NCBI GenBank assembly: GCA_030653255.1
Contig: JAURZS010000033.1
Span: forward strand, 1 to 42,682
DNA length: 42,682 nucleotides
Reading direction: 5' to 3'
DNA from: Burkholderiaceae bacterium
GTDB taxonomy: Bacteria > Pseudomonadota > Gammaproteobacteria > Burkholderiales > Burkholderiaceae_C
The notes under the pieces are model-generated. The model made no database searches, was not told the origin of the DNA, and was given only the letters and a program-made list of their open reading frames with translations. This document shows positions 1 to 42,682 of the stretch, piece by piece (the stretch's first letter is position 1; the number at the start of each line of letters is the position of its first letter). Position numbers and translations under genes: made by a program.

Positions 1-314
1 ACGCCGAACACGGTCAACGGAAGCGAGCGCCGCTCGAACTCGCGCAGGATGCGCCAGACGCCCGCGCGCGAGCCGTATTCGTAGATGCCTTCCATGCTGA
101 GGTGGCGGTCGGCATAGCGCTCGGGATTGAACATCTCGGACAGGAACTGTTCGGAGCCGGCGTCACCGTGCAGCACGGAGTTTTCGCCACCCTCCTCGTA
201 GTTGAGAACGAACTGCAGCGCGATGCGAGCCTGCCCGGGCCACTGCGCATGCGGCGGATTGCGGCCGTAGCCGATCAGGTCGCGCGGATAGGGCAGGGTG
301 CTGTCGTAATTCAT
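1..314 (-). CDS. puuE: Allantoinase PuuE, N-terminal part (cut by window edge)
   Basis: The frame starts with ATG at 314 and runs off the left edge, giving about 104 residues. It begins MNYDSTLPYPRDLIGYGRNP and continues with QFVLNYEEGGENSVLHGD, which I recognise as the start of the polysaccharide-deacetylase-like allantoinase PuuE. This cofactor-independent enzyme hydrolyses allantoin to allantoate in the cytoplasm and is unrelated to the metal-dependent amidohydrolase allantoinase. The start lies 12 bases after the GntR stop, so the two are probably co-transcribed. The rest of the gene, and perhaps uraD, would lie beyond the edge. Family recognition is from remembered sequence character; the catalytic part is not visible. 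Confidence 0.85.
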   Translation of the reverse strand, partial: MNYDSTLPYPRDLIGYGRNPPHAQWPGQARIALQFVLNYEEGGENSVLHGDAGSEQFLSEMFNPERYADRHLSMEGIYEYGSRAGVWRILREFERRSLPLTVFG

Positions 315-326
315 GGGGGCTCGCGT

Positions 327-992
327 TCAGGACAGGGCCATGGAGATGTCATTGGCCGGCTGCTTGCGGTCGAAGGCCAGGCTTTCCTCGACATGCAGGA
401 GGTGTTCGGCCATGAGCTGGACGGCGCGCTTTTCATCCCGCGCGGCCAGCGCCTTGACGATTTCGGCATGCTCTTCGCTGGAGTGTTCTGCGGCGTCGGC
501 GCTTTGGTACATCAGGGTGATCAGGGCGCAGCGCGAAATCAGCTCGCCGAGGATGCGCGCCAGCACCTCGTTGCCCATGAGCTCGGCCATGCGCACATGG
601 AAGTCGCCCAGCAACTGGTTGCGCCCGGCGGGCTCGCCTTTTTGCACTGCGGCTTTCTCCAGTGCGACATGGTCCTTGAGGGCCCGGATCCTGGCCGGCG
701 TAAGTCCCCGCACAAAGGCACGGGTCATTTCGGATTCGAGCATCCGCCGCACCGCGAACACCTGCCTGGCCTCGTTGACGTCAGGCGCCGCGACAAAGGC
801 GCCGCGCGCCGGCTCCAGCCTTATCAGGCCCTTTTGCGCCAACTGGAACAAGGCCTGGCGCACCAGTGTGCGCGAGACGCCGAAATGGTCCGCCAGCTTC
901 TGCTCCGCCAGCTTGCTGCCGGGCAGCAGGCGGTGGTCGACAATGGCGCGGGTCAGCGATTCGACGATGGCGCGGGTCGTGGACGGTTCCAT
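327..992 (-). CDS. GntR/FadR-family transcriptional regulator of the purine genes
   Basis: The protein has 221 residues from ATG at 992. The open frame extends further upstream, but that part lies antisense to uraH and crosses the operator, so it is not coding. The N-terminal winged helix is at about residues 5-65, with LADHFGVSRTLVRQALFQLA as the helix-turn-helix. An all-helical FCD ligand-binding domain follows; DFHVRMAEL, EHAEIVKAL and AEHLLHVEE carry the Asp/His residues that often bind a metal in this family. It is divergent from uraH and precedes puuE. A perfect palindrome 27 bases upstream is a likely operator, so it probably autoregulates and controls both directions in response to a purine catabolite. 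The effector is not evident from sequence. Confidence 0.9.
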   Translation of the reverse strand: MEPSTTRAIVESLTRAIVDHRLLPGSKLAEQKLADHFGVSRTLVRQALFQLAQKGLIRLEPARGAFVAAPDVNEARQVFAVRRMLESEMTRAFVRGLTPARIRALKDHVALEKAAVQKGEPAGRNQLLGDFHVRMAELMGNEVLARILGELISRCALITLMYQSADAAEHSSEEHAEIVKALAARDEKRAVQLMAEHLLHVEESLAFDRKQPANDISMALS

Positions 993-1018
993 GCGAGGAA
1001 TGATAGCTTCAATCCCAA

Positions 1019-1034
1019 AAAGTGTATACACTTT
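1019..1034. promoter_or_regulatory. Perfect 16-bp palindrome, probable GntR operator
   Basis: AAAGTGTATACACTTT is a perfect dyad midway between the divergent starts of the GntR gene (992) and uraH (1068). GntR/FadR proteins bind short palindromes of this size, often with a TGTATACA-like core. The position would let one dimer control both transcripts. Binding is inferred; the symmetry is seen directly. Confidence 0.75.
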
Positions 1035-1067
1035 CTGTGGACGAAATTCAGGCGAACGGACATCACC

Positions 1068-1415
1068 ATGGGCTTGAGCACACATGTACTGGACACCATG
1101 CACGGCGCACCGGCCGCGGGCATGGCCGTGGCGCTGTACACCACGCAGGGCGAGCAGGCGCAGCTGGTCAGGCACTTTGTGCTCAATGCTGACGGGCGTT
1201 GCGGCCCCTTGTACGCGGACGGCGCTCTGCGGGCGGGCACCTACAGGCTGGTGTTCGACGTCGGCGCGTATTTCGACGCGCGCGGCGTGGTCCTGCCCAA
1301 GCCCTCTTTCCTGGACAAGGTCAGTCTGGATTTCGGCGTGGCCGATCCGGCGGCGCATTACCACGTCCCCCTGCTCGTGAGCCCATGGAGCTATTCGACG
1401 TACCGCGGGTCCTGA
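1068..1415 (+). CDS. uraH: 5-hydroxyisourate hydrolase (transthyretin-like)
   Basis: The protein has 115 residues, the usual length for HIU hydrolase. It starts MGLSTHVLDTMHGAPA and ends SPWSYSTYRGS; LSTHVLD with its histidine and the terminal YRGS tetrapeptide are hallmarks of the family and distinguish the enzymes from vertebrate transthyretin. It hydrolyses 5-hydroxyisourate, the unstable product of urate oxidation, to OHCU. The ATG at 1068 is chosen because the longer open frame upstream reads through the operator and into the GntR gene. It is the first gene of a run with xdhC, puuD and a glycerate kinase, and xdhC starts 10 bases after its stop. The urate oxidase that makes its substrate is PuuD, two genes downstream. 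Confidence 0.93.
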   Translation: MGLSTHVLDTMHGAPAAGMAVALYTTQGEQAQLVRHFVLNADGRCGPLYADGALRAGTYRLVFDVGAYFDARGVVLPKPSFLDKVSLDFGVADPAAHYHVPLLVSPWSYSTYRGS

Positions 1416-1425
1416 GCGGCAGGCC

Positions 1426-2307
1426 ATGAGCGCAACCCAGGCCGAGACATTGCTGCGCCGCCTGCGCGAGGCGCCTGCCGTGCTGGTGACGGTGGATGCC
1501 GCTCAGGGCTCGGTTCCGCGCGACGCGGGCGCCTGGATGGCGGTGTGGGCCGATGCCACGCTGGGTACCGTGGGCGGTGGGCGGCTGGAGTTTGACGCGA
1601 TCGCTCAGGCGCGCACCATGCTGATGGGCACCCCGGCGCAGGGGGCTGATGCGACCGGCGGGTCTGTGCTGATGCGCCGCTTCCCTCTGGGACCGAGCCT
1701 CGGCCAGTGCTGCGGCGGCGTGGTGCATCTGCGCTTCGAGCGCGTGGATGCTGCTGACCTGGACTTCCTGCGCGGGCGGCTGTTGGGGGCGATGGCGCCG
1801 GTGGCGCTGTTCGGCGGCGGCCATGTGGGCCGGGCCCTGGTGCAGGTGCTGGGCATGCTGCCTTTTCAGGTGCGCTGGATCGACAGCAGGGACGAAATTT
1901 TCCCGGACGCTGTGCCCGCCAATGTGGTGTGCGAACATTCCGACCCGGTGCAGGCGGCGGTGCGCCAGTTGCCCACCAGCGCCCGGGTTCTGATCATGAG
2001 CTTCAGCCACGCCGAAGACCTGGACGTGGTGGCGGCGTGCCTGCAGCGCCAGCGCGAACGCGCTGATCTGGCCTATATCGGCCTGATCGGCAGCAAGAGC
2101 AAATGGGCGAGTTTTCGCCAGCGGCTGATGCAGCGCGGATTCGATGACAGCGAACTGGCGCAGATCACCTGCCCTGTCGGTGTGCCAGGCATTGCGGGCA
2201 AGGAGCCCGAGGTGATCGCGGTGGCTGTGGCGGCACAGTTATTGCAAATAGCGAGTCCGCGAATAACGAGTCCTGTACTTCTGGCGGATTCACAGGCAAA
2301 GGATTGA
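1426..2307 (+). CDS. xdhC: Xanthine dehydrogenase accessory protein XdhC
   Basis: The protein has 293 residues. The N-terminal XdhC/CoxI domain includes GSVPRDAGAWMAV and the LGQCCGGVV cysteine motif. A Rossmann-type domain follows, with the glycine-rich ALFGGGHVGRALVQVL at about residue 125. In the family, XdhC binds molybdenum cofactor, promotes its sulfuration and inserts it into the XdhB subunit. The structural subunits xdhA-xdhB lie elsewhere in the window (7189-8649 and 4886-7192, minus strand), so the accessory gene has been separated from them and joined to the urate genes. The TTGATTCCC around its stop leads directly into puuD, so the two are probably translationally linked. Confidence 0.93.
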   Translation: MSATQAETLLRRLREAPAVLVTVDAAQGSVPRDAGAWMAVWADATLGTVGGGRLEFDAIAQARTMLMGTPAQGADATGGSVLMRRFPLGPSLGQCCGGVVHLRFERVDAADLDFLRGRLLGAMAPVALFGGGHVGRALVQVLGMLPFQVRWIDSRDEIFPDAVPANVVCEHSDPVQAAVRQLPTSARVLIMSFSHAEDLDVVAACLQRQRERADLAYIGLIGSKSKWASFRQRLMQRGFDDSELAQITCPVGVPGIAGKEPEVIAVAVAAQLLQIASPRITSPVLLADSQAKD

Positions 2308-2312
2308 TTCCC

Positions 2313-3512
2313 ATGGAAAGCTATCTTCTCGACTGGAGCAATCTGCTGCTGCGCTGGGTCCATGTGATCACCGCCATTGCGTGGGTGGGCTCGTCTTTTT
2401 ACTTTGTCTTTCTCGACAACAACCTGGTCCGGCCGACTTCGCCCGATCTGCTGGAAAAGGGTGTGGACGGCGCGCTCTGGGCGGTCCATGGCGGCGGCTT
2501 CTACAACCCGCAGAAGTACCTCGGTGCGCCAAAGAAAATCCATACGCACCTGCACTGGTTTTACTGGGAGAGTTATTCCACCTGGCTCAGCGGTTTCGCG
2601 CTGTTCACCGTCACGTATCTGTGGAGCGCCAGCACCTATCTGATCGACAAGTCACTGATGGACTGGTCGCCGGGCGCGGCCGTCGGTGTGGCTGTTTCTT
2701 TTCTGGTGGTGTTCTGGATGGTCTACGACCTGATCTGCCAGGCCTTTGGCTTTCGCAAGAACGGCGACGCCATCGTGGGCGTGCTGGTGTTTCTGGTGGT
2801 GTGTCTGGCCTCATGGCTGGCCTGTCAGTGGTTTGCGGGGCGGGCGGCCTTTTTGCTGATCGGGGCGATGATCGCCACGGCCATGAGCGCCAATGTTTTT
2901 TTCTGGATCATCCCGGGGCAGCGCAAGGTGGTTGCGGCCATGAATGCGGGGCTGCCCGCCGACCCGGTGCATGGCAGGCGCGGCAAGCAGCGCAGTGTGC
3001 ACAACACTTATTTCACGCTGCCTGTGCTGTTTGCGATGCTGAGCAATCACTACAGTTTCACCTACACCCATCCGCAGAACTGGCTGGTGCTGGTGCTGAT
3101 GATGCTGGCCGGCGCGATGGTCCGGCAGTATTTCGTCATGCGCCATGGCTACAAGCTGGGGCGCAATGGCAATCCCCTGCCTTATGCCCTGGTGGGCACG
3201 GCGGTGATTGCCGGGGTGATCGTGTGGCTGCGGCCTCCACCGCAGGCCGCAGCAGTGTCCGCGCCCGAGCCCTCGGGCTATGCCCAGGTGCGGGCGGTGC
3301 TGGAGCAGCGTTGCGTGATGTGCCACGGCGTACAGGTACAGATGAAGAATGTGCGTCTCGATTCGGCGGATGCACTCAAGCTCCATGCGCAGGGCGTCTA
3401 TCAGCAGGCGGTGGTGGCCCGCACCATGCCGATGAACAATGCCACTGGCCTCACCGATGCCGAGCGTTTGCTGATCGGGCGCTGGTTTCTGGCGGGCGCA
3501 AAGACGGAATGA
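2313..3512 (+). CDS. puuD: Membrane-bound urate oxidase PuuD with cytochrome c domain
   Basis: The protein has 399 residues from ATG at 2313. A TTG nine bases earlier is also in frame, but AAAGGA at 2298-2303 is well spaced for the ATG. About eight hydrophobic segments cover residues 1-310, starting SYLLDWSNLLLRWVHVITAI. A C-terminal cytochrome c domain carries the haem motif CVMCH at about residues 334-338, with a methionine candidate in RTMPMNNAT. PuuD-type enzymes oxidise urate to 5-hydroxyisourate and pass electrons to the respiratory chain instead of making hydrogen peroxide as soluble uricase does. No soluble uricase is present in the window, so this is probably the urate-oxidising step. 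The haem domain would face the periplasm and need cytochrome c maturation. Confidence 0.92.
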   Translation: MESYLLDWSNLLLRWVHVITAIAWVGSSFYFVFLDNNLVRPTSPDLLEKGVDGALWAVHGGGFYNPQKYLGAPKKIHTHLHWFYWESYSTWLSGFALFTVTYLWSASTYLIDKSLMDWSPGAAVGVAVSFLVVFWMVYDLICQAFGFRKNGDAIVGVLVFLVVCLASWLACQWFAGRAAFLLIGAMIATAMSANVFFWIIPGQRKVVAAMNAGLPADPVHGRRGKQRSVHNTYFTLPVLFAMLSNHYSFTYTHPQNWLVLVLMMLAGAMVRQYFVMRHGYKLGRNGNPLPYALVGTAVIAGVIVWLRPPPQAAAVSAPEPSGYAQVRAVLEQRCVMCHGVQVQMKNVRLDSADALKLHAQGVYQQAVVARTMPMNNATGLTDAERLLIGRWFLAGAKTE

Positions 3513-3519
3513 AGGCGTC

Positions 3520-4842
3520 ATGGTCTTGAACGTACCCGACCCCGCCCGCGCGCCGCGCGCGTTCCTGGAGCATCTGTTTCGCGCCGCAGTGCGCAGCGCA
3601 TTGCCGTTGCCCAATATGGCCGCGAAGCTGCCGCCCGTGCCCAGGGGCCGTACCCTCGTCATCGGCGCGGGCAAGGCCGGGGGCTCGATGGCGCAGGCCG
3701 TCGAGGCGCTGTGGCCGGCGCATGCGCCGCTTCAAGGCCTGGTAGTGACGCGCTATGGGCACATACCGTCCCGGCCTGAAGGTCTGCCCCGGCGCATCGA
3801 GGTCGTGGAGGCCGCGCACCCGGTGCCCGATGCAGCAGGGCTGGCCGCCGCGCAGCGCGTCCTGTCGCTGGCGCAGGGTCTGACGAAAGACGATCTGGCG
3901 CTGTGCCTGATGTCGGGCGGCGCGTCCGCGCTGCTGACGCTGCCGGCTGCAGGCCTGAGTCTGGCTGACATGCAGCGCATCAATCAGGCTTTGCTCGACA
4001 GCGGCGCGCACATCGGCGAGATGAACTGCGTGCGCAAGCATCTGTCGCGCATCAAGGGCGGGCGTCTGGCGGCAGCTTGCGCGCCGGCGCGTGTCGTCAC
4101 CCTGGCGATCAGCGATGTGCCGGGGGACGATCCTTCCGTGATCGGCAGTGGCCCGACCGTGCCCGATGCCACGCGCTGCGCCGAGGCGCTGGCCATTCTG
4201 AAACACTATCGGATCGCGCTGCCGCAGGCCGTGACCGAAGCGCTGGAGCGCGGCGAGCTGGAAACGCCCAAGCCCGCAGACGCGGCCTTCGAGGGCCACG
4301 AGGTTCACCTGATCGCCACGCCGCAGCAGTCGCTTGGGGCCGCCGCGCAGGCGGCGCGGGATGCGGGCCTGGCGGCGCACATTCTTGCGGATGATATGGA
4401 AGGCGAGTCGCGCGAGGTCGGCCGGGTGCATGCGGCAATGGCGCGGGCCGTGGCGCGGCACGGACAGCCTTTCGCACGGCCCTGCGTGATTCTGAGCGGG
4501 GGCGAGACGACGGTGACCTTGCGTCCCAGGGACGCGGCTCAGGTGCGTGGTCGCGGCGGGCGGGCCGGCGAGTTCTGTCTGGGGCTGGCCCAGGCGCTGC
4601 AGGGGCAGGCCGGCGTGTTTGCGCTCGCTGCCGATACCGACGGCATCGATGGCGTCGAGGACAATGCCGGAGCCTTTGTGACGCCAGACACCCTGGTCCG
4701 CGCAGCGCAGGCCGGACTCAGGATCGAGGACAGTCTGGCGCGCAACGATGCGTATGGCTATTTCGAAGCGCTGGGCGATCTGCTGGTGTGCGGGCCGACG
4801 CACACCAATGTGAATGATTTCAGGGCCGTGCTGATTCTCTAG
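3520..4842 (+). CDS. Glycerate 2-kinase (MOFRL/TtuD-type)
   Basis: The protein has 440 residues. It has the N-terminal DUF4147 domain (GRTLVIGAGKAGGSMAQA; CLMSGGASALL; NCVRKHLSRIKGGRLA) and the C-terminal MOFRL domain (VILSGGETTVTLR; ALAADTDGIDGVEDNAGAF). The family is often labelled hydroxypyruvate reductase TtuD, but characterised members phosphorylate D-glycerate to 2-phosphoglycerate. It starts seven bases after the puuD stop and is the last gene of the urate operon. This fits recycling of glyoxylate from ureide breakdown through tartronate semialdehyde and glycerate. The glyoxylate carboligase and reductase needed for that route are not in this window. Confidence 0.88.
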   Translation: MVLNVPDPARAPRAFLEHLFRAAVRSALPLPNMAAKLPPVPRGRTLVIGAGKAGGSMAQAVEALWPAHAPLQGLVVTRYGHIPSRPEGLPRRIEVVEAAHPVPDAAGLAAAQRVLSLAQGLTKDDLALCLMSGGASALLTLPAAGLSLADMQRINQALLDSGAHIGEMNCVRKHLSRIKGGRLAAACAPARVVTLAISDVPGDDPSVIGSGPTVPDATRCAEALAILKHYRIALPQAVTEALERGELETPKPADAAFEGHEVHLIATPQQSLGAAAQAARDAGLAAHILADDMEGESREVGRVHAAMARAVARHGQPFARPCVILSGGETTVTLRPRDAAQVRGRGGRAGEFCLGLAQALQGQAGVFALAADTDGIDGVEDNAGAFVTPDTLVRAAQAGLRIEDSLARNDAYGYFEALGDLLVCGPTHTNVNDFRAVLIL

Positions 4843-4859
4843 CCGACGACACGCAAAGC

Positions 4860-4885
4860 TGCCGACGCGCGGTTGTGTGTCGGCA
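4860..4885. terminator. Possible bidirectional terminator hairpin
   Basis: TGCCGAC at 4860-4866 pairs perfectly with GTCGGCA at 4879-4885, giving a 7-bp GC-rich stem with a 12-base loop between the convergent ends of the glycerate kinase (4842) and xdhB (4886) genes. There is no T-run on either side, so intrinsic termination is uncertain. Confidence 0.4.
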
Positions 4886-7192
4886 TCACGCCAGCACGTA
4901 CACCGCCTGCAGCAGGTTCTCCGGCGTCGCCGGGGCGTTCAGGCGCACCGGCTCGCCGTCTTCGCGCGCAGCGGCCACGGCTTCGCGCAGCGCCTCGAAG
5001 ACGCTCAGGGCCAGCATGAAGGGCGGCTCGCCGACGGCCTTGCTGCGAAACACCGTGTCCTGCGCATTCGGCGCGTGCCAGAAGTCAATCCTGAAGTGCG
5101 CGGGAACGTCGCCGGTGGCTGGAATCTTGTAGGTGCTGGGCGCATGGGTGCTCAGATGGCCCTCGGCATTCCATACCAGTTGTTCTGTGGTGAGCCAACC
5201 CATGCCCTGCACAAAGCCCCCCTCGATCTGTCCGATGTCGATGGCCGGGTTGATGCTGGTGCCCACGTCGTGCAGGATGTCGACTTTGAGGACCCGGCTC
5301 TCGCCGGTGAGCGTGTCGATGGCGACCTCGGTGCAGGCGGCGCCGTTGGCGAAATAGAAGAAGGGGCGACCGCTCAAGGTGGCTTTGTCATAGTGGATCA
5401 GAGGCGTCTTGTAGAAACCGTCGCTCCACAACTGGACGCGCGCATGGTAGGCCTGGTCGACGAGCTGCGCGAAGGGCATGGTGCCCGCGGGCGTGCGCAC
5501 CTGCCCTTGGGAAAACTCCACCTGGCCGGGTTCGCAGCCCTGCTGCCCGGCCGCGAACTGCGCCAGCCGCTCGCGCACCTGGCGCGCCGCGTGTTGTGCC
5601 GCGCGCCCGTTGAGATCGGTGCCAGCGGAGGCGGCCGTGGCGGAGGCATTGGGTACTTTGCTGGTGTCGCTGGCCGTGACCTGCACGCTGGCCATGGGCA
5701 CGCCGAGTTCATCCGCCACGATCTGCGCGACCTTGGTGTGCAGGCCCTGGCCCATCTCCGTGCCGCCATGGTTGACCTGCACGCTGCCATCGGTATAGAC
5801 ATGCACCAGCGCGCCGGCCTGGTTGAAGAAGGTGGCCGTGAAGGAGATGCCGAACTTCACTGGCGTGAGGGCCAGTCCACGCTTGACGACCGGATTGCCG
5901 GCGTTCCAGCGGTCTATCGTGTGCCGTCGCCGTTGGTAGTCGCTGGTCTGTGCGAGCCGGGCCATCAGGGGTCCGAGGATGTCTTCTTCCACCGGCATGC
6001 CGTAGTGGGTGGTGTTGCGCCCCGGTCCGCCGTAGAGATTGATCTGGCGCACGGCCAGCGGATCCAGCCCCAGATGGCGGGCCACGTCGCCCAGGATGGT
6101 CTCGATCACGATCATGCCCTGCGGGCCGCCGAATCCGCGGAAGGCGGTATGACTCTGGGTGTGGGTCTTGCAGCGGTAGGACGCAATCTCGACATCGGCG
6201 AGAAAGTAGGCATTGTCGGCATGGAACACTGCGCGGTCGGCCACCGGGCCGCTCAGGTCGGCGCTGAAGCCACAGTTCGCCGCGAGCATGAGCTTCAGGC
6301 CTGTCAGAAGACCCCGGGCGTCGAAGCCCACGGTCCATTCGTAGCTGAAGGGATGGCGCTTGCCGGTGACCAGAAAATCGTCGTCGCGGTCCAGGCGCAG
6401 CTTGACCGGGCAGCGGTGCTTGTGCGCGGCCAGAGCCGCCCACACGGCGATGTGCCCGCTTTGGGTTTCCTTGCCGCCGAAGCCGCCGCCCATGCGCCGG
6501 CATTCGACGGTGACCGCGTGGTTGTCCAGCCCCAGGGCGTGCGCGACCCAGTGCTGGACTTCGCCGGGGTGCTGGGTGCTGGAGTGGACCCGCCACTGGT
6601 TTTGCTCGCACGGGCAGACGTAGGCGACCTGCCCTTCCAGATAGAAATGCTCCTGGCCGCCGACCTCCAGCGTGCCGCTCAGGGTGTGCGTCGAAGTGTC
6701 CATGGCGCGCTGCGCATCCCCGCGCTTCACGAACACGGGCGGCAGCACGTAGCTCTCGGCCTGCAGCGCCTCGCGCACGGTGAGGATGGCGGGCAGAGCT
6801 TCGATGTCCAGGCGCACCTTGCGCGCCGCATGCCGCGCAGCCATGACGGAGTCCGCGACGACGATGCCCACGACCTGTCCGACATGCTCGACCCGGTCGA
6901 TGGCGAAGATCGGCTCGTCGCGGGTGAACGTGGCCAGGATTTTGTCGCCGGGGATGTCTTGCGCGAGCAGGACGCTTCGCACGCCGGGCATGCCGAGTGC
7001 CATGCTGGCGTCAATACCGAGCAGCCTGCCGTGGGCCACGGTGGACAGAATGGGCGCGGCGTAGAGCGTGCCTTTGATCTCGGGGATGTCGTCGACATAA
7101 GTTGCGGCGCCCGCCACTTGTGCGCGTGCACTCTCGTGGACCTGCGAGGTGCCGCAAGCCTCCGCGCCCACCAAGCCGGCAGCGGCGCTCAT
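4886..7192 (-). CDS. xdhB: Xanthine dehydrogenase molybdenum subunit XdhB
   Basis: The protein has 768 residues, the normal length for the XdhB subunit of two-subunit bacterial xanthine dehydrogenases. It opens with an aldehyde-oxidase a/b-hammerhead domain (AQVAGAATYVDDIPEIKGTL) and continues as the molybdopterin-binding domain (GGGFGGKETQ; RGFGGPQGM; HGGTEMGQGLHTK). The catalytic glutamate motif KAVGEPPF is near the C-terminus, at about E722. It hydroxylates hypoxanthine and xanthine to urate at the Mo centre. Its ATG overlaps the xdhA stop by four bases (ATGA), indicating translational coupling. The start MSAAAGLVGAEACGTSQ is preferred because of this overlap. Confidence 0.95.
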   Translation of the reverse strand: MSAAAGLVGAEACGTSQVHESARAQVAGAATYVDDIPEIKGTLYAAPILSTVAHGRLLGIDASMALGMPGVRSVLLAQDIPGDKILATFTRDEPIFAIDRVEHVGQVVGIVVADSVMAARHAARKVRLDIEALPAILTVREALQAESYVLPPVFVKRGDAQRAMDTSTHTLSGTLEVGGQEHFYLEGQVAYVCPCEQNQWRVHSSTQHPGEVQHWVAHALGLDNHAVTVECRRMGGGFGGKETQSGHIAVWAALAAHKHRCPVKLRLDRDDDFLVTGKRHPFSYEWTVGFDARGLLTGLKLMLAANCGFSADLSGPVADRAVFHADNAYFLADVEIASYRCKTHTQSHTAFRGFGGPQGMIVIETILGDVARHLGLDPLAVRQINLYGGPGRNTTHYGMPVEEDILGPLMARLAQTSDYQRRRHTIDRWNAGNPVVKRGLALTPVKFGISFTATFFNQAGALVHVYTDGSVQVNHGGTEMGQGLHTKVAQIVADELGVPMASVQVTASDTSKVPNASATAASAGTDLNGRAAQHAARQVRERLAQFAAGQQGCEPGQVEFSQGQVRTPAGTMPFAQLVDQAYHARVQLWSDGFYKTPLIHYDKATLSGRPFFYFANGAACTEVAIDTLTGESRVLKVDILHDVGTSINPAIDIGQIEGGFVQGMGWLTTEQLVWNAEGHLSTHAPSTYKIPATGDVPAHFRIDFWHAPNAQDTVFRSKAVGEPPFMLALSVFEALREAVAAAREDGEPVRLNAPATPENLLQAVYVLA

Positions 7193-8649
7193 GCAGCATC
7201 CTCCAGAACGAAGCGCTCCAGATGGACCTGTCGCAACCCCTGGCTTTCGAGCCAGAAACGTTGCATCAGATTGCCCAGGACCGTGCTTCGGTAGTCTGCC
7301 GAGGCGCGCATGTCGGAGATGGGCTTGAACTGCGCGCGCAGTGCCTGGGCGCCGCGCTGCGCCGCATCAAGCGTCCAGGGCTGGCCGATAAGAGCGGCTT
7401 CGGCCTGTGTTGCGCGCACGGGCGTGGCGGCGACGCCGCCCGCACCGATGGAGGCTTGCAGCACGCGGCCGTCCTTGATCTGCAGACGCAAGGCCAGGCA
7501 GACCGCCGAGATGTCGTCGTCGTAGCGCTTGGATATCTTGTACACGCGCATCAGTTCTCCGGCCTGTGCCTTGGGTACCTTGATCCAGGCCAGCAGTTCG
7601 TCGGCGGCCATGATGTTCCGGCGGTAGCCACTATAGAGCCGCTCCAGCGGCAGCTCGCGATGGCCACGCTGACTCATGAGCACGATGCTGGCGCTCAGGG
7701 CGATCAGCAGCGGCATGGAGTCGCCGATGGGCGAGCCATTGGCCACGTTGCCGCCCAGCGTGCCCGCGTTGCGCACCGGCAGGCCGGCGAAGCGCGCGGC
7801 AAAGGCGCCGAGCTGCGGGCGGTCCTGGCGCAGGGCTTCGAAGGCGTCGTTCAGGGTGACGGCCGCACCGATGGCAATGTGATGGGGGTAGACCTCGATG
7901 CGCCGGAGTTCACGCGCGCGGGTGACGTCCAGCACCTTGGGGAAACGCCGGTGCATCTTGGTGATCCACAGGCCGGCGTCGGTGCAGCCGGCGACGAGCT
8001 GTGCGTCGGGGTGCGCTGCACGCGCTGTCAGCAATGCGCGCAAGCTGCCCGGGGCAAGGTATTGCGTGGACGAACGGGAGGTGTCGTGCAGGGCTCTGAG
8101 CGCCGACAGGATTGCCGCCTCGTCGACCGGCGCGGCCGGAAGGCTCGCCATTTGTTGTGCCGCTTCAAGGATGGGCCGGTACCCGGTGCACCGGCACAGG
8201 TTGCCTGAGAGCTCTTCCTGCGCCAGTTCGCGCGTGATAGGCGTGGGCCGGGCGCAGGCCACATGGTTCTGGTACATGCCGAACAGGCTCATGACGAAGC
8301 CCGGCGTGCAGAAGCCGCATTGCGAACCGTGGCAGTCGACCAGGGCCTGCTGTGCCGGATGCAGCGTGCCGTCGGCGGCGGCCAGGTCCTCCACGGTCCA
8401 CAGGGCCATGCCGTCGATGGAGTGCGCCAGACGGATGCAGCTGTTGATGGCTCGGTAGCGCAGGCGACCCGCGTCTTCCTCGCCGATCACCACGGTGCAG
8501 GCGCCGCAGTCGCCCTCGCCGCAGCCTTCCTTGGTGCCGGTGCAGCCCAGGTCTTCACGCAGCACTTCCAGCAGGGTGCGATCGGGTGGTACATTGGTCA
8601 GCGATACCGTTTGGCCGCGACGCAGAAATCGGAACGTTCGGGTGTCCAT
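7189..8649 (-). CDS. xdhA: Xanthine dehydrogenase FeS/FAD subunit XdhA
   Basis: The protein has 486 residues from the ATG at 8649. A longer frame starting at a GTG at 8799 would overlap the LysR gene and adds residues unlike the family. The plant-type 2Fe-2S motif has C43, C48, C51 and C71 (EGCGEGDCGAC). The second 2Fe-2S motif has C111, C114, C152 and C154 (QCGFCTPGF; GNLCRCTGYRP). A FAD-binding domain with RNAGTLGGNVANGSPIGD and a CO-dehydrogenase-type C-terminal domain follow. It takes electrons from the Mo centre of XdhB to FAD and then NAD+. It is divergent from a LysR gene, across 93 bases that hold a LysR-like box. Confidence 0.95.
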   Translation of the reverse strand: MDTRTFRFLRRGQTVSLTNVPPDRTLLEVLREDLGCTGTKEGCGEGDCGACTVVIGEEDAGRLRYRAINSCIRLAHSIDGMALWTVEDLAAADGTLHPAQQALVDCHGSQCGFCTPGFVMSLFGMYQNHVACARPTPITRELAQEELSGNLCRCTGYRPILEAAQQMASLPAAPVDEAAILSALRALHDTSRSSTQYLAPGSLRALLTARAAHPDAQLVAGCTDAGLWITKMHRRFPKVLDVTRARELRRIEVYPHHIAIGAAVTLNDAFEALRQDRPQLGAFAARFAGLPVRNAGTLGGNVANGSPIGDSMPLLIALSASIVLMSQRGHRELPLERLYSGYRRNIMAADELLAWIKVPKAQAGELMRVYKISKRYDDDISAVCLALRLQIKDGRVLQASIGAGGVAATPVRATQAEAALIGQPWTLDAAQRGAQALRAQFKPISDMRASADYRSTVLGNLMQRFWLESQGLRQVHLERFVLEDAA

Positions 8650-8711
8650 AGGGCTTTCAGGCTCAGGCCTCGCAGCCAAGGGTAGGCCGCTGTTGGCAGC
8701 CCGACATAGGT

Positions 8712-8730
8712 ATTCGCATATGACAGGAAT
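8712..8730. promoter_or_regulatory. Candidate LysR box (ATTC-N11-GAAT)
   Basis: ATTC at 8712-8715 and GAAT at 8727-8730 form a dyad with the T-N11-A geometry typical of LysR-family binding sites. It lies 13 bases before the LysR start and 63 bases upstream of xdhA, where it could both autoregulate the regulator and activate xdhAB. A four-base dyad can arise by chance. Confidence 0.45.
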
Positions 8731-8742
8731 GCTGACAAAGGT

Positions 8743-9678
8743 ATGAGGGACCAGGCACTTTTCGACAAGATAGACCTCCATCTCATAAGGGTCTTGCACA
8801 CCGTGTTGACTGAACGCAGCGTTTCGCGCGCCGCCATACGTTTAGGCATGTACCAGCCGGCGGTCTCCGCTGCGCTCAAGCGCCTGCGCGATCTGGCCGG
8901 CGATCCGCTTTTGGTGCGTTCGGGCTCCGGCATGGTGCCCACCGATGCGGGCCTGCGCATGATCGAGCCCAGCGCCAGCATTCTTCGCGCCGCCGAAGTG
9001 CTGTTCACGGACGCGCGCGGCTTCGAGCCGCACACGGCGCGCACCACTTTCCGGGTCGCTGCCAGCGATTACCTGGATCCACTGTTCCTGCCCCAGCTGG
9101 TGTCGCAGATCAAGTCGCAGGCGCCGCTTTGCCCGATCGAGATCCACCCTTTGTCAGCCCAGTCAGATTACCAGGTGCGACTGGCGCAAGGTGAAATCGA
9201 CCTCGTCGTCGGCAACTGGCCCCGGCCGCCGGAGGACCTGCACATCGCGCGGCTGTTCGGCGACGACGTCGTGTGCCTCGTCGCTGCCGATCATCCGGCC
9301 ACGCGCAAGACATGGGACGCCGCCGCCTGGCTGGAGGCCGAGCACATCGCGCCCACGCCCACGCATCCCGGTGCCAAGGGTGTGATCGACGATCATCTCG
9401 ACTCCCTGGGGATCAGGCGCAACATCACGGCGCGCTGTCCGCATTTCGGCCTGATACCCGCCATGGTGGCATCGAGTTTGCTGGTGCTGACCACGGGTCG
9501 GCAATACTGCGAGCGCTTCATCGATCGCCTGCCGCTGCGCATTCTGCCCTGCCCGATCGACTTTCCGCGAATGATGTATTACCAGCTCTGGCATGAGCGC
9601 ACCCATACCTCGCTGTCGGCGCGCTGGCTGCGCGAGCGGGTCAAGTCGGTCGCGGCCTCGCTGCGCCAGGCCCCATGA
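8743..9678 (+). CDS. LysR-family regulator, probably of xdhAB and the importer
   Basis: The protein has 311 residues. The N-terminal winged helix-turn-helix covers about residues 8-67 (ERSVSRAAIRLGMYQPAVSA; GDPLLVRSGSGMVPTDAG). A periplasmic-binding-protein-like effector domain covers about residues 95-300 (FRVAASDYLDPLFLP; GEIDLVVGNWP). It resembles the NodD/PcpR-like branch in having VRSGSGMVPT after the helix-turn-helix. It is divergent from xdhA, and its stop overlaps the start of the importer ATPase (ATGA at 9675-9678). The placement suggests it senses a purine or xanthine-related compound and controls both xdhAB and the transporter; the effector cannot be read from sequence. Confidence 0.9.
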   Translation: MRDQALFDKIDLHLIRVLHTVLTERSVSRAAIRLGMYQPAVSAALKRLRDLAGDPLLVRSGSGMVPTDAGLRMIEPSASILRAAEVLFTDARGFEPHTARTTFRVAASDYLDPLFLPQLVSQIKSQAPLCPIEIHPLSAQSDYQVRLAQGEIDLVVGNWPRPPEDLHIARLFGDDVVCLVAADHPATRKTWDAAAWLEAEHIAPTPTHPGAKGVIDDHLDSLGIRRNITARCPHFGLIPAMVASSLLVLTTGRQYCERFIDRLPLRILPCPIDFPRMMYYQLWHERTHTSLSARWLRERVKSVAASLRQAP

Positions 9679-11219
9679 CGGCCTTGACTGCGGCGCCGCC
9701 GCCGCGCTTGCAACTGGCCCATATCACCAAGCGCTATCCGTCGGTGGTGGCCAACAGCGATGTGTCGCTGCTGGTGCAGCCGGGACAGACGCATGCAGTG
9801 CTGGGCGAGAACGGCGCGGGCAAGTCCACGCTGATGAAGATCATCTACGGCGCGGTCAAGCCGGACGAGGGAACGATCAGCTTCAATGGGCGTCCGGTGC
9901 ATATCCGCAATCCGCAAGAGGCGCGCGCGCAGGGCATCAGCATGGTGTTCCAGCATTTCAGCCTGTTCGACACCCTGACCGTGGCGCAGAACGTCTGGCT
10001 GGGACTCGACAAGAGCCTGTCGCTCGCACAGGTCACGCGGCGCATTGACGCCAAGGCCAGCGAATACGGTCTGGACATCGATCCGGGGCGCCCGGTTCAC
10101 ACCCTGAGCGTGGGCGAGATGCAGCGTGTGGAGATCATCCGCGCCTTGCTGACCGATCCGCAGTTGCTGATCCTCGACGAGCCGACTTCGGTGCTGACGC
10201 CGCAGGCCGTCGACAAGCTGTTCGTGGTGCTGAAGAAACTGGCGCAGCAAGGCTGCAGCATTCTCTACATCAGCCACAAGCTGCACGAGATCCGGGAGCT
10301 GTGCACCGCCTGCACTGTTTTGCGCGGCGGCAAGGTCACCGGTGTGTGCAACCCGCAGGAAGAAAGCAATGCTTCGCTCAGCCGGTTGATGATCGGCGCG
10401 GAACCGCCGGCGCTGAAGCACCGGGAGGTGCAGGTCGGCGCGCCGGTGCTCGAAGTCCGCAGCCTGCGCCTGCCGCGCGAAGACCAGTTCGGGGTGGACC
10501 TCGAAGACGTGAGTCTGACCGTGCGTGCCGGCGAGGTTGTGGGCATCGCCGGTGTTTCCGGCAATGGGCAGCGCGAGCTGCTGTTTGCGCTGTCGGGCGA
10601 AGACACGCGCGCCCAGCCCGCCATGATCCAGGTGTTCTCCCGCCCTGCGGGACGGCTCGGCCCGGGCGCGCGCCGGGGGCTCGGCGTGCACTTCGTGCCC
10701 GAGGAGCGGCTGGGTCGCGGCGCCGTGCCCACGCTCGGCCTGGCGCACAACCTGCTGCTCACGCGCCGCGAGGCCGTGGGGCGCGGTGGCTGGATCGACA
10801 CCCGGCGGCTGCTCGCGCAGGCCCAGGCCATCATTGCCAGCTTCAATGTCAAGGCGGGCGGCCCCGATGCGCTTGCCAAGTCGCTGTCGGGCGGGAATCT
10901 TCAGAAGTTCATCGTCGGACGCGAGATCGACGCCAACCCCCGTCTGCTGATCGTCGCACAACCGACCTGGGGCGTGGACGTCGGCGCTGCGGCGCAGATC
11001 CGCAGCGAGATCCTGGCGTTGCGCGACGCCGGCTGCGCCGTGCTGGTGGTCAGCGAGGAGCTCGACGAGCTGTTCGAGATCAGCGATCGGCTGCATGTGA
11101 TCGCCAAGGGCCGTCTGTCTCCCTCAGTGGCCCGCGCCGACGCCACGGTCGCGCAGATTGGCGAATGGATGTCTGGACTGTGGGCCGGCGAAGCAGAGGC
11201 AGGACATGTTGAGGCTTGA
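9675..11219 (+). CDS. ABC importer ATPase, duplicated (BMP/nucleoside type)
   Basis: The protein has 514 residues with two ABC domains. The first has Walker A GENGAGKST at residues 44-52, signature LSVGEMQRVEI and Walker B LLILDEPTS. The second lacks a canonical Walker A (GVSGNGQREL) but keeps SLSGGNLQKFIVGREI, as in RbsA- and NupO-type ATPases. The LSVGEMQRVEI form is typical of the ATPases paired with BMP-family binding proteins that import nucleosides or purines. The second domain's Walker B position reads RLLIVAQPTWG, with the aspartate-glutamate pair replaced, so that site is probably inactive. It overlaps the LysR stop by four bases and the next permease by 14 bases. Confidence 0.93.
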   Translation: MTALTAAPPPRLQLAHITKRYPSVVANSDVSLLVQPGQTHAVLGENGAGKSTLMKIIYGAVKPDEGTISFNGRPVHIRNPQEARAQGISMVFQHFSLFDTLTVAQNVWLGLDKSLSLAQVTRRIDAKASEYGLDIDPGRPVHTLSVGEMQRVEIIRALLTDPQLLILDEPTSVLTPQAVDKLFVVLKKLAQQGCSILYISHKLHEIRELCTACTVLRGGKVTGVCNPQEESNASLSRLMIGAEPPALKHREVQVGAPVLEVRSLRLPREDQFGVDLEDVSLTVRAGEVVGIAGVSGNGQRELLFALSGEDTRAQPAMIQVFSRPAGRLGPGARRGLGVHFVPEERLGRGAVPTLGLAHNLLLTRREAVGRGGWIDTRRLLAQAQAIIASFNVKAGGPDALAKSLSGGNLQKFIVGREIDANPRLLIVAQPTWGVDVGAAAQIRSEILALRDAGCAVLVVSEELDELFEISDRLHVIAKGRLSPSVARADATVAQIGEWMSGLWAGEAEAGHVEA

Positions 11220-12282
11220 GCCGCGCACCCAGCCGTCGGGGTTCTGGAGCTATGGCTCGCCGCTGCTGGCGCTGGTCATCACGGTCTTCATTGGCGTGCT
11301 GCTGTTCGCTGCACTGGGCAAGGACCCGGTCAAGGGCTTGCTGGTTTTTTTCTGGGAGCCGATTCGCTCACCCTATGCGTTGGGCGAGCTGATGGTCAAG
11401 GCCACGCCCTTGCTGGTGATCGCGCTCGGGCTGGCCGTGTGTTTCCGCTCCAACGTGTGGAACATCGGCGCCGAGGGGCAGTTCGTGATCGGCGCCGTGT
11501 GCGCCGGTGGCGTGGCCTTGCTGGCCGACAAGGGAACGGGCGGCTGGATCGTCGTGTGCATCATCCTGGCCGGCGTTCTGGGCGGCATGCTGTGGGCCGG
11601 CATCACGGCGCTGCTGCGCGACCGCTTCAACGCCAGCGAAATCCTGGTCAGCCTGATGCTGGTGTACGTGGCCGACATGGTGTTGAGCTACATGGTCTAC
11701 GGCCCCTGGAAGGACCCGGCAGGCTACAACTTTCCGCAGACCCGCACCTTTGACGCGGTGACGCAGATACCGCGTTTGCTGGCCGGTTCGCGCGTGAGTA
11801 TCGGCCTGGTGATCGGTTTGCTGGGCGCCGTGGCGCTATGGGTATTCCTGTTTCGCACACGTGCTGGATTTGCGCAGCAGGTCGGCGGCCTGGCGCCCGC
11901 GGCTGCGCGCTACGCGGGCTATTCCTCGCGCCGGGCCTTGTGGACGGCCCTGCTGGTCTCTGGCGGCGCGGCGGGGCTGGCCGGCGCGCTGGAGGTGGCC
12001 GGCCCGATCGGGCAGCTTACCCCGTTCGTGCCTGCGGGCTATGGCTTCGCCGCCATCATCGTGGCCTTTGTCGGACGGCTGCATCCCGCTGGCATGGTGT
12101 TCTCTGCCGTGCTCATGAGCATGTTCTATATCGGCGGGGAGCTGGCGCAGTCGCGTCTGGGCCTGCCCAAGTCGATCACCGGGGTGTTCCAGGGCTTGCT
12201 GTTGTTCACGCTGCTGGCTTGCGACACGCTGATCGCCTATCGCATAAGGTTCACCGGGCGTGCCGGTGCGGGAGCCCACTGA
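11206..12282 (+). CDS. ABC importer permease 1 (BMP/nucleoside type)
   Basis: The protein has 358 residues from ATG at 11206, inside the end of the ATPase gene. A purine-rich stretch (GAGGCAGGA) precedes this ATG, and upstream residues in the open frame are only the ATPase gene read in another frame. Multiple membrane segments are visible from residue 15 on. The permease-family motif GLAVCFRSNVWNIGAEGQF lies between hydrophobic helices, followed by NASEILVSLMLVYVADM and PAGYGFAAIIVAFVGRLHP, all typical of the inner-membrane permeases of BMP-linked importers. It forms the channel with the second permease, which starts at its stop codon (TGATG). The substrate is inferred as a purine or nucleoside from the surrounding catabolic genes. 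Confidence 0.92.
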   Translation: MLRLEPRTQPSGFWSYGSPLLALVITVFIGVLLFAALGKDPVKGLLVFFWEPIRSPYALGELMVKATPLLVIALGLAVCFRSNVWNIGAEGQFVIGAVCAGGVALLADKGTGGWIVVCIILAGVLGGMLWAGITALLRDRFNASEILVSLMLVYVADMVLSYMVYGPWKDPAGYNFPQTRTFDAVTQIPRLLAGSRVSIGLVIGLLGAVALWVFLFRTRAGFAQQVGGLAPAAARYAGYSSRRALWTALLVSGGAAGLAGALEVAGPIGQLTPFVPAGYGFAAIIVAFVGRLHPAGMVFSAVLMSMFYIGGELAQSRLGLPKSITGVFQGLLLFTLLACDTLIAYRIRFTGRAGAGAH

Positions 12283-13202
12283 TGGAGTCCTGGGCTTTTC
12301 TTCTGGCCGCCACGCTCAACGCCGGCACCGTTCTGGCCATCGCCGCGCTGGGCCTGCTGATCAACGAGAAGGCGGGCATCGTCAACCTCGGCGCCGAAGG
12401 CATGATGCTGTGCGCGGCAGTGGCTGGATTCGCCGCCGTGGTCCATAGCGGGAACGATTGGCTGGGATTTGCCGCAGGCATGGGCGTGGGCGCGCTGATG
12501 GCGCTGGTGTTCGGAGCGCTGGTCATCTGGCTCAACACCAACCAGTACGCGACCGGTCTGGCCCTGAGCCTGTTCGGAGCGGGCTTCTCCGCATTCGCGG
12601 GCATCGGCTATGTGCAGGAGAAGCTGCCTTCGCGGCCGCAATTCTCCGTGCCGTGGCTCGGCGACATTCCGCTGCTGGGGCCGGCGCTGTTCCAGCAGCA
12701 TCCACTGGTGTACCTGACGATGGCGCTGGTGTTCGGGCTGATCTGGTTTCTTTATCGTGCCCGTGCCGGCCTGGTGTTGCGCTGCGTGGGCGAATCGCCC
12801 GAATCTGCACACTCGCTGGGTTATCCGGTGCGGCGCATCCGGCTGGTGGCGGTGGTCACTGGCGGCGCCCTGTGCGGGCTGGCCGGCGCCTATCTGTCGG
12901 TGATCTATACACCCCTGTGGGTGGAGGGCATGGTCGCCGGCAAGGGCTGGATCGCCCTGGCACTGACGACTTTTGCAACCTGGCGCCCGGCGCGGGTCTT
13001 GCTAGGTGCTTATCTGTTCGGCGGCGTGACCATGCTGCAATTCCATTTGCAGGGAAATGGCGTGGACGTGCCGGCGCAGTTCCTGTCCATGCTGCCTTAC
13101 CTTGCCACCATCGTGGTGCTGGCCCTGATCTCGCGCCGGCCGGAATGGATTCGCGTGAACATGCCCGCCTCGCTTGGAAAACCGTTTTATCCCGGCTCAT
13201 AA
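12282..13202 (+). CDS. ABC importer permease 2 (BMP/nucleoside type)
   Basis: The protein has 306 residues, starting [19 protein letters not shown] with the ATG overlapping the previous stop by one base. The motif [19 protein letters not shown] and the later [20 protein letters not shown] mark it as the shorter partner permease of BMP-type importers. Many hydrophobic helices fill the sequence. It pairs with the 358-residue permease and the duplicated ATPase. The longer open frame to the left is the previous gene read in another frame. Confidence 0.92.
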
Positions 13203-13248
13203 TCGAGCCCTCCGCCCTCTGTCGCAACTGTCTTTACAAGGAAATCCC

Positions 13249-14391
13249 ATGACTGACCTGAATAAACGCTCCCTGCTCAAGGTCGCTGCCTTGACCGCTG
13301 TGGCTGCTGCCGCCCTGGTGGGTTGCGGCAAGAAAGAGGAGGCCGCCACCGCGCCGGCCGCCGCCGCCGCGCCGGCCAAGGCCGAGCCACTGAAGATCGC
13401 CTTTGCCTACGTCGGCCCGGTGGGAGACGGGGGCTGGACCTTCGCGCACGACAACGGTCGCAAGGCGATCGAGAAGGAATTCGGCGACAAGGTCGTCACC
13501 AGCTTCGTCGAGAAAGTGCCCGAATCGGCGGACGCCGAGCGTGTGATCCGCGACATGGCGGCGCAGGGCAACAAGCTGATCTTCGGCACCACCTTCGGCT
13601 ATATGGAGCCCATGCTCAAGGTGGCCGCCGCCAACCAGGGCGTCAAGTTCGAGCATGCGACCGGCTTCAAGACCGTCGAGAATATGCGCACCTACGACAG
13701 CCGCACCTATGAAGGCGCCTACATGGCCGGGGTGATTGCCGGCAAGATGAGCAAGTCCGGCACGCTGGGCGTGGTCGGCTCGGTGCCGATTCCAGAGGTG
13801 ATCCGCAACATCAACAGCTTCACGCTGGGCGCGCAGTCGGTCAACCCCAAGGTCAAGACCAAGGTGGTGTGGGTCAACGAATGGTTCAGCCCGCCCAAGG
13901 AAACCGAGGCTGCAACCGCGCTGATCAACGGCGGGGCCGATGTGCTGTTTCAGAACACGGATTCGTCGGCCGTGCTTCAGACCGCCGAGAAAATGAACAA
14001 GCGCGCCTTCGGCTGGGATTCGGACATGACGTCCTACGGACCCAAGGCGCACCTTGGCTCGGCCGTGATCAACTGGGGCCCCTACTACGTGAAGGCCGTG
14101 CGCGATGCGCTCGAGGGCAAGTGGACCACGGGCCAGACCTGGTGGGGCGTCAAGGAAGGTGCGATCGACATGGTGTCCATCGCTGCCGACGTGCCGGACG
14201 AGACCAAGGCCCGTATCGCTGAAATCAAGAAGGGTCTGAGCGATGGCAGCTTCGCCATCTGGAAGGGTCCGATCGCGGGCCAGGATGGCAAGGAAGTGCT
14301 GGCCAAGGATGCAGTGGCCGACGACAAGTTCCTGAGCGGAATCAACTTCTACGTCAGGGGCGTGGAAGGCAAGGTGCCGGGCGGGAAGTAA
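13249..14391 (+). CDS. BMP-family substrate-binding lipoprotein
   Basis: The protein has 380 residues from ATG at 13249, with AAGGAA six bases upstream. The signal sequence ends in the lipobox ALVGC at about residues 22-26, then an Ala/Pro/Lys linker. The mature domain (LKIAFAYVGPVGDGGWTFAHD; VIRDMAAQGNKLIFGTTFGY; GWDSDMTSYGPKAHLGSAV) is the Bmp/PnrA fold that binds nucleosides or purine bases in the periplasm. It is the last gene of the importer run. Its 3' end overlaps the convergent TetR gene by 43 bases, with no room for a separate terminator. The ligand is inferred from the xanthine and urate genes around it. Confidence 0.93.
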   Translation: MTDLNKRSLLKVAALTAVAAAALVGCGKKEEAATAPAAAAAPAKAEPLKIAFAYVGPVGDGGWTFAHDNGRKAIEKEFGDKVVTSFVEKVPESADAERVIRDMAAQGNKLIFGTTFGYMEPMLKVAAANQGVKFEHATGFKTVENMRTYDSRTYEGAYMAGVIAGKMSKSGTLGVVGSVPIPEVIRNINSFTLGAQSVNPKVKTKVVWVNEWFSPPKETEAATALINGGADVLFQNTDSSAVLQTAEKMNKRAFGWDSDMTSYGPKAHLGSAVINWGPYYVKAVRDALEGKWTTGQTWWGVKEGAIDMVSIAADVPDETKARIAEIKKGLSDGSFAIWKGPIAGQDGKEVLAKDAVADDKFLSGINFYVRGVEGKVPGGK

Positions 14392-15032
14392 GCCCCTGTC
14401 AGGCCCAGCAGGTGCGCGCGCTGGACCGGCTCCAGATAGGGCATCAGCAAGTTGAGCACATGGTGGGCCCCGCGCAGCATGGCTTGCTGCGCGTTGAGCG
14501 GCTCCAGTGCGTGGCGCGGATTGCGCACGTACTCGTAGCTGAGCCAGTAGGTCAGGATCACGACCATGCCGGCTGCTGTGGATGGAATCTCGTGCGGGTC
14601 GATGCGCAGCGCGCCCGAATGGCGCATGCTGCCTAGCAGGGCCTGAATGGCTTGCGCCTTGCTCTCGAGCACCCATTGGAAGCGGTTCTCCAGGCGGCGG
14701 TTCTTGCTCAGCAGATCGTTCAGGTCGCGGTACAGAAAGCGGTAGTCCCAGATCAGCTCGAACAGGCTGTGCATGAAGAACCAGGCGTCTTCGACGTTGC
14801 GCACGCCGCCGCCGGTTTCCAGCAGCGCGCCCAAGGACTTTTCATAGCGGTCGTAGAGCGAGTTGATCAACTCGTCCTTGGCCGGATAGTGGTAGTAGAG
14901 GTTGCCGGGACTGATGCCCAGCTCGGCCGAGATCAGCGTGGTCGAGACGTTGGGCTCGCCGAACCGGTTGAACAGCGCGAGCGTTGTTTCAAGAATCCGC
15001 TCGGCGGTGCGGCGGGGCGCCTTTTTCGCCAT
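14349..15032 (-). CDS. TetR-family transcriptional regulator
   Basis: The protein has 227 residues. The N-terminal TetR helix-turn-helix is at about residues 10-57 (VSTTLISAELGISPGNLYYH followed by YPAKDELI). The C-terminal helical domain is rich in aromatic and Leu residues (DAWFFMHSLFELIWDYRFLY). It follows the phasin gene by 52 bases on the same strand, so it may regulate PHA granule genes or share their transcript. Its last 43 bases run antisense to the end of the BMP lipoprotein gene. A link to fatty-acid or PHA metabolism is an inference from the neighbour only. Confidence 0.88.
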   Translation of the reverse strand: MAKKAPRRTAERILETTLALFNRFGEPNVSTTLISAELGISPGNLYYHYPAKDELINSLYDRYEKSLGALLETGGGVRNVEDAWFFMHSLFELIWDYRFLYRDLNDLLSKNRRLENRFQWVLESKAQAIQALLGSMRHSGALRIDPHEIPSTAAGMVVILTYWLSYEYVRNPRHALEPLNAQQAMLRGAHHVLNLLMPYLEPVQRAHLLGLTGAYFPPGTLPSTPLT

Positions 15033-15084
15033 GCTTCAGTTCCCTGTTGGCGGGCGCTGGCCGGGTCAGCGCGGTCTCGCGGGC

Positions 15085-15618
15085 TCAGCCGGCCCGGCGC
15101 TTGGCACGCGGCTTGGCGGTCCCTGTTGCCGGCTTGGCCGTCCGTTTTGCGGCTGGTGCGGGGCTGCTTGCGGCCCGCACGACAGGCCGAGGCTTGGCAG
15201 TCGGCTTGGGTGTGAGCCGACTCACTGTGCGATTGAGCTCGTCGATGCGCGCGGTCAGCGCCGCGACTTCTGCTGTGGTGGGAACGCCCAGCTTCTTGAG
15301 CGACCTCGATACGCGTTCCTCAAACAGAGTCTCCAGTTTGTTCCACTGACCCGATGCCTTGGCCGTGAGGTCGGTGGCCATGCTGGACATCTTGTCTGAA
15401 GCCTCGGACATCTTTTCCTCAGCGACGGCCTGGGTCTTGCGCTGCAGGCTGCTGCCTTCCCGGACCAGGCTTTCGAATACCTTGCCGCCTTCTTGCTGCG
15501 CCTTGGCGAATGCGCCGAGTCCGGCCAGCCAGATCTGGTGCGCCGATTCCTTGACGGTGTCGGAGAGTTGCGAGCCGGACTTCTTGTCGGCGCTTTGTTT
15601 CTGCGGTTTCTTTGCCAT
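15085..15618 (-). CDS. Phasin, PhaF/PhaI-type PHA granule protein
   Basis: The protein has 177 residues. Residues 1-125 form the phasin domain (SAHQIWLAGLGAFAKAQQEG; VFESLVREG), an amphipathic helical segment that coats polyhydroxyalkanoate granules. A coiled-coil stretch (AALTARIDELNRTVSRL) and a basic Lys/Pro/Ala tail follow, similar to the histone-H1-like DNA-binding tail of PhaF. That tail in the family tethers granules to the nucleoid. Only 43 bases separate its start from the upstream TolC gene's stop, so read-through from the secretion operon is possible. The basic tail supports PhaF-like rather than plain phasin function. Confidence 0.9.
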   Translation of the reverse strand: MAKKPQKQSADKKSGSQLSDTVKESAHQIWLAGLGAFAKAQQEGGKVFESLVREGSSLQRKTQAVAEEKMSEASDKMSSMATDLTAKASGQWNKLETLFEERVSRSLKKLGVPTTAEVAALTARIDELNRTVSRLTPKPTAKPRPVVRAASSPAPAAKRTAKPATGTAKPRAKRRAG

Positions 15619-15661
15619 GCGTTGGACTCCGGAAAATGGACGGATGCGCTACTTTACGCCT

Positions 15662-17140
15662 TCAAGGCCTGAGCCAGGCATTGATTTCGTTGATCGTGTC
15701 TTCCTTGGGGCCTCCGGCCAGCGCCTGCAGGCGCACGCGCGAAAGGAGATAAACGTAGCGCGCCTGTGCCAGATCACGGCGGGCGGACACCAGGGACTGT
15801 TCCGCGTTCAGGGCCTCCATCAGCGTGCGGCTGCCGGCCTCGTAGGAGCGGCGATTGGAGATGACCACCTGCTCGGCGGAGCGCACGGCCTGCTCAAGCG
15901 CACGCACACGAAGCACGCCTTCGGTGATGCTGCGGAACTCCTTGTGGATGCGCAGGCCCAGGTCGCGGCGCGTCGCCTCCAGCGACTGTTCGATGCGCTC
16001 CAGGTCCGCCAGGGCCTGGCGCACGGTCGAGTTGACGTAGCCGCCTGAAAACAAAGGCAGGTTGAATTGAAATCCGAAGGAGCGGTTGGTATAGCGATTG
16101 TTCACGGCAGTGACCGTGTCGCTTTCAGTGCGCGAGATCTGGGCGATGGCGTCCAGCGTGGGGTAGTGCCCGGCGCGCGCCTTCTCGATCTCTTCGCGGG
16201 CGGCGTTGCGCTGGGCCTGCAGCGCCTGGATTTCGGGGCTGTGGATCTCCGACTGTTCGATCCAGTGCTCGACCCGGTTGGGCGAGGGCGGCGCCAGCAA
16301 CATGCGGGCCTCATCGAGTGTGGCCAGGTTGCCTGTGGGCTGGTTGGTGATGGTTTGCAGCTGGCGCAGCGTGAAGTCCACGTTCTGGCGGGCTTCCAGC
16401 TCCTGGGCCACGTTCATGTCGAGTGCGGCGCTGGCCTCATCGACGTCGGTGCGGGTGCCCGAACCTGCGGTCAGTCGCTTGCGCGCAGCGTCGAGCTGTG
16501 TGGCGTAAGCGGTCTTCTGCGACAGGACCAACGCGAGCTGGTCGCTGGTCAGCAAGGCTTCGAGGTAGGCGCTTGCAACACGCACGGACACATTTTGCAG
16601 CTCGCGCTCCAGATTGGCGTTGGCCTCGTCAACCTGGGACTGTGCTTGCCGGTAGTCCGCGAGCTGGTACTTGCGAAACAACGGCTGGCGCAAGGTGAGC
16701 GCCTGGGAGCTGCTGACGTAGTTCTGCCGGTAGGAAAAAGGCGAGCCCAGCGGGCCAGGCACCGTGGCGTCCAGCTTGTTGGAATTGCGCGAGACGCTCA
16801 GCCCAATGTTGGGCAGCAGCTGCGCGCGGGCCTGCGGCAGGCGCTCACGCCGCGCTTCGGCGCCAGCGCGGGCCGACCGCATCAAGGCGTCCTGCTCCAG
16901 TGCCGCCTGGTAGGCGCCGCGCAGGTCGAGGCGGGGCACGGTGGGCAGGGGCGGGGCCTGCATGGTGTTCCGCGTGTCGGGCGGCCCTGCCAGGGCCGAC
17001 AGCGCACGGTCCACGCTGTTCGATGTCTGTGCCATCGAGAGACTGGCCGCACCGAGCGCGCCGCAGCACACGATGCAGGCCGCAGCCAGCCGGCGCAGAC
17101 GTGGCGATGCGGCGCGAACCTGGGAGTGAGAGTGCTTCAT
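15662..17140 (-). CDS. TolC-family outer-membrane channel of the type I exporter
   Basis: The protein has 492 residues. A signal peptide covers roughly residues 1-37 (ACIVCCGALGAASLSMAQ). Two outer-membrane efflux protein repeats follow: LDLRGAYQAALEQDALMRSA begins the first, and SRTESDTVTAVNNRYTN with the strand FGFQFNLPLFSGGYVNSTVR belongs to the second. The predicted trimer would be a beta-barrel in the outer membrane with a long periplasmic helical tunnel. It lies two bases after the HlyD-type gene and is the outer-membrane component for the two ABC proteins upstream. The likely cargo is the RsaA-like protein at 34779-37409. Confidence 0.93.
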   Translation of the reverse strand: MKHSHSQVRAASPRLRRLAAACIVCCGALGAASLSMAQTSNSVDRALSALAGPPDTRNTMQAPPLPTVPRLDLRGAYQAALEQDALMRSARAGAEARRERLPQARAQLLPNIGLSVSRNSNKLDATVPGPLGSPFSYRQNYVSSSQALTLRQPLFRKYQLADYRQAQSQVDEANANLERELQNVSVRVASAYLEALLTSDQLALVLSQKTAYATQLDAARKRLTAGSGTRTDVDEASAALDMNVAQELEARQNVDFTLRQLQTITNQPTGNLATLDEARMLLAPPSPNRVEHWIEQSEIHSPEIQALQAQRNAAREEIEKARAGHYPTLDAIAQISRTESDTVTAVNNRYTNRSFGFQFNLPLFSGGYVNSTVRQALADLERIEQSLEATRRDLGLRIHKEFRSITEGVLRVRALEQAVRSAEQVVISNRRSYEAGSRTLMEALNAEQSLVSARRDLAQARYVYLLSRVRLQALAGGPKEDTINEINAWLRP

Positions 17141-17142
17141 TC

Positions 17143-18513
17143 CTATTCCTCCTTCATGGACGCGGCCATGCGCTTGGTCAGCGGGTGCAGCAGATAGGTC
17201 AGCACGGAGCGCTCGCCAGTCTTGAAGATGACTTCGGCCGGCATACCCGGCTGCAGCGCGCGCGTGCCCAGCTTCTTCATGCCCTCTGGGGTCAGGTTCA
17301 CGCGCGCCAGGTAGTAGACGCTGCCGTTTTGCGGATCGGTGAGCAGGTCCTTGGACACCGTCATCACCTTTCCTTCGACCACCAACTGGGGCGAATTGGC
17401 AAAGGCATTGAAGCGCACGTCGACGCTCAGGCCCGCGTGGACCTTGTCGATGAAGTGCGACTGCACCCGTGTCTCCAGGATCAGGACTTCGTCTTCAGGC
17501 ACCACGTCCATCAGCTTTTGGCCGGGAGCGACCACACCGCCCACGGTCTGCACCGTCAGGCCCACGATCTGACCGGATGTTGGCGCCTTGATTTCCGTGC
17601 GAGACAGATCGGCCTGGTAGGCCACCAGCTTTTCTGCTTCGATCGTCACTTCGCGGCTGATGTCGCCGATCTGACTTTCGATTTCCTTGCGGTACTCTTG
17701 CTGGCGCGAGATCATGCGCTGGCGCACTTCGGCGATGGAGCGGCGGGCGCGGACAATGTTGCCCAGAAGCTCTGCTGCTGCAGCGTTCGATTCGGCCACC
17801 TGGCGTTCCAGTTCAAGCTGACGGTTGCGCGGTGCGTAGCCATCCTTGACCAGACCGCGGGTGTTGTTGAGCTCTTCATTGAGCAAGGCCAGCTGGCTGC
17901 GGCGGCTGACCAGGATGCTCTCGTAGGACTGGATCATTCCTTCCTGTCCCTGGATGTTTTCCTCCAAGCCCTGGAGGTCCGCGCGCAGTGCGGCCCGGCG
18001 CGAGGCCAGCAACTGTTCCTGGTTCATCGTCTGTTGCCGAATCGACGGATCCTGGCTGGCCGCCACCAGGTCGGGGTGGTAGCTGATGGTGCTCTTGCCG
18101 CCTTGTTCTGCGGCCAGGCGCCCTTGCACCGCACGCAGGTTCAGGTAGCGCTGGCGCGAAGCTTCGTAATTGGCGCGGGCCACCGCATCGTCCAGGCGGA
18201 TCAGCAACTGGCCTTCCTTGACACGGGTGCCCTCACCGACCAGCACCTCCTTGATGAGGCCACCCTGGAGATGCTGCACGGTCTTGCGCTTGGTGTCGAT
18301 GGAGACCAAACCGGGTGCAGGCACGCCCTCGTCGAGCGGCGCCAACGCGGCCCACAGCACAAAGCCGCCGAATCCGATGGCCAGCGCCCACAGGCCGATG
18401 CGGCTGGCGCGCCCGGTATCGGTCGACAGTCCGGCGGTGGAGAATTCGGTCACCTCGCCTGGGGCTGGCGCAGGGGTGGAAGTCAGGCGTTTGAGATTTT
18501 CAGGTTTGGCCAT
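17143..18513 (-). CDS. HlyD-family periplasmic adaptor of the type I exporter
   Basis: The protein has 456 residues. A single N-terminal membrane segment is at about residues 38-60 (IGLWALAIGFGGFVLWAALA). A lipoyl/barrel-sandwich half-motif (GLVSIDTKRKTVQHLQGGLI) and long helical hairpins follow. The C-terminal part carries IKAPTSGQIVGLTVQTVGGV and PGMPAEVIFKTGERSVLTYL, the PrtE/HlyD signature region, which ends just before a last amphipathic stretch. The protein bridges the inner-membrane ABC exporter and the TolC channel. It sits 63 bases after the second ABC gene and two bases before the TolC gene. Confidence 0.95.
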   Translation of the reverse strand: MAKPENLKRLTSTPAPAPGEVTEFSTAGLSTDTGRASRIGLWALAIGFGGFVLWAALAPLDEGVPAPGLVSIDTKRKTVQHLQGGLIKEVLVGEGTRVKEGQLLIRLDDAVARANYEASRQRYLNLRAVQGRLAAEQGGKSTISYHPDLVAASQDPSIRQQTMNQEQLLASRRAALRADLQGLEENIQGQEGMIQSYESILVSRRSQLALLNEELNNTRGLVKDGYAPRNRQLELERQVAESNAAAAELLGNIVRARRSIAEVRQRMISRQQEYRKEIESQIGDISREVTIEAEKLVAYQADLSRTEIKAPTSGQIVGLTVQTVGGVVAPGQKLMDVVPEDEVLILETRVQSHFIDKVHAGLSVDVRFNAFANSPQLVVEGKVMTVSKDLLTDPQNGSVYYLARVNLTPEGMKKLGTRALQPGMPAEVIFKTGERSVLTYLLHPLTKRMAASMKEE

Positions 18514-18576
18514 TTGGAGCCTCGGCTAGTGACAGGTAAAAAGAGGGTGGGGCTGTGGGCGGTTCAGCGGCGGAAA

Positions 18577-20313
18577 TCATGCTGGCAACGCACCGGTTGC
18601 GGAAGATCCGGGCGTGGACGGGAGGGACTGTGCACGCAGCTTGGCCACCACTTCGTCGCGCGGACCTTCGTGTTCTATTCTTCCGTCGCGCAGAATCATC
18701 AGGCGGTCGGCTGCGGCGACCGCGCCCGGCCGGTGCGTGATCAGGAAAACGGTCTTGCCTTTGGCCTTGAGTTCGCTGACTGTCCGCAGCAGCGCCAGCT
18801 CGCCGGCGTCGTCAAGATTGGCATTGGGTTCGTCGAGCACGACCAGCGCGGGGTCGCCATAGACGGCGCGGGCCAACCCGATGCGCTGGCGTTGTCCGCC
18901 AGAGAGCAGGCTGCCGGCTTCGCCGATGGGGGTGTCGTAGCCTTTGGGCAGGCGCAGGATCATGTCGTGCAATCCGGCACAGCGTGCCGCTTCGATGATC
19001 TTGGGGGAATCGAGCTCGCGGAAGCGGGAGATATTTTCTGCGATGGTGCCGTCAAAAAGCTCGACGTCCTGCGGCAGATAGCCCAGGTGCGGGCCGAGCT
19101 CCATACGGTTCCAGCCCTGGATGGGCAGGCCGTCGAGCAGAACCTCGCCACGCACATCGGGCCAGATGCCGATCATGGTGCGCGCCAGCGTGGACTTGCC
19201 CGAACCCGAAGGCCCCAGCACCACGACCACAGTGCCCGCAGCCACACTGAAACTGATGTCCTTGAGGATCGCAGTGGTGCGGCCCGGCGCGCTGGCCGAA
19301 ACCTTGCGCAGTTCCAGTTTGCCGGAGGGCGCCACGCGGGTCAGCGTGGCGTCGCGCTCGGGGTAGGCCTTGAGCAGTGCGCTCAGCCGCTGGTAGGCTG
19401 CGCGGGTGCTTACGAAAACGCGCCAGCTTCCCACCAGCTGATCGATTGGGGCCAGGGCGCGGCTCATGAGCACATTGGCGGCGATCATCGCGCCGGCGGA
19501 CAGGCGGCCGTCGATCACAAGCAGGGCACCCGCGCCCAAAGACAGCGACTGCTGCGAATAGCGTATGAACTTGCTGAAGGCCACCACCTTGTGGCTCTGG
19601 GCCTGGGCCACATTGCCCTGCGCCATGGCATTCTGGTGACGCTCGTCCCAGTGTCCATGCAGGTTGCGGATCATGCCCATGGATTCGAGCACTTCCGCGT
19701 TGCGCACCTTGCCATAGAGATAGGCGCTGACGTCGTTGCTGGCTTTGGCGGCGTCCTCTGAAGGCTTGACGGTGTGGCGATGTCCGAACCAGGCCAGGGC
19801 CGCTTGCACCAGCGCAAAGATCAGGGCCAGGATGCCGAGCCAGGGATGCAGCATGAAGGTCACGGCGATATAGATCGGCGCCCAGGGCGCATCGAAGAAG
19901 GCGAACAGGCCTTGACCGGTCAGGAACTGTCGCACCTGTATCAGGTCGTTGAAAGCCCGCGAGGGGTTGGCGCCGGTCTGGCTGAGGTAGGCCTCGAAAC
20001 TGGCATTGAACACGCGGGTGCTGAGCTCGTTGTCAAAACGCAGCCCTGCGCGGACCAGGACACGGGCCCGCGCCCATTCTGAAAATGCCATCACTACGAA
20101 AAGAAACAGCGTGATCATCGAGACCGCGAGCAATGTCAGCTCGCTGCCGCTGATCATGACGCGGTCGAACAACTGCAGCATGTAAATGGTGGGCGCCAGC
20201 AGCATCAGATTCGAGACAAAGCTGAAGATGCCGACCACGATGAATTCGCGGCGGAAGGACCGTAGCGTGACCGAGAGTTCATTGCGTCCGCGGTAGGGAT
20301 TTTTATTGTTCAT
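18577..20313 (-). CDS. Type I secretion ABC transporter 2 (PrtD-like)
   Basis: The protein has 578 residues from ATG at 20313; the open frame starts further upstream but only covers the end of the previous gene. It has an N-terminal six-helix exporter domain without a C39-type or long cytoplasmic extension. The ABC domain has Walker A GPSGSGKST (residues 367-375), Q-loop LGYLPQDVELFDG, signature LLSGGQRQRIGLARA, Walker B LVVLDEPNANLDD and switch LITHRPG. It is closely related to the ABC protein just upstream. All catalytic motifs are intact in both, so neither looks like a degenerate partner. Such PrtD/RsaD-type transporters export RTX proteins without cleaving a leader. Confidence 0.95.
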   Translation of the reverse strand: MNNKNPYRGRNELSVTLRSFRREFIVVGIFSFVSNLMLLAPTIYMLQLFDRVMISGSELTLLAVSMITLFLFVVMAFSEWARARVLVRAGLRFDNELSTRVFNASFEAYLSQTGANPSRAFNDLIQVRQFLTGQGLFAFFDAPWAPIYIAVTFMLHPWLGILALIFALVQAALAWFGHRHTVKPSEDAAKASNDVSAYLYGKVRNAEVLESMGMIRNLHGHWDERHQNAMAQGNVAQAQSHKVVAFSKFIRYSQQSLSLGAGALLVIDGRLSAGAMIAANVLMSRALAPIDQLVGSWRVFVSTRAAYQRLSALLKAYPERDATLTRVAPSGKLELRKVSASAPGRTTAILKDISFSVAAGTVVVVLGPSGSGKSTLARTMIGIWPDVRGEVLLDGLPIQGWNRMELGPHLGYLPQDVELFDGTIAENISRFRELDSPKIIEAARCAGLHDMILRLPKGYDTPIGEAGSLLSGGQRQRIGLARAVYGDPALVVLDEPNANLDDAGELALLRTVSELKAKGKTVFLITHRPGAVAAADRLMILRDGRIEHEGPRDEVVAKLRAQSLPSTPGSSATGALPA

Positions 20314-20347
20314 GGAGGTGTCCTGGGGGATTCGCGTGCAGCCTGCG

Positions 20348-22096
20348 TCAGGCCGCTTCGGGCAGGGCGCCTGGCAGGCCGCCCTGGCGAGCTGCTGACT
20401 GGGCCTGTTCGCTGGCCTTCTTGATGGCTGCCAGAACATCGTCGCGCGGCCCGAAAGCCTGCAGCATGCCGTCGCGCAATACCAGCATCTTGTCGGACAC
20501 CGCCAACACGCTGGTGCGGTGGGTCATGACGACGATGGTCGTGCCGCGTGATTTCAATTCCAGCAGCGCGGTGGCCAGCGCGGCGTCGCCGGCTTCGTCC
20601 AGGCTGGAGTTGGGTTCGTCGAGCACCAGAAAAACCGGATCGCCATAGAGTGCTCGGGCCAGACCCACGCGCTGGCGCTGACCACCAGACAGCACGGCGC
20701 CTTCGATGCCGATGGGTGTGTCATAGCCTTGGGGCAAGGCAAGAATGAATTCATGCAGACCCACGGCCCTGGCCGCTGCCTGTATCTTGGCAGGCTCGAT
20801 CGGGCCGAAGCGCGAGATGTTGTCGGCGATCGTGCCGTCGAACAGTTCCACCCCCTGCGGCAGATAGCCGACGTTGGGGCCGAGTTCGTTCTTGTTCCAG
20901 GCAAAGACATCCGCGCCATCAAGCCGCACCTTGCCATTGGCGGCCGGCCATACGCCGGCCAGCAGGCGCGCCAAGGTCGTCTTGCCGGCGGCAGAAGGCC
21001 CCACCACAGCCAGAATTTCGCCGGGGTTCAGACTGAAGGCGATGCCCTTCAGTATCGGGGCACTGCCGCCAGGCGCGCCCGCCACCAGGTTCTCGACCTG
21101 CAGCAGGCCCTTGGGTGCCGGCAGCGGCATGGAGGCGACTTCGGGCGGCACTTGCCCCAGGAGGCGGTCAAGCCGGGCCCAGGAGTCGCGCACGGTGACG
21201 ACGGCACGCCACTGCGTCACGATCTGCACCAGGGGGGCGATGACGCGGCCTCCGAGAATGGAAGCCACGATCATCATGCCGGCGCCGCCATTGAGCGCAT
21301 TGCGCAGCAGCAGCCAGCAGGCCAGGCCCAGCATCAGCGAGCCCATGACCGTTTGCATGAACTTTGTGATCGACTGGTAAATGCCGGCGCGATCCGAGGC
21401 CAGCGCCTGCAGTCCGAGAAATTCGCGTTGCTTGTCCATCCACTTGCGGTGGATGTCGCGCAGCATGCCCATGGATTCGATCACTTGCGCGTTGCGCAGT
21501 GAGCTATCGGCATACAGCTGGGCGGCGCGCGCGCTGCTGCTCGCCGCCGTCAGGGGGGGCTGTGTGCTGCGTTCATTGAGCCAGCCGATCAGGGTCTGGA
21601 GCAAGGCGCCGACCACGGCGGCCCAGCCCAGCAAGGGACTGATGGCAAAAATCAGAACGAGGAACACCAGCGACACGGGCGCTTCCATCATGGCCAGCAC
21701 CACGGGCGAAGACAGGAACTCCCGGATGGTGCGGAAGTCGTTCATGGGCTGGATCGAGGCCGGTGTGATGCGCCGCAGGTAGCCCTTGAAGACCACGTCG
21801 AACATGCGCCGGCTCAACTTCCGGTCCAGAGCCAGCCCGGCTTCGCGCATGACCTCGCTGCGGGCCCATTCGAGCACCTCCATCAGGGCATAGGCGCCTA
21901 TCACCGCGAGAGTCAGCATCACCAGCGTCATGTGGCTGCGGCTGTTGACCACGCGATCGTAGACTTCCAGCATATATCCGCTGGGGGCCAGCACCAGCAG
22001 ACTAGAGAACAGGCTGAACCAGGCGGCCCGCACAAAAAAGGGACGCAGGCTGCGCACCGCGTCGCGAAGTTCGGAGGGCGGGGTGTTGATATTCAT
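20348..22096 (-). CDS. Type I secretion ABC transporter 1 (PrtD-like)
   Basis: The protein has 582 residues. The membrane domain spans about residues 20-300. The ABC domain has Walker A GPSAAGKTT (residues 366-374), Q-loop VGYLPQGVELFDG, signature LSGGQRQRVGLAR (from residue 469), Walker B FLVLDEPNSSLDE (D493, E494) and switch VMTHRTS. Its start overlaps the stop of the TnpB-like gene by four bases (ATGA), which ties the two products in translation. The second ABC protein follows after 34 bases. The tandem arrangement suggests either a heterodimeric exporter or two exporters sharing the HlyD and TolC components. Confidence 0.95.
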   Translation of the reverse strand: MNINTPPSELRDAVRSLRPFFVRAAWFSLFSSLLVLAPSGYMLEVYDRVVNSRSHMTLVMLTLAVIGAYALMEVLEWARSEVMREAGLALDRKLSRRMFDVVFKGYLRRITPASIQPMNDFRTIREFLSSPVVLAMMEAPVSLVFLVLIFAISPLLGWAAVVGALLQTLIGWLNERSTQPPLTAASSSARAAQLYADSSLRNAQVIESMGMLRDIHRKWMDKQREFLGLQALASDRAGIYQSITKFMQTVMGSLMLGLACWLLLRNALNGGAGMMIVASILGGRVIAPLVQIVTQWRAVVTVRDSWARLDRLLGQVPPEVASMPLPAPKGLLQVENLVAGAPGGSAPILKGIAFSLNPGEILAVVGPSAAGKTTLARLLAGVWPAANGKVRLDGADVFAWNKNELGPNVGYLPQGVELFDGTIADNISRFGPIEPAKIQAAARAVGLHEFILALPQGYDTPIGIEGAVLSGGQRQRVGLARALYGDPVFLVLDEPNSSLDEAGDAALATALLELKSRGTTIVVMTHRTSVLAVSDKMLVLRDGMLQAFGPRDDVLAAIKKASEQAQSAARQGGLPGALPEAA

Positions 22097-22695
22097 GTGG
22101 CTTCCTCAACCATGACGTATTCCGGAATCTCGCCTTTGGCGGAGTCTGCAGCTGGCGTCTCGCCGTCCTGCGTATGCGAGAACCAGAAAGAGAGTCCAAA
22201 TTGACCTTGCTCGTCGCGCGACAGCACGATCTCGCGCAGCTTCTTCTCGTGGAACCGCTTTTCGTCTTCGGGCCGAAGGGCCAGGTGAAAGCGGATGCGG
22301 CCTTCAAGGGTGTACATCGAGAGCCACTGGTCCTTGACGCTGAGCGTGTGGCGGTCGAAATAGACCGGGCAGGTTTCCGTGAAGCGCAGCAGGGGCAGCG
22401 GCTTGTCGCCCAGGCGGGCGACATTGAAGGGACTCTGGGGATGCTGATACACCAGACGGCAGGTCCGCGACACCGAGTAGATGGCGTTGCAGACCATCTG
22501 CGAGCCCATGTGAGGGAATTTCTCGCGTAACTGCTTGTAGGCCAGATGATGCAGGGCGACGCGGTTCCAGCAACGGGTTTGCTGCACGATGGGCGCCAGC
22601 GCATTGCAGGTCTGCGCAAACGCCTGTTGCAAAGCCTGCAGGCTTTCGGTCTGCGCAGCGGACGCAAGCAGGGGGATGCGGAGAATAAAATTCAT
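22093..22695 (-). CDS. TnpB-like N-terminal domain protein lacking RuvC, first gene of T1SS operon
   Basis: The protein has 200 residues. The ATG at 22695 is the only good start, because TAA stands in frame five codons upstream. I recognise the pattern of the N-terminal half of IS605 OrfB/TnpB proteins: FAQTCNALAPIV, NRVALHHLAYKQLREKFP, GSQMVCNAIYSVSRT, YFDRHTLSVKDQWLSMYTLE and GRIRFHLAL line up with the conserved ACN, LH-Y--LRE, SQM and SLWTL-GR blocks. In TnpB a RuvC domain (GIDLG) would begin at about residue 180. Here the protein ends with an acidic tail, so the nuclease and zinc-finger parts are absent. Overlap with an exporter gene by four bases suggests a retained function rather than a transposon relic. 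There is no recognisable Shine-Dalgarno just before the start. Function unknown; nucleic-acid binding is an inference. Confidence 0.65.
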   Translation of the reverse strand: MNFILRIPLLASAAQTESLQALQQAFAQTCNALAPIVQQTRCWNRVALHHLAYKQLREKFPHMGSQMVCNAIYSVSRTCRLVYQHPQSPFNVARLGDKPLPLLRFTETCPVYFDRHTLSVKDQWLSMYTLEGRIRFHLALRPEDEKRFHEKKLREIVLSRDEQGQFGLSFWFSHTQDGETPAADSAKGEIPEYVMVEEAT

Positions 22696-22728
22696 ATAGG
22701 ACGTGGATTATCGCATCTCCTATATGAA
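22691..22728. promoter_or_regulatory. 11-bp perfect inverted repeat over the start of the T1SS operon
   Basis: TTCATATAGGA (22691-22701) and TCCTATATGAA (22718-22728) are exact inverted copies with a 16-base spacer. The left arm contains the start codon of the TnpB-like gene. On the minus strand the spacer contains GATAAT (22712-22707), a 5-of-6 match to a -10 element. If that is used, transcription would start only a few bases before the ATG and the repeat would act as a DNA operator. If transcription starts further upstream, the repeat would form an mRNA hairpin hiding the start codon. Confidence 0.6.
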
Positions 22729-22751
22729 ATTAACCTGGCTTCGGCCCGGGA

Positions 22752-22767
22752 TGTGACGGGAATCACA
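22752..22767. promoter_or_regulatory. CRP-type site upstream of T1SS operon
   Basis: TGTGACGGGAATCACA matches the TGTGA-N6-TCACA consensus of CRP with both half-sites perfect. It is centred at 22759.5, about 65 bases before the TnpB-like gene start and in the region shared with the Wzt-like gene. Relative to the GATAAT candidate at 22712-22707 the site would sit near -60, a class I activator position. It is almost identical to the site before the S-layer gene. Confidence 0.7.
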
Positions 22768-22888
22768 ATTCAACCCGTCCGCGAGGGGCCTGGGGGTGTC
22801 AGGAGCGGGGGGCGAAGCGCAAAACCCCTGTGCGACAATTCGTCGCTATGTTGTCACGCATGCCGCAGCAGCGGCCCTGGGCTGCCCG

Positions 22889-25198
22889 ATGATCGAACTG
22901 GACGAGGCCCCGCAGGCCACCTCCGGCCGGTTGAATCCGCCAGGACAGGCGCTGGCGGGGTCCCTGGTCATCGAGGCGCGCGGCATCGGCAAGGCTTACT
23001 ATCCCCATTCCAGCCCGGCATCGGCGTTGCTGGCCGCCCTGTCCGGATCGAACCGCCGCAGCCAGCCGTTCTGGGCCCTGCATCCGATGGACCTTTCGGT
23101 GCAACGCGGCGAAGTGCTCGGACTGGTGGGGCACAACGGTGCCGGCAAGTCCACCCTGCTGCAGATGATCAGCGGCACCTTGTCGCCCAGTGTCGGACGA
23201 CTGCAGGTGCGCGGCCGCGTGGCGGCACTGCTCGAACTGGGTGCGGGCTTCAATCCGGAATTCAGTGGCCGGGAGAACCTGTTGCTCAATGGGCCGCTCA
23301 TGGGTCTGAGCCGCCAGCAGCTCGCGGCGCGGCTGGACGAAATCATTGAATTTTCGGGCATAGAGGCCTTTATCGACCAGCCGGTCAAGACTTACTCCAG
23401 CGGCATGTTCGTGCGTCTGGCGTTTTCGCTGGCCACCAGCGTCGAGCCCGACATTCTCGTGATCGATGAAGCGCTGTCCGTGGGCGACGGAGAGTTCGCG
23501 CGCAAGTCCTTCGACCGCATCCTGAAGTTGCGCGACCAGGGGACGACCATTCTCTTTTGCTCGCACTCGATGTACCAGATCGAGTCCCTGTGCACGCGCG
23601 CCGTTTGGCTGGACCATGGGCAGGTCAAGCGCGTGGGGCGGCCGGCCGACGTGACCACCGCGTACCAGGAGCATCTCGACCAGATGTCGGCCCCCGCAGG
23701 CATGCGGGCTGATGGCGCTGCGCCTGCGCTGGTCGTGACATCGCCGGGGCATGCGCGGATCAAGACACTGCAGCTCGCGTGCGACGGGCGCACAGGCGCC
23801 GCGCTGCAGGCGGTGTCGGGTCGAAGCAATATAGAGCTGACCCTGGGCTTCGAATCCGACCCGACGCTCGATGCGCCCAATGCCGCCGTGACGCTCAACG
23901 GCGCCGATGGTCGGATCCTTGCCAGCTCCGGAACCTGGATCGATGGCGTGCGGCTCCAGCGCAGCGAAAGCGGTCATGGCACGGTGCACATCCGCTTTCC
24001 GGCGCTGCCGCTGCTCAAGGGCAGTTACACCTTCTCCGCCTATCTCTTTTGCGAGCGCGGCCTGCATATCTACAGCGCGGCCGAAAAGTTCGCCACGTTG
24101 GCGGTCGAGCAGCATCACCTGGAGCAGGGCATCGTCTCGATCCCGCATCAGTGGTCCAGCGAGGCCGGCATGGCGCAGCGCGCCGATGTGCCGGTGCAGG
24201 CCGGGTCCGATGGCCCGGGCGCGTTGGTGCTGCCGGCCGAATGGACACCGCATTGGCAGACCCGTTGGTCCGTGGCCGACGATCTGCCGGCATTGCAGGA
24301 CCTGTTTACCGAAGCCTTTGGCAAGCCGATGTCGCAGCGCCGCTGGCACTGGAAGTACCGCCAGTCGCCAACCTGGGGCACATTGGTCGAGCGCGAAGGG
24401 GTAGCCTCGGCTTTTTTCGGCGGCATGCCGCGCGCCTTCATGCTGGCCGGCAAGCCGGTGGCGGCGGTCCAGATCGGCGACGTGATGGTGCGCCCGTCGG
24501 AGCGCGGCGTGCTGTCGCGCACCGGCCCCATGTTTCGCGCGGCGGCGGCCTACTTCGGCAATATGGCAGCGCTGTACCCGGAGGTTCGCTTCGCGTTCGG
24601 TTTCCCCTCACAGCGCCATGTCAGGCTCGGCCTGAAGCTGGGCCTGTACGCGCAGGCAGACGCGATCTCCGAGCTGTCCTGGCCGGCCTTGGCGCCGAAA
24701 CGCAGCTGGCAAACCAAGACCCGCGGCATTGACCACTTGCCTGATGCGGCAGGTGCGCTCGATCGGCTGTGGCGTGAAATGCAGCTTCAATGGCCCGGCT
24801 GGCTGCTGCCGGTGCGCGATGCGGCGCGGTGGCAGTACCGCTATGCGGATCATCCGGAGCACAGCTACCGCGTTCTTCTGATCAGGCGCCGCATCGGTGG
24901 CCGTCCCATCGCCGCCGTGGCCTTGCGCGAACACGCCACGCACCTTGAATGGCTGGACTACCTGGGGCCGCTCGCGGGCGTTGCGGTGGCCCAGCGCGCG
25001 GTGCGCATGCGTGCAGGCGAACTGCAGTTGCCGCAGGTCCGGGGCTGGTTCAGCAGTGTGCTGGTCGATCTGTTTGCCGACGCCGACGCCACAGTGACGC
25101 CCACCGAAGTTCAAGTACCCATAAACCGCTGGGGCCGCGACGACGCGCAGTTGCCGGCGCCAATCTGGCTGATGGCCGGCGACACCGACTTCCTCTGA
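22889..25198 (+). CDS. Wzt-like polysaccharide export ATPase fused to a GNAT-like domain
   Basis: The protein has 769 residues from ATG at 22889; a GTG at 22796 is also possible and neither has a strong ribosome site. Residues about 25-265 are an ABC ATPase of the O-antigen/teichoic-acid type: Walker A GHNGAGKST (81-89), LLELGAGFNPEFSGREN, signature TYSSGMFVRLAFS, Walker B ILVIDEALSVGD. Residues about 285-430 resemble the Wzt C-terminal beta-sandwich that recognises the polysaccharide end. Residues from about 475 (LQDLFTEAFGKPM; RRWHWKYRQSP; FAFGFPSQRHVRLGLKLGLY) look like a GNAT-family acyltransferase. A Wzm-like permease partner is at 28103-28906 on the other strand. The fusion could couple chain modification with export; that is inference. 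Confidence 0.82.
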   Translation: MIELDEAPQATSGRLNPPGQALAGSLVIEARGIGKAYYPHSSPASALLAALSGSNRRSQPFWALHPMDLSVQRGEVLGLVGHNGAGKSTLLQMISGTLSPSVGRLQVRGRVAALLELGAGFNPEFSGRENLLLNGPLMGLSRQQLAARLDEIIEFSGIEAFIDQPVKTYSSGMFVRLAFSLATSVEPDILVIDEALSVGDGEFARKSFDRILKLRDQGTTILFCSHSMYQIESLCTRAVWLDHGQVKRVGRPADVTTAYQEHLDQMSAPAGMRADGAAPALVVTSPGHARIKTLQLACDGRTGAALQAVSGRSNIELTLGFESDPTLDAPNAAVTLNGADGRILASSGTWIDGVRLQRSESGHGTVHIRFPALPLLKGSYTFSAYLFCERGLHIYSAAEKFATLAVEQHHLEQGIVSIPHQWSSEAGMAQRADVPVQAGSDGPGALVLPAEWTPHWQTRWSVADDLPALQDLFTEAFGKPMSQRRWHWKYRQSPTWGTLVEREGVASAFFGGMPRAFMLAGKPVAAVQIGDVMVRPSERGVLSRTGPMFRAAAAYFGNMAALYPEVRFAFGFPSQRHVRLGLKLGLYAQADAISELSWPALAPKRSWQTKTRGIDHLPDAAGALDRLWREMQLQWPGWLLPVRDAARWQYRYADHPEHSYRVLLIRRRIGGRPIAAVALREHATHLEWLDYLGPLAGVAVAQRAVRMRAGELQLPQVRGWFSSVLVDLFADADATVTPTEVQVPINRWGRDDAQLPAPIWLMAGDTDFL

Positions 25199-25199
25199 A

Positions 25200-27044
25200 A
25201 TGCCGATGGATTTTCCTCACGTTCCCGTACTCGACATATCAGTTGTCACCTACAACTCGGCACGCTGGCTCGAGCCCTTCATGCGCAGCCTGCTCAAGCA
25301 GGATCTGCCCTGCACGAGCATCCGCCTGCTGTTTCGCGACAACGGATCGAGCGACGATACCGTGGAGCGCCTGCACGCGATCGCGCAGCGGCATTCCGGC
25401 GCCTTCGCGCAGATCGATATCGACACCGGCGACAACATCGGCTTCGGTCGCGGCCATAACGCGAATCTGGAAAAGGCGACAGCGCCCTGGCTGATGGTGA
25501 CCAACGTCGATCTTGAATTCGAGCCCCAGACCCTGCCCCTGCTCATCCAGCGCGCCAGTGCGGCTCCGGCGGATGTCGCGGCCTGGGAGTGCCGACAAAA
25601 GCCGTACGAGCATCCCAAGCATTACAGCCCCGTGACCGGCGAGGTGGCCTGGGCATCGAGCGCCTGCGTGCTGTATCGGAGCGCCGCGCTGCGTGACATC
25701 GCCGGCTATGAACCGAAGCTTTTTCTCTATGGCGAGGACGTCGAGATTTCCTATCGCCTGCGTGACCGCGGCTGGCTGCTGCACTATGTGCCGCAGGCCA
25801 CGGTCTGGCATTTCACCTACGAGCATGCGGCCCAGGTCAAGCCGGCGCAGTTTCTGGGTAGTACGCTGGCCAATGTGCTGCTGCGCTGCCGCTACGGCCG
25901 GTGGGCCGAAGTCGCGCAGGGCTTTTTGATGTACCTGGGGCTGTTCGCCATGAAGCCCCAGTTCCCCGGCCAGCGCCGCCAACTGGCGCTCAACGGGCTG
26001 AAACTGCTCAGGCTCGCGCCTTACTTCCTGAGCACCCGCAAGCGCTCCGCGCTGCGCTTTGATTTCCGGCTGTGGGACTACGAGATTGCGCGGCACGGAG
26101 CGTTCCACGAATACCCGATCAGTGAAGGCGATGCCGAGCAGCCCCTGGTCAGTGTGCTGATCCGCACAGTGGCTGGCCGTGGCGGAAAGCTGGTCGAAGC
26201 GCTGGCATCGGTGGCCAACCAGACCTATCCGCACATCGAGGTGGTGATCGTTGAGGACGGCAGTGCCACGGCGGCGCCCGTGGCCGATCGTCTGCGCGAG
26301 TCCGGACGTTTTGCTGGTGTCGTCTACAAGGGCCTGGCCAAGGTCGGGCGCTGCGAGGCCGGCAATGCCGCGCTGGCGCTTGCTGGCGGGGATCTGTTCT
26401 GCTTTCTCGACGACGACGACCTGTTTTATGCGGACCACCTTGAAGTGCTGGTGCAGGCGCTGCGCGGGCGGCCTGAACTCGGCGGCGCCTACAGCCTGTC
26501 CTACCAGGTCCGCACCGAAGTCATCAGCGACGAACCCTGGCGCTACCGCGAAGTCGAGCACAGCCTGCTGTACCGGCAGCCTTTCAGCCGGGCGCTGCTG
26601 TGGCACCACAATTACCTGCCGATCCAGACGGTGCTGTTTCGCCGCCAGCTCTATGACAGCTACGGCGGCTTCGATCCCGAACTCGACAACCTCGAGGACT
26701 GGAATCTCTGGGTGCGCTATACGCTGGAGCAAGACCTCGTCATGGTCGACAAGGTTACTTCCCTCTACCGCGTGCCCGCCCACGCCGACCGGGCCGTGCA
26801 ACGCCAGCAGGTTCTGGACGACTATTACGCGAAGGCTGTGGCCAAGCATGCCCGCTTGCGCGTCACGCTCAATCCGAACCAGGTCGTTGCCATGGGCAAG
26901 GAACTGGCGCAGGATCTTTATTTCGTGGCGGTGCCGCTCAGCGGACTGCGCAATGCCGTGCTCGCGCGCCCCTGGCTGGCGCGCTTCTACCATCCGTTGC
27001 GTCGCATGGCGAGTCTGGCCCGCCGCGTTGCCAGACGGATCTAG
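25200..27044 (+). CDS. Two-domain GT2 glycosyltransferase
   Basis: The protein has 614 residues. The first GT-A domain (about 10-250) starts LDISVVTYNSARWLEPFMRS, with the metal-binding region LMVTNVDLEFEP and the rhamnosyltransferase-like LFLYGEDVEISYRLRDRG. The second (about 315-560) starts PLVSVLIRTVAGRGGKL, with CFLDDDDLFYADH and LDNLEDWNLWVRY, typical of GT2 enzymes. Two complete domains suggest a bifunctional enzyme adding two sugars. It begins right at the stop of the Wzt-like gene and ends six bases before the PIG-L gene. Sugar specificity cannot be read. A role in O-polysaccharide or S-layer glycan synthesis is inferred from context. Confidence 0.9.
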   Translation: MPMDFPHVPVLDISVVTYNSARWLEPFMRSLLKQDLPCTSIRLLFRDNGSSDDTVERLHAIAQRHSGAFAQIDIDTGDNIGFGRGHNANLEKATAPWLMVTNVDLEFEPQTLPLLIQRASAAPADVAAWECRQKPYEHPKHYSPVTGEVAWASSACVLYRSAALRDIAGYEPKLFLYGEDVEISYRLRDRGWLLHYVPQATVWHFTYEHAAQVKPAQFLGSTLANVLLRCRYGRWAEVAQGFLMYLGLFAMKPQFPGQRRQLALNGLKLLRLAPYFLSTRKRSALRFDFRLWDYEIARHGAFHEYPISEGDAEQPLVSVLIRTVAGRGGKLVEALASVANQTYPHIEVVIVEDGSATAAPVADRLRESGRFAGVVYKGLAKVGRCEAGNAALALAGGDLFCFLDDDDLFYADHLEVLVQALRGRPELGGAYSLSYQVRTEVISDEPWRYREVEHSLLYRQPFSRALLWHHNYLPIQTVLFRRQLYDSYGGFDPELDNLEDWNLWVRYTLEQDLVMVDKVTSLYRVPAHADRAVQRQQVLDDYYAKAVAKHARLRVTLNPNQVVAMGKELAQDLYFVAVPLSGLRNAVLARPWLARFYHPLRRMASLARRVARRI

Positions 27045-27050
27045 CGCTCC

Positions 27051-28112
27051 ATGGAAGACTGGTTTCAACCTCATGCATCTTCGGCGTTGCCCCCGGCACG
27101 CAAGGTATTGGTGCTGGCGCCGCACCCGGATGACGAGGTGTTCGGTTGCGGCGGCTGTATTGCCTTGTATGCGCGCGACGGCGCCACCGTCGAAGTTCGG
27201 GTCCTGACCGACGGCGGCGGTTATCTGGCGGGCGCACAGCGCGAATCTGTGGTGCGCACACGCCAGGACGAGAGCCGGCGCGCTGCTGCGCTGCTCGGTG
27301 TGGCCGAGTTGTCGTTCGAGAACTTTCTGGATCGCGGGCTGAGCGCCGATCCACGCTTCCTGGGACGCATGAATGAGCTGGTCGAGGCGACATCCGCCGA
27401 CGTCATCTTTGCACCTTCTCTGTGGGAGGTCCACCCTGACCATCGCGTGATCGCCTGGGCGCTTGTCCAGGCCTGTTTGCGCAGACAGGCGGTGCGGGGC
27501 GATGCGCCCGTGCTGGCCTTCTTTGAGGTGGGCGCGCCGCAAAGGCCCAACTGCCTGATCGACATCAGCACGGTGGCCGCCTTGAAGAAACAGGCCATGG
27601 GCATGTTCGAGTCGCAGCTTGCCATGCAGCCGTACGACCGGCATATCGCCGCGCTCAATGTTTTTCGCACCTATGCCTTGCCGGGCGTTGAGGCTGCGGA
27701 AGGCCTGTACACAGTGGCGCCGCAGGACCTGGCTGCCTGGGCCGGGTCTTATGGGGAGGCCACGAGCCCGGGGCTGGCTGACGTCACCGAAACTGCGCTG
27801 AAACTGGCCCATGCATCGGTCGAGCGCTTGCAGCAATCGCTGACCGCGACGCAGCAGGTGGCGGCCGAGCAAGGCCGGCGGATTGTGTCACTCGACGCCT
27901 TGCTTGCAAGCACGCGGGCCGAGCTTGAGAGCACCCGCGCGGAGTTGGCGGTAACGGTCGAACAGCGCAACGGTCTGCAATGGGCGCGCGATCATGTGCA
28001 GGCCGAGCGCGACAGCATTGCGGCCGAGGTGCAGGCCATGTTGCAATCCCGGTCCTGGCGGTACACAGCGCCGCTGCGCTGGTTGATGCGCGTATTGCGT
28101 CGTCAGAGCTGA
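27051..28112 (+). CDS. PIG-L (LmbE) family deacetylase with coiled-coil tail
   Basis: The protein has 353 residues. The LmbE/PIG-L domain (about 15-215) has the zinc motif LVLAPHPDDEVFGCGG and the second histidine motif VHPDHRVIAWAL. Family members remove acetyl groups from N-acetylglucosamine-type sugars. Residues 245-330 form a long coiled coil (LASTRAELESTRAELAVTVE). The end, MLQSRSWRYTAPLRWLMR, is a motif I associate with the ends of coiled coils in polysaccharide glycosyltransferases. The gene ends convergently with the Wzm-like permease, with 10 bases of overlap. It probably modifies a sugar of the surface polysaccharide. Confidence 0.88.
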   Translation: MEDWFQPHASSALPPARKVLVLAPHPDDEVFGCGGCIALYARDGATVEVRVLTDGGGYLAGAQRESVVRTRQDESRRAAALLGVAELSFENFLDRGLSADPRFLGRMNELVEATSADVIFAPSLWEVHPDHRVIAWALVQACLRRQAVRGDAPVLAFFEVGAPQRPNCLIDISTVAALKKQAMGMFESQLAMQPYDRHIAALNVFRTYALPGVEAAEGLYTVAPQDLAAWAGSYGEATSPGLADVTETALKLAHASVERLQQSLTATQQVAAEQGRRIVSLDALLASTRAELESTRAELAVTVEQRNGLQWARDHVQAERDSIAAEVQAMLQSRSWRYTAPLRWLMRVLRRQS

Positions 28113-28906
28113 TCGGCGAACGAGGGCCGCAGGCGCTCGAACACCGCGGCCGCCAGCGCCGCCAGGGCCGTCCATACCAGCGCATAAAACGCCAATGCCC
28201 CCCAGTGCGGCCACTGCCCCAGCAGCAGACAGGCGCGCAGACTCTCGATGGGCAGTGCCAGTGGATTGACGACGAGCCAGGGCTGCAATGCGGCCGGCAG
28301 GGACGAGGCGGGATACAGCACCGGCGTGAGGAACAACAGCACATTGAGCACCGGCGCCACCATCTGGCCGATGTCGCGCAGAAACACCCCGAACGCGGCC
28401 AGCAGCCAGCCCAGGCACAACAGCACCGGCAGCATGCAAAGGAGAATCAAGGGCACGGCCAGTGCGCTGAGCGGGGGCACACCCTGCAGGTAGAACACAC
28501 CGGCGAGCAGCACCACGAGGCTCAAGGCCGCATGGAACATTGCGCCGCCGACGCCGATCCAGGGCAGGACCTCCAGCGGAAAGATCACGCGCTTGACCAG
28601 ATTGGGCTGTTCCAGCACCAGGCGCGGCGCCCGGCCCACGACCTCCGCGAACAGATTGAACAGCACCAGTCCGGCAAAGATGTTCAGCGCAAAGGTGCCG
28701 GGGTGGTCTTCCATGCCCGGCCAGCGCGCCTTGAAGATCAGCCGGAACACGAACGTATAGGTGGCCAGCAGCAGCAACGGATACAGCATGCTCCAGCCCA
28801 GGCCCAGCACCGAGCCCTTGTAGCGGCCCAGGATGTCGCGCCGTGTCATTTGCAGGATCAGGTAGGCGTTGGACAGCGGCGCCATGGAGCGCAGTAACGT
28901 GTTCAT
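28103..28906 (-). CDS. Wzm-like ABC-2 polysaccharide export permease
   Basis: The protein has 267 residues from ATG at 28906, overlapping the crp stop by four bases. It starts MNTLLRSMAPLSNAYLILQM and contains RDILGRYKGSVLGLGWSMLY, typical of the N-terminal amphipathic region of O-antigen ABC-2 permeases. About six membrane helices follow, with the late motif FLTPVLYPASSLPAALQPWL. It should form the inner-membrane channel for the Wzt-like ATPase at 22889. Splitting permease and ATPase to opposite strands is unusual, since they normally sit side by side. Coupling to crp hints that polysaccharide export and the regulator are made together. Confidence 0.9.
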   Translation of the reverse strand: MNTLLRSMAPLSNAYLILQMTRRDILGRYKGSVLGLGWSMLYPLLLLATYTFVFRLIFKARWPGMEDHPGTFALNIFAGLVLFNLFAEVVGRAPRLVLEQPNLVKRVIFPLEVLPWIGVGGAMFHAALSLVVLLAGVFYLQGVPPLSALAVPLILLCMLPVLLCLGWLLAAFGVFLRDIGQMVAPVLNVLLFLTPVLYPASSLPAALQPWLVVNPLALPIESLRACLLLGQWPHWGALAFYALVWTALAALAAAVFERLRPSFADQL

Positions 28907-29598
28907 TTGCTCATGTCCCGTTCGCCCGACGCCAGCTGGTCCAGCAGTGTGCTGTTCTGGATCTGCAGGTCGTTGCCGTCGCGCTCGACCACGCCGCGGC
29001 CCTGCAGCAACTGGAACACGCGAGTGACCGTCTCGCGGCTGGCGTTGATCATGATGGCGAGTTCCTGGTGCGTCGGCGCGTTCAGGACGCGCGCCTGCCC
29101 ATCGACGGCGCGGGCATGCAGCAACTGCAACTGGGCGCACACGCGCTGCAAGGGGTTGGACAGGCCGAGGATGCGCCTTTGTGCGGAGACCTCGCGCAGG
29201 CGTGTGGCCAGCCGCGTGCAAAGCGATTCGGCCAGCTTGGGCGAGGCAAACATGATGGGCTTGACCAGGTCGCGCGGTATGAACACCACCCTGGAGCGTG
29301 CCACTGCGGTGACGAATTCAGGCTGGGTTCTGCCATCGATGACGGCCACCTCGCCGAAGTAGTCTCCCGGATTGATGAAATAAAGGCCCACTTCCCGGTT
29401 GTCCATCGTGAAGTCCACGCCCTGCAGCCGGCCTTCGAGCAAAAAGCACAGGGCCGATGGCAGACTGTCCTTCTGCATCACGATTTCCCGCTTGGAAAAG
29501 GACCGCTCAGTGGCAAATTGCGCCAGGTGCGCGAGCGTGACTTGCGGCAGGCTGGTCAGCAGCGGCAGTCCGTTCAGAACGGCGACGGGAATGGGCAT
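28903..29598 (-). CDS. Crp-family regulator with CRP-type recognition helix
   Basis: The protein has 231 residues from ATG at 29598; starting further upstream would put the gene over its own CRP-type site. Residues 25-110 form a cyclic-nucleotide-binding fold with GDYFGEVAVIDG at 78-89. The phosphate-binding cassette then reads RTQPEFVTA, so the Arg-Ser/Thr pair of cAMP-binding CRP is replaced by Q92-P93. The recognition helix SRETVTRVF (187-195) has R188, E189 and R193, equivalent to R180, E181 and R185 of E. coli CRP that read TGTGA. Three TGTGA-N6-TCACA sites occur in this window. It probably regulates the S-layer and secretion genes, and its ligand may not be cAMP. Confidence 0.9.
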   Translation of the reverse strand: MPIPVAVLNGLPLLTSLPQVTLAHLAQFATERSFSKREIVMQKDSLPSALCFLLEGRLQGVDFTMDNREVGLYFINPGDYFGEVAVIDGRTQPEFVTAVARSRVVFIPRDLVKPIMFASPKLAESLCTRLATRLREVSAQRRILGLSNPLQRVCAQLQLLHARAVDGQARVLNAPTHQELAIMINASRETVTRVFQLLQGRGVVERDGNDLQIQNSTLLDQLASGERDMSK

Positions 29599-29688
29599 TG
29601 CTACCGAGACGTAAAGGGCAGGGAGGAGGGGTGGCTGTGCATTGTGCAACACTTCACCATCCGGGCCTTGTAGGCATAAGCCTCTTTT

Positions 29689-29704
29689 TGTGACCATGCT
29701 CACA
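29689..29704. promoter_or_regulatory. CRP-type site between crp and fecR
   Basis: TGTGACCATGCTCACA has both CRP half-sites perfect. It lies 90 bases upstream of the Crp-family gene and 61 bases upstream of fecR. A GATAAT at 29709-29714 stands just downstream on the plus strand, so binding here could block that promoter, or activate another start. Autoregulation of the regulator and control of the fecR-cyclase operon are the simplest readings. Confidence 0.65.
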
Positions 29705-29726
29705 GACAGATAATTGCTTTTGTGTC

Positions 29727-29745
29727 CCAATTAAGTGCTAATTGG
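29727..29745. promoter_or_regulatory. Palindrome CCAATTA-N5-TAATTGG before fecR
   Basis: CCAATTA (29727-29733) and TAATTGG (29739-29745) are perfect inverted repeats with a five-base spacer, ending 20 bases before the fecR start. The size fits a dimeric repressor site different from the CRP-type site just upstream. No protein in the window can be assigned to it. Confidence 0.5.
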
Positions 29746-29765
29746 TCTTATTGGCGGCATCCATC

Positions 29766-31130
29766 GTGAATATCAACATCACTTCTGTCCTCCTGAAGCG
29801 CACCGCGCTGGCGCTGGGCTTGGCCGCCGCCTTGGCGGCTCAGGCCCGGACGGATGCGGTTGGCGAAGTCACCATGACCATTGGCCAGGCCATGGCCGTA
29901 CAGGCCGACGGCTCCGCCATGGCGTTGCAGCGCGGCAGCAAGGTGCGCGCCGGCGACCGCATCGAGACCGCTGAAGGCGGCCATGTGCATATCCGGTTCG
30001 TGGACGGCGCCCTGGTCAGTGTGCGCCCCACCAGCCGCCTGGTCGTCGAAGATTACCAATACAACCCCAGCAACGTGGCGCTGTCGCTGGTGCGCTTTCG
30101 TCTTGAAAAAGGCATTACCCGGGCCATTTCCGGGGCCGCAGCAGAAGGCGCCAGAGACCGCTTCCGCCTGAACACGCCTCTGGTTGCCATCGGTGTCAAG
30201 GGCACGGACTTCGTGGTGCGGACCTGGGCCGACCAGACCGTTGCCGTCGTTAATCAGGGCGCCATTGTCATGGCGCCATTCGACGCCGGCTGCACCATGC
30301 AGGCTTCCGGGCCTTGTGGCTCCAGCTCCGCGCGCCTCCTGTCCGCAGACATGGGCAATGTGCTGGTCGAATTCCGCACCACGCTGGCGCAGCCTGAAAT
30401 CAAGCCTTTCAATGGCGCGCGTGCGCCGGAGCCCTTGCTGGCCACCAGCGAGCCCCACAGTTCTGTGGAGACTTCGCGTGACAGCGGCAAGCCTTTGTTG
30501 CGCACAGTCAACGACGAAGTCGTTGCCGCCGCGATTGTCGAGGGAGCGGTGCGCCTGGCCAAGGACGGGCTTGCGGTCTCGCCCGCGCCCGTGACGGTGG
30601 ACAGCCCCAGCGAGGTCGTGCGTGTCGTGCCGACGGACCTGGCCTGGGGGCGCTGGGGCGCCGGCCTCGGGGCCGGCGATCTGGCCGCCATGCGGGCCGA
30701 TGCCGCTGCGGGGCGACAGGCCACGGTGGGCAATGGCGATTACATCCTCTACCGCACCGAAAACGGCGCCGCAGTGCTGGCACAGAACCTGGGTAACGTC
30801 AATTTTGCGCTGCAGCAGTCGCAAGCCAGCTTTGCCAGCGCTGCCGGGCGGATTCCGGCGGTCGTGCAGAGCGGCGCACTGGCCATCGACTTCGCTGCAG
30901 GAAGGTTTGCCACCAACCTGAATCTCAATTCCGCCGCCACGGGCAACGTTGGCTTCCAGGCCAATGGCTACGTCCGCAGCGATGGCATTTTCAACTCTGT
31001 TAGCGCCACACAGGCCATGGCCGGCGCGACCTCCCTTGATGGCAGCACGGCGGGCTACTTCTTCGAGAAAGCGGCGGCGGGCGGCCTGCTCTCTGGCATC
31101 ACGCTCTGGCGATCTGGCGCGGCAAAATGA
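29766..31130 (+). CDS. Exported FecR-domain protein
   Basis: The protein has 454 residues from GTG at 29766. TTG codons at 29742 and 29751 are in frame, but the first lies inside a palindrome, and the GTG gives a clean signal peptide (SVLLKRTALALGLAAALAAQ, cleavage near residue 27). The FecR domain is at about 35-150 (LQRGSKVRAGDRIETAEGGH; FRLNTPLVAIGVKGTDFVVR). The second half has no clear domain; it is rich in Ala, Gly and Asn, and its end (YVRSDGIFNSVSATQAMAGA; GYFFEKAAAGGL) resembles short beta-rich, TbpB-like tails. Its stop overlaps the cyclase start by four bases. FecR proteins beside CHASE2 cyclases recur in proteobacteria, and the periplasmic FecR part could feed the CHASE2 sensor. 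Confidence 0.85.
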   Translation: MNINITSVLLKRTALALGLAAALAAQARTDAVGEVTMTIGQAMAVQADGSAMALQRGSKVRAGDRIETAEGGHVHIRFVDGALVSVRPTSRLVVEDYQYNPSNVALSLVRFRLEKGITRAISGAAAEGARDRFRLNTPLVAIGVKGTDFVVRTWADQTVAVVNQGAIVMAPFDAGCTMQASGPCGSSSARLLSADMGNVLVEFRTTLAQPEIKPFNGARAPEPLLATSEPHSSVETSRDSGKPLLRTVNDEVVAAAIVEGAVRLAKDGLAVSPAPVTVDSPSEVVRVVPTDLAWGRWGAGLGAGDLAAMRADAAAGRQATVGNGDYILYRTENGAAVLAQNLGNVNFALQQSQASFASAAGRIPAVVQSGALAIDFAAGRFATNLNLNSAATGNVGFQANGYVRSDGIFNSVSATQAMAGATSLDGSTAGYFFEKAAAGGLLSGITLWRSGAAK

Positions 31131-33142
31131 AAAAGTGGGTCGCTCAGTGGCTGCTGCGGCCGTGGCACGGGCGTCTGCTGGCCCTGCTGGTCGCCGCACT
31201 GGCGTGGCTGGTCTGGGTGGCATTGGCGCCTGGCAGCTTGCGTCAGCTCGATGAGCGAAGCACCGATGTGCTGTGGCGCCTGAGCGCCAGCGAAGCACCG
31301 GAGCGCCGTGTGGTGCTGGTCGACATCGATGACGCCAGCCTGACCGAAATCGGGCCCTGGCCCTGGTCGCGTCAGACCATGGCGCAACTGTCCCGCAAAC
31401 TCGACCAGCAAGGCGCCGGCCTCAAGCTGTTCGACGTGGTGTTTCCCGATGGCCGCGAAGGCAATGCCGAACTGTCTGCCGCCCTGGCCGAACGCGATGC
31501 GGTCGCGCCCTCCGTGCTGGCCCAGGTCTTTGCACTGCGCAACGAAAGCCAACTGCGCTCCGGCGCTTTGGCGGGGGCCATTGCCGGGGTGGGGTGCCAG
31601 GCCCCGGCGGTGCCGGCCCAGGGCTATATCGCCAATGCGGCGGGCCTGCATCCCCGCGCCGGCCACATCACGCCAGGCCTGGATTCCGACGGCGCGGTGC
31701 GTCGTGTGCCCGCGCTGGTCTGTCTCGATGACCGCACTTATCCGAGCCTCACACTGGCGGGTCTTTCCGCGCTCGGGCAAGCACCGGGCGCGGCCGGAAG
31801 CATCACGGTCACACCTGGCGTCACGCCCTGGCAGGCGCAGTGGCGGCTGCAGATTGCGGGCCTGCCGGGTGTCAGCATCGGACTGGACAGCCAGGGGCAG
31901 ATGCGCGTGCCTTATGCCGTCGCGCGCAAGGCCCTGACGGCCGTGTCTGCGGCCGATCTGCTGCGCGACAAGGTGCCTGCGGGCTTGCTCAAGGGCGCCT
32001 GGGTGGTGGTGGGTTCTTCCGCATTCGGTCTTGCCGATTCCGTGCCCACGCCGCTGGGCGGCGCCGTGAGCGGGGCTGAGGTGCATTCCCAGTTGCTGGT
32101 GGGCATGGCCGACGGCGCCCTGCCTTTCACCCCGCGTGCGGCGCCGTGGATGCAGGCCCTGTGGGCCGTGCTGGCACTGGCTGCCATGCTGGCCCTGATG
32201 GCTGGGCCGCCTCTGCGCCAGCGCCAGCGGGTGGTCCTGCTGCCGCTGGCGGCGGTTGCCTTTGCCGCGTTCGCCTACGGCCTGCATGCGCTGGCGCTGC
32301 TGCAGGCGGGCTGGTATGTGGGCTGGGCTGGCGCAGCACTGGCGATCGGCCTGGCCGGCCTTCTGCTGGCGCTGGGCGAGCATGCGCGCAGCCTGGTCGA
32401 AAAGGGGCGCCTGTTCCAGAACCTGTCGAGTTACGTGCCGGGGCCGGTGGCGGAGAAAATCGCCCTGACTGTGCCCAGCGGCGACATCCAGGCGCAGCGT
32501 AGCGACGTGACCGTGCTGGCGGCCGACCTGCAAAACTTTTCCCGCTACTGCGAAGCGCGCGCGCCCGAAGATGCGGCCCGCGTGCTGCACCGCTTTTTCA
32601 GCACCGCCAGTGCCATTGTCGAAGCCCATGGCGGCGTGGTCGAAGAGATGGTCGGCGACAGCCTGCTGGCGGTCTTCAACGGCCCCAAGCCGTGCGAGGA
32701 CCATTCCGCCCAGGCGCTCACTGCTGCGCGCGAACTCTGGCTGCGTTGCAGCGAAGAACTCCCCAATACCTCGGGCCTGGGGCTGGAGCCGCTGGGCATC
32801 GGCATCGGTCTGGAGACCGGCACCGCGCTGGTCGGCTCCTTTGGTGCGGCGCGCCGGCGCGTGCATACCGTGCTCGGGCAGACGGTCACCATTGCGTTGC
32901 GGCTGCAGGGCATGAGCACCGACCTCGCCTATCCCATCCTGGTGGGGCAGACTGCGGCACAACGGATCGGACCGCGTTTCGAGCAGGCCAGCCTGGCGCT
33001 GAAACCACTGGGCAGTTTCCTGCTTCCTGGCTTGCAGCAGAGCTGTAAAGTATTTACACTTCGCACGCTGTTGCAGCCGGGCAGTCCGGCCGAGCAAAGT
33101 ACTCTGTATTACCTCCACCAACAACAAAATCTTGTAGCGTGA
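31127..33142 (+). CDS. CHASE2-class III nucleotide cyclase
   Basis: The protein has 671 residues. A first membrane helix is at 16-35, then an extracytoplasmic CHASE2 domain at about 40-335 (VVLVDIDDASLTEIGPWPWS). Three helices follow at 340-418 and a class III cyclase domain at about 455-640. Metal aspartates are present at D467 (LAADLQNFS) and D511 (EEMVGDSLLAVF). The residue that picks adenine (Lys) is E507, as in guanylate cyclases. The second selector is T581, and the transition-state Asn is T588 (TVTIALRL), while R592 is kept. Substrate could therefore be GTP or activity could be low. It is coupled to fecR by ATGA and to the next gene by a four-base overlap. Confidence 0.92.
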   Translation: MKKWVAQWLLRPWHGRLLALLVAALAWLVWVALAPGSLRQLDERSTDVLWRLSASEAPERRVVLVDIDDASLTEIGPWPWSRQTMAQLSRKLDQQGAGLKLFDVVFPDGREGNAELSAALAERDAVAPSVLAQVFALRNESQLRSGALAGAIAGVGCQAPAVPAQGYIANAAGLHPRAGHITPGLDSDGAVRRVPALVCLDDRTYPSLTLAGLSALGQAPGAAGSITVTPGVTPWQAQWRLQIAGLPGVSIGLDSQGQMRVPYAVARKALTAVSAADLLRDKVPAGLLKGAWVVVGSSAFGLADSVPTPLGGAVSGAEVHSQLLVGMADGALPFTPRAAPWMQALWAVLALAAMLALMAGPPLRQRQRVVLLPLAAVAFAAFAYGLHALALLQAGWYVGWAGAALAIGLAGLLLALGEHARSLVEKGRLFQNLSSYVPGPVAEKIALTVPSGDIQAQRSDVTVLAADLQNFSRYCEARAPEDAARVLHRFFSTASAIVEAHGGVVEEMVGDSLLAVFNGPKPCEDHSAQALTAARELWLRCSEELPNTSGLGLEPLGIGIGLETGTALVGSFGAARRRVHTVLGQTVTIALRLQGMSTDLAYPILVGQTAAQRIGPRFEQASLALKPLGSFLLPGLQQSCKVFTLRTLLQPGSPAEQSTLYYLHQQQNLVA

Positions 33143-34587
33143 AAGCCAGCGCATCCCAATGCGGCCTGGGACAATGGGCGGTCGCTGGTGTAGCGTTGGT
33201 TCTCTGGGCGCTGTACAGCCCTCTCGCGCAGGCTCAGGGCGCGGTGGCCGGCCCGTTCAATCCCGCCCCTTCTTCTGCCTGCCCGGTTGCGCCCGTGTAC
33301 CCGCTGCCCGCCGGCGCGGCTGCCCGGCAGGTCCTGCTGTCGCAGCTCGACGCTGCAGCACCCCGCTGCCTCAATGATGCCGGCTTCCACGCGTGGCGCG
33401 GTGCCGTGCTGCTGGCGCTGGCGCGTCCCGCTGCAGCCATCGAGGCGCTTGAACGCGCTTTGCTGATCGACCCCGAGTTGCCTGGTGCGCAGCTCGACTT
33501 TGCGCAGGCCTTGCTGGCGGTGGGCGATACGGCGTCGGCGCGCGGCCTGCTGCAGCAATTGTCCGCGCGCACCGACTTGCCCGGCCATCTGCGGCCCCTG
33601 CTGCAGCGCGAGCTCGCAGCCACCGACCCGCTCGCCTGGCGCACCCGCTGGCTTCTGAGCAGCGCCATCGGCGTGGACAGCAACCTCAATCAGGCGCCCG
33701 CCGCCAGTGAGTTGACGCTTACATTCCCCCAGGGCCCCATCACCTTGCCGCTGGACCCGGGCTCGCGCCCACAGAGCGGTACGGCCTGGCTGAACGCAGT
33801 GCAGTGGCAGGGTGTCAAGCCCCAGGGCTCCCAGATGTGGGTGGTGCAGGCGGAACTGCGTAGCCGCCACACCGCCCAGGCAAATACGCGCTATGCGCAG
33901 GCCGATCTCGCCCTCAGCTGGCTGCAGGCGCCCGAGGCGGCCAGCCAGTGGATTCTGCGCGCCGGCATGACGCGCGTGGACTTTGGCGGGCAGCACCTTC
34001 TGGAGGGGCAGCGCGCCAGCGTGTTGCGTCAATGGCAGATGCCAGGACTGCTGCCGCTGGCGCTGGCCAGCGTGTGCCGACCGGCAGTCGGCGCAGAGGT
34101 CGAGCAGCGCCGCTATCCGGTAACGCCCGAACTCAACGGCCGGTATGGCGGCTTTGTGCTGGCCCTGAGCTGTCAGGGTCCTCAGAATCAGGGCACTAGT
34201 GCTTTTACTGACCAACTGGTCAGTCTTCAGTTGCGCTCGGGTGAGGAGCAACCCGTCAGTGCCACCCGCCCAGGGGGCCGCTACGCCAAGACTGAACTTC
34301 GCGCAACCTGGGAGGCACGGCGCGGGCCGTTCAAGTACAACGCCGACTATGGCTACATCCGCCAGTCCGATGCCACCGGCTACAGCATTCTGCTTTCGGA
34401 CAATCTGGCTCGGTCGACCACGCGCCACAGCCTGAGGCTGGAACTGGCCCGCCGCCTGCCCAAGAGCATGCTGGGTGGCGCGGAATGGTTCGTCAATGGC
34501 GAGATCACGCGCCAGTCCAGCAATCTGGCCCCGTTTGCCAGCCGTCAGAATGCGTTGTACAGTGGCTTGCGGTGGGAACTGCTGTAG
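33139..34587 (+). CDS. TPR/beta-barrel outer-membrane protein (Slam/DUF560-like)
   Basis: The protein has 482 residues from GTG at 33139, overlapping the cyclase stop by four bases. A signal peptide runs to about residue 33 (GVALVLWALYSPLAQAQ). Residues about 80-165 hold TPR-like helices (AAIEALERALLIDPELPGAQ). The rest is beta-rich and starts WLLSSAIGVDSNLNQAPA, resembling the barrel entry of surface lipoprotein assembly modifier (Slam) proteins. It ends NALYSGLRWELL, close to an outer-membrane beta-signal. In Slam systems the barrel moves lipoproteins to the surface; here it might display the FecR protein or an S-layer component. The function is inferred by resemblance. Confidence 0.75.
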   Translation: MKASASQCGLGQWAVAGVALVLWALYSPLAQAQGAVAGPFNPAPSSACPVAPVYPLPAGAAARQVLLSQLDAAAPRCLNDAGFHAWRGAVLLALARPAAAIEALERALLIDPELPGAQLDFAQALLAVGDTASARGLLQQLSARTDLPGHLRPLLQRELAATDPLAWRTRWLLSSAIGVDSNLNQAPAASELTLTFPQGPITLPLDPGSRPQSGTAWLNAVQWQGVKPQGSQMWVVQAELRSRHTAQANTRYAQADLALSWLQAPEAASQWILRAGMTRVDFGGQHLLEGQRASVLRQWQMPGLLPLALASVCRPAVGAEVEQRRYPVTPELNGRYGGFVLALSCQGPQNQGTSAFTDQLVSLQLRSGEEQPVSATRPGGRYAKTELRATWEARRGPFKYNADYGYIRQSDATGYSILLSDNLARSTTRHSLRLELARRLPKSMLGGAEWFVNGEITRQSSNLAPFASRQNALYSGLRWELL

Positions 34588-34636
34588 CGCGACCGTCCGG
34601 TTCCCGTCCCGTCTAGGCCCCCGTACAGAGGCAATG

Positions 34637-34675
34637 ATGCAAAAAAACAACGCATCAAACGGCGGCTTTTTGCAT
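34637..34675. repeat. Inverted repeat ATGCAAAAA/TTTTTGCAT
   Basis: ATGCAAAAA (34637-34645) and TTTTTGCAT (34667-34675) are perfect 9-base inverted copies 21 bases apart, just upstream of and touching the CRP-type site. A smaller stem GATGC/GCATC (34636-34640/34652-34656) is nested inside. It could be a weak terminator for the upstream operon or an upstream promoter element. Confidence 0.35.
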
Positions 34676-34718
34676 GTGACGCGAATCACAGCGCCGCAAT
34701 ACCAAGCTTGTTTATACT
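34675..34718 (+). promoter_or_regulatory. CRP-dependent (class II) promoter of the S-layer gene
   Basis: TGTGACGCGAATCACA (34675-34690) is a perfect CRP-type site. TATACT at 34713-34718 is a good -10 element, with no clear -35. A start near 34724-34725 puts the site centre at about -41.5, the standard class II activator position. The leader would be about 54 bases and ends with GGAG at 34768-34771, seven bases before the ATG. Confidence 0.72.
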
Positions 34719-34778
34719 TACCCCCGTACTGGGTGCATTGGGTGCCTGGTTAATTTCACCTCTTAGTGGAGAAAATCA

Positions 34779-37409
34779 ATGGCAATCACATCAGCAGAGC
34801 GCGCGAACATCATCAAGGTGGTCGTCGCTCTTTATAACGCAGCGCCCGGTGCTACCTATCTGTCCGACCTGACCGTGGCCTATGAAGCCAATGGCCGCAG
34901 CCTGGTTAACCTGGCTCGCGATCTGTCGGCCACGACTTCGTACAAGGCCCTGAACCCCGTGTTCCAGACCGCCGCCGAATTCGCAACCGCTTTCCTGACC
35001 CCGTTCGGCCTGCAAGCCAACACGGAAGCTGTCGACTTTGTCACCTCGCGTTTCAACGCCGGCGTGAACAAGGGCGAAATCGCCTACCTGGCTGCCGAAG
35101 CCATCAATGCCTACACCGGCACGACGCAAGCCATCGTTGACGCCAAGGCCATCCTGACCAACAAGACCACCGTCGCCGAGTACTACTCTGTGACCAAGGC
35201 CATCGCGCAGACCAGCGTTGCCTCGCTGCAGCAAGCCATCTCCACGGTGACCGCTGTTGCTGGTTCCGTCACGACGGCTCAAACCGCCATCGACAACGGT
35301 TCCGCCGGCGTCTCGGGCACGTCCTTCGTGATGGCCACGACCGCTGACAACCTGACCGGTACCTCCGCCAACGACACCTTCAACGGTGTTGCCGGCACGG
35401 GCGCCACGTTCTCCGCAGCCGACCTGATCAACGGCGGCTCCGGCACGGACACCCTGTCCATCGTGACCGATGCCAACTTCACGCTCGTCGGCTCCAACCT
35501 GACCAGCATCGAAAAGATTCAGGTCAATGCAACGGCTGCTGCCAACGTCACGTTCTCCAACGTGTCCGGCGTGACCGACCTGGTCAACAACGGCAGCTCG
35601 GCCGCCCTGCAGTTCGGCGTGGACGACGCTGCTGCCGGTAACGACGTGAACACCATTGCCAATCTGTCGATCAACGGCGCCACCGCCGCGACCCTGGTGA
35701 CCTACTCCGACACCGCTCTGGCCGGCACCGCTGACGCGATGACCCTGAACCTGAGCACCTACGGTACTTCCACCTCCATCCAAGCCGTGACGATCCTGAC
35801 GGAAACCGCCGCTGCCAACGAGCTGGAAACCCTGTCGATCAACGCGACCGGCACCAACGCCATCACGCTGACCACCGACGGCACCCAGACGTCCCTCAAG
35901 ACCCTGAACATCGCCGGCGCCGGCAGCCTGACCCTGCGTCTGGCCGCTGACAACATCCGTACCTCGGCCACCACGATCAACGCCAGCACCGCCACCGGTG
36001 CCGTCGCGATCGGTACCGACGGTGCTGGTCAAGTCCTGGGCGCTGCCAACCACACGGTGACTCTGGGCACGGGCAACGACTCGGTCTACTTCGGCGCCAA
36101 CCTGAACGCCAGCGACACCGTCGACGGCGGCGCAGGCACCGACACCCTGGGTGTCTCGGCTGCTCTGAGCAACTCGATCATGACCAATGTCAAGAACTTC
36201 GAAACCGTGCGTTTCGACGTTGCTGGCAACGTGACCCAAGACGCTGGCATCACCTCGCTGGCTGGCCTGAACTACGCCGTTGTCGGCGCTGGCACCCTGG
36301 CCATCAGCAACCTGGCCAACGCCACGACGATCACTGTGGCCGCTGCAACGACCACCCTGACCGCCTCGCTGAAGGACAGCTCCGGTCTGGCCGACACGGT
36401 GAATGTGACGGGTACGGGCTCCACCGCCGGCTACACGCTGACGACCCTGACCAACATCGCTGGTCTGGAAACCCTGAACCTGGCCACCGGCACGACCTCG
36501 ACCTCCAACTTCACGATCACGACCGACGCCGTGACCGCCAAGCATGTGGTCACCGGCGCTGCCAACCTGACGATCACCAACGCGATCGCCACGAACCAGT
36601 TCGACGCCAGCGCCTTCACCGGCAAGCTGAACGTCAAGGGCCAGGCTGCTGCTGCCACCAACATCCAGGGTGGTACGGCTGCTGACACGATCCTGCTGGG
36701 TACGGCTGCTGACACCGTCAACGGCGGTGCAGGCAACGACGCCATCACGCTGGGTACCGCTGCTGCCAACAACACGTCGGGTGCTGACGTGATCGTGACC
36801 GGCGCCGGCAACGACACCGTCACCTTCGTGGGCAACACGGCTGCTGGTACCGGTGGTTCCACCGACTACACGGCCTTCGCCGCGATCACCGACTTCACCG
36901 TGGGCACCTCGACCTCGGCTTCGGACTTCCTGGCCTTCAGCGGCAACGACGCTGACTTCAGCCTGAAGACCGCATCCGGAGCCACGACGACCACGACCGG
37001 TCTGGCCAAGGGCGCTACCGCTCAAGGCCTGACGGCTGCTGACGCGATGGTCGTTCAGACGATCGCCAAGGACGCTACCGCTGCAGCCCTGACGGCCAAC
37101 GTGTCGTTCTTCAAGCTGACCACCAATGTCGCGTTCACCACCGACATCAAGGGCACCTTCGTTGCCGCCCTCGGCACCTCGACCATCACCGGTCTGGGCG
37201 CCAACGGCAACTACGTGGTCTCGGTGTTCGATTCCACCAACAACAAGGCGATCATCGGTGTTGTCAACGTCGGCGGTAACGCTGACGCCGACACGGTGCT
37301 GGCCGCCAACGACTTCGTCAACGCTGACGTGGCCGTGGTTGGTGTGGTCAACATGACCTCGGCTGACTACGCCAACTTCGGCGCCGTCAACCTGGCTGTT
37401 GCAGCCTAA
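34779..37409 (+). CDS. RsaA-like RTX S-layer protein, probable type I substrate
   Basis: The protein has 876 residues, no signal peptide, and no Cys or Trp that I can find. It is very rich in Ala, Thr, Asn and Gly. The first 170 residues are helical (ANIIKVVVALYNAAPGATYL), like the anchoring end of RsaA. A long repetitive beta region follows. Calcium-binding RTX-like nonapeptides include GGSGTDTLS, GTGNDSVYF, GGAGTDTLG, GGAGNDAIT and GAGNDTVTF. The block FDASAFTGKLNVKGQAAAAT resembles the corresponding C-terminal part of Caulobacter RsaA. Codon use is strongly biased, as in highly expressed genes. It has a CRP-type promoter and a strong terminator and so is a single-gene transcript. Nineteen lysines are present, possible targets of the methyltransferase downstream. 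Confidence 0.88.
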   Translation: MAITSAERANIIKVVVALYNAAPGATYLSDLTVAYEANGRSLVNLARDLSATTSYKALNPVFQTAAEFATAFLTPFGLQANTEAVDFVTSRFNAGVNKGEIAYLAAEAINAYTGTTQAIVDAKAILTNKTTVAEYYSVTKAIAQTSVASLQQAISTVTAVAGSVTTAQTAIDNGSAGVSGTSFVMATTADNLTGTSANDTFNGVAGTGATFSAADLINGGSGTDTLSIVTDANFTLVGSNLTSIEKIQVNATAAANVTFSNVSGVTDLVNNGSSAALQFGVDDAAAGNDVNTIANLSINGATAATLVTYSDTALAGTADAMTLNLSTYGTSTSIQAVTILTETAAANELETLSINATGTNAITLTTDGTQTSLKTLNIAGAGSLTLRLAADNIRTSATTINASTATGAVAIGTDGAGQVLGAANHTVTLGTGNDSVYFGANLNASDTVDGGAGTDTLGVSAALSNSIMTNVKNFETVRFDVAGNVTQDAGITSLAGLNYAVVGAGTLAISNLANATTITVAAATTTLTASLKDSSGLADTVNVTGTGSTAGYTLTTLTNIAGLETLNLATGTTSTSNFTITTDAVTAKHVVTGAANLTITNAIATNQFDASAFTGKLNVKGQAAAATNIQGGTAADTILLGTAADTVNGGAGNDAITLGTAAANNTSGADVIVTGAGNDTVTFVGNTAAGTGGSTDYTAFAAITDFTVGTSTSASDFLAFSGNDADFSLKTASGATTTTTGLAKGATAQGLTAADAMVVQTIAKDATAAALTANVSFFKLTTNVAFTTDIKGTFVAALGTSTITGLGANGNYVVSVFDSTNNKAIIGVVNVGGNADADTVLAANDFVNADVAVVGVVNMTSADYANFGAVNLAVAA

Positions 37410-37438
37410 GTACAAGCCGGCGTAAGCCGGTTTGTCGA

Positions 37439-37471
37439 AGCGCCATCTCTTCGGGGATGGCGCTTTTTTTT
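37439..37471 (+). terminator. Strong intrinsic terminator after the S-layer gene
   Basis: AGCGCCATC (37439-37447) pairs perfectly with GATGGCGCT (37456-37464) around an eight-base loop, followed by eight Ts to 37471. This is a textbook rho-independent terminator and should end the S-layer mRNA 30 bases after its stop. Confidence 0.92.
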
Positions 37472-37482
37472 GTGGAAACGAT

Positions 37483-38715
37483 TTGAACCTCCTGTTTGTT
37501 CATCAGAATTTTCCGGGGCAATACAAGCACATTGCGCCCGCGTTGGCTCGCATGGGGCATAGGGTTGTCGCCCTGGGCATGAACGGGCAGGCGGTGCTTC
37601 CTGGCGGGCAGGTGTTGAGCTATGCCCTCAGCAGAGGCGGCGCGCCGCAGACGCATGTCCTGGCTAGCGAGTTCGAAGCCAAGACGCTTCGCGCAGAGGC
37701 CGTGGCCCGCGCGGCAGCTGAACTCAAGTCGCAGGGCTTTGCGCCGGACGTGATCTGCGTCCATTCGGGCTGGGGCGAGTCCCTGTTTCTCAAGGATGTG
37801 TGGCCGCAGGCCGCCATGCTGAGCTTTCTGGAATATTTTTACCGCTACCGCGGCGCCGACGTGAACTTCGATCCGGAGTTCCAGGACGACAGCCTTGACG
37901 CTGCCGCGCGTGTACGCGTCAAGAACGCCAATCTGATGCTGGCGCTGGACGCGATGGATTGCGGTCTGTCACCAACCCGCTGGCAAAGAGATGGTTTCCC
38001 CGAGTGGTCGCACCCCCGCATCGAGGTCATTCACGATGGCGTGGACACTGCGCTCGCCCGGCCCAATCCGCAGGCCGTGCTGGAGTCCGAGGGCGATGGG
38101 CAGGCCTACAGGGCCGGCGACGAGATCATCACCTTTGTCAGCCGCAACCTGGAGCCCTACCGGGGCTTTCATGTGTTCATGCGTTCGCTCCCGCGCATTC
38201 TGGAGCGCCGGCCGAAGGCGCGTGTCTTGATTCTGGGCGGCGAAGAAAAAGGCTACGGCCCGCTGCGCGCCGACGGCAAGAGCTGGCGTCAGTCCTTGCT
38301 TGAAGAGGTGGGCCCGCAACTGGACCCCGCGCGTGTGAAGTTCCTGGGGCAGGTTCCCTATGCCGTGTACCTGGGCATTCTGCAGGTGTCGGCAGTGCAT
38401 GTTTATTTCACCTATCCCTTTGTGTTGTCCTGGTCGATGCTGGAGGCCATGAGCAGCGGCTGCCTGGTGGTCGGATCCCGCACACCGCCGGTGGAGGAGG
38501 TGATCCGCCATGGCGACAATGGCTTGCTGGTCGATTTCTTCGATGTGAACGCACTGGCCGACACCGTGGCGCAGGCGCTGGCCCGGCCCGGTGAATTTGC
38601 CGATGTGCGCACGCGCGCCCGGCAGACCATCGTCGACCGCTATGACCTGCATAATATTTGCCTGCCACGCCATATCGGGCTGATCGAGCGTCTTGCCAAG
38701 GGCCAGACACTGTGA
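37483..38715 (+). CDS. GT4-family glycosyltransferase
   Basis: The protein has 410 residues from TTG at 37483, preceded by GGAAA. The open frame further left runs through the S-layer terminator and cannot be translated protein, which fixes the start at this TTG. The N-terminal Rossmann part has NLLFVHQNFPGQYKHIAPAL; the C-terminal part has FVSRNLEPYRGFHVFMRSLP and the GT4 sugar-nucleotide motif FVLSWSMLEAMSSGCLVVGS. The family is GT-B retaining glycosyltransferases that build polysaccharides or glycosylate proteins. It is close to the S-layer gene and could act on its glycan or on the anchoring polysaccharide; the sugar is unknown. Confidence 0.9.
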   Translation: MNLLFVHQNFPGQYKHIAPALARMGHRVVALGMNGQAVLPGGQVLSYALSRGGAPQTHVLASEFEAKTLRAEAVARAAAELKSQGFAPDVICVHSGWGESLFLKDVWPQAAMLSFLEYFYRYRGADVNFDPEFQDDSLDAAARVRVKNANLMLALDAMDCGLSPTRWQRDGFPEWSHPRIEVIHDGVDTALARPNPQAVLESEGDGQAYRAGDEIITFVSRNLEPYRGFHVFMRSLPRILERRPKARVLILGGEEKGYGPLRADGKSWRQSLLEEVGPQLDPARVKFLGQVPYAVYLGILQVSAVHVYFTYPFVLSWSMLEAMSSGCLVVGSRTPPVEEVIRHGDNGLLVDFFDVNALADTVAQALARPGEFADVRTRARQTIVDRYDLHNICLPRHIGLIERLAKGQTL

Positions 38716-38800
38716 TTGCCAGGCGCCGGCCCGCAAAGCCCATGAACACCGTCGGCCCTATTGACTGAATTGACCGCATCGAACTACCGAGATACACACA

Positions 38801-40372
38801 ATGAGTGACTGGACAGAAGGCTACAGCTCCGACATCGGCTATACCAGCAATTTCTACAGCGAGCTGACACCACGCTGGTTGGTGACGAGCGCGCACCTCA
38901 TGGGCCAGCATGCGCCGGACATCGACCGCCCTTACACCTATTGCGAGCTCGGATGCGGCCAGGGTTTCGGCACGGCCCTGATGGCGGCGGCCAATCCCTT
39001 GGGGCGCTTCTGGGCCATTGACTTCAATCCCGGGCAGATTGCCAATGCGCAGCGCATGGCGGTGGATGCTGCGCTGGACAACATCGAGTTCATCGAAGAC
39101 AGTTTCCAGAATCTCGCCGATTCGCCGACCGATCTGTGCCCGAAGTTCGACTTCATGGTCATGCACGGCATCTATTCCTGGGTTTCCCGGGAGAATCAGC
39201 TGGCGCTGTGCCGCATCCTGCTGCGCTACCTGAAGCCGGGCGGCATGGTCTACATCAGCTACAACTGCCAGCCCGGCTGGGCGCAGTTCCAGGCTGCCAA
39301 GAAGCTGATCAAGCTGCATGCGCATGCGCATCCGGGCCGCTCCGACAAGCAGGCCGTGGCCGGTCTGCAATACCTGGCCGCGGTGCGTGATGCCGGGGCC
39401 AAGGCTTTCACGTCCTATCCCGACCTGCCCAAGGTGGTGGACACGCTGAGCAAGCAGGATCACGCCTACCTCTCGCACGAGTTGCTCCATGAGCACTGGC
39501 ATATTCATCATTCTTCCGATGTCGCGCGCGACATGGCGTCGGCCAAGCTGGAGTTCATCGGCAGTGCGCACCTGGTGGACAACCTCAAGCAGGTGTCCCT
39601 GCCGGCCAAGATGATTCCGCTGGTGGAGGCGGCGGCCGACTCCATGATCGCCGAGACCCTCAAGGACCTGGCGCGGAACCAGAATTTCCGGCGCGACATC
39701 TTCATACGCGGAGCGGTCGCCATGGGGCCGATCGAGCAGGCTGGCGCCCTCAAGCGCCTGAGTTTTGCGCTGCTGCGCGAGCCGCCACCCGCGGGTGAAA
39801 TCAAATTTGCCACGCCGCTGGGCGAGGCCGTGGGCAAGGATGCTGTGTACCGCCCCTTGCTGGAGGCCATGCAGAAAGGGCCGCTGTCGCTTGAGGAGGC
39901 CATGTCCCTGCCGGCCTGGAAGGACGTGCCCCGGGCCGAGCTGATCCAGGCTTTTACATTGCTGATGGCGGGCTCTTTCATCCACCCGGTGCCGCATGGC
40001 GCGGGGGGCGGATCGCTGCGCAACGCTGATGGCGAGGGTGCTGCGGCGCGGCGCTTCAACCGCATGGTGCAGGCACGCGGCCTGCAAGGTCTCGACTATT
40101 CCTTTCTGGCCGCGCCGGTGTCGGGCGGCGGGGTGATTGCGCAGTTCATCGACATGATGATTCTGATGACGCTGGAGAGTCAGCCCAAGCTCAAGGGTGT
40201 GGCGCTGGCCGATGCGGTCCTGACACTGATGGAGTCGCACGGACGCGAGCTCCTGAAGGAGGGCAAGCCCTTTGCCTCGCGTGACGAGAAGATCGCCGAG
40301 GTCACGGCTCGCCTCGATGTCATGAACGCCGGCAAGTTCAAGGCCTGGCGCGATCTGGGGGTCATGGCTTGA
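38801..40372 (+). CDS. PKMT-like methyltransferase with regulatory domain
   Basis: The protein has 523 residues. A class I SAM methyltransferase domain (about 10-210) has motif I YCELGCGQGFGTAL (47-60) and DFMVMHGIYSWVSRENQLAL. The middle (about 215-300; DHAYLSHELLHEHWHIHHSS) matches the methyltransferase regulatory domain, and the C-terminal 200 residues look like the winged-helix region of rickettsial protein lysine methyltransferases. Those enzymes trimethylate lysines of the surface autotransporter OmpB. The surface-protein setting here makes the S-layer candidate upstream a plausible substrate. It starts an apparent three-gene run with a second methyltransferase and a SapC protein; 85 non-coding bases precede it. 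Confidence 0.85.
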   Translation: MSDWTEGYSSDIGYTSNFYSELTPRWLVTSAHLMGQHAPDIDRPYTYCELGCGQGFGTALMAAANPLGRFWAIDFNPGQIANAQRMAVDAALDNIEFIEDSFQNLADSPTDLCPKFDFMVMHGIYSWVSRENQLALCRILLRYLKPGGMVYISYNCQPGWAQFQAAKKLIKLHAHAHPGRSDKQAVAGLQYLAAVRDAGAKAFTSYPDLPKVVDTLSKQDHAYLSHELLHEHWHIHHSSDVARDMASAKLEFIGSAHLVDNLKQVSLPAKMIPLVEAAADSMIAETLKDLARNQNFRRDIFIRGAVAMGPIEQAGALKRLSFALLREPPPAGEIKFATPLGEAVGKDAVYRPLLEAMQKGPLSLEEAMSLPAWKDVPRAELIQAFTLLMAGSFIHPVPHGAGGGSLRNADGEGAAARRFNRMVQARGLQGLDYSFLAAPVSGGGVIAQFIDMMILMTLESQPKLKGVALADAVLTLMESHGRELLKEGKPFASRDEKIAEVTARLDVMNAGKFKAWRDLGVMA

Positions 40373-40403
40373 GGCAGGTACATTGCTGCGGAGGGCGCAG
40401 GCC

Positions 40404-41624
40404 ATGAAGCTGGGCGACAACATCGTTGCGCGCCAGTACGAGCAATGGGCCTACCCCGCGCCGGTCAAGGACATGGCCGAGGCGGTGGGCCGGGGCTTTG
40501 TGCAATTGAGCGATCCGGCGCTGGTGGGCCGCCTTTATTGGCCGCGCCGCAGGAGCTTCGAGAATCTGGACATTCTCGTGGCCGGCTGCGGCACGCACCA
40601 GGCGGCGTATTTTGCGTACCGGCACCCCACCTGCCGCGTGCTGGGGCTGGACTTGTCGCAGGCCAGTCTGGCCCACCAGAAATACCTGGCGGAAAAGCAC
40701 GGACTGGCCAATCTCGAACTGGCGCAGATGGATCTGCTGGACGTCGCGGCACTGGGTCGCCAGTTCGATCTCATCGTGTCTACCGGCGTTTTGCACCATC
40801 TGCCTGATCCCGATGCGGGGCTGCGCGCACTGGGCAGTGTGCTGGCGCCCGACGGTGTCATGAGCCTGATGGTTTATGGCAGCACCTTGCGCCACGGCGT
40901 TTATCTGCTGCAGGAGGCTTTCCGCCTGCTGGGGCTGGGACAGACCGCGCAGGATGTGCAGGTGGTCAAGTCGGTGATCGCCGCTTTGCCCAAGACGCAC
41001 AGCGTGCACGCCTACATTGCCGCATCGCCTGATCTGGCAAGCGACGAAGGCATCGTCGACACTTTTTTGCACACGACCGATCGCGCCTATACCGTGCCGC
41101 AATTGCTGGACTTCGTTCGTGGCAATGGGCTGGTGTTCCAGGGCTGGCTCGATCCGCTGGCGTATTCGCTGGACCTGTTTCTCCCCGACAACCATCCCGT
41201 GCGGCCCTTGCTTGGCGTGCTGAATGCAGACCGCAAGGCGCAGTTGTCCGAGCTATTGACGGCCAGCCAGGGCGTGCACCGCTTCATCGTCTGCCGCAGC
41301 GACCGGCCGGTGGAGAATTACCACATCCAGTTTGACGACGACGAGTTCCTGTCTTACGTGCCCAGCTTTCGCAAAGGCATGAGCGTGACGCAGACCTCCG
41401 ATCCGGCGAGTGGTCGGCCGGCCAAGATGAAGCGCATCGCCCACGAGATCGATCTGAGCCATTCTCTCGCGCTCGTCATGGAGCAGGTCAACGGCGCGCG
41501 GCCGATCCGCGACATGTTCGATGTGATGTACCGTCAGGGTGCCACGCCTGAACAGGCCAAGACAGCGGCACGCGCGCTGTTCCGAAAAATGCATGAATGG
41601 GGTCATTTGATTTATGGATACTGA
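40404..41624 (+). CDS. Class I SAM-dependent methyltransferase
   Basis: The protein has 406 residues from ATG at 40404, with GGAGGG upstream; a TTG at 40383 is in frame but less likely. It starts KLGDNIVARQYEQWAYPAP, a lead-in I also know from PKMT-like proteins. SAM motif I is LDILVAGCGTHQAAYFAYRH, and the post-motif DLIVSTGVLHHLPDP is typical of small-molecule and protein methyltransferases. After about residue 230 it has a long C-terminal region, including DFVRGNGLVFQGWLDPLAYS, without an obvious named domain. It overlaps the SapC-family gene by 11 bases. The target is unknown, but context favours a surface protein or its glycan. Confidence 0.85.
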   Translation: MKLGDNIVARQYEQWAYPAPVKDMAEAVGRGFVQLSDPALVGRLYWPRRRSFENLDILVAGCGTHQAAYFAYRHPTCRVLGLDLSQASLAHQKYLAEKHGLANLELAQMDLLDVAALGRQFDLIVSTGVLHHLPDPDAGLRALGSVLAPDGVMSLMVYGSTLRHGVYLLQEAFRLLGLGQTAQDVQVVKSVIAALPKTHSVHAYIAASPDLASDEGIVDTFLHTTDRAYTVPQLLDFVRGNGLVFQGWLDPLAYSLDLFLPDNHPVRPLLGVLNADRKAQLSELLTASQGVHRFIVCRSDRPVENYHIQFDDDEFLSYVPSFRKGMSVTQTSDPASGRPAKMKRIAHEIDLSHSLALVMEQVNGARPIRDMFDVMYRQGATPEQAKTAARALFRKMHEWGHLIYGY

Positions 41625-42435
41625 AGCCAACACGGCGGCAAGCACGCCGGCCCGCATGGTCGAGGCCGTCACGCCGCAGCGGCACGGGCAGCGCCGCTGG
41701 GTCCAGCCCAGCAATTTCGCGTTCGCCGCCAGGCAGGCGTTGGTGCCCGTCGTGGGCCTGGAGGCGGGACACGCCGCCTTGTGCCTGCCGCTGGCCTTTG
41801 TGCCTTTTGGCGATGGCATGACCCTGGCGGCCCTGGTAGGGCTGGATCCGCAGACGAATCTTTTCGTCGACCTGGACGGCCGCTGGCTCGCGCCCTATGT
41901 GCCCGCCAAGCTGCGCAGCCATCCCTTTGTGTTGGCGCCCACGGCCGAGGGCAGCCATGTCCTGTGCGTGGACGAGAGTTCCGGGCTCATCCGCGACGAT
42001 GGCGTCGGCGAGCTGATCGTCGATGCCGAGGGCAAGCTGGCCGCGCCGGTGCAGCAGATTTTCGATTTCCTGATCCAGGCCGAGTCCAGTCAGGCCGTGA
42101 CGCAAAAAATCTGCGCCGCACTCCGGGCTGCAGGCGTGCTGGAGCCCTGGCCGCTGACGGTGGAATCCGGCGGCGCGAGCCACCCTGTGGGCGGACTGTT
42201 CCGTGTCAGCGAAAGCGCGCTGAACGCTTTGCCGGATGAGGCCTTTCTTGAACTGCGCCGCGCGGGCGGCCTGCCGCTGGCCTATGCCCAGCTGGTGTCC
42301 ATGCACAACCTGAACGCGCTGGGCACTCTGGCGCATGCCCGCGCGCAGTCGGCTGCGCACCGGCAGGCGGTGGCGCCGCCCAAGGGCGATCTCGATCTTT
42401 CTTTCATGGAAAGCGATACGCTGCGCTTTACCTGA
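41614..42435 (+). CDS. SapC-family protein
   Basis: The protein has 273 residues. It has the compact pattern of the SapC family: FAFAARQALVPVVGLEAGHA, LPLAFVPFGDGMTLAALVGL, NLFVDLDGRWLAPYVPAKLR and SHPFVLAPT. SapC is named from the S-layer locus of Campylobacter fetus, where it lies with the S-layer type I secretion genes; its biochemical role is not settled. There is no signal peptide or membrane helix, so it is probably cytoplasmic. It overlaps the end of the second methyltransferase gene, and the three likely form one operon. Its presence strengthens the S-layer reading of the whole region. Confidence 0.87.
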   Translation: MDTEANTAASTPARMVEAVTPQRHGQRRWVQPSNFAFAARQALVPVVGLEAGHAALCLPLAFVPFGDGMTLAALVGLDPQTNLFVDLDGRWLAPYVPAKLRSHPFVLAPTAEGSHVLCVDESSGLIRDDGVGELIVDAEGKLAAPVQQIFDFLIQAESSQAVTQKICAALRAAGVLEPWPLTVESGGASHPVGGLFRVSESALNALPDEAFLELRRAGGLPLAYAQLVSMHNLNALGTLAHARAQSAAHRQAVAPPKGDLDLSFMESDTLRFT

Positions 42436-42477
42436 CCCGGCGCTGCTACCCGGCCCGGCCAGGGTTCACTGCGGGTT

Positions 42478-42682
42478 CTAGCCGGGGCTGAGGTCTTCGC
42501 CGTGCAGCACCTGCGCCATGGCGGCCACATCGTCCGACAGCGGATACATGTGCCGGTACTGCAGGATCTGCTTGGCAATGAGGCGCAGCCGGAATTCGAA
42601 GTTCGGGATTTCCTGCGGACGGGTCAGCGGTGTATTGAGCGGCTCGGCCTGGGCCGACTGGAACTCGAACGCGAGCGAGATG
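42478..42682 (-). CDS. C-terminal fragment of an unidentified protein (cut by window edge)
   Basis: The last 205 bases hold an open minus-strand frame of 67 residues ending at the stop at 42478-42480. Visible parts are SLAFEFQSAQAEPL, IPNFEFRLRLIAKQILQYRH and MYPLSDDVAAMAQVLHGED. It is convergent with the SapC-family gene, with 42 bases between. The gene start is outside the window, and I do not recognise the family. The codon use is like that of its neighbours, which supports a real gene. Confidence 0.5.
   Translation of the reverse strand, partial: ISLAFEFQSAQAEPLNTPLTRPQEIPNFEFRLRLIAKQILQYRHMYPLSDDVAAMAQVLHGEDLSPG

What the first reader, a model, noticed from the sequence alone, without database searches (positions are those of the whole stretch)
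22093..22695. A RuvC-less TnpB relative heads the type I secretion operon
Sequence: a 200-residue protein carries the conserved blocks of the N-terminal half of IS605 OrfB/TnpB (ACN-like, LHHLAY-LRE, SQM, SV-D--LS-YTLEGR) and stops where RuvC would begin. It overlaps the first exporter gene by four bases, and no decayed RuvC remnant follows. Known: TnpB proteins have been exapted as nuclease-dead RNA-guided repressors (TldR), some near transporter and flagellin genes, but those retain a RuvC-like region. Inference: this may be a separate exaptation in which only the nucleic-acid-binding half survives and controls the secretion/S-layer operon, with or without an RNA partner.
Basis: partly seen in the sequence, partly recalled or inferred. 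Interest (0 to 1): 0.8.

Follow-up and report, generated by a model that had tools for sequence, protein, structure and literature searches.

The report
Half a TnpB, now an operon regulator
Some betaproteobacteria keep only the DNA-reading half of a gene-cutting transposon enzyme as the first gene of a protein-export operon, where it probably acts as a switch that recognises a short DNA word in its own promoter.

Summary
Window 22093-22695 (minus strand) encodes a 200-aa protein equal to the WED+REC half of TnpB, without RuvC or TNB, overlapping a PrtD-type exporter gene by 4 bases. It is not debris: of 80 relatives examined (59-76% identity), all 78 informative ones have the same exporter gene next, on the same strand. 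A tree fits one origin, beside TnpBs up to 46% identical in the matched part.

New here: all 79 promoters examined carry an 11-bp word, TTCATATAGGA (74 exact, 5 with one mismatch). Mostly it is an inverted pair around a -10 box, one copy covering the start codon. The exact word is found nowhere else in the 80 loci, nor in the window's (90% complete) genome. In three related genomes where the gene is deleted, the -10 box stayed but the words decayed. The left ends of related IS605-type elements begin at (T)TCAT, the probable TAM of the parental TnpB; the operator begins with TTCAT.

Best reading: the TAM-reading half of an RNA-guided nuclease has become an autoregulator of a type I secretion operon, probably without guide RNA. 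DNA binding and repression are inferred, not shown.

The parts
22093..22695 (-). TnpB WED+REC half as a free-standing 200-aa protein (called TnpBN here)
22691..22701 (+). operator word TTCATATAGGA over the start codon (reads TCCTATATGAA on the gene strand)
22718..22728 (-). operator word TTCATATAGGA upstream of the -10 box
22707..22712 (-). -10-like hexamer GATAAT between the two words; it fails the strict TA...T rule that 76 of 79 promoters meet
   Evidence: sequence; rule
20348..22096 (-). PrtD-type type I secretion permease/ATPase 1 (TIGR01842)
18577..20439 (-). PrtD-type permease/ATPase 2 (TIGR01842); longest ORF, true start probably further in
17143..18513 (-). HlyD-type adaptor (TIGR01843)
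15662..17140 (-). TolC-type outer membrane channel (TIGR01844)

Best explanation
A TnpB nuclease of an IS605-type lineage lost its RuvC and TNB parts, and its remaining WED+REC half became a kept regulator at the head of a type I secretion operon. Shown by comparison: the homology, the conserved linkage, and a gene-specific 11-bp word at the promoter that is decayed where the gene is lost. Inferred: the protein itself reads TTCATATAGGA as double-stranded DNA through the cleft that read the TAM ((T)TCAT) in its ancestor. Binding at sites that flank the -10 box and cover the start of transcription would block RNA polymerase, so the protein holds its own operon in check (autorepression), without a guide RNA.
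For: Linkage 78 of 78 informative loci. Word in 79 of 79 promoters, 74 exact and 5 with one mismatch; in the 80 loci (1.19 Mb) 155 hits with at most 1 mismatch inside the promoter windows, and 0 exact plus 3 one-mismatch hits outside. In the window's genome the exact word occurs only at this promoter. Among the 30 best exporter loci, the window's included, the word (at most 1 mismatch) is in 25 of 26 with the gene and 0 of 4 without (Fisher p 2e-4, not corrected for kinship). Three related gene-deletion remnants keep the -10 box but not the words. -10-like hexamer between the words in 76 of 79 promoters against 13.5 expected. At the left end of related elements TTCAT stands in 11 of 14 and TCAT in 14 of 14; TTCAT in two control windows 0 and 1 of 14. 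In TnpB the TAM is read by WED and REC, the wRNA mainly by WED and RuvC (PMC10097598, passages and section 10). Purifying selection, median dN/dS 0.24 over 463 non-independent pairs. Tree compatible with one origin, 100/100 support.
Against: No binding data. One carrier of the 26 (G025) has only a degenerate word, and 17 of 79 promoters lack the inward-facing pair; spacing varies from 20 to 38. The gene is missing from 4 of 30 close exporter operons, so it is not needed for export. The losses are probably only two events. At 2 mismatches the second word would still count in two of the three remnants, since it contains the start codon. The TAM is inferred from element ends, not measured, and among the four nearest TnpBs with a recognisable left end only one has TTCAT, the others TCAT. 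Covariation of bases flanking the two arms would also suit an RNA hairpin.
Confidence: 0.65

Rival explanations
1. It is still RNA-guided: TTCAT is the TAM and ATAGGA the start of a short target matched by a guide RNA made elsewhere, as in TldR.
For: The word reads as TAM plus 6 nt in the TnpB order; TldRs are RNA-guided repressors of promoters (PMC13418256, introduction read).
Against: RuvC, which with WED holds the wRNA, is gone. No Rfam hit in 14000-32000 at gathering scores. ATAGGA is in at most 2 loci of any intergenic class, and no 8-mer in more than 13 of 58 loci, or 4 of 11 in the smallest class (the ABC1-ABC2 class is unreliable there, as some rows are paralogue hits).
Confidence: 0.13
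2. It binds its own mRNA: the inverted words form a hairpin over the start codon and the WED domain, an RNA-binding part in TnpB, controls translation.
For: The RNA of 22640-22740 folds with z -2.9; flanking positions covary between arms, outer1 37 and inner1 38 of 60 against 25.5 and 26.0 shuffled.
Against: A -10-like hexamer lies between the words in 76 of 79, so the upstream word would not be transcribed from it. 17 of 79 promoters lack the inward-facing pair and could not form this hairpin. The shuffle ignores kinship.
Confidence: 0.1
3. Another regulator reads the word, and the protein has a different task in the exporter (chaperone or accessory subunit).
For: The gene adjoins the exporter on the same strand in all 78 informative loci; no binding data.
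Against: The word is absent or decayed where the gene is lost and the exporter stays. No other exact copies in the genome for a general regulator. The fold is that of a nucleic-acid reader, though a shared fold shows no function.
Confidence: 0.1
4. Transposon debris.
For: Truncated TnpB homologue.
Against: 148 relatives, 80 examined, length 192-227 aa, 78 of 78 linkage, purifying selection, one strong match in its own genome.
Confidence: 0.01

Closest known systems
TldR (TnpB-like nuclease-dead repressors)
   Same: TnpB exapted as a regulator, tied to host or phage genes
   Different: TldRs have an inactivated nuclease domain and a gRNA cassette (PMC13418256, introduction; that the RuvC region is retained is recalled); here RuvC and TNB are absent and no RNA was found
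ISDra2 TnpB (8exa, 8ex9, 8bf8, 8h1j)
   Same: WED+REC fold, Z about 11-11.5; TAM cleft made of WED and REC
   Different: no RuvC, no TNB, no nuclease site; no TnpA gene among the neighbours examined
Cas12f (AsCas12f, SpCas12f1, OsCas12f)
   Same: best fold matches in the PDB, Z 14.1-14.9 over 157-167 residues
   Different: CRISPR nucleases with RuvC and guide RNA
TnpBs of Methylomarinovum (L143, beside TnpA), G068 (L115) and IMG/VR contigs (L224-L232)
   Same: nearest sequences: 40% for L143, 36-46% for L224-L232, profile E 4e-36 for L115; block GSQM(V/C)C in all of them
   Different: full length with RuvC GxDxGENN where the contig reaches it (variant in L226; L227 is cut)

Membership tests
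TnpB (full RNA-guided nuclease) | WED+REC half | tested here: met
   hhalign E 1.6e-31; fold Z 11.5 to ISDra2
TnpB (full RNA-guided nuclease) | RuvC and TNB (PF01385, PF07282) | tested here: not met
   0 Pfam families up to E 10; 7 of 7 full-length kin match both
TldR | nuclease-dead RuvC region retained (feature recalled) | tested here: not met
   protein ends before RuvC; exporter gene follows at once
TldR | guide RNA cassette | tested here: inconclusive
   no Rfam hit, no widely shared intergenic word; a distant or unusual RNA is not excluded
TldR | stable link to non-transposon genes | tested here: met
   78 of 78 informative loci
IS200/IS605 element | TnpA or mobility (multiple copies) | tested here: not met
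   one strong match in its genome; identified neighbours are exporter, glycan and regulator genes
Autoregulatory DNA-binding repressor | operator-like word at own promoter that tracks the gene | tested here: met
   (comparative only)
Autoregulatory DNA-binding repressor | binding and repression | not testable with these tools
   needs gel shift and reporter tests

The most novel reading that the evidence does not exclude
A transcription factor family whose DNA-reading domain is the TAM-reading half of an RNA-guided nuclease, working as protein only: the ancestral TAM (T)TCAT was extended into an 11-bp operator, so the protein inherited its specificity from the transposon's target motif instead of from a guide RNA.
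Probability: 0.55. Interest if true: 0.9.

Novelty: new variant of a known kind. Interest (0 to 1): 0.82.

Why it matters
It would show a second, opposite way to domesticate TnpB: not by killing the nuclease and keeping the guide, but by discarding guide and nuclease and keeping the motif reader. That makes it directly testable, in a 200-residue protein, whether TAM/PAM reading can act on its own, and it would add a new DNA-binding domain to bacterial regulators. The nearest full-length TnpBs and their probable motif are known well enough to compare both proteins on the same DNA.

Tried and rejected
Rejected: debris (78 of 78 linkage); chance resemblance. Tried without success: single-protein library scans and PDB sequence searches; profile match to 14 PF01385 TnpBs of the same family, not significant; kin of the nearest TnpBs in 61 genomes of one family (1 match, the query itself) and in 398 genomes of the phylum (1 match, G068), so no many-copy genome for a TAM test; a viral-contig scan with the L143 TnpB gave two weak kin; conserved RNA in the operon. 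A residue-by-residue map to the TAM contacts of ISDra2 (Y52, S56, K76, F77, Q80, T123, N124) was not made, as no call gave that alignment; only the near 1:1 range is claimed. Excess codon conservation inside the gene is diffuse and points to no overlapping element. The secreted cargo was not identified; only composition was used. NpdA S-layer proteins sit by a type II system (PMC10765051, passages), so they were not taken as the cargo. In the window alone the word is no more frequent at up to 2 mismatches than in 43 of 100 shuffles; the case rests on the relatives. The window that was scored for TTCAT was set after the sequences had been seen.

Full report
What is there. The ORF at 22093-22695 lies on the minus strand and starts with ATG at 22693-22695; its end overlaps the start of the next gene by four bases. 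The next four genes are two PrtD-type permease/ATPases (TIGR01842), a HlyD adaptor (TIGR01843) and a TolC channel (TIGR01844), all on the same strand. I call the first protein TnpBN.

Is it TnpB? Scans of the single protein against Pfam, NCBIfam and PHROGs, and sequence searches of the PDB, found no TnpB. More sensitive tests decide otherwise. tblastn against plasmid records found 18 records, most of them annotated TnpB or transposase where annotated; the best is in Methylomarinovum tepidoasis (2e-20, 40% over residues 7-148, TnpA gene next door). Profile comparison of 24 homologues with seven full-length TnpBs gave probability 99.9 and E 1.6e-31 over residues 2-173. These seven were chosen for similarity; all seven match PF01385 and PF07282, and they match 14 ordinary PF01385 TnpBs at E 1e-38. 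A direct comparison of TnpBN with those 14 failed. The AlphaFold2 model (mean pLDDT 88, 24 sequences) has Cas12f, TnpB and other Cas12-type chains as its best PDB matches, with Z up to 14.9 for Cas12f and 11.5 for ISDra2 TnpB, whose residues 3-179 it covers. That is the WED+REC half.

Conservation and linkage. A scan of genome contigs found 148 relatives, of which the best 80 were returned, at 59-76% identity; all later counts on loci rest on these 80. Their lengths are 192-227 aa, median 202; at least two are cut by contig ends (L015, L068). In 78 of 80 the exporter gene ABC1 follows on the same strand within 132 nt; the other two contigs end 74 and 1 nt after the gene. ABC2, HlyD and TolC follow in order where the contig is long enough, except that L046 shows no TolC match. 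Distances of TnpBN and ABC1 correlate (r 0.77, 71 loci, 0 of 999 permutations as high). Pairs with measurable divergence show purifying selection (463 non-independent pairs, median dN/dS 0.24, maximum 0.53). In a tree of 45 rows the 24 TnpBN rows used form one side of a branch with 100/100 support, next to the TnpBs of Methylomarinovum and G068; the tree tool warns of long branches elsewhere, and says that this does not prove one origin. The gene is patchy: in 120 genomes of the family, one per genus, 9 have a profile match at 1e-5, 7 of them strong. In 299 genomes of the phylum the only strong matches besides the window were one more TnpBN in the same family (G289) and one full-length TnpB (G068). 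The window's genome has one strong match and no PF01385 TnpB.

The operator. In the window two exact copies of TTCATATAGGA stand inverted at 22718-22728 and 22691-22701; the second covers the start codon. In the window alone this count, at up to 2 mismatches, is reached by 43 of 100 shuffles; the relatives make the case. Of the 80 loci, 78 have at least 60 nt upstream; with the window this makes 79 promoters. All 79 have the word: 74 exact, 5 with one mismatch. Arrangements, counted at up to 2 mismatches: inward-facing pair 54, the pair with a third copy 8, upstream copy only 5, two copies in the direction of the second one 5, outward pair 3, second copy only 3, two in the direction of the first one 1. 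So 62 of 79 have the inward pair and 17 do not. The start-to-start spacing is 26-28 in 47 of the 62, range 20-38. In the 80 loci, 1.19 Mb, there are 155 hits with at most one mismatch in the promoter windows, and outside none exact and three with one mismatch. Of seven carrier genomes five hold the exact word, each time only at this promoter; of 14 genomes without the gene three hold one stray copy each. The paired pattern was found in 3 of 120 genomes, all carriers.

Dependence on the gene. Of 399 genomes of the family 65 have a good ABC1 match, and loci were returned for the 30 best matches, the window's included. TnpBN is present in 26, absent in 4. The word (at most 1 mismatch) is present in 25 of the 26 and in none of the 4 (Fisher p 2e-4, not corrected for kinship). 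The exception, G025, shows a degenerate copy at the start codon. Three of the four absences (L190, L195, L196) are in one genus in which two others (G051, G698) keep the gene. I read them as deletion remnants: a start codon and first codons remain, the tail EYLM(V/L)EEQAA remains in two and LEEQAA in the third, and the -10 box TAGAAT remains, but the upstream word has 3 mismatches and the second 2, 2 and 4, with the start codon itself among the matches. The fourth, G044, has neither gene nor word. Three more distant exporter loci without the gene (L171, L172, L177) also lack the word, while G024, with the gene, has a one-mismatch form. The four absences are probably two events, but it is what a reader-operator pair predicts.

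Promoter geometry. Between the words 76 of 79 promoters have a hexamer of the form TA...T with at least 4 of 6 matches to TATAAT, against 13.5 expected from shuffles; 46 of the 76 start at -17 or -16 from the ATG. The window's own hexamer, GATAAT, fails the strict rule. From general knowledge of sigma-70 promoters, transcription would start within about 5 nt of the ATG. The words then flank the -10 box and cover the start, the place of a repressor; activation from the spacer is possible but less usual. The upstream word would not be in the message, which speaks against an RNA hairpin, although the RNA folds well (z -2.9) and the bases flanking the two arms covary.

Where the word comes from. 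I searched viral contigs with a left-end pattern of the elements L115 and L168 that did not contain TTCAT. In the 12 hits (11 contigs) plus the two seeds, TTCAT stands just outside the hairpin in 11 of 14 and TCAT in 14 of 14 (9 and 12 of the 12 without the seeds); TTCAT is in 0 and 1 of 14 in two windows further out. By the layout of IS605 elements as I recall it, this is the target site and the TAM. A second scan, with the TnpBN profile, found nine loci with nearer TnpBs (36-46% identity; L229 and L230 look the same). Eight reach far enough to show the RuvC start, seven as GxDxGENN and one as a variant; no TnpA-like ORF was seen in the kilobase upstream. By eye, a left end is recognisable in four of the nine, each with TCAT, one of them TTCAT. 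In ISDra2 TnpB the TAM is read by WED and REC residues, and the wRNA mainly by WED and RuvC (PMC10097598, passages and section 10). TnpBN keeps the first and has lost a large part of the second. The REC block GSQM-C is invariant in the 24 aligned TnpBN rows, and all nine TnpBs have GSQMVC. I infer that the operator grew out of the TAM.

How it works, most likely: made from the same operon as the exporter, TnpBN binds the words in its own promoter and limits the operon (inferred). What releases it is unknown. No guide RNA was found, but absence of a find is weak evidence.

Novelty. TldRs are the known exapted TnpB regulators; they lost the nuclease activity but not gRNA and DNA binding (PMC13418256, abstract and introduction read; the original TldR paper is recalled, not read). 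In the listings of searches I saw no report of a RuvC-less TnpB regulator; most subscription papers are not in that library, and only listings were seen for nearly all papers.

Noticed in passing
L152 1405-1731 (+) and L153 1435-1743 (-): Open frames of 109 and 103 codons that match TnpBN residues 14-93 and 11-66 (E 2e-7 and 4e-7) stand directly upstream of a polyphosphate kinase 2-like gene (name recalled, not searched) in two genomes: perhaps a second, REC-only TnpB-derived family.
   Followed up: partly
window 34779-37409 (+): 876-aa protein rich in G/S/T/N/D/Q and poor in K/R/H/C/M/W/P, no Pfam match at E 1e-8: candidate secreted cargo of the exporter. ORFs of like composition lie in 11 of the 80 loci.
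   Followed up: no
L144/L148 (genome G009): TnpBN with an extra N-terminal part of about 75 residues; a start codon still lies in the operator word.
   Followed up: no
L076 upstream of 10001: The inverted repeat grows to a perfect 23-bp arm with a 9-nt loop in this lineage.
   Followed up: no
window 22796-29221: Wzt/Wzm-type glycan exporter genes, a glycosyltransferase and a PIG-L deacetylase lie next to the operon, the nearest ones divergent from it.
   Followed up: no
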